The notes under the pieces are model-generated. The model did no database searches and was not told the origin of the DNA. It worked only from the letters and a program-made list of their open reading frames with translations. A stretch of 64,000 bases of DNA from Lepiota brunneoincarnata (Eukaryota; Basidiomycota; Agaricomycetes; Agaricales; Agaricaceae). Of this stretch, positions 1-64,000 are shown piece after piece. Both the position numbers and the translations under genes were made by a program. Position 1 is the stretch's first letter; every line of letters begins with the position of its first letter. Location: positions 2,170,001 to 2,234,000 of the forward strand of contig JAEBUN010000005.1 of the NCBI GenBank assembly GCA_023014365.1, read 5' to 3'.

Positions 1-1497
1 AAGCAATGCACAAGAAGTAGCCGTCCCACTGACCTGACTGGCAATTTCAACTCTTGTGCTATATCAATATATAGCTTGCGCGTCTTAACGTCGCGATTAG
101 TGTTGTCTACAAAGCAAGAGAACCTCCGCTTAGTTAGCTACTAGTTTTAGATTGGACTTACCAACGACGCAACTCGCGCCTCTTCTCAGGGCATCCCAAG
201 TTGCTTTGACGCACTTGTTACGCGTTTTCAAGTCATCCTGATTGATATGTACATAGTTCGTAGGTTGAAAATGTTGATGATAGAACCGTGTCTTTCCAAG
301 GGCTGGGTATCCGCAAAAGATTACAACTTCTTGCCCTCCAGAACGAGGTAAGATGGGTAGTGAAGTAGGTGTAACCAACGGAACTGTGAGATAAGTGTTA
401 ATTAAAGCCTCAGTCCAAAGGGACAAGCTCCATTCCGTCCTTACGATCTCGGAGAGATGACACGTGAAACCCAGGTAGACTGAAGTTTGAATGAACAGGT
501 AGGGTTAAAAAGTATTCCTAAGAATCGGGGTCAGTGCAAATGGATAAGGTAGGATTGGTGATTAGCTCACTTCTGGCGTCATGAATGGGATCCCTATATT
601 CAACGCCATCTTTCTATCTGTGCTAGAAAAATCGGACTTTTTGCTCGGGTAATGACGACCAGCAGCGTCCCCTACAAAAAATGAGCTTCGGAGGTCTAGA
701 AATCGTGAGGATCGCCAGGATGTACATATGAAGGAATAGGCGACTTACTTACCAATTTCTACTTCCTGTTCTTTGAATATTCTCCCCAGTTCCAACCACA
801 TTCCCGGCATGGGCTTGCGATACCCGTCTCTGGCTGTCGCGGCGAACAAATGGAAAGGAACACCGTCTAGCTGTGACAGTATTAGACATCGAACGAAGGA
901 GTGAAGGTACATACGGTAGCCGCTATTGATGATATTTTTTCTTTCCACTGTTTGAGAGGACCTGGCTTGAGAAGTTGGTTTGAAATAATGACGACCGAAT
1001 ATCTGCTAAATTATTGAGGAATCGCCCGACAGCTTCCGTCCGCAAGCTTACCCGGCTTCAGTCACTTCCTTCAGCTTGGCCGCTACGACCGGTTTCCACC
1101 ACTCCCATTGTTGCGAATTTTGCGCAATGCTAGAAGGGAACTGAGATTTGATAATAGTTCCGTCCAGGTCGAAAGCAGCGACTTTCGAATAGCATTTTGG
1201 TTCCAGGTTTACTCCATGAAGACATGTTCCATTCTTGCCCAATGGCTTCTCCCATTTAAAGCTCGCAGAAGGCTCGATAGACCTGTTGGCAACTTTTGTA
1301 AAGAAAGGGTGAACTATGTGAGACTGTGAGGAGGTTATCGCTTGGGTGCACGAATCAAACTTTACTCTTCTTAGCAGGGGTTTCTCCAGATGGAGAACCT
1401 GGTGCAGGTCTCTTCAGGGACTCTGAAACAGGAATGAGTTGTGTAGCTATAAATCAGTACAATGATCAAGTGACTCACTGGGAGACCTCCTCTCCAT
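1..1497 (-). CDS. pnk1: Bifunctional polynucleotide phosphatase/kinase (partial, C-terminus beyond left edge)
   Basis: DNA-repair end-processing enzyme that removes 3'-phosphates and phosphorylates 5'-OH ends. Reading the minus strand, exons give a HAD phosphatase: AAFDLDGT (about 1175-1190), then an exon at about 905-990 with VVIISNQ, then 745-870 with YRKPMPGMW, then about 600-685 with [11 protein letters not shown]-loop kinase follows at about 300-330 (GYPALGKT), then VVDNTN split by an intron (donor near 160, exon 34-106, ending in KLPVR before a GT donor at 33). The order matches the PNKP family without an FHA domain. The last exon(s) lie left of base 1. The start at 1497 is tentative because it needs two very short introns (1447-1478 and 1324-1360); conserved homology begins around 1320. 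It is divergent from the next gene, 141 bp apart. Confidence 0.88.
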
Positions 1498-1638
1498 GTC
1501 TCTTGCTGGATGAAGAAGACGACCTGACGCGCCAATCGAGTTGGCTGGTTTCACGTGATTTACATACCGACTCCTTGGGCCATCGTCCGAAGGATAAATC
1601 TGCTACCCATACCTTTTAGATTGACCCGGGAACGAGGG
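1498..1638. promoter_or_regulatory. Short shared divergent promoter region
   Basis: This 141-bp interval separates the tentative start of the minus-strand polynucleotide kinase gene from the plus-strand Nudix start codon at 1639. It must hold both promoters if both starts are right. No TATA box or other defined element was recognised. Confidence 0.4.
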
Positions 1639-2698
1639 ATGTCTTTGGTCCCGAAAGTTCTGTCAAGAACAGAGCTCTCAGCTCAGGATGCCAAGTTCGT
1701 TCTTAGCCAAATCACTGCACACCAGCCTCAACTAGCGTACTTCCAAGGTGGATCACCCTTCAGAAGATCAAGTATACTGATGCAGGAGGGAGGGAGGTAA
1801 TACAGACCCATTTAAGTAGCTTGGAAGGATCGCTACTACACTTTGTAGAGATTCTGGGAGTCTGCTGAACGCAAAACGCGCAAGTCGATGGGGGTTGATG
1901 GTGCGTTGCCCATTGATCTTCCTAAGCCGGCGATTTCATCTTGCCACCTTCTTTAGCTGTAGCGGTGATGGCTCTCATAAAGTCAAAGACCAATGCATTT
2001 CCGATGTCCACTGTCATTATCGAACAGTTCAGACCACCTGTTGGACGTTATGTTATCGGTATGTCGGCGCCAATGATTTAGCTCTAGGTTCTGATGATAT
2101 GTCACAGAGTTTCCTGCAGGCAGGCTTATGAGATCTGCACCGCCCTATTCCTACTAATCTAACTTGACAAGGACTTATCGATGAAGGAGAAACCGCCGAA
2201 ACCGCAGCCATTCGAGAACTTGAAGAGGAAACCGGCCTTAGGGCTAACGGTGTTTTTGAATCATCAGACGTTCTCGTCAGCGACCCAGGTACGCCTGACT
2301 TTGGGTAATGGTTCGGCATGAGTGAGACAGTGGCTACCGCTACCACAAGGGATGACCAATGCCAACATGAAACTCGTCGTTGTCAACGTCGCGCTTGAAG
2401 ATAAATTAGAGTTGCCTAAGCAGAAGCTGGAGGACGGGGAGTTCATCGTCCCCCATGTCATTGAGTTGGCAAGGTTAGACGATATCCTCAAAGGTGAATG
2501 GTCGGCTATTCTAGAAAGTAGATTTTCACTGCTTACAGGGTTTTCCTACCAGAATACACAACGAGAGTCAGCATTTCAGTATGTGGAGGGATATCTCGAC
2601 TGATCTTGCCTGCATAGGGCTTTTTCATCGATGCTAAGCTATCACATATCGCGATTGGGCTCCGTATGGCACAGCAACTTCAAAGTGGCCTTTTATGA
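1639..2698 (+). CDS. YSA1: ADP-ribose pyrophosphatase, Nudix hydrolase (Ysa1/NUDT5-like)
   Basis: Hydrolyses ADP-ribose and related ADP-sugars. Exons traced: 1639-1694, 1748-1796, 1849-1900, 1957-2058, a 12-nt microexon 2108-2119, 2172-2288, 2350-2493 and a last exon 2618-2698. The product runs from a GKW-like stretch (AKWITLQKIKY) and FWESAERKTR through EQFRPPVGRYVI to the Nudix box (GLIDEGE...RELEEETG, G-x5-E-x7-RELEEETG), then MTNANMKLVVVNV and the family's terminal GFFIDAKLSHIA. The start ATG at 1639 gives the usual short N-terminus. The splice pattern between 2494 and 2617 is not settled: the last exon is in frame only if a small exon or extended exon 7 is used. The gene converges on SDA1, 38 bp away. 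Confidence 0.88.
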
Positions 2699-2736
2699 TT
2701 ATGAATCTCCGTACAGTACATAATGATCTCGACGAG

Positions 2737-5401
2737 TCATCGTCGGGCCTTCCTCGCTCGCTCAATGTGTGCTCTGAGTTTCTGTTGTTTCTCGCGTAGT
2801 GATGCCCTCTTCTTATTTCGTACTGCACCACTGCCCAAAATCATCATGAGAGGTTTGTTTCTGGCCTTTTCTCGGTTGGTTGAGCTACTTGGGACCCCCT
2901 TCTTTTGCTTGCCCTTCTGTGACCCAAACTTTTCACGGCCTTCACGTCCCTTCTGAATGGAAGCCATTCGTTCCGCATAGTCGGCCCTTGCTTTTTTTCT
3001 CGGGCCCAAGATGTCATTCTCGGAAATGAAGTTATCCCTGTCTTGGCCACCCGTGGAGTGCTTGATGACTTCGAGCTCAGCAAGTTTCCGTTTGGCCTGT
3101 GAGCTACCACCCTCTGCTGCTTTGGAAATCGCCTGACGGCGCAAGTCGTTGAGGAGCATGAAGTCTGCCGGCGTTAGGATCTGTCATGATCCATGTTAAT
3201 AGAAGTAGACTCCATGGAATACTGAAGACAATGCCTTCGTCGTAGCCAGGTTAGATGGTTTTTGGTTACTTGTCTGGGGGCTGAGGCTGACTCCCGCACA
3301 CCCAGCCTCAGTGTTTCTGCCATCACCTTCGTCCTCGCTATCGCTGATGACCAAGTGGTTGTCATCATCTTCGACGTTGATCCACCCCCCCGAGGCCGAG
3401 TCAGAATCGGAGGAATCCTCGTCCCACCCTTCCCAGGCTGCATTGTTATCGTCACCGGGGAACTCTTCTTCTCCGCGGAGTTTGGCTAGGTGTGCCTCGA
3501 GAAGCTAAAAAGTAGGGGAAATCGGTCGATCAATGACATGTATTGGAGATTTCTGGAACCTACATTAAGCCCCTCGATATCATCCGCTGGCTCGTCAGAG
3601 TGACCATAAGGCAAGGGCTGAGATCCTCTGGCCATACCCAGTGCAGCTTCTTTTCCCTGTGTGGAAGCATGAGGACAGCCCAACAGCCAAATGAAGCGAT
3701 TGAACAACCAAATCCTCACCCTTTCCCGCCTTGTGAGCATGGCTGGATTAACCTCTCTGTACAGCTTCAAGATACCCCGAGCAGCAGCGGTTACACCCTT
3801 ATCTCGGCTCTTTCTATATTCGATCAGGTCCCCAAGGAGGTCTTCCTCCATGGCCCATGGTTGCCTCCTGCAAATCTCATGGATGGCATTTAGGCCTGCA
3901 GCGACGACTTCACTTGCTACACCTGGGTGCACAAATTCTTGGGCAATCTTGCGGATTACTGGGATTAGAGCGTCAGGAGGAGTCAAATCGTGTACCGATT
4001 GTGCGAGTGCAACAAGAATTGCGGGGACGCGGAGTTGTTTATAGGTGAGATATTTCACGATATGGGTGTAAAGCCCGAGGACACAGAGTTTGTGGATCCC
4101 CATAATTCGAGTAAGGAGTTGCATCAGGAGAATTTTGTGGTCCAGGGAAAAGCGTTTGTCGAAATCGTTAAGGATGTTGTACAGTTTCTCCGCGAAGCTT
4201 TGAGGGTCATAGAGAAGTTGCAGAGCGGGGAAGTTGGGAGTATCAACGACCTTTCGCTGTTTTTCCTGTTTGTCGCTTCAGAGGCTATTTCAGTGACAAC
4301 GACGATACCGCTACCTTTTTGGCCGCCTTGAACTGCTTTCGCAGTTTTTTATCGCTGCTCCTTGTCTTCTTGTTGACCTCCCGCTTGTGTTGCAAGGCCT
4401 TGATATCAACCTGCTGCAAAAGATGAGGGCTGTAAATCGTGGACACGGGCGTTGAGTACCTCTTCCCGCTCCTCCTCACTGGCTTCTTCGCCTTCGCTGT
4501 TATTCAGGAAAAAGTGTGCTGAAGCGCTCTGGACTTTGATAATCGGATGGAGACAGCCCAAAGACAATATAGAGACGGTCTTGGGATCAGTCCTATGGTT
4601 TTTGGTGAGCTCGAGGCGGTGCGTACTGAAAGGCGAGACAAACCAGATACCCCTTTTCCAGAGTTCCTTAGTAAGGATGATTGCCCACATGGCTTCTTCG
4701 CCGTCGTGGTGTAGAATATCGCTTGTCGGCTCAGAAGCTTTCAGCTTTCCTTTATCCCCAACCACTTCGCCACCCATGCCTCTTTCAACCATACCGAACA
4801 GCATCGCTTGAACAGCCTTGTTAAGTTTGTGATTGTGCGTTCGGAGATTGGCAGTACGGATGTCTGATAGGATGGTTTTACGGATAGATGAACGTAGAGG
4901 GGCAGAGCTGGTACGAGGGAGCAGCGGGAACAATGTCTTAAGGAGCCTAAGGCGGCTTCAATCAGCAGGAACAACTAACCAAAGGAATGTGCCCACATAC
5001 TGTATTGAGGGAATCATGTTTTTGTTCCTTAGCATGACAAGATTCTGCACTAGTGTCTTCTTCATCTCAGAGGACAGACTACCATAGCTTTCGAGAAGTA
5101 AACTCGATAAATGCACCGGCAAGTCGCGAGTTTCGTTCGGATAACATATTGCAACCTACAGATGACGATTTCAAAGGACAGGGTACATCACCAACAGCGT
5201 AGAACGATATACCTGGGATAGAAATGTGACCAGTTCTTTGAAATTTTGCGCCTGTTCACCAGGGTGCGCCTTAAAAATCTCGCGGATGCTATTATAATGG
5301 TTCCACTGTTGAAGAAATTCCTCTTTGTATGCCGCGGGATCCCTCTTGATGAGATTCTGTAGCTGGGGGAGATTGGACGTGAGAAGTAAACCACGGGCCA
5401 T
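2737..5401 (-). CDS. SDA1: Sda1, nucleolar 60S ribosome biogenesis/export protein
   Basis: Needed for 60S pre-ribosome maturation and export, and through this for G1 progression. The N-terminal exon (5401 down to about 5215) reads [20 protein letters not shown] and [11 protein letters not shown], the family signature. The next exon (about 5155-5010) has [20 protein letters not shown]. The 4933-4406 block has [18 protein letters not shown] and [12 protein letters not shown] followed, across a 53-nt intron, by [13 protein letters not shown] and [11 protein letters not shown]. The 4124-3486 block gives the HEAT-like repeats ([39 protein letters not shown]). The C-terminal exon (3159-2737) has [32 protein letters not shown] and a basic tail. 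The ATG at 5401 was preferred over one 24 nt upstream because family N-termini begin at this point. At least five introns; no break seen. Confidence 0.93.
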
Positions 5402-5632
5402 GGTATGCAATAAGCAAAATCGCACAAGTGCCGTCTGCCAAAATCTGATTCGTCACGTGTCTCGCAGTCGAGTGGCACTAGCCTGGGAATCCAAGCGTTT
5501 GATGATTAAATCGTTCGACCACTCGTCAACGGGTCAGACTGTCAGCCGCGTCCGTTCAATTCAGAGTTGTCCACAAAACTTAGCGCTTTCTACACCTATA
5601 ATGGGCCATTGAGGAGATTTCGCCCGATCGAA

Positions 5633-6076
5633 TCATTTATTTTTTTGCGCTCGGGGTTGACCGGGTACATCCAGCTGCGCTAGGTCTTTCGTATCCTCAG
5701 GAAAACACAGAAGGACAAGGATAGAATTCCTCAGTGCTTCTCGAGACCTTATCCCGTCTTTTGATGACTCCCGTGTTTCCCGTGTTTCGAGCCTTTCTAA
5801 CTGATCTTGTGATCTCAATCTGTGCAAGGAGGGGACTACATATCTGAGAAACGCAACATTCGAAGACAGTATTGCACTGTATCCAAATCGTCCCGAAGAC
5901 CCGCCAACCTCAAGATTAGATAGCACGATTTGGAAGGGCCACGCAAAAGCGGTCCCAGACGATGACAATTTCGCTACTCCACCCCCTTCGGAACTGTTGT
6001 GGGCCCTAAGTTTGAGAATTGAGTGTATGAATTTCAGAATGTTCTCAGCAAGGAATGTTGGGGTGCAGTTGCCGTT
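5633..6076 (-). CDS. Unidentified protein, 3' exon
   Basis: An open frame of about 147 codons ends at a stop at 5633 and is bounded upstream by TAA at 6077-6079. It reads ENILKFIHSILKLRAHNSSE, then GTAFAWPFQIVLSNLEV, FGYSAILSSNVAFLRYVV, and a charged tail (RSQDQLERLETRETRE). The hydrophobic/aromatic pattern and the length suggest a real 3' exon whose 5' part is spliced, but no ATG lies in this frame and I do not recognise the family. It lies 5' of SDA1 in the same orientation. Confidence 0.35.
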   Translation of the reverse strand, partial: NGNCTPTFLAENILKFIHSILKLRAHNSSEGGGVAKLSSSGTAFAWPFQIVLSNLEVGGSSGRFGYSAILSSNVAFLRYVVPSLHRLRSQDQLERLETRETRESSKDGIRSREALRNSILVLLCFPEDTKDLAQLDVPGQPRAQKNK

Positions 6077-6539
6077 TTATACCTATGCAGGCCAAATCGG
6101 GGTCCAGACAGCCCCCTTCACATGATTGTTGCACTTGCAAGAGGATGATTGCGTGTACCAAGCTACCGCATGCGGTAATTCCTGGTAACCCCTTCGACAC
6201 TCTCGAGCAAGTTGAGCTGACCAATTTCCGATGGATTTGAGTATCCAAACGTCGCCTGGAATTACAGAATGCATAGACGTTTAATCTAATATCACAGTGG
6301 CCAGAATCCTGACATACATAACTTGGGTTTAGGTTCATTAGAATAGAGGAAGAATAGGGCTCGCCGCATAGTGGGGACTAAGAACGCAGTAGCTATGAGA
6401 TTAAGCTGCGTTTGTGGAATCTGTTGCTTTCTCGTCCTCTCTAGGTTGTTCCTCTCCATTCTGATTGCTTGCGCTGGCATTAGCGCTTGAGTCCAAGCGT
6501 TCGTCTGGTGCAACTCTGCCTCTGCTTCTTCCTCGACCT
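6077..6539. other. Intergenic stretch with a 14-bp palindrome
   Basis: No convincing coding frame. A perfect 14-bp palindrome, TACCGCATGCGGTA, lies at 6164-6177; its core is an inverted CCG/CGG pair with a 4-bp spacer, the kind of site bound by Zn2Cys6 regulators. It sits upstream of the 5633-6076 frame and downstream of the next gene. Confidence 0.35.
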
Positions 6540-7284
6540 CTACCCCTTCCGCGTCGGAGCGATCCACTTTCCTCTCACCCGGCTTTCTGAACCCATTTGG
6601 TCAGTAGTCATAGGAGTTGATGCTTGAGCATCGGTAGGCCGAGGACTATCTAGAGGGGGGGTCGAAGCCAAGGTATCCTGGGTAGCCGGTGTCTTCTTCG
6701 GCTGGTTCTTCCAATCGGCAGCAGCAGGCTTCCCTGAGTCCCATTCACGGTTTTGAACTTTATCCATCTTTCTCTTGACATTTTGCTCGCGAGTTTTGTC
6801 AACAGTGTCCTGTATCTTCTTGGTTCTCTCCATTTTCTGACGCTCCGCTTCCTGAGTTTGCCTAAATGCCGCCTCATCCGCTGCGACGTCCTGTAAGCAT
6901 GGTAAGCACAAGTCATAGATTATGGTGTAGTACACACGAGCCGACGTTGTTTAATCTTTTCGTTTTGCTCCCTCATGCGGGTCATCCGCTCCTTTAGCTC
7001 CTCATCTGTCAATTTTTCCTACGCGTCATTTGAATTCGGATGCAATCTAGCTACAAGTTGAATAAACATACACGTTGAGGGCCGCCTGTCCTAACACGAT
7101 CGGGGTTGACATAGGGTTTTTTCTTCTCTCTCTGGGGTGTTTCGGGTTTGGTGGCCGAGGGTGGGGATGTTGGCGGTAGTTCGGGAGGGTCTGCCAGAGC
7201 AGTAGAGACATCCTCAGCGGTCTGGAGCAGCTCCGGTGTATCAAAGTCGAGACCTAAGGAGTTCGTGGCGGGTACAGTGGCCAT
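6540..7284 (-). CDS. Conserved fungal hypothetical protein, charged and coiled-coil rich
   Basis: Three exons can be joined. The first starts at ATG 7284 (MATVPATNSLGLDFDTPELL) and ends in PYVNPDRVRTGGPQR. A short exon around 6955-7020 reads EKLTDEELKERMTRMREQNE and KIKQRRL. The last exon reads DVAADEAAFRQTQEAERQKM, then a basic helix with REQNVKRKMDKVQNREWDSG, a P/T-rich linker and a stop at 6540. Introns of about 45-55 nt have GT and AG ends and keep frame. I recall similar unnamed proteins in other basidiomycetes but cannot name a function. The Lys/Arg/Glu-rich helices suggest a nucleic-acid or scaffold protein; this is inference. An alternative last exon in another frame would extend to 6292. 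Confidence 0.65.
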
Positions 7285-7617
7285 TGTTGAGGCTAATGGC
7301 TAGAGCAACTCACAGCGAGGGTTGATGGGTTCATGTGACTTGAACGCATAAGCCCTAACCCTGGATGCGATTAGCGACCGCCCGCGACTCTTGCTTGCAC
7401 TCCTTTACTTGAGGCCTGGGACGAGATAACTAGGTTTAAGAACAGGGTATCGAGGAATGAAAACGTGCTGTGTATTTGGCCAATGAGAACTGGCAACTTA
7501 CTCTGGAAGAAACGGATGCCATAATGGGCAAGGATATCTAATCTCAAAAAGTTTATAAATCAACGTCATCTACGTTCAACCCCGCTCCCTCACTCCGGCT
7601 TTTCACACACACACAGC
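7285..7617. promoter_or_regulatory. Divergent intergenic region with PGK promoter
   Basis: These 333 bp separate the minus-strand 6540-7284 gene from the plus-strand PGK gene. A TATA-like TATAAAT at 7554-7560 lies 58 bp before the PGK ATG and is followed by a pyrimidine-rich and CA-rich leader, as is common for strongly expressed fungal glycolytic genes. Confidence 0.55.
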
Positions 7618-9242
7618 ATGTCTCTCTCCAACAAACTCTCTATCACAGACCTCGATCTCAATAACAAGCGCGTTCTCATCCGCGTGGACTTCAATGTCCC
7701 CATCCAGGATGGCAAGATCACCAACCCGGCTGTATGTTGCAACATTGTTCCCCATTCTTTAGTTGTCTTCAACGCCATTCTCAGCGTATCATCGCTGCCC
7801 TCCCTACTATCAAATACGCACTTGAAAAAGGCGAGGCCCTTTTTAGTAGTTTAGATCCTTTGTTTGACCTATTCCTTGTCTTCAGGCGCCTCCAAGGTCG
7901 TTCTTATGTCTCACCTCGGCAGACCCGACGGCAAAGTCATCGAAAAATACTCATTGAAACCTGTCGCTACCGAGCTCCAAAAGTTGCTGGATAAACCAGT
8001 TGTCTTCGCGAACGATTGTGTCGGCCCTGAGGTTGAGCGAATGATTCAAGATGCTGCCTTCGGTTCAATCATACTTCTTGAAAACCTTCGCTTCCACATA
8101 GAGGAGGAGGGCTCCGTCAAGAACGAGGACGGTACTAAGACCAAAGCAGATCTAGCCAAGGTCGCTGGGTTTCGTGAACAACTTACCAAACTTGGTGATG
8201 TCTATGTTAACGACGCCTTTGGGACTGCCCATCGTGCTCACTCAAGCATGGTGGGTATCAGGCTGCCTCAAAGAGCATCTGGATTCCTTGTCAAAAAGGA
8301 ACTAGACTACTTCGCAAAAGCGCTAGAGGATCCGGAACGTCCATTCCTTGCGATCCTTGGCGGTGCTAAAGTATCTGACAAGATCCAGTTGATCGAAAAT
8401 ATGCTTGACAAGGTAGACTAGCTCAGCTTAGGTGCAATGTACTCGCTAGAATGCCTCCTCTAGGTCGATTCCCTGATTATCGGAGGTGGAATGGCTTTTC
8501 ACCTTCAAAAAGACACTTGACCATATAGCGGTATGTGTACTGGTGGCGAGCGTATAATCCGTTCCGTTCACTGAACCATTTTGAGATCGGCGATTCCCTC
8601 TTTGACCAACCTGGGTCCGCAAAGGTAGCTAGCATCGTGGAAAAGGCTAAGAAGAATAATATCAAGCTGGTGTTCCCAGTTGACTATGTCATCGCCGACA
8701 AGTTTGCGAAAGATGCACAGGTAAATTTGGTTCTTCACAAATAAAACCTCTGCTGACCGGCAATTTGACTACAGCACAAAGAAGTGGCAGACGCTGACGG
8801 AATACCTGATGGGTGGTTGGGTCTGGACGTAGGAACAGAGTCCACAAAGCTCTTCCGTGAAGCAGTTCTAGAGGCCAGGACTATCCTTTGGAATGGGTTT
8901 GTGGGATCCCGTTCCTGCCCCTTTGGTTGTGTTGATGGGATTCTTCCAGTCCGCCTGGCGTGTTTGAGTATCCCGCTTTCGCCAAGGGCTCAAAGGCTTT
9001 GCTCGATGCCACCGTCGATGCTGTGCAAAAAGGTGCCACAGTCATCGTTGGAGGAGGTGACACTGCCACCGTTGTTGCTCAGTTTGATGCAGAAGACAAG
9101 TTGAGCCATGTTAGCACTGGCGGAGGTGCCAGCCTGGAGCTGTTGGAAGGCAAGGTTCGTGGACAGCCATGTTTCAATATGCAATTTTGCTGACAGGTGA
9201 TGATAGAAACTTCCTGGTGTTGTTGAATTGAGTGATAAATAA
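7618..9242 (+). CDS. PGK1: Phosphoglycerate kinase
   Basis: Glycolytic enzyme moving phosphate between 1,3-bisphosphoglycerate and ADP in the cytosol. The start [14 protein letters not shown] is followed by [43 protein letters not shown], the long exon 7885-8420 ([51 protein letters not shown]), then [26 protein letters not shown] and TILWNG. The last joins through a 50-nt intron to [26 protein letters not shown] and [14 protein letters not shown] follow, and a last tiny exon ([11 protein letters not shown]) ends with TAA at 9240-9242. All substrate- and nucleotide-binding motifs are present. The intron after LEKG may use a GC donor or a GT 19 nt further on. Confidence 0.95.
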
Positions 9243-9372
9243 CAACGCCATCTACTATAAAATGTTTGATAAGTAACAGGATGTAATTTTATGTAGTTGA
9301 CAGAACTCCCACGCTCGGCATGTGATCACGGGTTGACGATCTGCAGTGCCGTCCTAGACCTTGACCGCGGGC

Positions 9373-11637
9373 ATGGCTCGTCACAAGAAAACTGCACCGA
9401 AAAGCGAAGAGGCCAATGAATCCACGGCTGCGCCAGCGGCATCCGTGAGCCGTTCGAACTCTCCGCAACCCCAAGAGTCATCGCTACAAATGAGGGATGA
9501 GACGTGTCCTGCGTGTATCCAGGACGAAAACAGTTTCCTCAACTCTTTTGAAAAAGAACGTTGGGTCAGATGTGATGCCTGCAAAGCCTGGTACCATTGG
9601 CGCTGTGTCGGACAAGGAGATGATCTTAATAGTATTGACAAATGGTGCGCTCAGTTAGAAGCAGCTCTTCACAGCTCTGAACCGGAACGATATAGGTTCT
9701 GTCGGAGATGCATGGATGAAAAACCGTCTCGTGCCATCACCCGAAAAGCGCCTATACGCAAATCCTCTCGCAAAAGGACGCAACGCGACTATGCGAACTT
9801 GGATTCTGGTGCAGGCTTTGACCCCGCACGTTGGCTCAGCGTGTTGGAAGAGAAGGAGACGAAGGGTGATCCTTTCACGCGAATGCATGGAGGCGACGTG
9901 AGCTTGTCTTGGATAGAAGAGGACGAGCAAGCTATGCGGGAGCCCATTATGATCGAGAAGCCAGATGGACTCGGCATGAAGATGCCCTCAAGTGATCTCA
10001 ATGTGGGTGATGTGGCGAAGTTGATTGGTGGGGACACGCCAGTGGAAGTAATCGGTGTGTTTCTTGGTTTGTTTTGGGTCTAATTTTGTGATTGACCTTT
10101 TGTTTAGATGTTGCTACGCAATCCACTTCTCCAGGATGGACTCTCGAAAAGTGGGCCGAGTACATGGTTCTCGAACCCTGAAAAACGAGATAAGATTTTG
10201 AACGTTATTTCGTTGGAAATCTCCGGGACTAAGCTCGCGGATATGATTTTACCCCCTCGCCTTGTTCGCGAATTGGATTGGGTTGAGAACTTTTGGCCGA
10301 GTACGCGGAAAGGGAAGGGTCATGCCTACCCAAAGGTCCAACTGTACTGTTTGATGGGTGTTGCCACGGCATGGACGGTATGCTGCTTCACATCTAGGAT
10401 AGTAGGTTCCGTACTGAACTTCAGATGCAGGACTGGCATATTGATTTTGCCGGATCTTCAGTTTATTATCACGTCTTGCATGGATCTAAGGCATACAAGC
10501 CGTTTTACCTTCACATATTGGTCAACGCTAACCCTCTTTCCTAGGTTTTCTACTTCATACGGCCCACTCCCTCCAACCTAGCAGCCTACGAACGCTGGTC
10601 CGGGACCGAGCTACAGTACCAGTCTTGGTTAGGAGATATGGTGGATGATGTATACAAGGTTGAGCTCAAGGAAGGGAATACGATGATTATTCCTTCAGGT
10701 TGGATCCACGCCGTCGTATGCCTGCTGAAGTACCCTGTTGTGATGTGTTACACTGACTAACTTTGCCAGTATACGCCCGTTGACACCATGGTATTTGGCG
10801 GGAATTTCCTTCATTCCTACAGTGTTCCTACCCGTATGTTTCTCCTCACCAGTTCTGCTTCCTTGTCTGATCTCATGCCAGAGCTTCGTGTTCGCAACAT
10901 CGAGATTGCTACACAAGTACCCAGAAAATTCCGCTTCCCTCTGTTTTCAAGGTGTGTCCCCTGGCCTGTATGTCGACGGAGGAAGCTAACTAAATAGGCT
11001 ATGCTGGTACGTGGGAGATAAGTACCTGAGAGACCTCAAAGCACACCCTGAACCTGATCTTTCGCCTCGATTGCTCGCATCCCTGGCGGCGCTCGCCGAT
11101 TTTCTGGTTTCTGAAGCCAGGCTACTCGAACGAGGTGCCGAGGCGATAAGAAAGGAAGTCAAGGAACAGATTCCCTCGGATCGAGTGAAAGACGCTCCCG
11201 CCATGGCGAGGGAACTTCGTTGGCGACTGCGATTGGCTGCAGGGTCTGCAAGCGAGGATGAAAGCTCTAGGAGAGAGGAAAAGGCAAATGGTCATGTCTC
11301 TAATGGTGCCAAGCGCCGGCGGATAGGAAGCGAAGAGGTGGAGGAACGCACGTTGAGATTCAGAAACTTTAAGCCGCGAGTTTGGGATCGGATTGAAGAG
11401 AAGATAGAAGATACCAAAGCGGAGACGAGGCAGGTGACACGACCGACCAGTGCCGATGGTTGGAGTGATCCATGGGTGGAAGTGGACATGATGGATGCGG
11501 TGGAAGGGGGAAGCCAAGAGGCGCAAGTTGAGCAGCAACGAAGTGTGGTAATGAAAGTCAGGAAAACTGCCAAAGGAATAGAGCGTCAGCGAATAGAGCG
11601 GATTGCAGAATGTTGGTCATGGCCTACTGGAGAGTAG
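9373..11637 (+). CDS. JHD1: PHD-finger plus JmjC histone lysine demethylase (Jhd1/KDM2-like)
   Basis: Nuclear Fe(II)/2-oxoglutarate demethylase, in this family acting on H3K36 methyl marks. Start [13 protein letters not shown] at ATG 9373 (a TTG lies 12 nt upstream). A PHD finger spans about residues 45-120: CPAC, then [15 protein letters not shown], then FCRRCMD. A JHD1-type linker follows ([15 protein letters not shown]). After a short intron come LEKWAEYM and [20 protein letters not shown], and the JmjC core has WHIDF at about 10435, [14 protein letters not shown], and [20 protein letters not shown]. The metal-ligand HxD and the later His are both present. The end is a charged C-terminal helix region with a stop at 11635-11637. 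Several short introns; no disruption seen. Confidence 0.88.
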
Positions 11638-11806
11638 CCGGTCTGTATGTACATACATGTATATATTGACGGAATGGAATGTTTGTGGGATGGACAGGTG
11701 GTGGGAACGTTATCAGGCCACCAACCAAGGCGGTTGCTGGGACGCCTATATTTCCACCCATCAGCTTGTTACATTTCCTCAGCTCTGATCGTTCTAGTCA
11801 TTCGGT
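11638..11806. other. Intergenic, promoter of Skt5-like gene
   Basis: These 169 bp run between the JmjC gene stop and the Skt5-like start. Nothing specific was recognised apart from an alternating GTATGTACATACATGTATATAT stretch near 11645-11665. Confidence 0.3.
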
Positions 11807-13954
11807 ATGTCTACTACAAGGCCTGATGCTCGGCACTATACTACCCACGAGCAAAATTGGAGCGAGCATGAATCTCCACGCGAGGGTGACTTACGGCCAC
11901 CTCCATGTAAGGCCTTTCAGCACTTGCTCAGCTCATGGTAACCCCCCTTTCTTTCTCATAGCTATGGCTTTTATGCAACACCAGAATCGCTCTGTCCCTT
12001 CGCTCCCTTCTCAGCAACCTAAGCTCGACCGCAGTGATGAATCTAATACTCGAGATCCACCACCTCCCTTCGACCCTACTGTATCTCTCGATGCTTTTTC
12101 CGCCCTCACATTACATGATCCGACCCAGATATCTGTTCCTCATCCCTCTGATCCAGTTCCCCGTGCCGCGTCCTCGCTTTCAACCCACCCTGGCTTTGCC
12201 TACAGAGGTCCTCCGAGACATGCCACGACTCTTCCCCCGTCACGAGCGTATCCTCCGCAGGAATTTCCGCTGGGTCCATCAGGGCCTTCACCCTTCCACG
12301 ACGATCAAAGAAGCACCCATTCTTACGATAGTGGTTCTACAAGTTTTAGTTCGCCAGAGAGCGCCGTGCCCTACAATCGTAAGTCACCCCCTCAATCGGC
12401 AGCCACCCATAAAGCCCATGGAATACAGTTCTTTGTACGCTGCTGCATCGGACGTTCTTGGTATGGGCCCCCCTCCAATTGCTCCTCATCCTCGTGGTCC
12501 TCCCAATATAGTAGGACCCGGCCAATCGCCCGACCGTTCCTCGTACACTGCCCACCTTCCCTCTCCCCTGAACCATGGAGGCTATCAGCCTTCGCTTCAG
12601 GGTCCGTCCTCGGCCTCCTCGTACACACACTCTTACGACTCCTTTCCCCCTTCCCTCGCACCCTCCATCCCACCATCCGAAGGTTATGAGATCGAACCTA
12701 GGCCTTCACTAGAACGCGCAGGCACATCTACTTCGGTCGCCCCTTTCACAAGCAAAAGCAAGGCCATTGACCTGACTACACCCCCGTACACCAAAGAATA
12801 CATCGAGCAGTATCGGCAACGAATTAAAGGGGACCCTGATCCTGAGGCACATTTCTTGTATGCGAAATACCTCATCGAAGCGGCTAAGAAAATACGCGCC
12901 GGAGCTCAGGACCAGCGAGCCGCCAAAAAATATAGCGAGATCCTGATACAAGAGTCGCTCAAAGTTATCAAACGTTTGGCCACCCAGGGTGAAGCATATC
13001 ACGAGGCTCAGTTTTTCCTGGCTAATTGCCATGGAACTGGCGCATTGGGGCTTCAGGTTGATCACGAACGTGCTTATCATCTTTATCTACAGGCTGCGAA
13101 GCAGAATCACGCACCTGCTTGTTATCGTGTGGCGGTGTGTAATGAGATAGGGGCTGGGACTAGGAAAGAGCCCCAGCGAGCTGCAGCCTTCTATAGGAAG
13201 GCTGCATCATTAGGGGATACCCCGGCTATGTACAAGTTGGGCATGATCCTCCTCCAGGGCTCCCTTGACCAGCAGAAGAATCCCCGTGAAGCAGTTACTT
13301 GGCTCAAACGGGCGGCAGAGCAAGCAGACGAGGACAATCCCCACGCTCTCCATGAGCTTGGCCTGCTGTACGAGCAACCTAATTCGACTCTAGTACCTTG
13401 CGACCCCGCTTATGCCAAAGCACTCTTTACTCAAGCCGCGCAACTGGGGTACACACAATCACAGTACAAGCTGGGCCAGTGCTACGAATATGGGGCGTTA
13501 GGCTGCCCTGTCGACCCTCGCCGTTCGATAGCATGGTATACGAAGGCAGCCGAGAAGGGAGATGCAGAGGCCGAGCTGGCTCTCAGTGGCTGGTATCTAA
13601 CTGGAAGCGATGGCGTCCTCAAGCAGAGTGACTCAGAGGCCTATCTTTGGGCTCGCCGAGCCGCTAACAAAGGACTTGGTAAAGCGGAATATGCCGTTGG
13701 ATACTACGCAGAGGTTGGCATAGGTATTAAGCAAGACGTCGAGTTTGCCAAGAAGTGGTATATGCGCGCGGCAGGTAAAATATGGCACCCTGAACACCAT
13801 TGTCACAACTACTAAATGCTGCTCCTTTCATCTAGCGCAAGGGAATAAAAGGGCAATGAACCGGTTGACGGAAATGAAGCGGATGGGTAACAGACGGGCC
13901 AACGTCGTACGACCGACACGACAGGAAGCCAAGGATGAGTGTGTGATAGGCTAA
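11807..13954 (+). CDS. SKT5: Skt5/Chs4-like Sel1-repeat activator of chitin synthase
   Basis: In yeasts Skt5/Chs4 recruits and activates chitin synthase III at the cell cortex. ATG 11807 opens MSTTRPDARHYTTHEQNWSE. An intron (donor near 11909) joins to MAFMQHQNRS at 11964. A long Pro/Ser-rich low-complexity region follows, crossing a probable 46-nt intron (12383-12428). From about 12770 come the helical Sel1 repeats: DPEAHFLYAKYLIEAAKK, AQFFLANCHGTGALG, ACYRVAVCNEIGAG, AMYKLGMILLQGS, ALHELGLLYEQ, SQYKLGQCYEYGALG, AELALSGWYLTGS, AEYAVGYYAEVGIG. A last intron after KKWYMRAA leads to a basic tail ending ECVIG. Cys-Val-Ile-Gly is a CaaX-type end, and Chs4-type proteins are prenylated, so this is probably membrane tethered. 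Confidence 0.88.
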
Positions 13955-14353
13955 ACGCATGCCATTAATGTTGGAATTACATGGGCAATCTTTGTGATAC
14001 AATTAATCAATATCTTGACTGAACACTCTTTCTCTCTGCACGTAATGGATGGCTATCCTAGTGAAATGGCAGTTGCAGAATCTCCAAACCAGAAATTGGC
14101 ATGGCTGGCATTGACTATGTATCCCCCTTAGGAAGTTTTTTTTTTTTACCTTGCAAGGTCCCCAGGAATTTGAATCAAAGGTTTATTAAGGGGGAATCAG
14201 AGTGGCTGGTTTTGGGCTGGTTTTGAAGGTCCCACACCATGGGAAGATCATAGATTGACTTTCATTGTTGTACCAACTTTTTAGCTGGTACAACTGCTCT
14301 GAAAATCCAAACTTGACTTATGTTCAGAACCCATGCAATTAATTGCCATACAT
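13955..14353. other. AT-rich intergenic DNA with poly(T) tract and hairpin
   Basis: No gene. A run of 12 T at 14136-14147 could be the 3' tail of a minus-strand retroelement. A 9-bp perfect stem (GTTGTACCA/TGGTACAAC) with a 10-nt loop lies at 14267-14294. Confidence 0.4.
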
Positions 14354-14719
14354 TTAGGATAACAAATAAATTTTAATTACATAACTTGTGTGCATTCCAT
14401 GGAGGAAGTAGATGGTGTGTGACATGTCAAATGCCAAGGGGGTGCTCAGGAGAAATAGAATGTCTATGCTACTTGATGGGGATTCAAGCAAAGAAGTAAT
14501 TAGCACATGATTATGATGAACATTCTGAGAAAAGATCTGGAGGTACCCAGGAGCATGTAGGATGGTCAGGCTAAACCTGCTAGCTGACAGTACTGGAAGC
14601 TTGCCCCAGGGAACAACCAGAGAAGGAAGGGAAACAGGAAGAGAAGGGAGAAAAGGTGGAAAAGCCTCATCCATGGCAGTAGTAGAGGGAATATTTACAG
14701 GAAAGGGTATACTAATCAT
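14354..14719 (-). pseudogene. Decayed fragment of LINE endonuclease N-terminus
   Basis: The minus-strand frame contains FSQNVHHNHVLITSLLE and SSIDILFLL. These align with the start of the LINE ORF2 endonuclease in this window (WSQNVFRSYILVDSLLEQF, then DVDLFLLQEPPW at about 57700 on the minus strand). Only about 50 residues are recognisable; the EPPW catalytic Glu segment has become STPLAF. It is a relic of the same LINE clade, in opposite orientation to LINE-1. Confidence 0.55.
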
Positions 14720-15599
14720 TAGGAAGAGTTATTAGAGATAAGGTAGGCAACATGAGAATCTGGCACCTTTATATAAGTAGACCAGGGTTATGGTTATCAA
14801 CCATATGACTGGACAAATTGCCTATACCAAATTTTCTTCAACTACTAGATCTCTATGGGAGTAGTGTATTTGGCTTTTTTGGTAATAAGGGTACAGCTAC
14901 CACTCTGGAGGATGTCACCTGAGACCTACCAGAATCAGTCTTATGGACAAAAGGTACAAAAGAATAGTTATAAGAACCAATTTAGTTTATACACTTGGTA
15001 CCCATCACGAACTGAGTCTGTCACAATAAAAGGATCTGTTGTAATGATTAAAATAGGTGTCTCTGTGCCTATAGTAGATATTATACACTAATTAGGTTCT
15101 ATTCAGCAATGTGTCCAATATACAGATTATGCTAACAATTCAGAATCAGCAGAGCATACAGATTGAGTGGCCCATGAGTGGGTGTGGGAGTGGGCCACTG
15201 GTGGAAAGTCATATATGGATGGATTTATGAATCAGTGACTAGCTAAAACATTTATCTAAATCAATGTTTGTAGCTGGGTGTAGTAAAGATGAGGATGGCA
15301 AGTGGTTGCCTACAAAGCTCAAGCCATAATATTGTGGGTTGTAGTTGGGGACATCATTTGGGCCCAGTATTCTGTGAAGAAAGAGCTGTTGTATGTTTTT
15401 TTAGAACTTGTTGACCATGAACTTTTCCCAGCATAGGGGATTGGGTATTGGTACTCTGCTGGGACTAACATAAGTAGAGGCCTTGCCATTGAGGAGGGCC
15501 TAGTCTCCTGCAGCAACTTCAAGTAGACCTCTTACCACCACCACTGTTTTTTGAAAGCTTGTGTAGCAGTCTTTGGACCCTCTAGGGACCTTCTTCAGC
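14720..15599. other. AT-rich repeat-like DNA without a recognisable gene
   Basis: No supported gene. One plus-strand stretch near 15400-15525 reads protein-like with a single stop (ELVDHELFPA then GIGYWYSAGTNISRGLAIEE), which may be decayed coding sequence of unknown origin. The right end merges into the LINE-1 leader. Confidence 0.3.
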
Positions 15600-18175
15600 A
15601 TGTCTATGCCCTCTTCACCAACCCCTGGTGCTCTTTTTCCCCCTCCCTCCTCTCCCTCACTCCCTGGACCCACAACCCCTCCTGATGATGTGACACTTTT
15701 TCCTCCCCTCCCTCAGCCTGTCTCAACTGGGGACCCTAGGCCTTTTAAGAGGTCTAGGAACCTCTTTGAGAATCCTGAGTTTCAGGCCTCTGCCCCCTCT
15801 GGTCAGCTCTCTACAGCTGATTCTCCTACCACCCCCAAGGCTGTCCTGCCTCTGCCCCATGCCTCTCCTAATCCCTTTGTGGTGGGCCAGGGCACTCTTC
15901 CTAGTCTGTCTGGCTCCTCCAGTATCCCTTGGGATGGTTCTGCCCCCCTCCCTGCCCCTCTTCCCCCCCCAGCCACCTGCAGGTAGCCCCCTGGTCCATT
16001 CTCAGCCTACCTGCCCATCCTCTCTCCCTGGCTGCTCCCCTACCCCCCCTGTACTTGTACAGGCTGCCTCATCTGGTCCCTCTGGTCCCTCTGGGTCCTT
16101 CCTGGATGTCTCTGTCCCTGGTTTGGTCTCTGGTTCTGTCTCTGGCTTGGTCTCTAGCTCTCTTCCTGGCTCTAGCTCTCATCCCTCCACTCCCTGCCCC
16201 TCCTGGGCTGACATTCCTGCTCCTTCTGCCCCTCCTGGCACTCCCTGGAGTCAGATGGTCCCTCTTTCCATACCTGTCTCCCTTCCTGGTCTGGACAGCA
16301 CTTTTGAGGATGACTCAAGGGCTGCTGAGTTCTCTCTGGCTGCTATTGCTTCTTGGTTCTCTGCTCATAAGGCTAGGCTCTTGACCTCTTCTGGCTTCTC
16401 CTCTCTTTCTGGCCTGGATCCACTGCTTCAGGTGGTGGTGGAGTTGGGACTGGATGGTAAGTTGATGGATAGGTTGAACCAGTTAGTAACCAGGCATCAC
16501 ACTCTTCTAGGGGGTGATTTGGTGTCTTCTCACTCTCTGACTCAAGCCCTCAGGGCTTGACTTGTCAACTCCTGGTGTGGGGGGCCCTGTGCCTCCCACT
16601 GCAAGTCTGGGTACTGGGTTGTTCACCTTTACCTCCCCAAGTGTCCCCCTGGCCAACAAGCTGGATCAGCACAGGAGCAAACCACATAAGTGGAGGCTTG
16701 CTAAGGCTATACCTGCTCCTGCTGCTGTGCCTTGTGCCGCTGGGGCTCCATCTTCTGGTCTACTGGCAACAGGTGGTTTACTATCTGTTGTACCTCCTTT
16801 GGTAGGTGGTTTGCCATCTGCCAGAACACCTTCTGCTAGCCTCCCTTCTTCCCTTCCCCCTCCTCCTCCCTTGGCTACTCAGTCCCAGGTTCCCTCTGGT
16901 TCCTATGCTTCAGTTGCTGCTTCTTCTGGCAGTAATAGGCCCTCTGCCCTGGCTATTGCTCACACCTTCCCTCATCTCTCTGATCAGGAGATTGAGTGCA
17001 TGGTTTCTGCTTTGCAGCACCCTCCTCCCCCTCCCAAGGCTACCTCCCCCTCCCATCTTACCAGGGTGGGTAAGCTGATTGCTGGTACACCTGTACCTCC
17101 AGCCCCATCCCATCCTCCCCTTAGGTCCACCACCAAAGGGCCAACTTGCAGACAGCTCCTGGCTGCCTTTGAGTATACTCAGGCCAAGCCTCCTACCATT
17201 GCAGACATTGTCCTGGTGATAAATTGGGGTCTCACACATGTCTCCTCCCAACTCTGTGTCTCATCTGCTACATGGTCCTCCTATCATAGCCCTGAAGGCT
17301 CAGTGGCCACCATCTCTCTTGCTACAACTGGGGTTCCTGCCCAGCTTGACATTGATACTGTAGCATGGTTCCTTCCCCATGTCCTATCCATTACCAAGGC
17401 TCTGAGTGTATGCCTCCCCTGCTTCAGGTCTTATCTGAAGCTGGTTGATGTTCCCTGTACTGAGGGCTCTGCCTCTTATCCTGCCATCCATGATGCAGTT
17501 ACTATTGCCTTTGCAACATATCCCTTGGCTTCCCACCTCCAGCTTGTTGGCCCCCCCCATCCAGTGCATAACTCCTGCTCTGCAGACTCTGCTACAGTCT
17601 GGTTTGAGATCTGGGATTCTCAGGCTGGGTCAAATGCAGCTGCTGTCAACCTCCAGAGTGTATTTATTGGAGATACTCTCTGCTGTATTCAATGTGCCCA
17701 AGCTCATCCTAGTGTGCCTCAGTACAACCATTGCTGGGCCTGGGGCCACTCTGGTAAAGTCTGCCACAAGGAAGCAGCTGCTTGTTCCCAGTGCATGGGC
17801 CCCCACTAGGAGTCCAACCACCATGCAGCTGCACAGTGCTGTCAACCCAGACCCAAGGCCTCCCCTCCTGTCCTTGGTACCCCCAGGGATCAACCATGCC
17901 CTCATGCTTCCAAGTGCTGCAACTGCAGTGGTGCTCATCCTGCTAATGACTGATGCCGCCCCTTCTGGTGTAACCGGTTCAACCCAGGCTGGATCTCTAG
18001 GTGCATTGCCCACCAGGCTTCCAGGGCTGAGGCAGCTAGTGCTGCAGCAGCCCTTTCCTCTACTATTAGCCTCAGGCAGGCCCCCACAATCCCTTCCCCT
18101 GCACCCCTTGCCTCTCCTGCTGCTGGTAGTACAGTAGAAATGGAGACTGAACCTGTTGCCCCTTCTTTTCTATGA
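15600..18175 (+). pseudogene. LINE-1 ORF1 (gag-like, zinc-knuckle), frameshifted
   Basis: Nucleic-acid-binding ORF1 protein of the LINE. Starts MSMPSSPTPGALF at 15600. The frame changes near 15960-15985 and near 16560, and stops occur at 17808-17810 (TAG) and again (TGA) near 17950. After a long Pro/Ser-rich region the conserved core reads CFRSYLKLVD, ATVWFEIWDSQAGSNA and the CCHC knuckles (YNHCWAWGHSGKVCHKEA, then CSQCMGPH, then CCNCSGAHPAND, FWCNRFNPGW). Homologues at 57775-59220 and 61024-63223 show the same order. The reading frame ends in TGA 18173-18175, overlapping the ORF2 ATG. Confidence 0.8.
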
Positions 18176-21100
18176 TTGGTGCAACTCCTATAGTTCCCTC
18201 AGTCTTTGACCGAGCCTTCCTCCCCTCCCCCTCCCCTCCGGTCTCTCTCCCTTCCCCTACTAGACTGACTTCTCTCCCTTTTCCCCTTGCTATTGACTCT
18301 TCTATGGTTGTACCAGAGACCCCTCCAACCTCCTCCCAGCATTGTACCCAGCTTGCTTCTCTCAATGTCTGGTGCCAAATTGTAAGCCGCAACTACAATT
18401 ATGTTGCTGATGTTCTTGAACAGAAGAGGGATTCTGTGGATGTTCTATTTCTTCTGGAGCCCCCCTGGCATATTGTCAGGAGTGCTCCCTCTACTGCCAA
18501 TCTGGATGGCACTCCTGTTGTGGGCCCTCCTATTCACCCTGACTGGTTACTGGTATACAGAGACCCACACTCCCTGGAGGAGTCTCACCAACATCCAAGG
18601 GCCTTAGCCTATGTGCACAAATGACTCTCCCCTTAGCACCCTACTCTTAGGAGGGACCTTGTGGACCATCAGGAACATTGTCCTTCTTTCTCTCTCCCCT
18701 CCCTCCTCACCCCCTCTCCACATCCTGGGTGTATACTCAGATGACCAGGCCACAGCACTGTCCTTCCTAGAGGACTGTGTGGGCATTATCCCCCAGTGTC
18801 TTTTCATGGGTGGGGACTTCAATGTACAATCTACTGACTGGGATCCCAACTTTGACTCTGTACCCTGGCTGGCCACCTGACTGGAGGAGCTTGCCTTTGA
18901 TCTGGGCTTGGCCAGATCCTTTCCCCTTTCCCCTGGCCCTACCCACTTCCCCAGGGATCGCACAAAGTCCCCCTTCAGTCATTGATCTAGCCATTGTCCC
19001 ATTTGAGGTGGCTGGCTCATTCAGGCATAACATTCATCCTGTGGGACGTCATCTTGCTGATCATGCTGCCTTGGCCCTCTTTCTTCCCATTTCTCCCTGC
19101 ATCTATTGGTGTTATTAAGCACTCCATTAAGCAGGACTCTGAGGAGGAGACTGCCTTCATCAGTGATATTTCTACTGCCTGCTCACTTCTGGTCCCTCCC
19201 CAGCCTGGTGTTGAGGGTGAGGTTGACAGAGTGGCTGATGCAATTGGGTCAATCTTTGAACAGGCCTGGGCCACTCACTCCAAGTCATCCTTCATCACCC
19301 ATCGCTTCAAACCCTGGTGGACAGATGATTGTACACTCACTCTCCACTCTTACCTGGCTACCAAGAGTGATGATGATCACAAGTCCTTCCGTCAGTGCAC
19401 TCAGGAGGCCAGGCGCATATACTTTTGATGCTCATATCCATGAGATTGCTACCACCAACTTGCACCCATGAGATCTCATGCGCTGGACAGGCCCTCACTC
19501 TCTGCCTCCCTGCAAGTCAATGACTTACCAAGGCCACCCACCTCCATTCCTTGGACGATCTCTTCCCCTCCATCCATGCAGCTTTCAACTCAGCTGAGGG
19601 TAGACAGGTTGACTTGTCACCTCTTTCTATTCTCTGGGACAGAGACTTGTTGTCTTGGACCCCATTTGCCATTCCTGAACTCCATGAGGCTTTGGAGGGC
19701 TGCTCCAACCACTCTGCACCAGGTCCTTGACCATATCACATAGAAACATCTGAAGCTCTTGGTCTTCTGTCCCAGGATTGAGGGTCTCTTCTTAGCTCTA
19801 GCTAATGCCTGCATCTCTGAGGGAAGGTGGCCTGAGTATTTCAAGGACTTTCACTCAGTGGTTATTCCCAAGCCTGGGAAGGATGACTACTCCACTCCCA
19901 AGTCTTTCTGCCCAATTGCCCTCCTTAATACCCTAGGAAAGCTTATTGAGAAGATGATTGCCCACCACATGCAGTTTGATGCTGTGTCTAATGGAATCTT
20001 CCACTCCAATCAACTGGAAGGCATCATCCAGGGGTCCACTGAAGATGCTGGTCTCTTCCTCACCCATGTAGTTCATGTTGGCTGGGCCAAGGACCTTGTC
20101 TCCAGTGTACTGGCATTTGACATTGCCCAGTTCTTCCCCTCCATTAATCATGAGGTTCTACTGAAAATCCTTTGACTTATGGGCTTTCCTGCTTCCCTTG
20201 TCTCCTTCTTCCAGTCTTATTTGGTGGGATGCTGCACATGCTTTGTATGGGGCTCTGCTGAATCTGAGTGGTATCCTTCTAGTGTGGGTGTAGGCCAGGG
20301 CTCTGCACTCTCTCCTGTCCTCTCTGCCCTTATTGTGGCTCCTATCCTCCATCTTTTTGATCATCATTCCTCCATGGACCACTATTAATGCTACAGCTCT
20401 TTCTTTTGTGGATGATGACCTTCTTATTGTGCAGCACAAGGACTGGGCTGACAACTTGGCTGTTCTCTGCCAGGCTTATGCAGTCATTCACTCCTTGATG
20501 GACTCCCTTGGCTTAGTTCTGGAGCACTCCAAAACAGAGGTGTTCCACTTTTTCTACCACCACAATGATGTAGCTCACCCTTTAGACCTTGGATTTGCTC
20601 CCTTCTCAGGTGACACTCCTCTGACTGCTAAACCAGTCTGGCGATACCTGGGCTTCTGGTTTGACTGGCGGCTGTCCTTCAATGCCTATATACAGTTCTA
20701 TTCTACCAAGGCCCTTACTACTGTGCATGCTATGGGGATGCTTGGCAACTCTGCCCAGGGCCTCACTGCAGACCAGAAGTGTCTCCTCTATCATTCCTGT
20801 GTAGTCCCTATCATGACTTATGGCTCTTCCTTATGGTTCTTCCATGGTGCCCAAGTGAAGGGCCTCCTCTCTCTGCTCCAATGTGCTCAACACAAGGCTG
20901 GCCTCTGGATCACAGGTGCATTTAGGACCTCTCCTGTTGGGGGAGTCAATGCATTAGCTGGCCTTATCCCCCTCCACCTTCATCTTTGCAAACTGTGTGA
21001 TAGGGCTGCCCTCCACATTTGCAGGCTTAACCACACTCATGCCCTTCACTCCCTCCTGGATCGGTGCTCTACCTCCACAGTCAAGCACCCACTGGCCATC

Positions 21101-22421
21101 CCCTTTCTTGCCCCAGGCATTTGCAGACAGACTGGTGGTGCTCTCCAGGAACTTTGACAGGTTGGCTGCCAAGGCCACTGGCCCTCTGATTCCTTTCCCT
21201 TCTGTTGGTAGACCAGGCCAACACCTGCTTGACTTGTATTCAGATAGGTTTCCCTTTCTCTCTCTTCCTCCTGGGTCCCACACACCTGTGGAGATTCAGC
21301 TCTTTCACAGTAGGGTAGACACCATCATTTCCTCCTCCTCTTGTTCCCAGTTCTCTCCCTTAGTTTGCATTTCTACCCACTCTCCCCTTCCCAATTCTGG
21401 GCTGTGTACATCAGCCTCAGTTGCTATCACCCTCTCTTCTTCCTCTATTTTTAGTGTATCTCTCTCCCCTGGTCAGGGTTGATGATCCTGTGCTGCCTTA
21501 TTTGCCTTGCACTCTGGTTTATGTACTTCTCTCTCTCTTGTTGATAATGCTTCAGATATTACTGTCCTTATCTCTTCTTCTTCTTTTCCTTCTTGTAAAA
21601 CCATCCCTGATCCCTCCCCCCACTCTGGACAGGCTCACTCTCTGGCAGTCATTAAGGCCTTATTCCCCTGGCTGGCAGCTTCTCCCTCCCAGACAGTCAA
21701 GTTTGTCTCTATCCCCTCCACATGGCAGCTCCCTGCCTTGGCTTCAGTCACTCATGAGGCCAAATCTGCATGCTTCCCTGCTTCTGCAGCTTCTCCAACC
21801 ACATTGGACTTCCTGCAGGCTCAGACTTCTCTTACTGCATCTGCTGAGTGGCAGAAGGACTTTGCAGCCTCATCCAAATGCCATGGCTCCCAATTTCTCA
21901 CCATCTTTGATAAAAGCAACAAGCCCCTTGCCCCATCATCCCTACACCATGGAACTTGGCTCATCTTAACCACCAAGGACCCACCATCTCTCACTGCTTG
22001 CCTCACCCACTGTATTACTAGCCATGCCCCTATTGGGGAATACCGCCAGTGGTTCTTCCCTGATGAACCAGTCCAATGCCAATGTGGTGAACTCCTGGAG
22101 ACCCAGGACCACATCCTCTATGACTGCCCCTACTTCTCAAGGACAAAGTCCAACCTTCAGTGCAACACTTCCCTGCTGCTCTCTGACTTAGTTCAGTTTC
22201 TCCAAGACAACCCAGCTGCCTTTGCCTTTCCTTCAAAGCCTACTGCTTCCCAAGGGACTTCTGCCTCCAGAGTGAGCCAACCACCCTCTTCTCCCTCTTT
22301 GTCACCTTCCCCCCCTCCCTTTGCAGCCTTACATAGTTTATCACATGGTGTTATGATCCATGCTCCTTCTGTATCTGAGGATAACTGGAGATGGCCTTCA
22401 ATCACTCTACAAGGTGTCTGA
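18172..22421 (+). pseudogene. LINE-1 ORF2 (endonuclease, reverse transcriptase, C-terminal CCHC), frameshifted
   Basis: Endonuclease/RT polyprotein relic. The AP-type endonuclease begins SLNVWCQIVSRNYNYVADVL and DVLFLLEPPW, with GGDFNVQ near 18815. The RT domain (19759-20800) has FHSVVIPKPGKDDYSTPKSF, LAFDIAQFFPSINH, GVGQGSALSPVLSAL, and an intact catalytic LSFVDDD near 20405. The thumb-like part reads RYLGFWFDWRLSFNAYIQFY. The C-terminal zinc motif is CQCGELLETQDHILYDC. At least four frameshifts and several stops break it (for example TGA after ALAYVHK near 18622, where LINE-2 has Arg). Not functional. Confidence 0.85.
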
Positions 22422-22430
22422 GACAGTTGG

Positions 22431-22676
22431 CCTTGCAGAGCTTAGTGGATTGTGCTCAATGAAATAATGAGGGAATATGCCAAGTTAAGGCAGAGAGGGT
22501 TAATGACCACTGTTAACAAGATTAAAGCTTAAGGCTTTAATCTCTACTTGTACAGACCTTATATACCTATGAGATACTATATACTTGTTATAGGTTATTG
22601 GGCTGTTCTACTTGTCCTGCGCAGTCTTGACCATGATGCACATCCTAGCTGATGGCATCCTACTGTTATTTATATG
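22431..22676. other. AT-rich junction, possible short LTR of element D
   Basis: No gene. A TGTTAACA at 22511 and a TGTTACA ending at 22681 could bound a 171-bp LTR of the minus-strand Gypsy relic to the right. No flanking duplication and no second copy were found, so this is weak. Confidence 0.2.
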
Positions 22677-23117
22677 TTACAATGAGTCAGTGTCCTTGTT
22701 CTCCATTCCACTGCTGTGCGATGTTCCATCACTTTCCTCTGACTCATAATTCTCTTCTCCCAGTTCTATCTCCATAGATTCTCTTCCATTCTTGCTCTCC
22801 ATTCTCTTGGTGCTTCCATCTGTATTGGAGGTTGGATTGGTTGATCCATGGCTATCTTCTTTGTCCTCAGGATATTCCAGAATATCCTCCAGAGTTATCT
22901 CCATTCTTGCTTCCCTTGCCAAGTCCTGCATGGCATTGTAATATTCTCCTTCTTTGTCTTCATATTCCTGCACTTGCAACTGGTCTGTGGTTTCCTGTAC
23001 CCATCTTGTAAAGTTGAATAACTGTTCCTGTTCCTCTTGGTCCAGGCTGTTCATAACACATGGGGCCTCCAGCCCCATCTCTTTAGCTAATCCAATGTAG
23101 TAGATACTCATTGGCAT
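22677..23117 (-). pseudogene. Acidic ORF at the 3' side of element D
   Basis: A 146-codon minus-strand frame with LFNFTRWVQETTDQLQVQEY and ITLEDILEYPEDKEDS, Glu-rich and Ser-rich towards the end. It lies downstream of the integrase zinc domain of element D and is probably part of that element, but I cannot assign a domain. Confidence 0.4.
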
Positions 23118-23342
23118 GGACTGCTAACAGGCCCTGCATAATAAATTGTTGATTTAAAAAAAAAAGAAAAAAAAAGGAGAACTGTTGTCCATGACAATCT
23201 TCACTATACAGCCCCATCAGCAAATGATATCTTCAAATAACCACTGCGCAATCACACTAGCATTCTCTTTGAGAATTCTCAAGCTTTTGCCTCCATCCAG
23301 GATGACAGTCCACACCTTCCATGCACAATGTAACTACACCCA
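23118..23342. other. Non-coding gap inside element D
   Basis: No ORF. It contains an A-rich run (about 23154-23177) that could be a retroposon tail or simple repeat. Presumed decayed integrase coding or untranslated DNA of element D. Confidence 0.3.
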
Positions 23343-23714
23343 CTAGAATTGGGCGTCATATATAGTGTGTCCACATGTAGCACTTGGAATATTGATAGCA
23401 GTGGGCATTACTATTGGCGGTGTCTCAATGATCACCTTTTGCTGTTGCTGGCATAGATGGCATGATTGTACATACCAAGCTACATCTCCTTCAACTTCTG
23501 GCCACCAGAACCTCTGCATTATAAGCTTAGTGATTGCATATATTCCTCTGTGTCCTAGGAAGTCGTGGCTGGCTCGCAATATATACATACACTGCTCCTT
23601 ATCCACTACTAGCTGATGCTGACCACTAGGACTTGTCCTATACAGTCTCCCCTCTTTATCCAAGAAGAAATGTTCCACCATATGTTTAAGCTTATGCAGA
23701 TTCAGCTCATCCAA
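23343..23714 (-). pseudogene. Element D integrase zinc-binding (H2C2) domain
   Basis: The frame reads HKLKHMVEHFFLDKEGRLYR, RASHDFLGHRGIYAITKLIM, RFWWPEVEGDVAWYVQSCHL then CQQQQK. His-His-Cys-Cys of the Gypsy integrase N-terminal zinc finger are present (HDFLGH, CHLC). The DDE core that should follow is missing, so the integrase is truncated. Confidence 0.75.
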
Positions 23715-23894
23715 GCCTTTGGCTGCACTACTACCCCCTGTTTTCAGGTATTCCCTGGCTTTGGGTATTCTTTTGTCTTGTATTCATGCTGTATCTGTCC
23801 TATGCAATTCATTGTATGCTTCCTCTATCTTGGTTGACTTTTCCTCTTCGAAATCTGGCACTAGCCTGACATCTGTCATTGAGCTTAGTACTTG

Positions 23895-24837
23895 TCAATG
23901 GTTTTCTGGGCATGCTGGGTCTTCTATAACCCTAAGCTTAGTCTGTTGTTCATCTAAATACTCTTCCTGAGCTTGATCTAGCTCATACTCATAATCATAC
24001 ACATCATGTGCCAGACCCTGGTTGAAGCCAGAGTGACTGTTGATCTCATCACAGAAGGCTTCCAAGGGTAACAGATCTGTGGCCCCTGGATCTTCTTTGA
24101 TCAAATTGAACTCCTCTCCCTCATCCTTGGATCCATCGTCAAAGCGATGGACTGTCTTATCACCAGGATAGTAGCATCTCCTGGACAGTCCATCTGGCCC
24201 AAATGTCTTCCCTTCTTTGTATACTAGCATGAAGTAGAACAACCTAATGAAGTCCACCCAACAGTTTACAGTAGCATTTAGGAGCTTCCCTGGGTTGTTT
24301 AACATCCCAAAGAGAAACTTCACATCTGTTTCCACCACTAGGTTTCTCAATCCCCATAGTAAATATTTCTCTTGTTCTAGCACCATTCTCAAGCCACATA
24401 GTTCTCACTTGGGCTGAGAGTATCTCTGCTGTCTCTCATCCAGTAATATTGACCCAAACTTCACATAATGTATAAGCTTAGTGTCTTCTCCATCTCACTG
24501 ATATATGTAGTATCCCACTGCCCTCCATGAGGTATCCATGGCTACTACTATAGGTTATTTACTTGGAAATTTGGGGTTCCTGGTCGGGAAACAGTGCTGA
24601 ATCGCATCTTTCAGCTCCTGCTATGCTTTCCGCTCATTTTCCCCCCATTCAAACTCTTGTCCCTTCTTAAGCTTTTTGTATAGAGGTGCAGCAATGGCTA
24701 TGAACTTTGGGATATGATTCCTGCAGCATGTAGCTGTTCCTAGAAAACCCCTTAGCTCTGAGACATTCTCATAATTCCCTCATCTTAATATCTTCCCAAT
24801 AGTGTCTGTGGTGGGCAACTGTCCTTTATAGGAGCAT
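23895..24837 (-). pseudogene. Element D RNase H and end of reverse transcriptase
   Basis: The upstream part (24837 to about 24400), with several stops, reads VSELRGFLGTATCCRNHIPK, then FIAIAAPLYKKLKKGQEFEW and VVAMDTSWRAVGYYI, typical of the RT connection and RNase H start. The open frame 24392-23895 continues with RNase H (LRNLVVETDVKFLFGMLNNP, FYFMLVYKEGKTFGPDGLSR) and an acidic linker. Interrupted at 24837 by the insertion of element A. Confidence 0.75.
24833..24837. repeat. Target-site duplication of element A (left)
   Basis: AGCAT directly precedes the left LTR and is repeated at 32668-32672 directly after the right LTR. Confidence 0.9.
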
Positions 24838-25498
24838 TGTTAGAGCCGGTGCGGATCGGGACCGAGGCGGAGGGTCGGGGTGGTAACCTTGTTATAAGTT
24901 AACCGGGGGACAGGGCGAAGTCAGTACGTAGACTTCGGGACCGAGGCGGAGTACGTCGGGCGGGGGGTTGGACTTGCGGCCTCAGCGTATGTGCTGTGCC
25001 CTCCTACTGTCCTAGTCCGTATTTCAGGAAGTCGGGGCTGAAGCGGAGTGAGGCAGAAGAGAGGAGAAGATAGAGAACAGGGAGCTGGTCCGCTGCTCGA
25101 TTCGATTATCAGACTGAGGAGTACAAGCCAAGTACCTACGGTATATATACTACTGGCCTTACGAACTATGACTCGTACTGACTACGTGCAGAGCGGAGCG
25201 GAGACCGATCTAGTTACAAACGGATTACGAACGGATTACGAATGGAATGGAAATGGGTACAGGTATGGAGACTAATAACGTATCTTGACTACAGACGGGA
25301 AATGGAGACGGGGGTATGAGACACCGAGGGCCAGGTGACCACGGCACGTGTGGAGGTGGTCGCGTGATCGGGGCAGGGGGTTGCGGTCGGAGCAGGTCGG
25401 GGCCGAGTCGGAGGGCAGAGGGTTGTTGTGTGGAACACACGTGGAGTCGAGAAGCCGAAGTTTAAATGATTAGACTCTGAGTTGGCATGGATATGACA
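24838..25498 (-). repeat. Element A 3' LTR
   Basis: Read on the coding (minus) strand it begins TGTCATATCC and ends GGCTCTAACA. 661 bp, same length as its partner at 32007-32667. Confidence 0.93.
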
Positions 25499-25514
25499 GT
25501 GCCCCCCCTTTAGG
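25499..25514 (-). promoter_or_regulatory. Polypurine tract of element A
   Basis: On the coding strand the sequence CCTAAAGGGGGGCAC abuts the 3' LTR, as expected for the plus-strand primer of reverse transcription. The same tract is at 51219-51232 in element B. Confidence 0.75.
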
Positions 25515-25573
25515 GCCAAGCCTCGAGGCCCAAGGTGGTCTAGGCCGGGGCCCATCGGAAAGTTCCGGCAGGG

Positions 25574-25580
25574 TATAAAA
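25574..25580 (+). promoter_or_regulatory. TATA box of the antisense accessory gene in A
   Basis: TATAAAA within GGGTATAAAA lies 56 bp before the ATG at 25630, outside the LTR. The same GGGTATAAAA core precedes the antisense gene of element B (51151-51157, minus strand). Confidence 0.65.
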
Positions 25581-25629
25581 ACGGTGAACTGGTTCGATTC
25601 CAAAAAACACAACTTGACCTCTTACTCCC

Positions 25630-26693
25630 ATGAGCAGACAACCCTCCCGACAACCAACTGCCGCGGAGCGCAAGGCGCAATTGTTGAGGGAGAAGGCGGA
25701 ACGAGAGGAGTGAGAGCGGTTGGAAATCGAGAGGCTGGAGGAGGAGGAGCAACGAGAGGAGGAGGAGCGGCAGCGGATGATAGCGCTGCGCCAGCGACAA
25801 GCGGAGGAGTGGGCGAGAGAGCGTATGGCGGAAGATATCAGGCGGCAACAAGATGAGGCTGCCGAGGCAGAGCGTCGGGCGATCCGGACCCAACTCGTCG
25901 CAACGACTACGGGGGCCTCGTCGAGCTGTCCGTCGGAAGAACCGATGCAGGTAGATACTGAGGAGTCGGATTCCGAATACACGGATAGGGACGAGGCGGA
26001 AAATAAGGAGGAGGAGGAGGAGGACAAGGACTCCGGGGACACAGGGGGTAAGGGAAAAGCAAGGGCGAGGGCAGCCCCGCGATGGGGCCATGTGAACATA
26101 TTCGGGGGTGAGAACCCCTGCTGGAGGTGTGAGCAAGATGGGGTCCAGTGTGAGGTCGCCGGCGGGTAAGTCATTTTGAGGGTTTCCAGGCTACATACTG
26201 ATAGTTTTTTAGTAACACCAGGAGTTGCCGTCGGTGCAGCAAAATGAAAAAACGGTGCGGGGGTCAAGAGGAGACGGAGCCGAGCGGGGCCGGGGGGATG
26301 TCGGGCCAACAATTTGAAGGTGAGTGAGGAATTTCTGACTGTGAGGTTTGCTGACCAAATGATCCCGTAGAGCTGAAGCGACTTATCGAGGAGGGGCACC
26401 AGAAGACCCTCAAGCAGGTCAATATCATGGAGGTGCGGCTTGCACAGGCCATCACTCGATTGGGGGAGAGGGTGGACAAGGTCGAGCTGACGGCTGGCCG
26501 TTATGAACAGTTACGGCGTTGGGAGGCGCAGGTGGATGGTAACTGGTCAAGTAGGGGTATTACGGAGACGGAGGAGACGGAGGAGTCGGAGGAGTCAGAG
26601 AGCATCGGAGGTATTTCGGAAGAGGAGGTGCGAGGTATGATGGAGGATGCGGCGGCGCCGCCCCGTACCTCTGGGAACGATACGGACAAGTAG
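25630..26693 (+). CDS. Antisense Zn2Cys6 regulator-like protein encoded in element A
   Basis: Opposite in strand to gag-pol, between pol and the 3' LTR. Exon 1 (25630-26165) begins MSRQPSRQPTAAERKAQ and holds a long E/R-rich helix, an acidic SDSEYTDRDEAE segment, a basic GKGKARARAAPR patch and CWRCEQDGVQC. Intron 26166-26212 (GTAAGT...TTTTAG) joins in frame to exon 2 (26213-26319) with CRRCSKMKKRC. Together this is C-x2-C-x6-C-x9-C-x2-C-x6-C, exact Gal4-type spacing. Intron 26320-26370 (GTGAGT...GTAG) joins to exon 3 (26371-26693), a heptad-like helix (MEVRLAQAITRLGERVDKVE) and an acidic tail. An in-frame TGA at 25711-25713 aligns with CGA (Arg) in element B. The stop at 26691-26693 faces the pol stop across 59 bp. 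Function as a DNA-binding regulator is inference. Confidence 0.75.
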
Positions 26694-26752
26694 TTTGTAC
26701 TTGTCCAATAATATTTTTTGTTTCTTGGTGTGGTGGGTGGTCAGCGGAAGAT

Positions 26753-29700
26753 TCAGAGTGAATGGAGGGGACCAGGCTTAGAGGGGTAAGAGGAGTGGAA
26801 AGCCTCTACTAGATTGGTAGCATGTTCAAGCTCAGTTGCCGGTAACCACGAGGATTCTTCTTCAGTATCTTCATAACCTAACCAGATGACTTTATAGAGG
26901 AGCTTGCATGCGCGGTGCCGATCAATCTTCGAATCGACGATGCGGGCAATCTCGTATTCTGGTTCACCGTCAATAGAAACTGGCGCAGGTGGCGGCTCCA
27001 ATCGGGTGGGTATGGTGTTAGGCGTAGCCGGTTCAAGCATGGAAACATGGAAGACGGGGTGTACCCCACGCATGGAATCAGGAAGTCGGAGTGTAAAGGA
27101 ATGGGTACCTGCTTGTGCAATGATCTCATAAGGCCCAAGGAACTTTTCGGAGAGTTTTTTGGAAGGACGGGTGGTGCGGAAGAATTGGGCTTTCACGAAT
27201 ACCTTTTGTCCAACCTTGAAGTCCGGGGCAGGGAGTCAGCGGGCGTCGGCGGAGGTCTGATACCGTTGCTGGGCTAGCAATATTTCAGACTTCAAGGTGG
27301 TATGTAGGTCGTCGAGGTCAACAGCAAAATGGCGGGCCCGAGCGGAGGCGAGATCGCGTTCAGGATGAACTGTGATGTTCGGATGGTATCCTTTATTAGC
27401 GAAGAACGGGGAGATACCGGTGGTGGCACTAGGAGCGTTGTTGTAAGCAAACTCAGCTAGTGGTAGTAATTCAGACCAATTGTCCTGTTGGTAGTTACAA
27501 TAGACCCGGAGATATTGTTCCAGGGTCTGGTTGGTGCGTTCCGTCTGTCCGTCGCCTTCTGGATGGTAGCCCGAAGTGAAATGTAACTTCATATCGAGGG
27601 CTTGTCCCAATGAGCGGAAGAAGTGGGAGACGAATTTGGAGCCGCGGTCGGAGGTAACATGTTCGGGTATGCCGTGCTTGGAGAAGACGTGGAGGACGAA
27701 TAGGCGGGCGAGGTCGGAGGAGGTGACGGTATCATAAGTCGGGATGAAGAGGGATTGCTTGGTGAGTCTGTCAACGATTACTAGGATGGCGTCGTAGCTG
27801 GAGGAGGCGGGGAGTTTTTCGATGAAGTCCATGGAGATTGAATTCCAAGGGTGTTCGGGAATGGGGAGTTGTTTGAGGAGACCGTAGGGACGGTGGCACT
27901 GGGGTTTAGACCTCATACAGGTGGCACAAGACTTACAGAAATCCTTGACGAAGGTGCGGACACTAGGCCAGGTGTACTCGCGCCGGATGAGCTCCAGCGT
28001 TTTATTCTGACCGAAGTGGCCGGCTAGGACGTGATCATGCTTGTACTGGAGGACCCGAAGTTGGAGATTGTCGGCATCAGGGACATAGATTCTGTCGTCT
28101 AAGAGGAGGAAACCTTTATCATTAACTGACCAACGGCCTTCTGGGCTGGCAAGATGGGCAGAAGTGGTCGGATCCGCTGGTAGGGCGGTGAGGATATCGC
28201 AGTGTAGCTGATCGAGGTCCATGACTACAGCTGCGCGAAGGGAAGGAGCGTAAAGAGTGGTGGCACGGACGGAGGCCGTGAGTTGTTCATGAGTGAACAC
28301 AGGCCGGAAGTTGTGCAGGTTGACTGATGCATAGTTGCTATTCCCCCCTTTAGGGTAGACGTCCCATCGTCTAGTTAGGGCATCAGGCTTGGTGCCGAGG
28401 CGGCTGGGTCGGAACCGGATGACGAGGTGGAATTGGGATAGGAACTCGGACCAACGAGCTTGGCGGCGAGTGAGGATTTTGGTGGTGCAGAAGTATTCGA
28501 GGTTTTTGTGGTCGGTGACTACATCAATAGTAAGAGGGGCACCCTCAAGATAGTGCCACCAGATGCGAAAAGCCTCGAATATCGCCAAGAGTTCCTTGTC
28601 GTGGGTGTCATAATTAAGTTTGGCCGTGTTAAAGGTGCGGGAATGGAATGCAACGGGGTGAACCTCCCCATCATCAGTGATGATAGAGAGGATAGCCGCA
28701 AGGGCGTAGTCGGAGGCGTCGGTCTCGACAATGATCTGAGCGTCGGGGGCCCAAGGAGTGAGGATGGGAGTGGATATGAATGCTTCCTTCAGAGAGTTAA
28801 AGGCTTCACGACATTCGTCAGTGAAATTCCATTTCACATCTTTGCGGGTGAGGCGAGTGAGCAGAATGACGATGTTGGAGTAACCGTGAATGAAGTGACG
28901 GTAGAAGTTGGCGAAACCTAAGAAGGACTGGATGTCCTTGACTTTCTTGGGCTCCGGCCACTCCTGGATGGTCTTGACCTTAGATTGGTCCATTCGGAGA
29001 CCGTCGGGGGAAAGAATGTAGCCAAGATATTCCACTGTGTCGGAGTGGAACTGGCATTTGTCGGGGTGGGCGTATAGACCGTGCTGGCGGAGCCGCTTGA
29101 GGACCTCCTTGACTTGGTCACGATGGATACTGTGATTGTCGGAGTATATCAGAATGTCGTCAAGGTAGATAGTAACGCAGACGTCGAGCATGTCCTTGAA
29201 TATGTCGTTCATGAACCGCTGGAAGGTGGCGGGGGCGTTGGTGAGGCCAAAAGGCATAACCATCCATTCGAAGGAGCCGTAGCGGGTCCGAAAGGCAGTC
29301 TTCCATTCGTTGCCGTCAGCAATGCGGACTAGATGGTAAGCGTGACGGAGGTCGATTTTGGTATATACGCGAGCTTTGCGAGGGGAGTCTAAGAGGTCGG
29401 AGATGAGCGGAAGGGGGTAGCAATCCTTCTTGGTAATACGGTTGAGACCTCTAAAATCAACACATAAGCGGAGGGAGCCATCCTTTTTCTTGACGAAGAG
29501 GACCGGGGCTCCATGAGGAGAAGTGGAAGGGCGAATGAAACCAATGGACAAATGTTCGTCAATAAAATCACGTAGAGCTCCAAGCTCTGATTGTGAAAGG
29601 GAATAAATGGTACCAACCGGAGGTTGACCGCCGTCCTCTAGGTTAATCTGGAGGTCGTAAGGGCGGTGTGGAGCGAGTGTGTCAGCACGCGATTTACTGA

Positions 29701-30552
29701 AAACGTCAGCGAACTCATGGTATTCCTCGGGGATGGACAAGAGGTCAGCTGGGTCATCGGAGACAGAAGAAGACGCGGCCGATGCGGAGGCGGCGGAGAG
29801 GTTGATTCGGAATTGTTGGGAGCCAGGGAGCTTGGCAGCGCGGATAAAGGCAGGAGCGTTTATCAGGGAGATATGCGGTTTCGCAATGGGGACAGGTTGG
29901 GACAAGGTCCCGGACAGGGGTGGTGAACCTAGGTCAGGAGAGTCAGGGGTGGCCATAGGCGGGGCCGATGCGGGTGCGACGCAGGTAGAGACGGAAGCAG
30001 GATTCTCGAGTAGGGATGGCCGGAAAGTGATACTGCCCAAAACCCAGTCAATCAACGGATTGTAGCGGGTGAGCCAGTTGTGTCCTAAGACCACAGAACA
30101 GGAAGAGTCGAGCCAGGTGACATAAGTGTCCAAAATGATAGATTCACCGGAGGGGAAAGATACAGGCAGTTGCGCAAGCTCCGTAACGTAGGCATTTGAG
30201 GTCCCATCAAATAACCGAAGTTCAATAGCCGGGATGGGCGAAGTTGGAATACTATGAGAACAAACAAAAGATGAGTCCACAAAACAGTGAGTAGAACCAC
30301 TATCAACAAGAGCTTTGAAAGGAGAAAGAGAAGAGAAATCAGAACTAACTACATTGTCCGTTGTAGAAATCGGGTCCGCAGCGGAGAGTACGGAAGCGGA
30401 GACAGAAGATACAGAAGTAATTAAAGGAGAAGTTAATGTGATATGAAAGGAGTTCGGGTCGGAAAGAGCGGACGCATTGAGACGGAAACTCTCTGGGGCA
30501 CAGCAGAGTTCAATGCGATCCTCAGTCTGTGCAGAGGCCTGAGGACCGCCGA
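26753..30552 (-). pseudogene. Element A pol (protease, RT, RNase H, integrase, chromodomain), one TGA
   Basis: The frame is open from the gag end and overlaps it in -1. Protease DSGST near 30295, then HNWLTRYNPLIDW. RT has CVDFRGLNRITKKDCYPLPL, FGLTNAPATFQRFMND and catalytic VTIYLDDILIYS. RNase H has VETDASDYALAAILS and TDHKNLEYF. Integrase has the H2C2 finger (HDHVLAGHFG...CATC), MDFIEKLP, TSDRGSKFVSHF and GDGQTERTNQ. A chromodomain at the end reads EYEIARIVDSKIDRHRACKL and YKVIWLGYEDTEEESSW. A TGA at 27236-27238, after SADAR, replaces the CGA (Arg) of element B. Otherwise intact. Confidence 0.93.
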
Positions 30553-30562
30553 CTATTTTTCC
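30553..30562 (-). promoter_or_regulatory. Putative -1 frameshift site at the gag/pol junction of A
   Basis: The coding strand reads GAA AAA TAG at the gag end. A -1 slip on the A run enters a frame that stays open into protease. The same GAAAAATAG is kept at 46131-46139 in element B. Confidence 0.5.
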
Positions 30563-31953
30563 GAGCTTGGGAGAGCTGGCGCGTCTGTTTCGGGGAGCTG
30601 AGCCTGTCGGCCTTTAGCCTTGGCATCAGGGAATTTTTTCTTGTCGCAGTTAGCAGCCCTGTGATTGGGATCTGCGCAGACAAGGCAGAGGTTATTGTCG
30701 AAACGTCGTTGACATTCCTCGGGGGTTAATTTACCGTCCTTACCAAGTTTACTAGTAAGGTCGGATTTGGGCGGGGCCGATTTCTGACTGGCGGATGGGT
30801 TGGGCGGATTGCCCTTGAAGCTGGTGTTGGGCGTGCTGCCTCTGTTATTATTGGCAGGCTTGGCGGCAGGTTGCGGGTTGGTCGAGGTGGAAGGGGATGG
30901 GTTACCTCCAGGTTTCCTAGAGGCGGTCAGGTCCGAAGCGGATTTGGCGCGGGCCTTCTCGCGTTGGCGCTCCCAGTAGCGAGCGTCGATCTTCATCGCT
31001 GCTGCTCACATTTCGATGAAGGTGTCAGGCTTGCCGTCGGGCCGATTGGACAGAATGTCCTGGATGCGGTCGGGGAGGCCTTTGTAGTAGCGGTGACAAA
31101 ATACTTCGTCACCCCAGCGGAGTTGGCCAGCCAGGCGGAGAAAGTCAACGTTGTAGACGGCGATCTTCTCGTCGTAGCACATTCGGAGGGAGTCGAGCTG
31201 CTCAGCAGCTTCTCCGGTTGGATCCGCGGGACCGAAATTGGTCTGCAGCTCCAGGGTGAACTGGTCCCAGTCCTCGATCCAGTTATGCATTATTCCATGG
31301 TTGTCGGCCTCGTCGAGGCCGATTTCGAAGTGTTGCTGTGCCACGCCTGTGAGGTATGTCAACGCAAAGTTGACCTTGGTGGCGGGGATAGCAAACTGGG
31401 CTGGGTTGGTACGGAAATAGAGTCGGCATTGGAAGAGGAAGGGTTTGAGTTTGGCGGGGTCGGAACCTGTAAAGATGTCAGGTTCGCAAGCTTTGGTACA
31501 GGGAGTTCGAGGAGGCTGTGGGGCTTGAGAGTTCCCACGGCCATCCATTTGATCGGCTATGCGTTGGAAAACTCGGAGTATGAGTCTATCATGGTTGTCT
31601 CGGGTGTTGCCAGGTGGAATGTTGTTGTTGTTGTCACCGTTGTCTGATGGTTCGTCGTCGCCCGGGGGCCCGTCCCCGTTGTCAGGATAGTCATCGGGAC
31701 CACCAGGGTCGCTGGGATCAGGATTGGGGTCGGGGCCGTCGTCGGGGCCATCGGGAGTCCAGAATACTGAAGGTTGTATATCTTCAGAGAACCGGTCTGG
31801 GGTCGAGGGCGTGATAGATTGTCGGCGAGAGCGAGAAGCCCTTGGGGAGTCGGGTTGCAGTTCCTCGGAAGGAGGTTGTCGAGTGATGCGTTTGCTACAG
31901 CAAGCGGCTGGAGTTACCAGAGTGCGAGTACGGGTAACTGTTCGAGAGACCAT
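30553..31953 (-). pseudogene. Element A gag, one TGA
   Basis: ATG at 31953 (MVSRTVTRTRTLVTPA). A Pro/Asp/Asn-rich N-terminal region leads to the capsid-like part (EPDIFTGSDPAKLKPFLFQC, NFALTYLTGVAQQHFEIGLD, NWIEDWDQFTLELQTNFG). The nucleocapsid knuckle CLVCADPNHRAANC (C-x2-C-x4-H-x4-C) is followed by a Lys-rich tail. TGA at 31006-31008, after TFIEM, aligns with Arg (CGA) in element B. The stop TAG at 30553-30555 is preceded by GAAAAA, a likely -1 shift site. Confidence 0.9.
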
Positions 31954-31993
31954 GGTTAGAAAGATTCAGAGTGTGGTGGACAGGAGGAGTGTG

Positions 31994-32004
31994 AGTCTGA
32001 TAAT
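31994..32004 (-). promoter_or_regulatory. Self-priming primer-binding site of element A
   Basis: The coding strand immediately inside the 5' LTR reads GTATTATCAGACT rather than a TGG-type tRNA site. ATTATCAGACT (11 nt) is the exact reverse complement of AGTCTGATAAT in the LTR (32274-32284 by plus-strand position). Confidence 0.65.
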
Positions 32005-32006
32005 AC

Positions 32007-32667
32007 TGTTAGAGCCAGTGCGGGTCGGGACCGAGGCGGAGGGTCAGGGTGGTAACCTTGTTATAAGTTAACCGGGGGACAGGGCGAAGTCAGTACGTAG
32101 ACTTCGGGACCGAGGCGGAGTACGTCGGGCGGGGGGTTGGACTTGCGGCCTCAGCGTATGTGCTGTGCCCTCCTACTGTCCTAGTCCGTATTTCAGGAAG
32201 TCGGGGCCGAAGCGGAGTGAGGCAGAAGAGAGGAGAAGATAGAGAACAGGGAGCTGGTCCGCTGCTCGATTCGATTATCAGACTGAGGAGTACAAGCCAA
32301 GTACCTACAGTATATATACTACTGGCCTTACGAACTATGACTCGTACTGACTACGTGCGGAGCGGAGCGGAGACCGATCTAGTTACAAACGGATTACGAA
32401 CGGATTACGAATGGAATGGAAATGGGTACAGGTATGGAGACTAATAACGTATCTTGACTACGGACGGGAAATGGAGACGGGGGTATGAGACACCGAGGGC
32501 CAGGTGACCATGGCACGTGTGGAGGTGGTCGCATGATCGGGGCAGGGGGTTGCGGTCGGAGCAGGTCGGGGCCGAGTCGGAGGGCAGAGGGTTGTTGTGT
32601 GGAACACACGTGGAGTCGAGAAGCCGAAGTTTAAATGATTAGACTCTGAGTTGGCATGGATATGACA
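32007..32667 (-). repeat. Element A 5' LTR
   Basis: 661 bp. On the coding strand it has a TATATATA-type box followed about 32 nt later by the CAGTCTGATAATCG region that pairs with the primer-binding site. The right flank is the AGCAT duplication at 32668-32672. Confidence 0.93.
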
Positions 32668-32672
32668 AGCAT

Positions 32673-32808
32673 TCAAAACCCACTACAGTGATTTCATCAG
32701 TGCAGATAGTCATCTTGGGGGCAGAGAAGGTTCCCCCTACATATTTCATCCTCTGTAGAATCCTAATGACCATCTGCATGTGTTCCCATACAAATTGTCA
32801 GATCCCTG
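32673..32808 (-). pseudogene. Element D reverse transcriptase fragment between A and C
   Basis: The minus strand reads MKYVGGTFSAPKMTICTDEI and TVVGFECS, continuous with the RT fragment left of element A once A is removed. The right end, CCCTG at 32804-32808, is the target duplication of element C. Confidence 0.75.
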
Positions 32809-33224
32809 TGTTATCAGAAGTCCCCTTAAACCCCCTTATCAGAAGCCTCACTGGAAGGAACTCTTATCAGAAGCATCCAAAGTATATAAATAGACAGAAG
32901 ACCTGTCATCCTGAAACAATCAGAAGTACCATCAGAACAATCTATACTTAGATAGATAAGGATATGACTCACTTACCTGGGTCCAGATATATATGGTAGG
33001 AGCATAGCCACACATAGTAGTATATAAGGATACTGTACCATACCCTTGTATCCTTATCTTAGTGTTATAAAGTTCTTGCCTCCTATACCTCTTTGCCATA
33101 ACCGGCTGGACTTATAGTGCTCCGTCGTCTCCAAGTCACGCTTAGTAGGACAGGACCAAGTCTGTATAGACATCCTGTGTTGAACTCCATGCTACTCAAG
33201 AGCGAACCCCTAACCTGGGTAACA
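32809..33224 (+). repeat. Element C 5' LTR
   Basis: Begins TGTTATCAGAAG and ends GGGTAACA. Internal short repeats of TTATCAGAAG occur three times near the start. A TATA box (TATATAAGG, 33021-33029) lies 34 nt before the sequence that pairs with the primer-binding site. Confidence 0.93.
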
Positions 33225-33225
33225 A

Positions 33226-33237
33226 AACACTAAGATA
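33226..33237 (+). promoter_or_regulatory. Self-priming primer-binding site of element C
   Basis: AACACTAAGATA, starting two bases inside the LTR edge, is the exact 12-nt reverse complement of TATCTTAGTGTT at 33055-33066 in the LTR, downstream of its TATA box. There is no tRNA-like TGG. Confidence 0.65.
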
Positions 33238-33239
33238 CT

Positions 33240-33602
33240 TTGCTGCTTATCCTCTTGCTTGCCCTCTGCTCTGCCAACATACTGAATATGTCGAGGTACT
33301 CTGTTGACTCTTCCAACATACTGAATGCGTCAAGGTACTCTGTGTTGCCAATTGCAATGTTCTCTGTAGCCATTGCTATGTTCCCACTCTCCATCCCATT
33401 CCCCCCAGCAGACCTGGCTTACCACCTCATATTCGTCTTCACGACAACTGCCACCCTCCTTGCCTACCAAATCATCACCCTAGAACTCAAATGCATCATG
33501 TGCCCCTGTCACTGTTGTGTCGTCAGATTGTGGAACCTATACTCAGGAATATCCATAATCGCCACCCAATTCTTCATACTTCTAGCGATAATTGATCGCT
33601 AG
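33240..33602 (+). other. Leader ORF of element C with tandem repeat, hydrophobic
   Basis: Between the LTR and gag an open frame of about 120 codons (first ATG near 33288) is rich in Leu/Ile/Ala and would give two or three membrane-type segments (LAYHLIFVFTTTATLLAYQI; IATQFFILLAII). Two near-identical units of about 36-39 bp (33276-33343) encode ILN-x-SRYSV twice. The coding strand is G-poor, which favours hydrophobic codons by chance, so expression is doubtful. Confidence 0.25.
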
Positions 33603-33614
33603 ACAGCTATCACC

Positions 33615-35432
33615 ATGCCACCAAGGAAATTCTTGGCCTGAGAATCCCCATCACCCCCTCCACCCAAATCAAGGAACAGAATCTCAGGACCAGGTATACA
33701 AAACCCAGATCCCAGAAGAAACCCCACACCATGACCCACTCAAACACCATTGCTGTTCTATCCCCCATCCCCATTTGATTCACCTACCCCATATGCATCA
33801 ACATCAACCCAACTTGTCACAACAACACGCACTCAAACAAGTTTTGCTGAAGAACTAGCAGAACAACAAAGAATACAACATGAAAGAGAACTAAAAGAAC
33901 ATTACGAACGACAAGAAAAGAAAGGAAAAGAAGCTGAAGAATATCATGCTAAAGCAAACCCATTAAACGACTTTGAGCTTCAAAAACTCAAATTCACCCT
34001 CAAACAACCAAGAGAACTCTCTCAATCAGAAGAAAACCTACTTATGCGTCACGAATACGCAGTAGATCAAGGAAAACCCCAAGAAGACAACGACTCTGAC
34101 GTCTATATAACAGATGACAACCAATCGGATCCCGATCCACAACCACCCGCACTACCTGTGCCAACAATACCCTTAGCCCTACCGGCTCCTCCCGTACGAC
34201 CACCACAACCCCCAGCACCACCACCGCTGCTGCCACCTGGACAACTACAAATAATGGCTGCTGCACAAAACCCAAAGGAGTTAGGACTCCTCAAACCCAT
34301 CGCCTTTGATGGAAACAGAAGACTATTCGAAGATTGGATCTTCCAATGCGAAGTATACATGCTCACTAACGCAACCACCTACAACAATGACCTCACCAGA
34401 ACCTTGTTCATCCTCTCAACGATGCAATCAGGAGATGCCCGAGCATGGGCTAGACAATACCTCCACGAGAGGAATGCCCAGACCCAACAAGGACAACCCA
34501 TAGCCATGGAGTCATGGGACAACTTCACCGCCTGGCTCAGAACCGACTTCACCCCAGCAGACGAACATGCATATGTGCATACCAAACTCCAGACCCTGCA
34601 CCAAGCAGGTAAACCAATGACTGAGTTCAACTCTCAGTTCAAGGAACTTGTCTGTCAATCCGGACTCAACGAAGATCACACCCTAATTGATCTATACCGC
34701 AAGGCAATCGACCGCTGTATTGCCATGAAAATTGATGAATCGGAAAACCCTCTGACAACCATCGCCACTTGGTACACCTGAGCCAACAAACTCGACGACA
34801 ACTTCTGCCGAATCAATGCCCTCTACGGCACCCCCAGGAACACGTTCCCCCAAAAGAACCAATACCAACCCAACCACGGACCAAGCCATCCAAACAACAA
34901 CATGCCCTATGCACAATTCTACCAAAGGAGCAATGCCCCATGTTTCACCCCATGAGACCCACATGCCATGGAAATAGACCATGCCACAATGGAAGAAGGA
35001 TTCGAAGATCCTTACCCAGAAATCCCTCAACTGGACTATGCTGAAGAAGACCTTCAAGACCCCTTGGAGATAGATGCTGTTGTCACCGGACAACAAATTA
35101 AAGCCTACCAGAACCAAGAATGCTTCCGATGTGGAGCTAAAGACCACTGGGTTAGCAAATACCCTCAACCCTCTCAAGTAAGACGCTTCCCAGGAATGCG
35201 TACAAACCCCCCTCCCCCCACGCGAAACCCCAACCGTCCCTTCCCAGGACAACAAAACACTTGTCCCGGATTCCTGAACTGGAATGCCCAACAATCACCG
35301 CAATGCAAGTACTCCCTTGCCATCGCAGAAGTTGCATCTCAGATGCACCAAATGGTCGACGACCTTGACCCTGAACTCCAACAAGAACTCCACTCTGCGC
35401 TAGCCGAAGACCCAGAGATGCGTCCCTTCTAG
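33615..35432 (+). pseudogene. Element C gag, interrupted by TGA codons
   Basis: Starts MPPRKFLA at ATG 33615. TGA codons at 33639 and 33732, near 34779 (after ATWYT) and near 34953 (before DPHAMEID) interrupt it. A Gln/Glu-rich coiled-coil region and a Pro-rich stretch precede the capsid-like part (LLKPIAFDGNRRLFEDWIFQ, LSTMQSGDARAWARQYL, AWLRTDFTPADEHAYVHTKL). The knuckle CFRCGAKDHWVSKY has Tyr where the last Cys should be. TGA positions match Arg in related elements (DPHAMEID is usually preceded by R). Confidence 0.85.
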
Positions 35433-38400
35433 GATTTTTGAAACGGAACACAGATCAATGCGCCCCTGCTCATTCCCAGAAAGACTCTATATATTCTCAC
35501 TCTCAGAAGGACACTTTCTCGATAAATTCTGTACAACTATGACTCTCCCCAAATAAATGATCTCTCTACCTACCCATCGAGATTTGGAGTGAACAGACAT
35601 CAAAACCCATGGCCATCACTGCCCTGATAGACTCAGGAGCCCAAGGGAACTTCATCTCCCACAAAGTCGTTGAATGACATGGTTATCAAACCAAATGGCT
35701 GGACCAACCAATCCCTCTTAGCAACGTTGACAGAACTGACAATCAACATGGCAAGATCCATGAATACATCAAGATCAGAACCATCATCGATGGAAGAGAT
35801 TGCACGCTAGAAGTGTATGTCACAAACACTGGTGAGAAAGACCTCATCATCGGATTTCCCTGGTTGGAACAATACAATCCTGACATCAACTGGAAGACCA
35901 AGACATTCTCTTGGAAACCTCAAATCGATCACCAGGACTTTTCCAAACTCCTCAGAACCCTACGATGACCCGTCGAACTTAACTCCATTGCCATGGACAT
36001 AATGGCTGGAAAAACCTCCCAACCTGAGGAAAACCCTGAAGAATACATCAACTTGTCAAACATTGATCTTGATACCTTCTCTCTAGAAAGAGAAATGAAC
36101 CCAATGCTTCTAACCCCATTAGAAGTAAATGCCAAAGCGACACACGCCACAACGCTCCACAATGAGCAACACAACCCGACAAAATCGGCAAACCAAAAAG
36201 GAAAACAACCGGAATCAAACAAGGAACCACCCAAGATCCCTCAGAGATTTGCCCGATGGGCTAAAATATTCAACAAGAAAGCCTCCAAACAATTCCCACC
36301 ATCAAGGATGTTTGATCACGAAATTGAACTAAAACCAACATTCAAAGCAAAATCAATGAAACCCTATCAAGTGGCACCTGCCGAAGAAAAAGCACTAAAG
36401 GAATTCATAGATGAAAACCTCTGAAAAGGGTACATCTGCCCCTCAAAATCCCCTATGGCATCACCCTTCTTCTTTGTTGCCAAGAAAGGAGGAGACCTCC
36501 AACCCTGCCAAGACTATCGTTATCTAAATGATCACACCATCAAAAATGCTTACCCAATCCCCATGATTTCCTCTATCATGGACAAACTCAAAGGAGCTAA
36601 GTACTTCACTAAGCTCAACGTCCACCTAGGATACAATAACGTCAGAACCAAAGATGGCGATCAATGGAAAGCAGCGTTCAAGACTCCCATGGGTCTTTTC
36701 GAACCAACTGTCATGTTTTTCGGACTTTGCAACAGTCCCGCAACATTCCAACATATGATGGACACATTATTCTCCGAAATAATGGAGAAAGGAGGAATTA
36801 TCATCTATATGGATGATATCCTAATCTACAGTAAAACTCAGGAAGAAACCAACCGACTTACAGAAAAAGTACTGCAGATCCTGCAGGAAAATGACCTCTA
36901 CCTCAAAACGGAGAAATGCAAGTTCAACAAACAACAACTTGAATATCTCGGCATGATCATCACGCCAGATGAGATCAAAATGGATCCCAGAAAACTCAAG
37001 GGAATAGAAGACTGGCCAGTGCCGAAAACAGTCTGACACATTTGGAAATTCATTGGATTCTGTAACTTCTATTGGAAGTTCATCCGCAGCTACTCCCACC
37101 ACATCAAACCCCTGAACCAACTCCTTTCCAAATCGAACAAATTTGAATGGAAAGAAGAACAACAGAAAGTGTTCGAAACGCTCAAGAACAAATTCTTAAA
37201 GGAACCGGTACTCCTCATACCCAACTCCACAAAACCCTTCAAAATAGAAGCTGATGCTTCCAAATTCACATCAGGAGCTGTCCTGTACCAACACGACATC
37301 AACGGAATATGGAAACCTGTATCATTCTATTCAAAGACATTTGGACCAGCAGAACGCAATTACAACATCTATGACAGGGAACTTCTCACAATTATCCGAG
37401 CCCTCAAAGAATGGCACCATTACCTCCTTGGCAGCCCCCATACTGTCCGTATCAGAACGGACCACCAGAACCTCACATACTGGCGCAAACCCCAGAAAAT
37501 CAACTGCCGACAAGCACGATGGGTACAGACCCTCGCCAACTACAACTTCAAACTAGAACATGTCCCAGGATCAAAGATTCCTGCACCAGATGCTCTATCA
37601 AGATGTCCAGACCACATCCCTGATGAGGATAACAACAATGAAGACATCACCATGCTTCCAAACAACCTCTTTGTCGCCACCACCGACATAGAAGGTCAAA
37701 ACTTGATCACAGTACTCCCAGAACACCTCTTTATCACCACTGTTGATATGGAGCTCCAAGAAAGAATCATGGAATCACCCAAATATAATGCTAGAACCAC
37801 CGAAGCATTCAAACTCCTAAAGGAAACCCACCCTAATGCCACCAATAAAGAATTCAGAACAGTTCCAACCCCAAGTGGTCCACTCCTCACGCTCCAAGAA
37901 CGTGTCATCGTTCCAGAAGACCTCCAACTCAGATGCAATGTCATCGCAAGATACCACAACCATCCTACATGTGGTCACCCTGGAGAACAGGAAACATACC
38001 GCCTTGCCAAGAAAGAAGTATATTGGCCAGGAATATTGATGTTCATTAAGAACTACATCAAAGGCTGTCCAGAATGCCAGCAACACAAAATCATATGCTG
38101 ACCGGATCACACACTGACTCAACTGATCCCACCATCATCTTCCAAGTGCCCATTTGCTCAAATCTCATGGGATCTTATCACTGGTCTACCGCCTAGTGCT
38201 GGCCATAATGCGATATTGTCCGTGGTGGACCACGGCCTTACGAAGGGGGTAATTTTCATCCCAACCTCAGATCGATCAAACACTGATGACATCGGACGAC
38301 TATTAATAGAAAAGGTCTTCACTAGGTTCGGATTACCCAACAAAATCATATCAGATTGAGACCCCAGATTCACCACCAACTCCCTCCGAGAACTAGCCAA

Positions 38401-39280
38401 ACATCTAAACATCCAACAAGCATTCTCAACCACATACCATCCCCAGACAGATGGTTCTACCAAACAATACAACCAAGAAATCGAGACCTATCTTGCCATA
38501 TACTGCACCAGGAACCCTCTTGACTGGTCAGAAACCCTCCCTATCACTGAGTTCGCACACAACTCCAAAATACATGCCTCAAGGCAGAAATCCCCATTCA
38601 AACTCATCATGGGATACAACCCTCCGCTGATACCCACAGTAATGGAAACTTCGAACTTTCCATCAGTAGATGAAGGCATCAGACTCCTTGATGATGCCAG
38701 AAAAGAAGCACATGCAGCACATCAACTCTCCGCCAATATTATGAAACAAAGAACCAGAAGAACTATCAAACCCCTTGAAACATGTCAGAAAGTATGGCTA
38801 GAAGCCAAGAACCTCAAACTCCCCTTCATCTCCAACAAAATATCCCCAAAAAGACTAGGACTTTTCCTTATCTCGGAAGTCTTATTGCCACTCACATACA
38901 AATTAAAACTTCCGATCAAATGGAAGATACATCCGGTATTCCACCAAAACCTCTTAACCCCATACAATGAAACAGAAGCATATGGACCTCATCCGATGCC
39001 ACCGCTACCAGACATCATTAACGAAGAAGAAGAATACGAAATAGAAGCTATTCTCAATCACCGACATTATCGTGGAAAACTCCAATACTATGTACATTGG
39101 AAAGGATACTCCCACACAGAGAACCAATGGATATCCAAAGAAGATCTCTGCAACAACACCAATGAATACTTGAAAAAGTATAAAGAAGATCATCAACTTA
39201 ACAGCAACAACCAGGAACTACCCAGAACCTACCAGAAGCAACTTTGCTCTACCACCAAATGTACTCAAAAATGTCCATGA
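35433..39280 (+). pseudogene. Element C pol with chromodomain, several TGA codons
   Basis: A single frame, -1 to gag. Protease ALIDSGAQGNFIS near 35625, GFPWLEQYNPDINW. RT with [32 protein letters not shown] and catalytic [12 protein letters not shown]. RNase H IEADASKFTSGAVLYQ and RTDHQNLTYW. Integrase H2C2 (HNHPTCGH, CPECQQHK), SWDLITGLP, IISD*DPRF and HPQTDGSTKQYNQEIE. The chromodomain reads EYEIEAILNHRHYRGKLQYY then VHWKGYSHTENQWISKEDL. In-frame TGA codons follow VVE, LRTLR, ENL, PKTV, KIIC and IISD, where families have Arg. Not translatable as one protein. Confidence 0.9.
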
Positions 39281-40296
39281 ACAACCTTGACCTTGTCCAC
39301 CCCCAATCCACTCCCCCCTTCTCCTCCTCCTCTACCACCTCCTCCATTGTTATCATTGACGACCCCAACATTGAAAGAAATTCTCCAACTCCAATCCCAA
39401 GGCCATGCCCATTCACGCCCTCCAATACCTTCATCAACGTCAGGGATGAAACTCCTGACCCCAACGCTACACCAGAACCAGAACCAGTAGCCATCTTACC
39501 CATCAACTTCCACACAATGGGAGTAAAGAACGTAGAACCAATTGTAACCAGCATAGAAGATGTACGCACCATCACTTCCACCCAATTCCTCACCGACAAA
39601 GTTAACAAAGCTCCCATCAGTGACTACGACCGAGAAGTATGGTCGAACTACACCCATCATGTCAAACAGACAAAACTCCTCCATGACACTTTCCACACCC
39701 AGCAAAAATGGACCGAAAACTATGAGGCATTCCTCCTCACACACCAAGGACTCATGTCCCAAATGCCAAGAAAGAAACAACCTGAAGTAACACCTCCCAC
39801 AAATAAAATCACTTCAACCCCTACATCAGGAAGAAAGAACCCCATCGGAACCAACAACTCCTTCCGTAAAAACACCGCCAAATCAATCCCATTACGGAAC
39901 TCACCTGCTCCCATTCAACAAATTCCAAACCCCAAACCCAATGATAGATCCCGATGCATCCAATGCAAACAAGTCAGACACTGGGCTATGGACTGCCCCC
40001 AATTCACTTGCCTTGGTTGCAAACAATATGCCCCAGGCCATTACTCATACGATTGCATCAAATACAGATGCCTACACTGTGGAGTATTCCAACCTCACCA
40101 TAAATGAACAGAATGCCCCTCAAAAGGAACAAGGCATACACCTTATAACAGACCTATGGCAGCTTGACCTCAGAATACCCCATCCCTCCATTACCAATAC
40201 TTGGGACTCAAATACCCTGAGGAAGATGACTTCAATGATGAATACGATAATATCACCATGTCTAACATGTGTGGAGAACCAGTAGGAGACTTCTAA
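39259..40296 (+). pseudogene. Element C ORF3: sense accessory zinc-knuckle protein
   Basis: Starts at ATG 39259 (MYSKMSMNNLDLVHPQ), overlapping the pol stop at 39278-39280. A Ser/Thr/Pro-rich N-terminus is followed by a helical part (YDREVWSNYTHHVKQTKLLH) and a basic linker. A cluster of zinc motifs then reads CIQCKQVRHWAMDC (C-x2-C-x4-H-x4-C), CLGCKQYAPGHYSYDC, and CLHCGVFQPHH followed by TEC. A TGA at 40105-40107 sits inside the third motif, a second TGA lies near 40162, and the frame then runs on in an acidic tail (YPEEDDFNDEYDN) to TAA 40294-40296. Function unknown; possibly an RNA- or DNA-binding accessory protein made from a separate or reinitiated reading frame. Confidence 0.65.
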
Positions 40297-40371
40297 AGAA
40301 CTCCACTCAAACACAACAGAAGGAAAAGATGTAAATGGTTATAGTGGAATATAACCTTAGAAATGGGGTAA

Positions 40372-40787
40372 TGTTATCAGAAGTCCCCTTAAACCCCCTT
40401 ATCAGAAGCCTCACCGGAAGGAACTCTTATCAGAAGCATCCAAAGTATATAAATAGACAGAAGACCTGTCATCCTGAAACAATCAGAAGTACCATCAGAA
40501 CAATCTATACTTAGATAGATAAGGATATGACTCACTTACTTGGGTCCAGATATATATGGTAGGAGCATAGCCACACATAGTAGTATATAAGGATACTGTA
40601 CCATACCCTTGTATCCTTATCTTAGTGTTATAAAGTTCTTGCCTCCTATACCTCTTTGCCATAACCAGCTGGACTTATAGTGCTCTGTCATCTCCAAGTC
40701 ACGCTTAGTAGGACAGGACCAAGTCTGTATAGACATCCTGTGTCGAACTCTGTGCTACTCAAGAGTGAACCCCTAACCCAGGTAACA
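40372..40787 (+). repeat. Element C 3' LTR
   Basis: 416 bp, nearly identical to the 5' LTR. The few differences seen are transitions (for example CACTGG/CACCGG, CCGGCTGG/CCAGCTGG, CTCCGTCG/CTCTGTCA). Followed by the duplication CCCTG at 40788-40792. Confidence 0.93.
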
Positions 40788-40792
40788 CCCTG

Positions 40793-40960
40793 GGTGTGGT
40801 GCATGAGAAGTCCATGGTTGATTTTTCACATGCAACCACTTGACATGTCATGTCACCCATCACAATCAATGTCACATATATCTGACCACAAACCAAAGGA
40901 CTATTTGATAGAATCTAGACTACTCTGGAGCACAGAATGATCATACTATGAGAGAATGAG
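40793..40960 (-). pseudogene. Element D reverse transcriptase, rightmost fragment
   Basis: The minus strand continues the RT upstream of QFVWEHMQMVIRILQRMKYV once element C is removed, but is heavily decayed. The right limit is set by the end of the alpha-kinase gene and is approximate. Confidence 0.5.
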
Positions 40961-40981
40961 GGTATAGAGGAGCAATATAGT

Positions 40982-43803
40982 TCAATCAGTTGTGTCCAGC
41001 TTATCATCACCAGCACCATCACCATCAGAATCCTTATCATCATCACCACCATTCTTCTTATTTTCCAAGTCACCTACATCCTGAGCAGAGTCCTTCGAGC
41101 CAATACAACGGTGAAAGGTAACTGTAATGAGGGGAGCTGAAATATTGAACCTGAGGCACTGGCAAATCTCGCCACACTGATGGTCCCTGATAAAGGCATT
41201 GATCCCATTGATGCCAAAATCCCGGTTCTGCATCATTGAGAGTGAGTCAGAGGTCCAGAATGTTGGTGAAAAAACACTTGCCCATCTGTGATATGTGTCA
41301 TAGGGTCAAAGAGCATAAGCCCATCATGACCATTGATCTGGGTGGGGGTTCCTACCATCAGAAATAAATTAGTTACAAAAATGAGACACTAGGAGCTGGT
41401 TCTCACCTTGTAAGTCTGCAAATATAAGGCTTTTGTTGCTATGGCCATAAACAAAGTGTGCAAAAGAGTAAATTGACATGTTTCGAAGATCGGTCCTTGA
41501 GGATGAGTGAGTCAAAGTGCCGCTCCATCGTAATGTGCTGTTTGGACGGTGTTTTTCAACAAGCCACATAGCGCCATTGAGCTCATTAGCATAGGTTGCA
41601 GCGCTGGATGTGGGGCTGGGTGACTGTGAGACATCCTCTCGTAAAAGAAGAGTGTTCATAAATTGAATACCTATTATGTGATAGACCGGTAACAATGACA
41701 TTAGAACTAGTTCTGACAGAACATGATTCTAAATGAGAAACACTCACAATTGTCTACCAGGATGCCAACACTTGAGCAGTGTGCATAGTATGCTTTCAAG
41801 AACCACTTCCCATGGTAAAGTCGACAACACTCGGCTTGAATCTGGTCATTATGCTTATTAATATGAATCCCACCAATACCAAGAATAGAGGCAGTAGATT
41901 CCTTGCTGAGACAAAAGAACTGCTTGGCAACATATTGACCAGTATGCATGTTATCAGAAAGGATCAACTAAACAGAATATCATTATCAGCAAAATCATGT
42001 GTAATCAGAAGAGCAAAAGTGTGTTGTACCTCATATGCTGCCTTCATTGAACCCTTTGTGAATGAAGTGTCTTGTAATAGTCCTGTAACTTTGTCCGGTA
42101 ACTCGGAGAATGTAATAGAGCTGTCACCTTCACCAACATGGCAGATAATCTTATGAAAACAGACTTTGGTGACTTTTTGAATCTCCTGAAGAACTGGCCG
42201 CTGGCTGGGAAGTCAGAATGTTGATGAAAGAGCACCTTGGTCTATGACCGACTTCTGAATAAGTGAGCCTGATAGTGATAATTATTGTATTAAAAAGTGT
42301 TATGCTGTGCAAAGGGCAATAAATGACATACCACCAGCTGTTTGTGGCCACTTACCAATTGGATGGTCCATGTCAGAAGCACTTGACCCTGAGCGTCGGC
42401 AGCAATGGGTGTTCATAGCCACAAATTCTAGATCATCATTCTCATCATTCACGGCTCTCTCTCTTTTGTAGCGCTTTGTGAACTATTTTGAGAACAATTA
42501 ATGTTGGCAACCATTACTACTATTCCCATAGAAATGCTAGTACTCACCAGCTCGATGTTGATGAAGCCTTCGAGGACCACTGGAGGCACCCTCTGGGCCT
42601 TAAAGATATGCTTCCACTGACCGGGATTTGGGTTCACTGATATTGACAGCATCCCAGCTTGTGCATAATGGTCAATAAAATCCTCAAGTATCATAGTAGC
42701 TGTCCCATCATGAAGAATGTGGTTAGGATATATGCAAAGAAACATTTCATCCCTAGGATCATTAGGCACAGGTTAGACACACAATCTGAGAGAGAAGTAC
42801 TATTACACACAATATCAATGGTAATGAATGATCCTGGACCCATTGAATGTTGAGTGAATCAAGCATGTGATTCTGGATATCTACCAGACCGTAAATTAAT
42901 TCAGTGAACTTGGACAACCCAATAATAGTAATTAGAGCAAAAATAGATTATATCTGTCATAAATGTTGAGAGGGGAAACGTAAGACTACCATGTCAATGA
43001 GACATTTGCGCAGAGTATAGATAATCAAGCAGAGATTTATTACTGGAGTCCAAGTCAATCCTCAACATACCAGCACCAAGTCTAGCATTGACTCAAGTTG
43101 ATTTATCACTGTGATGAAACTGGATAATTTGAAATGTCAGAAAATGATCCAGGGTCATGAGGAACTGGAGAACATACTTGAAAGCAAATCAACCTCAAGC
43201 TTGGTGCTGTCTTGGGCTGCTCATAGTGCTTGAGGGTAGCAGTAGTAAGCTCAGTCCTACTAGAAGTGCTCTGAGCAACTGCTGACTGCTTGAAGTGGCT
43301 GCAAGTTTAGTCAAGACAAGTGGCCTGTGAATCAGAAATGGCTGGCATGGGAGAAACTACACCATTCAATGGTGTATTGGCAAGGGGTTGACCTACATAT
43401 AAGTTGCTATTCAGCAAACCAGGTGCAGAGCACTCAGAGTGGCATACTCACGACTCAATGCGGCAGAGGTAGTACTCTGTTGTTCAGCTGCCATTGCACA
43501 GCATCTCAGAAATTGACAAATTTGACTGCTCCTAGCCATAACTGGCATGTAATGGAAGCTCATGCCACACATTGCACATTGTGGCCAGCCCTGTTCAATT
43601 CAACAACAGATCAATCAAACCTTGACTTAATTAAGATCAAGATTGGGGCATACCTTGACATCCTGATACTTCTCCGGGTTGTCTTGATGCTTCTCAAGCA
43701 ATTGACATTTTGTGCAGATGTCATTCAAGGATTCCATGCAAGGAAATACACCCCCACACCCCTCACATTGAGATCCTTGGGATATAGCGGCAGGAAGGGA
43801 CAT
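40982..43803 (-). CDS. Alpha-kinase (MHCK/EF2K type) domain protein
   Basis: Atypical Ser/Thr kinase family. Start at ATG 43803 (MSLPAAISQGSQCEGC) with paired cysteines (CEGCGG, CTKC). The next exon (about 43440-43590) reads CPQCAMCGMSFHYMP, a zinc-ribbon-like N-terminus. Exons towards the end carry the alpha-kinase core: GQYVAKQFFCL (about 41930, ATP-site Lys), HNDQIQAECCRLYHGKWFLK, then FAHFVYGHSNKSLIFADLQG (about 41430), then NGHDGLMLFDPMTHITDGQ, and finally FGINGINAFIRDHQCGEICQ with the C-terminal zinc Cys/His residues. An acidic tail ends at TGA 40982. Exons join with short GT-AG introns and I saw no fatal break. It is the only apparent host gene between 14 and 64 kb. The middle exons (42000-43400) are only partly resolved. 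Confidence 0.75.
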
Positions 43804-44018
43804 GTGATATGGAGTGGAGGTGTAAAAAAATGTAAAAATGAGAGCATTGGTAGGTAAGGCAATAAAAGAATGTGTGACCAGAGACAAGTGAGAACTAGGA
43901 TGTTTCAGATGAAGGTGGGTTGTTGACTGAGTTGACATAGTGCAAACTAGACCCTTATATACCAGATGTCAGAATCATAATCAGGATAACAAATAATATA
44001 CACGAAATATTGTAGTTG
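43804..44018. other. Upstream region of alpha-kinase gene, left flank of element B
   Basis: 215 bp with no recognisable element. It ends TAGTTG directly before the left LTR of element B. The AGTTG here does not match AGACG on the other side of the element. Confidence 0.4.
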
Positions 44019-44679
44019 TGTCATATCCACACCAAACCTAGAGCTTAACCATTAGGCTTCGGCTTCTCGACTCCACGTGTGCTCCACACGACAACCCTAT
44101 GCCCTCCGACTCGGCCCCGACTGGCTCCGACCGCAACCCTTTGCCCTGATCACGCGACCTACCTCTACACGTGCCACAATCACCTGACCCTCGGTGCTCC
44201 CATTGTCCAGTTCTCCATTCTCCGTCCATAATCAGAATACGTTACCAGTCTCCATACCCGTACCGGTCTCCATTCCATTCGAAATTATTCGTAATCCGCT
44301 TGTAACCATATGGGTCTCCGCTTCGCTCCGCACGTAGTCAGTACGAGTCATAATTCGTCGAGCTAGTAGTATATATACCGTAGGCACTTGGCTTGTACTC
44401 CTCAGTCTGATAATCGAATTGAGCAGCGGACCAGTCCCCTGTTCCCTATCCTCCTCTCTCTCTGCCTCGCTCCACTTCGGCCCCGACTTCCTGAAATACG
44501 GACTCGGACAGTAGGAGGGCACAGCACATAAGCTGAGGCCGCAAGTCCACTCTCCGCCCGAAGTACTCCGCCTCGGTCCCGCCGTCTACGTACTGACGTC
44601 GTCCCGTCCCCCGGTTACCTTATACCAAGGATACCACCCCGACCCTCCGCTTCGGTTCCGACCCGCACCGGCTCTAACA
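44019..44679 (+). repeat. Element B 5' LTR
   Basis: 661 bp, TGTCATATCC...GGCTCTAACA. Differences from the 3' LTR are mainly CpG transitions (for example CTTCGG/CTTTGG, CGTGTG/CGTATG, CCGTAGG/CCATAGG). Confidence 0.93.
44370..44414 (+). promoter_or_regulatory. Element B LTR promoter and self-priming region
   Basis: TATATATA at 44370-44377 is followed 32 nt later by TCAGTCTGATAAT (44402-44414), the likely RNA 5' end. This 13-mer is the exact reverse complement of ATTATCAGACTGA at 44682-44694, three bases inside the LTR edge. Confidence 0.65.
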
Positions 44680-44681
44680 GT

Positions 44682-44694
44682 ATTATCAGACTGA
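44682..44694 (+). promoter_or_regulatory. Self-priming primer-binding site of element B
   Basis: ATTATCAGACTGA, 13 nt complementary to the LTR site at 44402-44414. No tRNA-type TGG primer site is present at the LTR edge. Confidence 0.65.
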
Positions 44695-44732
44695 AACTCC
44701 TCCTGTCCATTACACTCTAATCCTTTCTAACC

Positions 44733-46139
44733 ATGGTCTCTCGAACAGTCACCCGTCCCCGCACTCGGGTAACTCCAGCCGCTCGCCGTAGCAAACACAT
44801 CATTTGACAATCTCCTTCTGAGGAATTACAACCCGACCCCCCGAGGGTTTCTCCCCCTCACCAACAATCCATCGTGCCCTCAACTCCAGACCGGTTCAGT
44901 GAAGATATTCAACCTTCACTATTCCAGACTCCCGACGGCCCCGACGGTGGCCCCGACCCAAATCCCGATCCCAGCGACCCTGGTGATCCCGACGACTACC
45001 CTGACAATGGGGACAGACCCCCGGACGACGACGAACCATCAGACAACAACGACAACAATAACAACATTCCGCCTGGCAACACCCAAAATGACCATGACCA
45101 ACTCCTGCTCTGAGTTTTCCAACGAATAGCCGATCAAATGGACGGCCGTGGGAACTCTCAACCCCCACAGCCTCCCCGAACCCCCCGTACCAAGGCTCGC
45201 GAACCTGACATCTTTACAGGTTCCGACCCCACCAAACTCAAACCTTTCCTCTTCCAATGTCGACTCTACTTCCGTACTAACCCGGCCCAGTTCGCTATCC
45301 CCACCACCAAGGTCAACTTCGCGTTGACGTACCTTACCGGCGTGGCCCAGCAACACTTCGAAATCGGCCTCAACGAGGCCGACAACCACGGAATAATGCA
45401 CGATTGGATCGAGGACTGGGATCAGTTCACCCTGGAACTGCAGACCAATTTCGGTCCCGCGGATCCGACCGGAGAAGCTGCTGAGCAGCTTGACTCCCTC
45501 CGAATGCGCTATGACGAAAAGATCGCCGTCTACAACGTCGACTTTCTCCGTCTGGCCGGCCAACTCCGCTGGGGTGATGAGGTATTCTGTCACCGCTACT
45601 ACAAAGGCCTCCCCGACCGCATCCAGGACATTCTGTCCAATCGGCCCGACGGCAAGCCCGGCACCTTCATCGAAATGCGAGCAGCAGCGATGAAGATCGA
45701 TGCTCGCTACTGGGAACACCAACGCGAGAAGGCCCGCGCCAAAGCCGCTTCAGACCCAACCGCCTCTAGGAAACCTGGAGGCAACCCATCCCCTTCCACC
45801 GCGACAAACCATCAACCTGCCGCCAAGCCTGCCAACAGTAACAACAAAGGCAGCACCCCCAGTAATAACATCTTCAAGGGCAATCCGCCCAACCCGTCCG
45901 CCGGTCAGAAATTGGCCCCGCCAAAGTCCGACCTTACTAGTAAACTTGGTAAGGACGGTAAATTAACCCCCGAGGAACGTCAACGACGTTTCGACAATAA
46001 CTTCTGCCTTGTCTGCACAGATCCCAATCACAGGGCTGCCAACTGCGACAAGAAGAAATTCCCTGACGCCAAGGCTAAAGGCCGACAGGCTCAGATTTCC
46101 GAGACAGACGCGCCGGCTCTCCCGAGCTCAGAAAAATAG
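44733..46139 (+). pseudogene. Element B gag, two TGA codons
   Basis: ATG 44733 (MVSRTVTRPRTRVTPAARRS). TGA at 44805-44807 and 45111-45113 interrupt the N-terminal region; at the second site element A reads Arg (LILRVFQRIADQM). From 45114 the frame is open through the capsid-like part (EPDIFTGSDPTKLKPFLFQC) and the knuckle CLVCTDPNHRAANC to TAG 46137-46139. A downstream start at 45138 (MDGRGNSQPPQPPR) would still give the capsid/nucleocapsid part. Confidence 0.9.
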
Positions 46140-49100
46140 TCAGCGGTCCTCAGGCCTCTGCACAGACTGAGGATCGCATTGAACTCTGCTGTGCTCCAGA
46201 GAGTTTCTGTCTCAATGCGTCTGCTCTTTCCGATCCAAACTCTCTTCATATTACATTAACTTCTCCTTTAGTTACTTTGTTACCCTCTGTTTCTGCTCCT
46301 GTACTCTCCGCTTCGGACCCACTTTCTACAACGGACAATGTAGTTAGTTCTGACTTTTCTTCTTCTTTTTCTCCTTTCAAAGCTCTTGTTGATAGTGGTT
46401 CTACTCACTATTTTGTGGACTCTTCTTTCGTTCATTCTCATAGTATTCCAACCTCATCCATCCCGGCTATTGAACTTCGGTTATTTGATGGGACCTCAAA
46501 CGCCTACATTACGGAGCTTGCGCAACTGCCTGTATCCTTCCCCTCCGGTGAATCTATCATTTTGGACACTTATGTCACCCAGCTCGACTCTTCCTGTTCT
46601 GTGGTCTTAGGACACAACTGGCTCACCCGCTACAATCCGTTGATTGACTGGGCTTTGGGCAGTATTACTTTCCGGCCATCCCTACTCGAGAATCCTGCTT
46701 CCGTCTCTACCTGCGTCGCACCCGCATCGGCTCCGCCTATGGCCGCCCCTGACTCTCCTGACCTAGGTTCACCACCCCTGTCCGGGACCTCGTCCCAATC
46801 TGTCCCCCTTGCAAAACCGCACATCTCCTTGATAAACGCTCCTGCCTTTATCCGCGCTGCCAAGCTCCCTGGCTCCCAACAATTCCGAATCAATCTTTCC
46901 GCCGCCTCCGCATCGGCCGTGTCCTCTTCTGTCTCCGAGGAACCGCCTGACCTCTCGTCCATCCCCGAGGAATACCACGAGTTCGCTGACATTTTCAGTA
47001 AATCGCGTGCTGACACACTTGCTCCACACCGCCCTTACGACCTCCAGATTAACCTAGAGGATGGCGGTCAGCCTCCGGTCGGTACCATTTACTCCCTTTC
47101 ACAATTGGAGCTTGGAGCTCTACATGATTTTATTGACGAACATTTATCTATTGGTTTCATCCGCCCCTCCACTTCCCCTCATGGAGCCCCGGTCCTCTTC
47201 GTCAAGAAAAAGGATGGCTCCCTCCGCTTATGCATTGATTTTAGAGGTCTCAACCGTATTACCAAGAAGGACCGCTATCCCCTTCCGCTCATCTCCGACC
47301 TCTTAGACTCCCCTCGCAAAGCTCACGTATATACCAAGATCGACCTCTGCCACGCCTACCATCTTGTCCGCGTTGCTGACGGCGACGAATGGAAGACCGC
47401 CTTTCGGACCCGCTACGGCTCCTTCGAATGGATGGTTATGCCTTTCGGCCTCACCAATGCCCCTGCCACCTTCCAGCGGTTCATGAACGATATATTCAAG
47501 GACATGCTCGACGTCTGCGTTACTATCTACCTTGATGACATTCTGATATACTCCAACAACCATAGTATCCATCGTGACCAAGTCAAGGAGGTCCTCAAGC
47601 GGCTCCGCCAACACGGTCTATACGCCCGCCCTGACAAATGCCAGTTCCACTCTGACACAGTGGAATATCTCGGCTACATTCTCTCCCCCGACGGCCTCCG
47701 AATGGACCAATCTAAGGTCAAGACCATCCAGGAGTGGCCTGAGCCTAAGAAAGTCAAGGACATCCAGTCCTTCTTAGGCTTTGCCAATTTCTACCGTCGC
47801 TTCATTCACGGATACTCCGACATTGTCGTTCCGCTCACTCGCCTCACCCGCAAAGATGTGAAGTGGAATTTTACTAATGATTGTCGCGAGGCCTTTAACT
47901 CCCTGAAGGAAGCATTTATCTCCGCCCCCGTCCTCACTCCTTGGGTCCCCGACGCTCAGATCATTGTCGAGACCGACGCCTCCGACTACGCCCTTGCGGC
48001 AATCCTCTCTATCGTCACCGACGATGGGGAGGTCCATCCCGTTGCATTCCATTCCCGCACCTTTAACACGGCCGAACTCAACTATGACACTCACAACAAG
48101 GAACTCCTGGTGATATTCAAAGCCTTTCGCATCTGGCGGCACTATCTCGAAGGTGCCCCCCTTGCTATTGATGTGGTCACTGACCACAAGAACCTCAAAT
48201 ACTTCTGCACCACCAAGATCCTGACTCGCCGCCAAGCTTGTTGGTCCGAGTTCCTATCCCAATTCCACCTCGTCATCCGTTTCCGACCCGGCCGCCTCGG
48301 CACCAAGCCTGACGCCCTAACTAGACGATGGGACGTCTACCCTAAAGGGGGGAATAGCGACTATGCATCAGTCAACCCGCACAACTTCCGGCCTGTGTTC
48401 ACTCACAAACAGCTTGCGGCCTCCGTCCGTGCCACCACTCTTTACGCCCCTTCCCTTCGCGCAGCTGTAGTCATGGACCTCGATCAGCTACACCGCGATA
48501 TTCTCGCCGCCCTACCAGCGGATCCAACCGCTTCCGCCCATCTTGCCAGCCCAGAAGGCCGTTGGTCGGTTAATGATAAAGGTTTCCTCCTCTTAGACGA
48601 CAGAATCTACGTCCCTGACGCCGACAATCTCCGACTTCGGGTCCTCCAGTACAAGCATGATCACGTCCTAGCCGGCCACTTCGGTCAGAATAAAACGCTG
48701 GAACTCATCCGGTGCGAATACACCTGGCCTAGCGTCCGCACCTTCGTCAAGGATTTCTGTAAGTCTTGCGTCACCTGTATGAGGTCTAAACCCCAGCGCC
48801 ATCGCCCCTACGGTCTCCTTAAGCAACTCCCCATCCCCGAACGCCCTTGGAATTCAATCTCCATGGACTTCATTGAAAAACTTCCCGCCTCCTCCGGCTA
48901 CGACGCCATCCTGGTAATCGTTGACAGACTCACCAAACAATCCCTCTTCATTCCGACTTATGATACCGTCACTTCCTCCGACCTCGCCCGCCTATTCATC
49001 CTCCACGTCTTCTCTAAGCACGGCGTGCCCGAACATGTTACCTCCGACCGCGGCTCCGAATTCGTCTCCCACTTCTTCCGCTCATTGGGACAAGCCCTTG

Positions 49101-49942
49101 ACATAAAGCTACATTTCACCTCGGGCTACCATCCAGAAGGCGACGGACAAACGGAATGCACCAACCAGACCCTCGAACAATACCTTCGGGTCTATTGTAA
49201 CTACCAACAGGACAATTGGTCCGAATTACTACCCCTAGCTGAGTTTGCTTACAACAACGCTCCTAGTGCCACCACCGGTATCTCCCCATTCTTCGCTAAT
49301 AAAGGATACCATCCGAACATCACAGTTCATCCTGAACGCGATCTTGCCTCCGCCCGGGCCCGCCATTTTGCTGTTGATCTTGACGACCTACATACCACCC
49401 TGAAGTCCGAAATAGCGCTAGCCCAGCAACGTTATCAGACCTCCGCCGACGCCCGCCGACTCCCCGCCCTGGACTTCAAGGTTGGACAAAAGGTATTCGT
49501 GAAAGCCCAATTCTTCCGCACCACCCGTCCCTCCAAAAAACTCTCCGAAAAGTACCTTGGGCCTTATGAGATCATTGCACAAGCAGGTACTCACTCCCTT
49601 ACACTCCGACTTCCCGACTCCATGCGTGGAGTACACCCAGTCTTCCATGTTTCCATGCTCAAACCAGCCACACCTAACACCATACCCGCCCAATTGGATC
49701 CGCCACCCGCGCCGGTTTCCATTGACGGTGAACCAGAATACGAGATTGCCCGCATCGTCGACTCTAAGATCGATCGGCGCCGCGCATGCAAGCTCCTCTA
49801 TAAAGTCATCTGGTTAGGTTACGAAGACACTGAAGAAGAGTCCTCGTGGTTGCCAGCCACCAAGCTTGAACATGCTATAGATCTCGTAGAGGCTTTTCAT
49901 TCCTCTTACCCTGCAAAGCCTGGTCCTCTTCACTCACTTTGA
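46140..49942 (+). CDS. Element B pol polyprotein, intact (PR-RT-RH-IN-chromodomain)
   Basis: Open for at least 1221 codons from 46277, and in the same frame back to the gag stop, so it is probably made by a -1 shift at GAAAAATAG. Protease LVDSGSTHYF. RT with KKDGSLRLCIDFRGLNRITK, FGLTNAPATFQRF and VTIYLDDILIYS. RNase H VETDASDYALAAIL and TDHKNLKYF. Integrase finger HDHVLAGHFG...CVTC, DDE residues in MDFIEKLP, TSDRGSEF and GDGQTE. The GPYEI/LRLPDSMRGVHPVFHVSM region is followed by the chromodomain EYEIARIVDSKIDRRRACKL, YKVIWLGYEDTEEESSWLP. Catalytic residues look complete, so this enzyme could act in trans. Confidence 0.95.
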
Positions 49943-50011
49943 GTTACTGACCACACATCACACCAAGAAACAACCATGTATTAAACAAACCCAAAAAACA
50001 ACCCCGTACAA

Positions 50012-51097
50012 CTACCTATCGGTGTCGTCTCCAGAGAGCCCGGGCGACCCATTCACTTCTTCCATCAAATCCTGCACCTCCTCCTCCGAAGCGGGCCTGA
50101 CACTCCCCTCCGAACCCTCCGTCTCCGAAAAATTTCCACTTGACCAATTTCCGTCCACCTGAGCCTCCCAACGCTGTAGTTGCTCGTAGTGGCCAGCAAG
50201 CGACCCCATCTTGTTGACCTTTTCCCCCAACCGAGCGATGGACCGCTCAATTCGCACCTCCAGGATGTAGATTTTCTTGACGGTCTCCTGGTGCCTTTCT
50301 TCGATGAGCTGTTTCAACTCTACAAGGTCCATCAATTGGCATCCATCATAATACAGGATTCCTTACTCCCCTTCGAATTGCTGGCCCGACAAACCACCAG
50401 CCCCGCTCGGCTCCGTCTCCTCTTGACCCCCGCACCATTTTTTTATTTTGCTGCACCGACGGCAACTCCTGGTGTTACTAAGAAACTATCAGTATGTAGT
50501 CCGGAAATCCTCCAAAATGACTTACCCGCCGGCCACCTCACATGGGACCCCGTCTCGCTGGCACCTCCAGCAGGGATTCTCGCCCCCGAATACGTGCGCA
50601 TTGCCCCGTCGCGGGGCCGCCCTCGCCTTTGCCTTCCCCTTACCCTTACCCCCTGAATCCCCGGAGTCCTCCTCCCCCTCTTCCTCCTCGTCCCTCGCCT
50701 CATCCCTATCCGTATATTCGGAATCCGACTCCTCCGTATCTACTTGCATCGGGTCTTCCGACAGACGGCTCGACGAGGCCCCTGTGGTCGTCGCAACGAG
50801 TCGGGCCCGAATCGCCTGACGCTCTGCCTCGGCGGTTTCCTCTTGCTGCCTCCTGATCTCCTCCGCATATCGCTCCTTCGCGCGCTCTTCCGCTTGTCGC
50901 TGGTGCAGCTCTATGAGCCGCCGTCGCTCCTCCTCTTGGCGCTCTATTGCCAGCCGCCGCTCCTCCTCCTCTCGCCGTTCCTCTTCTTCTAGCCGCTCGA
51001 TTTCGAGCCGCTCTCGTTCCTCTCACTCCACCTTCTCTCTCAGTAATCGTGCCTTGCGCTCCATAGCGGTCGGTTGACGGGATGGTTGTCTGCTCAT
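50012..51097 (-). pseudogene. Antisense Zn2Cys6 regulator-like gene of element B, decayed
   Basis: Same position and layout as in element A. ATG at 51097 (MSRQPSRQPTAMERKA). Exon 1 runs to 50526 with the E/R helix, SDSEYTDRDEARDEEEEG and CWRCQRDGVPC. Intron 1 (GTAAGT...TTAG, about 50478-50525) is kept, and exon 2 gives CRRCSKIKKWC, so all six cysteines and the C-x2-C-x6-C-x9-C-x2-C-x6-C spacing are conserved. Two lesions: TGA near 51023, where A has CGA, and the intron 2 donor changed from GTGAGT to GGGAGT. Exon 3 (about 50330-50012) keeps the helix and acidic tail, ending DDTDR. The stop lies 69 bp from the pol stop, tail to tail. Confidence 0.75.
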
Positions 51098-51150
51098 GGG
51101 GGTAGGAGGTCAAGTTGTGTCCTCTCAAATTCGAATCAGTTCACCTTTTT

Positions 51151-51157
51151 TTTTATA
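51151..51157 (-). promoter_or_regulatory. TATA box of the antisense gene in B
   Basis: On the minus strand GGGTATAAAA lies about 55-60 bp before the ATG at 51097, at the same place as in element A, in sequence outside the LTR. Confidence 0.6.
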
Positions 51158-51232
51158 CCCTCATGGAATTTTCCGGTGGGCCCCGGTCTAGACCGCCTTG
51201 GGCCTCGAGGCTCGGCCCTAAAGGGGGGGCAC

Positions 51233-51893
51233 TGTCATATCCACACCAAACCTAGAGCTTAACCATTAGGCTTTGGCTTCTCGACTCCACGTATGCTCCA
51301 CACGACAACCCTATGCCCTCCGACTCGGCCCCGACTGGCTCCGACCGCAACCCTTCGCCCCGATCACGCGACCTACCTCTACACGTGCCATGATCACCTG
51401 ACCCTCGGTGCTCCCATTGTCCAGTTCTCCATTCTCCGTCCGTAATCAGAATACGTTACCAGTCTCCATACCCGTACCGGTCTCCATTCCATTCGAAATT
51501 ATTCGTAATCCGCTTGTAACCATATGGGTCTCCGCTTCGCTCCGCACGTAGTCAGTACGAGTCATAATTCGTCGAGCTAGTAGTATATATACCATAGGCA
51601 CTTGGCTTGTACTCCTCAGTCTGATAATCGAATTGAGCAGCGGACCAGTCCCCTGTTCCCTATCCTCCTCTCTCTCTGCCTCGCTCCACTTCGGCCCCGA
51701 CTTCCTGAAATACGGACTCGGACAGTAGGAGGGCACAGCACATAAGCTGAGGCCGCAAGTCCACTCTCCGCCTGAAGTACTCCGCCTCGGTCCCGCCGTC
51801 TACGTACTGACGTCATCCCATCCCCCAGTTACCTTATACCAAGGATACCACCCCGACCCTCCGCTTCGGTTCCGACCCGCACCGGCTCTAACA
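51233..51893 (+). repeat. Element B 3' LTR
   Basis: 661 bp, preceded by the polypurine tract TAAAGGGGGGGCAC (51219-51232). Followed directly by antisense LINE ORF1 sequence. Confidence 0.93.
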
Positions 51894-52044
51894 AGACGAC
51901 GGGGCCCAGATTAACTGGGAGACCGCCCCCTGCAAGGGTGAGCATGACCTGCTTGCACAAAGGTCCAGACGTAGTCATCCTAGGCTTGGGAGCCTTGGGT
52001 GGCTGCTGGGCGGCTGCCGCCTGCCGATGGAACGAGACCACCTT
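51894..52044 (-). pseudogene. LINE-4 ORF1 remnant, left part
   Basis: On the minus strand this matches the ORF1 segment around 58605-58750 of LINE-2. It ends in GAACGAGACCACCTT (52030-52044), the target duplication of LINE-3. Its continuation is at 60858-60905, on the far side of the nested insertions. Confidence 0.8.
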
Positions 52045-52276
52045 TCAAGTTCGGCGTGTTCCATCCGAACCAGTTCGGCGGTGTGATCCAGCGGTCCACC
52101 AAAGATGCTGGTGCCTACCTCGTGCACCTTGTCCGTGCCGGGTGGGCCCGCGGGTTGAAGACGAGTGTTCTTGCCTTTGACATCGCACAGTTCTTCCCAT
52201 CCCTGAACCATGGGATGCTTCTCGTGGTTCTGGCTTAGCAGGGGTTTTCCCCTTGTGTGGGCTAGTTCTTTGCTTC
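52045..52276 (+). pseudogene. LINE-3 5' fragment: reverse transcriptase piece
   Basis: 5'-truncated start inside RT: KFGVFHPNQFGGVIQRSTKD, AGAYLVHLVRAGWARGLKTS, LAFDIAQFFPSLNHGML. Two TAG stops near the end replace codons that LINE-2 has as CGG and TGG. It breaks at GGCTAGTTCTTTGCTTC, where LINE-2's poly(T) begins. Confidence 0.85.
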
Positions 52277-52362
52277 TTTTTTTTTTTTTTTTTTTTTTTT
52301 TTAATCTCCAATTTATTACGCGGGCTGCATAGGGAGGCCACGTGCAGCAACGTACTACAGTA

Positions 52363-53608
52363 CAGTACAGTAACAAAAGTTTTGCGAAAACAACAAAGAC
52401 AAATAATGCATTAATCGTTAAAAATATTCACTACACTACCACAACTGCATCTAAAATTATGTTAATATTTTGTATGGTGGCCCTTGGCCTCATAGACTGC
52501 CTGAGCACGATCGGGCATGCTCTTGACCAGGTCATTAATATAATTTATATCAATCATCCTCCACTCCTCCTGAATTGCCTCCCAAAGTTTGTCAAGGTTT
52601 TGGGGGATTTCTGCTCGGTCATTTATTCTGACTTTGAGGTATCTCCATACATGTTCGATGGGATTGAGGTCTGGTGACTGAGCTGGGTGTGGAAGCTCAT
52701 TGATGAGATGGGATTTGCGGAATTGTCGGGTGATCTTTGCCTGGTGGACTGGAGCTCCATCTTCCATCACCGCTACCTGCCCCCTCTCCTCTGATAAATT
52801 CCCATAAAAATCCCATAATGGTCCACTAAGGATGAGGCTAATATAATCTGCAGCCGTCCTTGCACCCTTGGGTATACGAACCAGTGGACCGAGTTTTCCA
52901 TGTGCCATGCACCCCCATATCATAAGACTCTGTCTTCCAGACTTGAAAGTAGGGGTTAAACACCTTTCTGTGTACCTCTCACCAGGTCTCCTCCATACCC
53001 AAACCACCTTTGAACTCTTTCCAATCTCCACAGAAGCCTCATCTGTCCAAATCACATGTCTCCAGTCCTCCTCCATCCACCTCCGATATTCTCTTGCCCA
53101 TACCATCCTGGCTTTGACATGGGAAGGCTTAAGAAATGGTTTCTTTGCAGAAATGTGTTGGCTAAGACCCAATTGATACCTAATGGCACGCCGGATAGTG
53201 TGGGGATGAGCAGGGGAGTCGAGAAATGTGTTTATTGTGTGGGTGATCTCGCGGAGAGTTTGGCGTCTATTTCTCTCCAGCACAATTTTGATGTGTCGCA
53301 TTGCCCTGTCATCCAATAAGGAAGGTCTCCCAGACCTGGGAGCATCCTCATGATGACCCTGCTCTTTGTGCCTATGGATAACCCGATAGACAGTGGAAAT
53401 ATGGACTCCAAAGAAATTGGCAATTTCGCGAGCAGGAATACCCTCCTGATGCCTTGCACATATCAGGGAGCGTAGTTCAGGGACAGTATTCTTTTGTCCA
53501 GCTATTTTTGGCATGTAGGGTGGAGTTGTTGATCAGTGGGAATATTTTTCGTTTATTGTTAAACGAGGTCATGTGACAGATTTTCGCAAAACTTTTGCTA
53601 CCCTACTG
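52363..53608 (-). mobile_element. Tc1-family DNA transposon in the LINE-2 3' UTR
   Basis: 1246 bp with 28-bp terminal inverted repeats (52363-52390 and 53581-53608, 25 of 28 matching; both begin CAGTA and end GCGAAAA internally). TA duplications flank it at 52361-52362 and 53609-53610. The 3' UTR of LINE-3 (about 60720-60830) shows the uninterrupted sequence around the TA target. Confidence 0.93.
52462..53514 (-). CDS. Tc1-type DD34E transposase, intact
   Basis: 350 residues with no stop. The N-terminal helix-turn-helix pair reads EGIPAREIANFFGVHISTVY and RSGRPSLLDDRAMRHIKIVL, with the GRPS hinge. The catalytic core has HVIWTDEASVEIG (first Asp), VAVMEDGAPVHQA (second Asp) and SPDLNPIEHVWRYLK (Glu). 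Exactly 34 residues separate the second Asp and the Glu. The WGCMAHGKLGPL segment is typical of DDE_3 domains. With near-perfect ends and an open frame, this copy looks recent and possibly active. Confidence 0.95.
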   Translation of the reverse strand: MPKIAGQKNTVPELRSLICARHQEGIPAREIANFFGVHISTVYRVIHRHKEQGHHEDAPRSGRPSLLDDRAMRHIKIVLERNRRQTLREITHTINTFLDSPAHPHTIRRAIRYQLGLSQHISAKKPFLKPSHVKARMVWAREYRRWMEEDWRHVIWTDEASVEIGKSSKVVWVWRRPGERYTERCLTPTFKSGRQSLMIWGCMAHGKLGPLVRIPKGARTAADYISLILSGPLWDFYGNLSEERGQVAVMEDGAPVHQAKITRQFRKSHLINELPHPAQSPDLNPIEHVWRYLKVRINDRAEIPQNLDKLWEAIQEEWRMIDINYINDLVKSMPDRAQAVYEAKGHHTKY

Positions 53609-53610
53609 TA

Positions 53611-53893
53611 CAAATGACCGAGCCGTACACTACAGGGTATCTGTACATACAACGCGTGACCGCGGATGCGGGCGTGCGTTTCCCCATGCCCAGGACGAAG
53701 CTGCCCCGAACGAACGGAGGCAGGAAGACGGCTGCCGCCCAGCACGCGGCGCGGGAACCAAACCGGAGCGAGGTCCCCCCCCTTATCGGGGGTTAGGGGT
53801 CAATTCCCACGTAAATCCCTACACGCCGCCTGAAGACAGCGGGGGAATAACCAACGCCCTGGCCCGGACCCAACCGGGCGCCAGGCAGAGCTA
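53611..53893 (-). other. LINE-2 3' untranslated region, proximal part
   Basis: It matches the region after ORF2 in LINE-3 (60490-60775) in reverse orientation: C/G-rich runs (CCCCCCGGGG-type), then sequence around GGGTATCTGTACATACAACG. No ORF of its own. Confidence 0.75.
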
Positions 53894-56800
53894 CTAGCCG
53901 ATACCCCCCGGGGGGGGCCTGGCCCTCTCAGCGAATGTGAACGCGGTCGGGGACGCCTCGAGGAAAGCTATGAGAGCCTCGACCGTAGCCCGGACCCCCG
54001 CCATGGAGTGCCTAGGGCAGCTCCGGAACACGTGCTCACGAGTTTCCTCCCGAAACCCGCAGCAACAGGAATAATCCTCCTGTGGGAAAAAGCGCCTCCG
54101 ATAGCCCCCTATCGGCGCGTGGTTGAGAATAGCACACGTCATCCGGGCCATTACTGACACCGAGTGAGCGTGCGGGATCCAGGCACCACCGTGGAGATAC
54201 GTGGGCCGCAGGGGACGGTCATCGTCCCTGGCGAGCTGGAGGAAACCATGCCCGCGATGGTCAGGATCCTGGAACAAATCGATCCAGCAGTCCTGACACG
54301 ACCGTACTTCCTCCTTTCGGAGGTAGTTAAGCGAGGCCCGGGGACGAGCCCCTACCCCAACGGGAGGCAACGACCGAGCAAAGTCGTGCACCTGAGTGTG
54401 GAAAGGCCACCTCGCACGCGAGGGGACCTCCCAGAAATGGACCAAGCGGGCCGGACCCCCGGCAAACCACTCGGCGAGAAGGCGACAGACCGCCAAGGAA
54501 TGACCCTGGGCAGAGTGCACCGACGGGTCCACCGCCCGCCTGGCCGAGGCCATCGAGTTGGTGAACAAGACGAGACTAGCGGCGCCCTTGACAGAAACTG
54601 CCTTGGACACCGCCAGCCGGATGGCGAAAAGCTCGGCCTCAGGAGCCGTAACCTTCCCCCCTGGAAGCTGGACCGCATGAATGCAGTCCAGCCCCTGGAA
54701 AACCTGGGCGGCCGAAACCGCCTGGTGGACCCGGCGGGGCGGCAGACTCGCGTCCGTCGCTGCCACCAGAACCCCCGGACCAGCCTGCGCCTGGGCCAGA
54801 GCCCGGTCGAGAGCCGCAACATGGGCCGTAAGGGCGTCCTCCGCCCCACGGTTGAAAGAATGGAAGTGGACCTGCTCGGGGTACACATCCAAGAGACGAC
54901 GCCCTGGCCAGGCCTCCGGCGCCACCGCGTTGAAGGGCCCAGCGAGGGCAGCAAGACACTGGTTAGCGTCGACAACAGGCCCCTTCACCTTGATCAGCTC
55001 GTGGGGAGGGAGCCTGGCTATGGACCGGACATGGGACCGGAGATCACCACTGTAGCCCCAGCCAAGAAGGGCACGAACGGGGTGGCCTGGAGCAAGCGTG
55101 GCGTACCGCAACTCAGCACGGTCACGAAGCTTCCGGAGGTGGAGATGAATGGGGATCAGGCCCGCAATGGCCCCAACCCCCCCATCGGGCGACGTCCTAA
55201 AGGCGCCGGTGATCCAGAGTGCAGCCTGCCGCTGCATCCAGCGAAGGTGGTCCAAAGCGCCCTTACACCTGGCGCCCCGGTAATACCACAAGCGAAAGCC
55301 GTACGTGGCTATAGGCACCACGCACGACCGATATAGAAGGCGCTTCTGGTCTGGCAGAAGCCCCTGGACGGAGTTACCAAGCATCCCCATGGCCTTGACC
55401 GTGGAGATAGCCTTGGTAGAGTAAAACCGAACATGCTCCTTAAAGGTAAGGGCACGATCGAAATAGAAACCCAGGTACCTCCAATAGGTCTTGGGCCGCA
55501 AGGGAGTAGCGCTGGTGAACGGGGGAAACCCCAAGTCCACCGGGGGATTTTCACAGGAGTGATCCCGTGAGAAATGGAAAAGCTCGGACTTGTCGTGCTC
55601 CACGACCAGTGCGAACCGGGTAAAGGTGTCATGGACCACCTCGTAAGATCTGTGGAGCAGGACGCAATTAGCGTCCAGGTCCCAGGCCTGCGCCACGACG
55701 GTGCCATCATTGATGTAAGACAAGAGCGAGAGGCCCGGTTGAGGGAGCCTCCGCTCGATAATATACATGGCTGGGGCCAGGTAGAGGCCGGACAGGACGG
55801 GTGAGAGGGCAGACCCCTGGCCCACCCCCACCTCTGCTCGGAACGGTTCAGACAGGAAGGAATTCCAGGCATAGCTGGTGAACCTCCCCGTGAGATAAGA
55901 AGCAAAGAACCAGCCCACGCAAGGGGAAAACCCCTGCCGAGCCAGAACCGTGAGAAGCATCCCATGATTCAGGGATGGGAAAAACTGTGCGATGTCGAAG
56001 GTGAGAACACTTGTCTTCAACCCGCGAGCCCACCCAGCACGGACAAGGTGCACGAGGTAGGCACCAGCATCTTCGGTGGACCGCTGGATCACACCGCCGA
56101 ACTGGTTGGGATGGAACACGCCAAACTTGACAGCCTCAAACTGCAAGCGGCGCGAGATCATCTTCTTGATAAGTTTACCGAGGGTGTTGAGAAGGACGAT
56201 CGGTCTGAACGCCTTCGGAATGGCATAGGAGGGCTTGCCAGGCTTCGGTATGACAACCGACACGCTCTCCTTAAAGTGACGAGGCCAATGCCCGCACTCC
56301 ATGCAGGCATCGGCGATCCGACAGACCAAACAGGTGACCGTCGGGCCCACCAGAACGGACTTGAGGTGCGTCCACGTAATGTGGTCCGGACTGGGTGAAG
56401 ACAAAGAAGAGCACACGTGCAAAGCCTCGTGCATCTCCAAGTCGGAAAAGACCAGCCACTCCCGCGGTGGGAGTGGATTGATCTGATCAAGAACCCCGAT
56501 ATCAACCGGGTGGTCGTTGGCGGCGTTGTAAGACCCGTGGAGCCCTTCCCAGAGCTCCTCAAGAGTGTTGCAGGGGTGATCGCGGTAGCGGATCGCCTCG
56601 CAGGGAGGTAACTTGCGTGCCCTGACCCAATCCATCAGGTCCCAGGGGCGCTTGTTGGAAGAAGCAATCTCCTCGATACGATCATCGAAGAACTTGCGCT
56701 TGGCGGCCTTCCAGGTCCGCTTAAACGTGCGAGCGTCCTCCCGGTCCCGAGACTGAGAATACACCGTGTAAGTGCGTGAGCACTCGTCGTCCCACCACGG

Positions 56801-57778
56801 TTTAGACCGTGAGACGATGCAGATCTCCTTGGAGTGGGCAAGCCACACCTCGGAGAAGACCGCAGAGATAGCCAGGGCCACCTCGTCGATCCTGTCAGAT
56901 GAGCCCAGGTCTGGACAATCCAGGCCCATAAGCCCCGTCGAAACCTTGGCTAGGAACTCGGCCTCCTCGTCCGAGTCCCGCTTCAGCGAGCGCCTGGGCA
57001 CAGCCTCCTCAAAGGCCTCCAGAGGGACAACGACCCAAAGGGGGCAGTGGTCAGACTGACCCCGCAGATCAGGACACCGCGTGGGAAGCGGCAGATGGCC
57101 CGCAGCCGCCCTCGCAAACACAAGGTCGATCACGGTAGAAGCAAGCCCCTCCTCAAAGGGGAAGTGCGTGGGGCCCGGGTTCTCAGGGAGTGAGAGATCT
57201 AGGCCCAGCGAGTCCGCCGTTTCCAGCAGGGAGGCGGCAGCAGCGGGGTTGTGGGGAGCCCACGGGTCCCACTGCGGTGAGCGGCAGTTGAAGTCCCCCG
57301 ACATGAGGGCGCACTGTGGGAGAGAGTCAGCGGCACCCGCAAGATAGCGGATGCCCGACTGCCTGTTGTCCGAGTAGACGTTGAGAAAGTACACGGCCTC
57401 CCCATGCAAAAACATGGAGATGGCCATGACATCACGGTGATCGACGACATCGCATCGAAGCAAGGGGCGGAGCCGCATCATCCGGTTATGCACATATGCC
57501 ATAACCCGAGGAGGCTGATCTGGGGAAGAAGGAGGGCAGAACAAACACAGCCACTCTGGATGCTTGGGTGCGCCGACAACCTCATCGCCGTCAGGGTCAG
57601 AGGAGGATGGCACGCAGCGGATAGAGCGCCAGGGCGGCTCTTGTAATAGGAACAAGTCAACGTCATCTTTAAATTGTTCCAGTAAAGAGTCTACAAGAAT
57701 GTAACTACGAAATACATTCTGAGACCAGACACGGCACGCTCTCCTCAATTGCCTAGGTTCCTGACGGTCCCTATTCAT
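53894..57778 (-). CDS. LINE-2 ORF2: endonuclease / RT / RNase H / CCHC, open but with catalytic changes
   Basis: 1294 codons without a stop. AP-type endonuclease: WSQNVFRSYILVDSLL, LFLLQEPPW, MSGDFNCRSPQWDPW, GQSDHCPLWV. RT: SVVIPKPGKPSYAIPKAFRP, LTFDIAQFFPSLNH, GVGQGSALSPVLSGLY, then LLSYINDGTVVAQ, where the usual YxDD is Y-I-N-D (Asn codon at 55709-55711). RNase H: VAATDASLPP, APEAELFAIRLAV and LVLFTNSMASA, where LINE-3 reads FTDS. The end has CCCGFREETREHVFRSC. Despite the long frame, the two Asp-to-Asn changes predict a dead RT and RNase H. The ATG overlaps the ORF1 stop (ATGA). Confidence 0.93.
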   Translation of the reverse strand: MNRDRQEPRQLRRACRVWSQNVFRSYILVDSLLEQFKDDVDLFLLQEPPWRSIRCVPSSSDPDGDEVVGAPKHPEWLCLFCPPSSPDQPPRVMAYVHNRMMRLRPLLRCDVVDHRDVMAISMFLHGEAVYFLNVYSDNRQSGIRYLAGAADSLPQCALMSGDFNCRSPQWDPWAPHNPAAAASLLETADSLGLDLSLPENPGPTHFPFEEGLASTVIDLVFARAAAGHLPLPTRCPDLRGQSDHCPLWVVVPLEAFEEAVPRRSLKRDSDEEAEFLAKVSTGLMGLDCPDLGSSDRIDEVALAISAVFSEVWLAHSKEICIVSRSKPWWDDECSRTYTVYSQSRDREDARTFKRTWKAAKRKFFDDRIEEIASSNKRPWDLMDWVRARKLPPCEAIRYRDHPCNTLEELWEGLHGSYNAANDHPVDIGVLDQINPLPPREWLVFSDLEMHEALHVCSSLSSPSPDHITWTHLKSVLVGPTVTCLVCRIADACMECGHWPRHFKESVSVVIPKPGKPSYAIPKAFRPIVLLNTLGKLIKKMISRRLQFEAVKFGVFHPNQFGGVIQRSTEDAGAYLVHLVRAGWARGLKTSVLTFDIAQFFPSLNHGMLLTVLARQGFSPCVGWFFASYLTGRFTSYAWNSFLSEPFRAEVGVGQGSALSPVLSGLYLAPAMYIIERRLPQPGLSLLSYINDGTVVAQAWDLDANCVLLHRSYEVVHDTFTRFALVVEHDKSELFHFSRDHSCENPPVDLGFPPFTSATPLRPKTYWRYLGFYFDRALTFKEHVRFYSTKAISTVKAMGMLGNSVQGLLPDQKRLLYRSCVVPIATYGFRLWYYRGARCKGALDHLRWMQRQAALWITGAFRTSPDGGVGAIAGLIPIHLHLRKLRDRAELRYATLAPGHPVRALLGWGYSGDLRSHVRSIARLPPHELIKVKGPVVDANQCLAALAGPFNAVAPEAWPGRRLLDVYPEQVHFHSFNRGAEDALTAHVAALDRALAQAQAGPGVLVAATDASLPPRRVHQAVSAAQVFQGLDCIHAVQLPGGKVTAPEAELFAIRLAVSKAVSVKGAASLVLFTNSMASARRAVDPSVHSAQGHSLAVCRLLAEWFAGGPARLVHFWEVPSRARWPFHTQVHDFARSLPPVGVGARPRASLNYLRKEEVRSCQDCWIDLFQDPDHRGHGFLQLARDDDRPLRPTYLHGGAWIPHAHSVSVMARMTCAILNHAPIGGYRRRFFPQEDYSCCCGFREETREHVFRSCPRHSMAGVRATVEALIAFLEASPTAFTFAERARPPPGGIG

Positions 57779-59220
57779 TGGGGTAAGCGAGGTTGACGCG
57801 GTGGGGAACGAACCCTTACCGGAGAGTCATACCGGCGCTCAATCCACTCCCGGTTGAAGCGGTGAGCCCAGAATGGGCAGGCCGAAGCCGAAGCGGCGTG
57901 AGCGCCCCCACAATTCACGCACACGGGCGCGTGAGGGCAGGAGCAGTCAGCGGGGGTAGGGGGAATGGGCGGCCTGTGGTTAGGCTGCCCCTTACAGCAC
58001 GACGCAAACGCCCGATGGTTAGTTGGGGAGTGCAGGCCACCGCAGTGAGAGCAGCGGATAGCCTCGCGTCGGCAGGCTAGAGAAGGGTGCCCCCACTTCC
58101 AGCAATGCTGGCAGAGAGGGACGCCGGGGTTGGCCTTTGCAGGAATGATCCTGCACGGAGTGCCGTCGATAGTGATGACGCGTCGAGAGACCGTCTTCGC
58201 ATTGGACCCCTGTTGGGAGTCCCAGATCTCGAAGAACACGGTGGCCGTGTCGGTGGCCCTCGAGTTTTTGACGATGCGCGGCCTGGTGGCCAGCACAAAA
58301 TACTCAGACCACACAGAGCGCTGCATGGCCTTGACCACCCTGTCGGGCGTGAGCCAGGGCTGACCGCCCCGGAACATAGGCGCGTCGAGGAGCTTGAGGT
58401 AGCTCTTCGAGCGGGGAAGGTTCACGTTGACGACGGCATTGGGCCAGTTGCCTCGGACCGTGTTCCTGATAGTGCCAATGTCCAGTTCACTGGGCATGGC
58501 GGTAGTGTAGCAAGCTACATGTGAGTCCATCTGCTGGACCCGCTCGATGCAAACGAGCGAGCCTGCAGACGCCAGAGCGGCGGCCACCACCCGATGAATC
58601 TCCGTGCATACGACGGGGCCCGGATTAACCGGGAGACCGCCCCCTGCAAGGGTGAGCATGACCTGCTTACGCGAAGGTCCAGATGTAGTCATCCTAGGCT
58701 TGGGGGCCTTGGGTGGCTGCTGGGTGGCCGCCGCCTGCCGATGAAACGAGACCACCTTGTGAGAAGGCAGCCCCGGGAGAGCACGTGCCAGGTCGACGAG
58801 ACCCGACGGGGACGAGACAGCCGCAGCCGCATAGGAGCGGGGCGGGGAACGAGGCTTGGTAGCCAAGTTGACACGCGGAGGGGGGGGACCGGGGGGGGGC
58901 CTCGCAGCCAACCGAGCCCTGTCCGCCGCCGACAGCGGAGGAACGTTGGCGGCTTGCGCCGCCCTAATACGAGATGGCCGCTGCCCCGCACCGGGGTTAC
59001 GAGCCACTGGGACAGGATTGCCCAACCCTGTACGGGCCAGGTTCCTGAAGAATTGCTGAGTAGGCGCAGGATGCGCATACCCAGCAGGGAAGCGCCCCAA
59101 ATCCTCCGCCGGAGCAGGAGGCAGGGGGAGGTTACCCTCCCAAGGGGTGCGGCGTGAGCCACCCGCCTGAGGAGCGCCATCCACCTCCATAGGAGCCACA
59201 GAGGCCCTAGGAGAGGGGGC
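57775..59220 (-). pseudogene. LINE-2 ORF1, 5'-truncated
   Basis: About 480 codons from HAPSPRASVAPMEVDGAPQ to the TGA at 57775-57777. The core has SKSYLKLLDAPMFRGGQPWL, TATVFFEIWDSQQGSNAK and three zinc knuckles (CQHCWKWGHPSLAC, CSHCGGLHSPTNH, CVNCGGAHAASASAC). The frame stays open for about 160 more codons upstream to 59703, but that part is only the reverse of LINE-3's RNase H domain, so it is not ORF1. The true 5' third (see LINE-5) is missing. Confidence 0.88.
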
Positions 59221-60486
59221 ATGATCCCCATTCATCTCCATCTCTGGAAGCTTCGTGACCGTGCCGAGTTGCGGTACGCCACGCTTGCTCTGGGTCACCC
59301 CGTTCGTGCCCTCCTTGGCTGGGGCTACAGCGGTGATCTCCAGTCCCATGTCTGGTCCATAGCCAGGCTCCCTCCCCGCAAGCTGATCAAGGTGAAGGGG
59401 CCTGTTGTCGATGCTAACCAGCGTCTTGCTGCCCTGGCTGGGCCCTTCGACACGGTGGTGCCGGAGGCCTGGCCGGGGCGTTGTCTCTTGGATGTATACC
59501 CCGAGCGGGTCCACTTCCATTCCTACGACCGTGGGGTGGAGGACGCCCTTACGGCCCATGTTGCAGCTCTCAACCGGGTTCTGGCCCAGGCGCAAGCTGA
59601 TCCGGGGGTTCTGGTGGCAGCGATGGACGCGAGTCTGCCGCCCTGCCGGGTCCACCAGGCGGTTTCGGCCGCCCAAGTTTTCCGGGGGCTGGACTGCATT
59701 CATGCGGTCCGGCTTCCAGGGGGGAAGGTTACGGCTCCCGAGGCCGAGCTTTTCGCCATCCGGCTGGCAGAGTCCAAGGCAGTTTCTGTTGAGGGCGCCG
59801 CTGGTCTCATCTTGTTCACCGACTCGGTGGCCTCAGCCAGGCGGGCGGTGGACCTGTCGGTGCACTCTGCCCAGGGTCATTCCTTGGCGGTCTGTCGCCT
59901 TCTCGCCGAGTGGTTTGCCGGGGGTCCGGCCCGCTTGGTCCATTTCTGGGAGGTCCCCTCGCGTGCGAGGTGGCCTTTCCACACTCAGGTGCACGACTTT
60001 GCTTGGTCGTTGCCTCCCGTTGGGGTAGGGGCTCGTCCCTGGGCCTCGCTTAACTACCTCCGAAAGGAGGAAGTACAGTCATGTCAGGACCGCTGGATTG
60101 ACTTGTTCCAGGATCCTGACCATCGCAGGCATGGTTTCCTCCAGCTCGCCGGGGACAATGACCGTCCCCTTCGGCCCACGTATCTCCACGGTGGTGCCTG
60201 GGTCCCGCACACTCACTCGGTGTCAGTAATGGCCCAGATGACGTGTGCTATTCTTAACCATGCGCCAATAGGGGGCTATCGGAGGCGCTTTTTCCCACAG
60301 GAAGATTATTCCTGCCGCTGCGGGTTTCGGGAGGAAACTCGTGAGCACGTGTTCCGGAGCTGCCCTAGGCACTCTATGGCGGGGGTCCCGGCTACGGTTG
60401 AGGCTCTCATTGCTTTCCTCGAAGCATCCCCGACCACGTTCACGTTCGCTGAGAGGGCCGGGCCCCCCCCGGGGGGTATCGGCTAG
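59221..60486 (+). pseudogene. LINE-3 3' fragment: RNase H and C-terminal zinc region of ORF2
   Basis: Open from IPIHLHLWKLRDRAELRYAT to the normal end GGIG. RNase H residues are kept (MDASLPP, APEAELFAIRLAE, LILFTDSVASA), and the terminal motif CRCGFREETREHVFRSC is intact. It is the continuation of 52045-52276 after the LINE-2 insertion, less about 735 bp. It has no start of its own and is a fragment. Confidence 0.88.
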
Positions 60487-60824
60487 TAGCTCTGCCTGGC
60501 GCCCGGTGGGGTCCGGGCCGGGGCGTTGGTTATTCCCCCGCTGTCTTCGGGCGACGTGTAGGGATTTACGTGGGAATTGACCCCTAACCCCCAATAAGGG
60601 GGGGGACCTCGCACTTCGGTTCTGTTCCTGCGTTGCGCGCTGGGCAGTAGCCGTCTTCCCGCCTCTGTTTATTCGGGGCGGCTTTGTCCTGGGCATGGGG
60701 AAACGCATGCCCGCATCCGCGGTCATGCGTTGTATGTATAGATACCCTATAGCTTACGGCTTGGGTTGTACCGTAGTTAGTAGCTGCACGCGGCCTCCCT
60801 ACGCGGCCCACGTTATAAATTGGA

Positions 60825-60857
<33 letters not shown>
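60487..60857 (+). other. LINE-3 3' UTR and poly(A) tail
   Basis: 3' UTR ending ATTGGAGATTT then 28 A at 60830-60857. It is the reference for the uninterrupted LINE 3' end. Flanked by the 15-bp target duplication GAACGAGACCACCTT (52030-52044 and 60858-60872). Confidence 0.9.
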
Positions 60858-60861
<4 letters not shown>

Positions 60862-60905
60862 GAGACCACCTTGTGGGAAGGCAGCCCCAGGAGAGCACGC
60901 GCCAG
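60858..60905 (-). pseudogene. LINE-4 ORF1 remnant, right part
   Basis: It begins with the target duplication of LINE-3 and continues the antisense ORF1 match (ACCACCTTGTGGGAAGGCAG) for 48 bp, then stops abruptly where LINE-5 begins. Confidence 0.75.
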
Positions 60906-61023
60906 CATCCCTTCTTGGACTTCAACCGCCACCATCTCACTGCACAGCCACCGCCTACCCCTACTTGCTATCCTCTGCAATGAGCTCTTGTAGTCTGATC
61001 CACGATCTTAAAGTTCTACGCGC

Positions 61024-63223
61024 ATGCCTCCCAGGTCTACTCGTTCCTCTCAGGGGGCGGGAGCTCCTCCGCCGGCAGATCCTTCGTCGCCAGACCCTCT
61101 CGCCATGGCTCCGCCTCGCCCTCAGGCTGCCCCCCCCCGGCACCTCTCAACCCCGTTACAGCTCTGCGTCGCAGGCTGCGGCTCCTGCTCCGGCTGCCAA
61201 GGCCCCTAAGAGGCCTCGCGAGTCCGCCGTCTACCCGGATGACGCCCCAGTGACCCCCCGTCCCAAGCGCACCTGCACGCCCGAGCCTTCCGCCCCTCTG
61301 AGGCAGGAACTCGACCTTGAACCGGTCTCCGGTTCCTCCAGGATGGCTGTTGATCCTGGAGCCAAGCCATCCCCCGGCCCCGCTCTTGTAGAGGAGGAGG
61401 AGGAGGATCCCAAGTTCGTCCCCACCTTCCTCGCCCTTTCCCGCAATCCCGCGGATGCAGAGGGTGAGGCTGGGGTCATGGCGGACGCTCTCGACGTCAT
61501 CGCGCTGTGGCTGGAGAGAGCCAAGCGTGGCAACCTTTCTGAAGGCGGCAGCTCTGAGGTCGCCCGCTCCCTGGCCAGGCTCTTTCATGAGGTGGAAGAG
61601 CAGGACTGGGATGACGTCCCCTTTTCCGAGGGCGAGCACACCCTGAGGCTCCACGAGTAGGCCTCTGAGGTGTATGGTCCATCTAGGCTGAGCACCCCAA
61701 CCCCTGCGCAAGGGAAGGGCAAACAGCCGGACTCTGCTGTACCTGCTGCCTCCGTTGGGGTTGCGGGCAGTATGCACGCCCCCTCTCCTAGGGCCTCTGT
61801 GGCTCCTATGGAGGTGGATGGCGCTCCTCAGGCGGGTGGCTCACGCCGCACCCCTTGGGAGGGTAACCTCCCCCTGCCTCCTGCTCCGGCGGAGGATTTG
61901 GGGCGCTTTCCTGCTGGGTATGCGCGTCCTGCGCCTACTCAGCAATTCTTCAGGAACCTGGCCTGTACGGGGTTGGGCAATCCTGTCCCAGTGGCTCGTA
62001 ACCCCGGTGCGGGGCAGCGGCCATCTCGCATCAGGGCGGCTTGGGCCACCAACGTTCCTCCGCTGTCGGCGGCGGACAGGGCTAGGTTGGCTGCGAGGCC
62101 TCCCCCCGGTCCCCCCCCTCCACGCGTCAACTTGGCTACCAAGCCTCGTTCCCCGCCCCATTCCTATGCGGCTGCGGCTGTCTCGTCCCCGTCGGGTCTC
62201 GTTAACCTGGCGCGTGCTCTCCCGGGGCTACCTTCCCATAAGGTGGTCTCATTTCATTGGCAGGCGGCAGCCGCCCAGCAGCCACCCAAGGCTCCCAAGC
62301 CTAGGATGACTACGTCTGGACCTTCGTGCAAGCAGGTCATGCTCACCCTTGCGGGGGGCGGCCTCCCGGTTAATCTGGGCCCCGTCGTCTGCGCGGAGAT
62401 ACATCGGGTGGCGGCCGCTGCTCTGGCGTCTGTGGGCTCGCTCGTCCGTATCAAGCGGGTCCAACAGATGGACTCACATGTAGCTTGCTACACTACTGCC
62501 GTGCCCAGCGAACTGGACATTGGCACCATCAGGAACGCGGTCCGCACGAACTGGCCTCAGGCCGTCGTGGACGCGAACCTTCCCCGGTCGAAGAGCTACC
62601 TCAAGCTCCTCGACGCGCCTATGTTCCGGGGCGGTCAGCCCTGGCTCACACCCGACAGGGTGGTCGAGGCCATGCAGCGCTCTGTGTGGTCTGAGTATTT
62701 TGTGCTGGCCACCAGGCCGCGCATCGTCAAGAACTCGAGGGCCGCTGACACGGCCACCGTGTTCTTTGAAATCTGGGACTCACAGCAGGGGTCCAACGCG
62801 AAGACGGTCTCTCGACGCGTCATCACTATCGACGGCACTCCGTGTAGGATTATCCCCGCGAAGGCCAACCCCGGCGTCCCCCTCTGCCAGTGCTGCTGGA
62901 AGTGGGGGCACCCTTCTCTAGCCTGCCGACGCGAGGCTATCCGCTGCTCTCACTGCGGCGGCCCGCACTCCCCGGCTAACCATCGGGCGTTTGCGTCGTG
63001 CTGTAAGGGGCAGCCTAATCACAGGCCGCCCATTCCCCCCACTCCCGCTGACCACCCATGCCCTCACGCACCCGTGTGCGTGAATTGTGGGGGCGCTCAT
63101 GCCGCTTCGGCTTCGGCCTGCCCATTCTGGGCTCACCGCTTCGATCGGGAGTGGATTGAGCGCCGGTATGATTCTCCGGTAAGGGTTCGTTCCCCACCGC
63201 GTCAACCTCACTTACCCCAATGA
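61024..63223 (+). pseudogene. LINE-5 ORF1 (gag-like), one frameshift and one stop
   Basis: Best start is ATG 61024 (MPPRSTRSSQGAGAPPPADP). A run of nine C (61130-61138) marks the point where the frame must change to continue in SSASQAAAPAPAAKAPKRPR, probably a length change in the run. A TAG at 61658-61660 follows TLRLHE. From 61661 the frame is open: HAPSPRASVAPMEVDG, ATVFFEIWDSQQGSNAK and the knuckles CQCCWKWGHPSLAC, CSHCGGPHSPANH, CVNCGGAHAASASAC, ending at TGA 63221-63223. An in-frame upstream ATG (60980) exists but gives an unlikely N-terminus. Confidence 0.85.
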
Positions 63224-64000
63224 ATAGGGACTGTCAGGAACCTAGGAGATTGAGGAGAGCGTGCCGTGTCTGGTCTCAGAATGTATTCCATAGTTACATT
63301 CTTGTAGACTCTCTACTGGAACAATTCAAGGATGATGTGGATATGTTCTTACTACAGGAGCCGCCTTGGCGCTCCATCCACCGCGTTCCATCCTCCTCTG
63401 ACCCTGATGGGGATGAGGTTGTCGGGGCGCCCAAGCATCCGGAGTGGCTGTGTTTGTTCCGCCCTCCTTCTTCCCCGGATCAGCCTCCTCGGGTTATGGC
63501 GTATGTACATAACCGGATGATGCGGCTCTGCCCCTCGCTTTGACGTGACGTCGTCGATCACTGTGACGTCATGGCCATCTCCATGTTTTTGCATGGGGAG
63601 GCCATGTACTTTCTTAACGTCTACTCAGACGACGGACAGTCGGGCATTTGCTATCTTGCGGATGCAGTCGACGCTCTCCCGCAGTGCGCCCTCATGTCGG
63701 GGGACTTCAACTGCCACTCGCTGCAGTGGGATCTGTGGGCTCCCCACAACCCCGCTGCTGCTGCCTCCCTGCTGGAAACGGCAGATTTGTTGGGCCTGGA
63801 TCTCTCGCTCCCTGAGAACCCGGGCCCCACGCACTTCCCCTTTGAGGGGGGGCTTGTTTCTACCATGATCAACCTCGTGTTCGTGAGGGCGACTGCGGGC
63901 CATCTGCCGCTTCCCACGTGGTGTCCCGATCTGCAGGGTCAATCTGATCACTGCCCCCTTCGGATCACTGTCCCTCTGGAAGCCTTCGAGGAGGCTGTGC
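63220..64000 (+). pseudogene. LINE-5 ORF2 endonuclease, partial, one TGA
   Basis: ATG 63220 overlaps the ORF1 stop. It reads WSQNVFHSYILVDSLLEQF and MFLLQEPPWRSIH, then TGA at 63541-63543, where LINE-2 has CGA (LLRCDVVDH). It continues DVVDHCDVMAISMFLHG, ALMSGDFNCHSLQWD and GQSDHCPL to the window edge. Catalytic Asn, Glu, Asp and the SDH motif are present. RT lies outside the window. Confidence 0.88.

Follow-up and report, generated by a model that had tools for sequence, protein, structure and literature searches.

Can a retrotransposon of the Ty3/Gypsy group encode a regulator of its own on the strand opposite gag-pol, in a gene interrupted by introns? The question is raised by element A, a chromodomain Ty3/Gypsy element in the 64,000-nucleotide stretch of Lepiota brunneoincarnata DNA analysed here (the window).

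Element A and its antisense gene

Element A spans 24838-32667, with gag-pol on the minus strand. A three-exon gene occupies 25630-26693 on the plus strand, between pol and the 3' LTR. The features of the element, and the second copy of the gene in the window, are as follows.

24838-25498, minus strand: 3' LTR of element A, 661 bp, 98.6% identical to 32007-32667
25499-25512, minus strand: polypurine tract adjoining the 3' LTR of element A, predicted from sequence, in near-invariant columns
25574-25581, plus strand: TATA box of the antisense gene, TATAAAAA, in the internal region, outside the LTR
25630-26165, plus strand: exon 1, with the charged N-terminal part, an acidic stretch, a basic stretch and the first cluster half, C-x2-C-x6-C
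26166-26212, plus strand: intron 1, 47 nt, GT..AG
26213-26319, plus strand: exon 2, with the second, basic cluster half, C-x2-C-x6-C, and the linker
26320-26370, plus strand: intron 2, 51 nt, GT..AG
26371-26693, plus strand: exon 3, with a coiled-coil-like helix and the acidic tail
26753-27196, minus strand: 3' end of pol of element A, chromodomain-type C-terminus, tail to tail with the antisense gene
27236-30280, minus strand: main pol frame of element A
31006-31953, minus strand: gag of element A (Retrotrans_gag)
32007-32667, minus strand: 5' LTR of element A, from the LTR pair comparison
50015-51097, minus strand: antisense gene in element B (copy L048), broken by an early stop and with GG at donor 2

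The initial annotation had proposed this antisense gene with its two introns, its own TATA box and a tail-to-tail meeting with pol, and all of these were confirmed. The start ATG is at 25630 and the stop TAG at 26691-26693; the pol stop is at 26753-26755, leaving 59 bp between the two genes. Splicing of exon 1 to exon 2 makes the pattern C-x2-C-x6-C-x9-C-x2-C-x6-C, as had been claimed, with three cysteines from each of these exons. An unspliced message stops between the cluster halves, because a TAA or TGA follows the donor in the exon 1 frame. Exon 1 of the window copy has an in-frame TGA (25711-25713), and the antisense gene of this copy is not functional. The pol of element A is also interrupted, one frame being split into 27236-30280 and 26753-27196.

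Element B (44019-51893) lies in the opposite orientation, and its LTRs are 98.2% identical. A Retrotrans_gag frame is followed by a pol in which Pfam placed, in this order, RVP_2, RVT_1, RNase H, Integrase_H2C2, rve, SH3_Tf2-1 and Chromo. The Ty3/Gypsy chromovirus order (gag, protease, RT, RNase H, integrase, chromodomain) was thus found in element B, and element A is 93% like element B over 3582 nt.

The window holds other elements as well. Element C (32809-40787) belongs to a second chromodomain Gypsy family. It has a sense-strand frame of 287 aa (39244-40107, plus strand) that overlaps the pol end and extends toward the 3' LTR. The frame contains two zinc-knuckle-like CCHC motifs, plus part of a third one, and is an extra nucleocapsid-like ORF after pol. 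Two LINE-like elements lie in inverted arrangement at 53894-59703 (minus) and about 59221-64000 (plus). Reverse transcriptase and endonuclease domains were found in 53894-57778 of the first; the second was recognized by repeat similarity and translation only. Weak hits near 58.0 and 62.9 kb were rejected as zinc knuckles of LINE ORF1.

Copies of the gene and selection on its spliced frame

When the host genome (55.6 Mb, 95 contigs) was searched at the DNA level, at least 40 matches were obtained (40 scored of 202 candidates). A 35-base pattern from exon 2, with up to three mismatches allowed, was found at no fewer than 93 sites genome-wide, 45 of them exact, and the reversed control gave none. 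Sixty copy-bearing stretches, element B included, were combined with that of the window to give 61. L073 and L074 were dropped for large insertions, leaving 59 aligned copies, among which the most numerous subfamily is represented by few. The copies were retrieved by searching with the antisense gene region, so that elements without the gene would be missed.

The splice sites were kept in 57 to 58 of the 59 copies. Donor 1 was GT in 57 (one AT, one gap) and acceptor 1 was AG in 58 (one gap); donor 2 was GT in 57 (one GG, one gap) and acceptor 2 was AG in 57 (one AA, one gap). The remaining intron dinucleotides had a mean top frequency of 0.73, and 5 of 74 reached 0.96. A TAA or TGA stood right behind the donor G of intron 1 in all 58 copies with letters there. 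The start ATG was present in 54/59 copies, and exon 1 length differences were multiples of three in 52 of the 56 with a readable start. Exon 2 was 107 nt long in 54/59 copies, whereas intron 1 had nine different lengths between 47 and 71 nt.

Random decay of the cysteines, which the initial annotation had named as an outcome against the gene, was not found. All six were kept in 52/59 copies; in four of these (L017, L040, L071 and L075) a stop codon interrupts the cluster. In the seven copies without the pattern (L014, L060, L067, L070, L072, L076 and L077), the causes include point changes, frameshifts and truncations. The spliced frame was open over more than 300 aa in 19 copies and not in the other 40; among the 19, L031 has a premature end and an altered donor, and L067 is one cysteine short. 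Place, orientation and introns of the gene were unchanged in copies down to about 72% DNA identity. Judged from these alignments of copies found through the gene itself, the antisense gene is probably a trait of the retrotransposon family, and its structure is conserved beyond chance.

Two of the copies, L038 and L037 (G000:C7:658460 and 665616), encode identical antisense proteins; they are on one contig, equally oriented and separated by 7156 bp. The spacing might be that of a tandem LTR-internal-LTR-internal-LTR array.

Parts of the gene were exchanged between subfamilies. The exchanged block starts at exon 2 or intron 2, includes exon 3 and reaches the pol C-terminus; it was 96-100% identical behind differing backgrounds of U3, leader and exon 1, with 88-99% in exon 2 itself. 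L047 is 99-100% identical to L037 up to intron 1 and 96-100% to L064 from exon 2 into pol. L059 is 95-99% identical to L063 up to intron 1 and 97-100% to L064 from intron 2 to the pol end, and L041 is 97-100% identical to L015 from U3 through exon 1 and 94-100% to L064 from intron 1 to the pol C-terminus. Junctions between the blocks are close to the intron separating the cluster halves, or slightly before or after it. Such mosaic elements would be explained by template switching during reverse transcription.

Selection was analysed in 17 of the 19 open copies; L038, whose protein is the same as that of L037, and L031 were left out. The spliced frame had a median dN/dS of 0.24, with values below 1 in every pair and no stops (130 of 136 pairs, identity up to 97%). 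Five competing frames gave 1.03, 1.38, 1.21, 0.40 and 1.65, and all had stops. The value of 0.40 came from the shadow frame, whose third positions mirror those of the antisense gene. The pairs are not independent, and the choice of open copies favours the frame via the absence of stops, not via an excess of silent changes. With transversions only, seven of nine chosen pairs gave 0.16-0.35; L059-L063 gave 0.55, and L037-L015 gave 1.02 on few changes.

When the gene was divided into seven partly overlapping segments, the spliced frame had the lowest pooled pN/pS in every one. Its values were 0.20 in the N-terminal part, 0.24 in the cluster, 0.27 in the exon-3 helix and 0.40 in the acidic/basic part; in the acidic tail it was 0.55, against 0.64 in the shadow frame. 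Exon 1 gave 0.28 and exons 2-3 gave 0.34. For the last 145 codons of pol, the same approach gave 0.04 in the true frame and 0.10 in the shadow frame (45 of 55 pairs, 11 copies); compared with this part of pol, selection on the antisense gene is weaker (0.24 vs 0.04). Stops separate the frames poorly: of 54 copies, exon 1 was stop-free in 22 in the coding frame and in 18 and 14 in two minus frames. By the dN/dS and pN/pS estimates, the spliced antisense frame is under purifying selection. We consider it almost certain that it is a real protein-coding gene of the element.

Protein searches gave one relative outside the genome, the 106-aa fragment P0001. Its last 102 residues match exon 3 of L042 without a difference and its first residues read intron 2, so that it probably comes from the same species or a very close one and does not show splicing. 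A further protein search for relatives of the antisense protein found none, and none of the 74 pattern matches from a scan of viral contigs was confirmed as a relative.

The zinc-cluster protein, its promoter and candidate target sites

The protein of about 320 aa opens with a charged N-terminal part (about 90 residues), followed by one acidic and one basic stretch; then come the cluster, a linker, a helix and an acidic tail. Fungal zinc-cluster activators have the order cluster, linker, coil, together with acidic stretches. The basic stretch could serve as a nuclear signal. A heptad-like helix and acidic segments had been claimed, and both were supported, the helix by heptad periodicity above shuffles and by structure prediction. 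The heptad periodicity of exon 3 exceeded that of shuffles (fractions 0.005 and 0.014), and that of the N-terminal part was not significant (0.27). An AlphaFold model from three sequences gave one helix at residues 2-60, with 48 residues at a pLDDT of 90 or above.

The initial annotation had ascribed to the cluster the exact spacing of Gal4-type zinc clusters. The Gal4-type pattern is C-x2-C-x6-C-x(5-12)-C-x2-C-x(6-8)-C, and Gal4 itself has x6 between the halves; the x9 found here falls within the range, and our pattern test used x6 within the halves. The spacing held up, but a standard domain was not found. The Pfam Zn_clus profile (PF00172) scored 14.8 bits for the 293-aa fragment of the window and 20.9 for a 60-aa core, below the curated cut-off of 21, and the halves are apparently swapped. 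The exon-1 half alone scored 15.5 bits and matched profile positions 15-31, which are the second half of the family. The Pfam scan gave nothing beyond Zn_clus in the antisense protein, and no transposase-28 match in the 293-aa fragment of the window. Comparison with solved structures gave no significant match; two zinc-cluster factors appeared only at E 3.8-6.8.

The host genome has at least 25 Zn_clus matches above the Pfam cut-off, 20 of the 25 found were fetched, and a host-cluster profile was built from eight clusters. In three alignments to this profile, positions 1-22 were matched by the exon-2 half and positions 20-33 by the exon-1 half (20-28 in L067). In a direct score test, the permuted order exceeded the collinear order by 1 to 8 bits in nine of ten distinct clusters, and L059 went the other way by 3.6. 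As controls, 8/8 host first halves and 15/17 host second halves were placed correctly, and the exon-2 half gave little discrimination. Compared with host Gal4-type clusters, the halves are likely in swapped order, with the basic half second; the host profile and the Pfam placement of the exon-1 half agree on this. Both halves resemble those of host Zn_clus domains.

The TATA box TATAAAAA had top-base frequencies of 0.95-1.00 over 58 copies, and at least L036 has lost the TATA. The sense promoter has a separate conserved TATATATA within the LTR. Some parts of the antisense leader are well kept, for example the stretch immediately 5' of the ATG, and others vary.

Candidate target sites were sought in the LTR and leader. 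CGG/CCG triplets were kept in all four LTR types at 12 of 21 positions in U3, against 28 of 54 other CpG triplets; the counts were 3/14 vs 4/15 in the leader and 14/17 vs 24/33 in R-U5. By these counts CGG/CCG showed no clear excess of conservation over the other triplets. In each of the four LTR types, the 8-mer GGGCCGAG occurs both in U3 and in the antisense leader (shuffle fraction 0.025). This was a post hoc test with a simple shuffle, one of three k tried, and k=6 gave 0.117; the leader version is altered in the window copy. GGGCCGAG may be regarded as a weak lead to a target site.

In the alignment of LTR and leader, CpG columns had decayed, with a mean top frequency of 0.818 (107 columns) vs 0.919 for the 746 others. 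This suggests methylation-linked C-to-T decay, and the loss of many arginine codons would fit.

Proposed role and known systems

Our main reading, to which we give a probability of roughly 0.6, is that the element has a conserved antisense accessory gene encoding a putative zinc-cluster regulator, most likely acting on the element's own promoters. The host would transcribe the gene from its own promoter and splice it to yield the protein of about 320 aa, which would enter the nucleus through the basic stretch. The cluster would bind two zinc ions, and dimerization through the helix would be followed by DNA binding. The most likely targets would be the promoters in the LTR U3 and/or the antisense leader, with the protein as an activator or a copy-number brake. 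Taken separately, a nuclear DNA-binding regulator is probable, about two to one in favour; that such a regulator acts on the element itself is more tentative, at slightly under an even chance, although self-regulation would be the likeliest job.

Introns in the reverse complement are not recognized by the spliceosome. The introns of the antisense gene are opposite the strand of the genomic RNA and would there be present as their reverse complement, out of the spliceosome's sight. An intron-bearing gene would survive in a retroelement because the spliceosome cannot remove antisense introns from the retrotransposition intermediate. A broader proposal is that fungal chromoviruses encode an antisense sequence-specific transcription factor with a circularly permuted zinc cluster, its halves on exons swapped between subfamilies, so that the elements reshuffle specificity while the introns are shielded from loss. 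As a whole, we regard this as speculative and rather unlikely.

The most serious alternative is a nuclear life-cycle protein that is not a regulator, such as a nucleic-acid- or chromatin-binding chaperone, or a nuclear import or integration-site factor working with the chromodomain integrase. The 3' half of the gene is exchanged with the pol C-terminus as a single block, the cis-site tests gave no convincing target, and the plant counterparts are described as nuclear or SMC-like in the available text of PMC7264820 and PMC11963269. This co-movement, however, may only reflect neighbouring ends, and the six-cysteine cluster, linker, helix and acidic tail have the layout of a fungal zinc-cluster activator. 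We consider such a protein unlikely, though worth about one chance in four. Much less probable is that the antisense transcript acts and the frame is incidental, for example through double-stranded RNA formed with the genomic RNA that feeds silencing. Such a role is suggested for antisense aORFs in the accessible part of PMC7264820, and read-through transcripts of the two genes would overlap; against it, the spliced amino-acid sequence is under purifying selection, exon 1 changes length by multiples of three and the splice sites are conserved, all of which points to a protein. The transcript may conceivably have a role of its own beside the protein.

It is very improbable that a single element recently captured a zinc-cluster gene of the host in a one-time event. 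Such genes were available, with at least 25 host Zn_clus matches over the cut-off, but the same place, orientation and introns recur in copies down to about 72% DNA identity, and the cluster is under the Pfam cut-off and looks permuted. The copies seen, all found via the gene itself, fit a gene present in every subfamily since the root, and an old capture at the family root is possible. The least probable of all, hardly credible in our view, is a chance open frame or the shadow of a sense-strand frame, such as an env-like ORF3 at 25470-26399 on the minus strand. The window copy does have an open minus-strand frame of 309 aa, and the stop-free counts of the exon 1 minus frames (18/54 and 14/54) are near the 22/54 of the coding frame. 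Across the open copies, however, the minus-strand frames have stops and dN/dS of 1.21, 0.40 and 1.65 vs 0.24, and in exon 1 alone their pN/pS is 1.28, 0.40 and 1.52 vs 0.28. A sense-strand ORF or chance frame is thus disfavoured by both measures.

Our preferred reading remains the antisense zinc-cluster regulator. A recognizable cluster of a fungal gene-control class makes the role of antisense retrotransposon genes directly testable. Action of the protein on the LTR would mean that fungal retrotransposons have a regulatory loop of their own, with a regulator that might affect host genes as well. That antisense placement protects introns would be a general point on retroelement gene structure.

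Antisense genes at this position are known from other Gypsy elements. Boty brtn was reportedly described by Zhao et al. (2011), and Grande gene23 reportedly by Gomez-Orte et al. (2013). Boty, of Botrytis cinerea and Sclerotinia, is a fungal gag-pol-chromodomain Gypsy element in which brtn, an extra antisense gene, likewise occupies the interval from pol to the 3' LTR; in the available text of the sources (PMC7264820, PMC8365987, PMC4227169, PMC5987419), no zinc-cluster domain is named, and the comparison with brtn is one of published descriptions. Gene23 of maize Grande is an antisense accessory gene in the same place, transcribed from its own promoter and encoding a nuclear protein, but it belongs to a plant element and, in the accessible descriptions by which we compared it, no zinc cluster is reported (PMC7264820, PMC11963269). 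Proteins of this kind are said to be without clear similarity to known proteins (PMC7264820, in part). The Retand TRP28 antisense ORFs also share the position, occur in 97% of the recently active element clusters and have predicted DNA binding; unlike our gene, they belong to a plant non-chromovirus lineage, have a transposase-28 domain and lie in a much longer pol-LTR region (PMC11963269, in the text available). The words zinc and intron are absent from the main text of PMC11963269, and antisense and zinc from that of PMC3248453, a survey of fungal LTR elements. The available parts of PMC10799480, PMC5408684 and PMC8220671 held no closer case. Among titles and abstract openings found, none named a retrotransposon-encoded Zn2Cys6 protein; subscription papers lay mostly outside this search, which does not imply absence from print. 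The function of antisense accessory genes in Gypsy elements is called unknown in the accessible text of PMC7264820 and PMC11963269.

Gal4-type Zn2Cys6 activators share with the antisense protein the six-cysteine spacing, a basic lysine-bearing loop, the linker, the heptad helix and the acidic stretches; here, unlike in these activators, the halves are apparently reversed, the cluster is mid-protein with a Pfam score below the cut-off, and no other domain was found. HBZ of HTLV-1, with which a parallel had been drawn, is a bZIP protein whose promoter lies in the LTR of an animal retrovirus. HBZ is a regulatory protein encoded on the antisense strand of a retroelement, close to the 3' LTR, and that part of the parallel stood; its bZIP and LTR promoter differ, no homology to the antisense zinc-cluster gene is implied, and the plant elements and fungal Boty are closer than HBZ, which is mentioned in the available text of PMC11963269. 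A retrotransposon-encoded antisense transcription factor had also been put forward as an unusual idea. Antisense genes at this position are already known (Grande, Retand and Boty brtn), but an antisense retrotransposon gene with a fungal zinc-cluster domain appears to be new.
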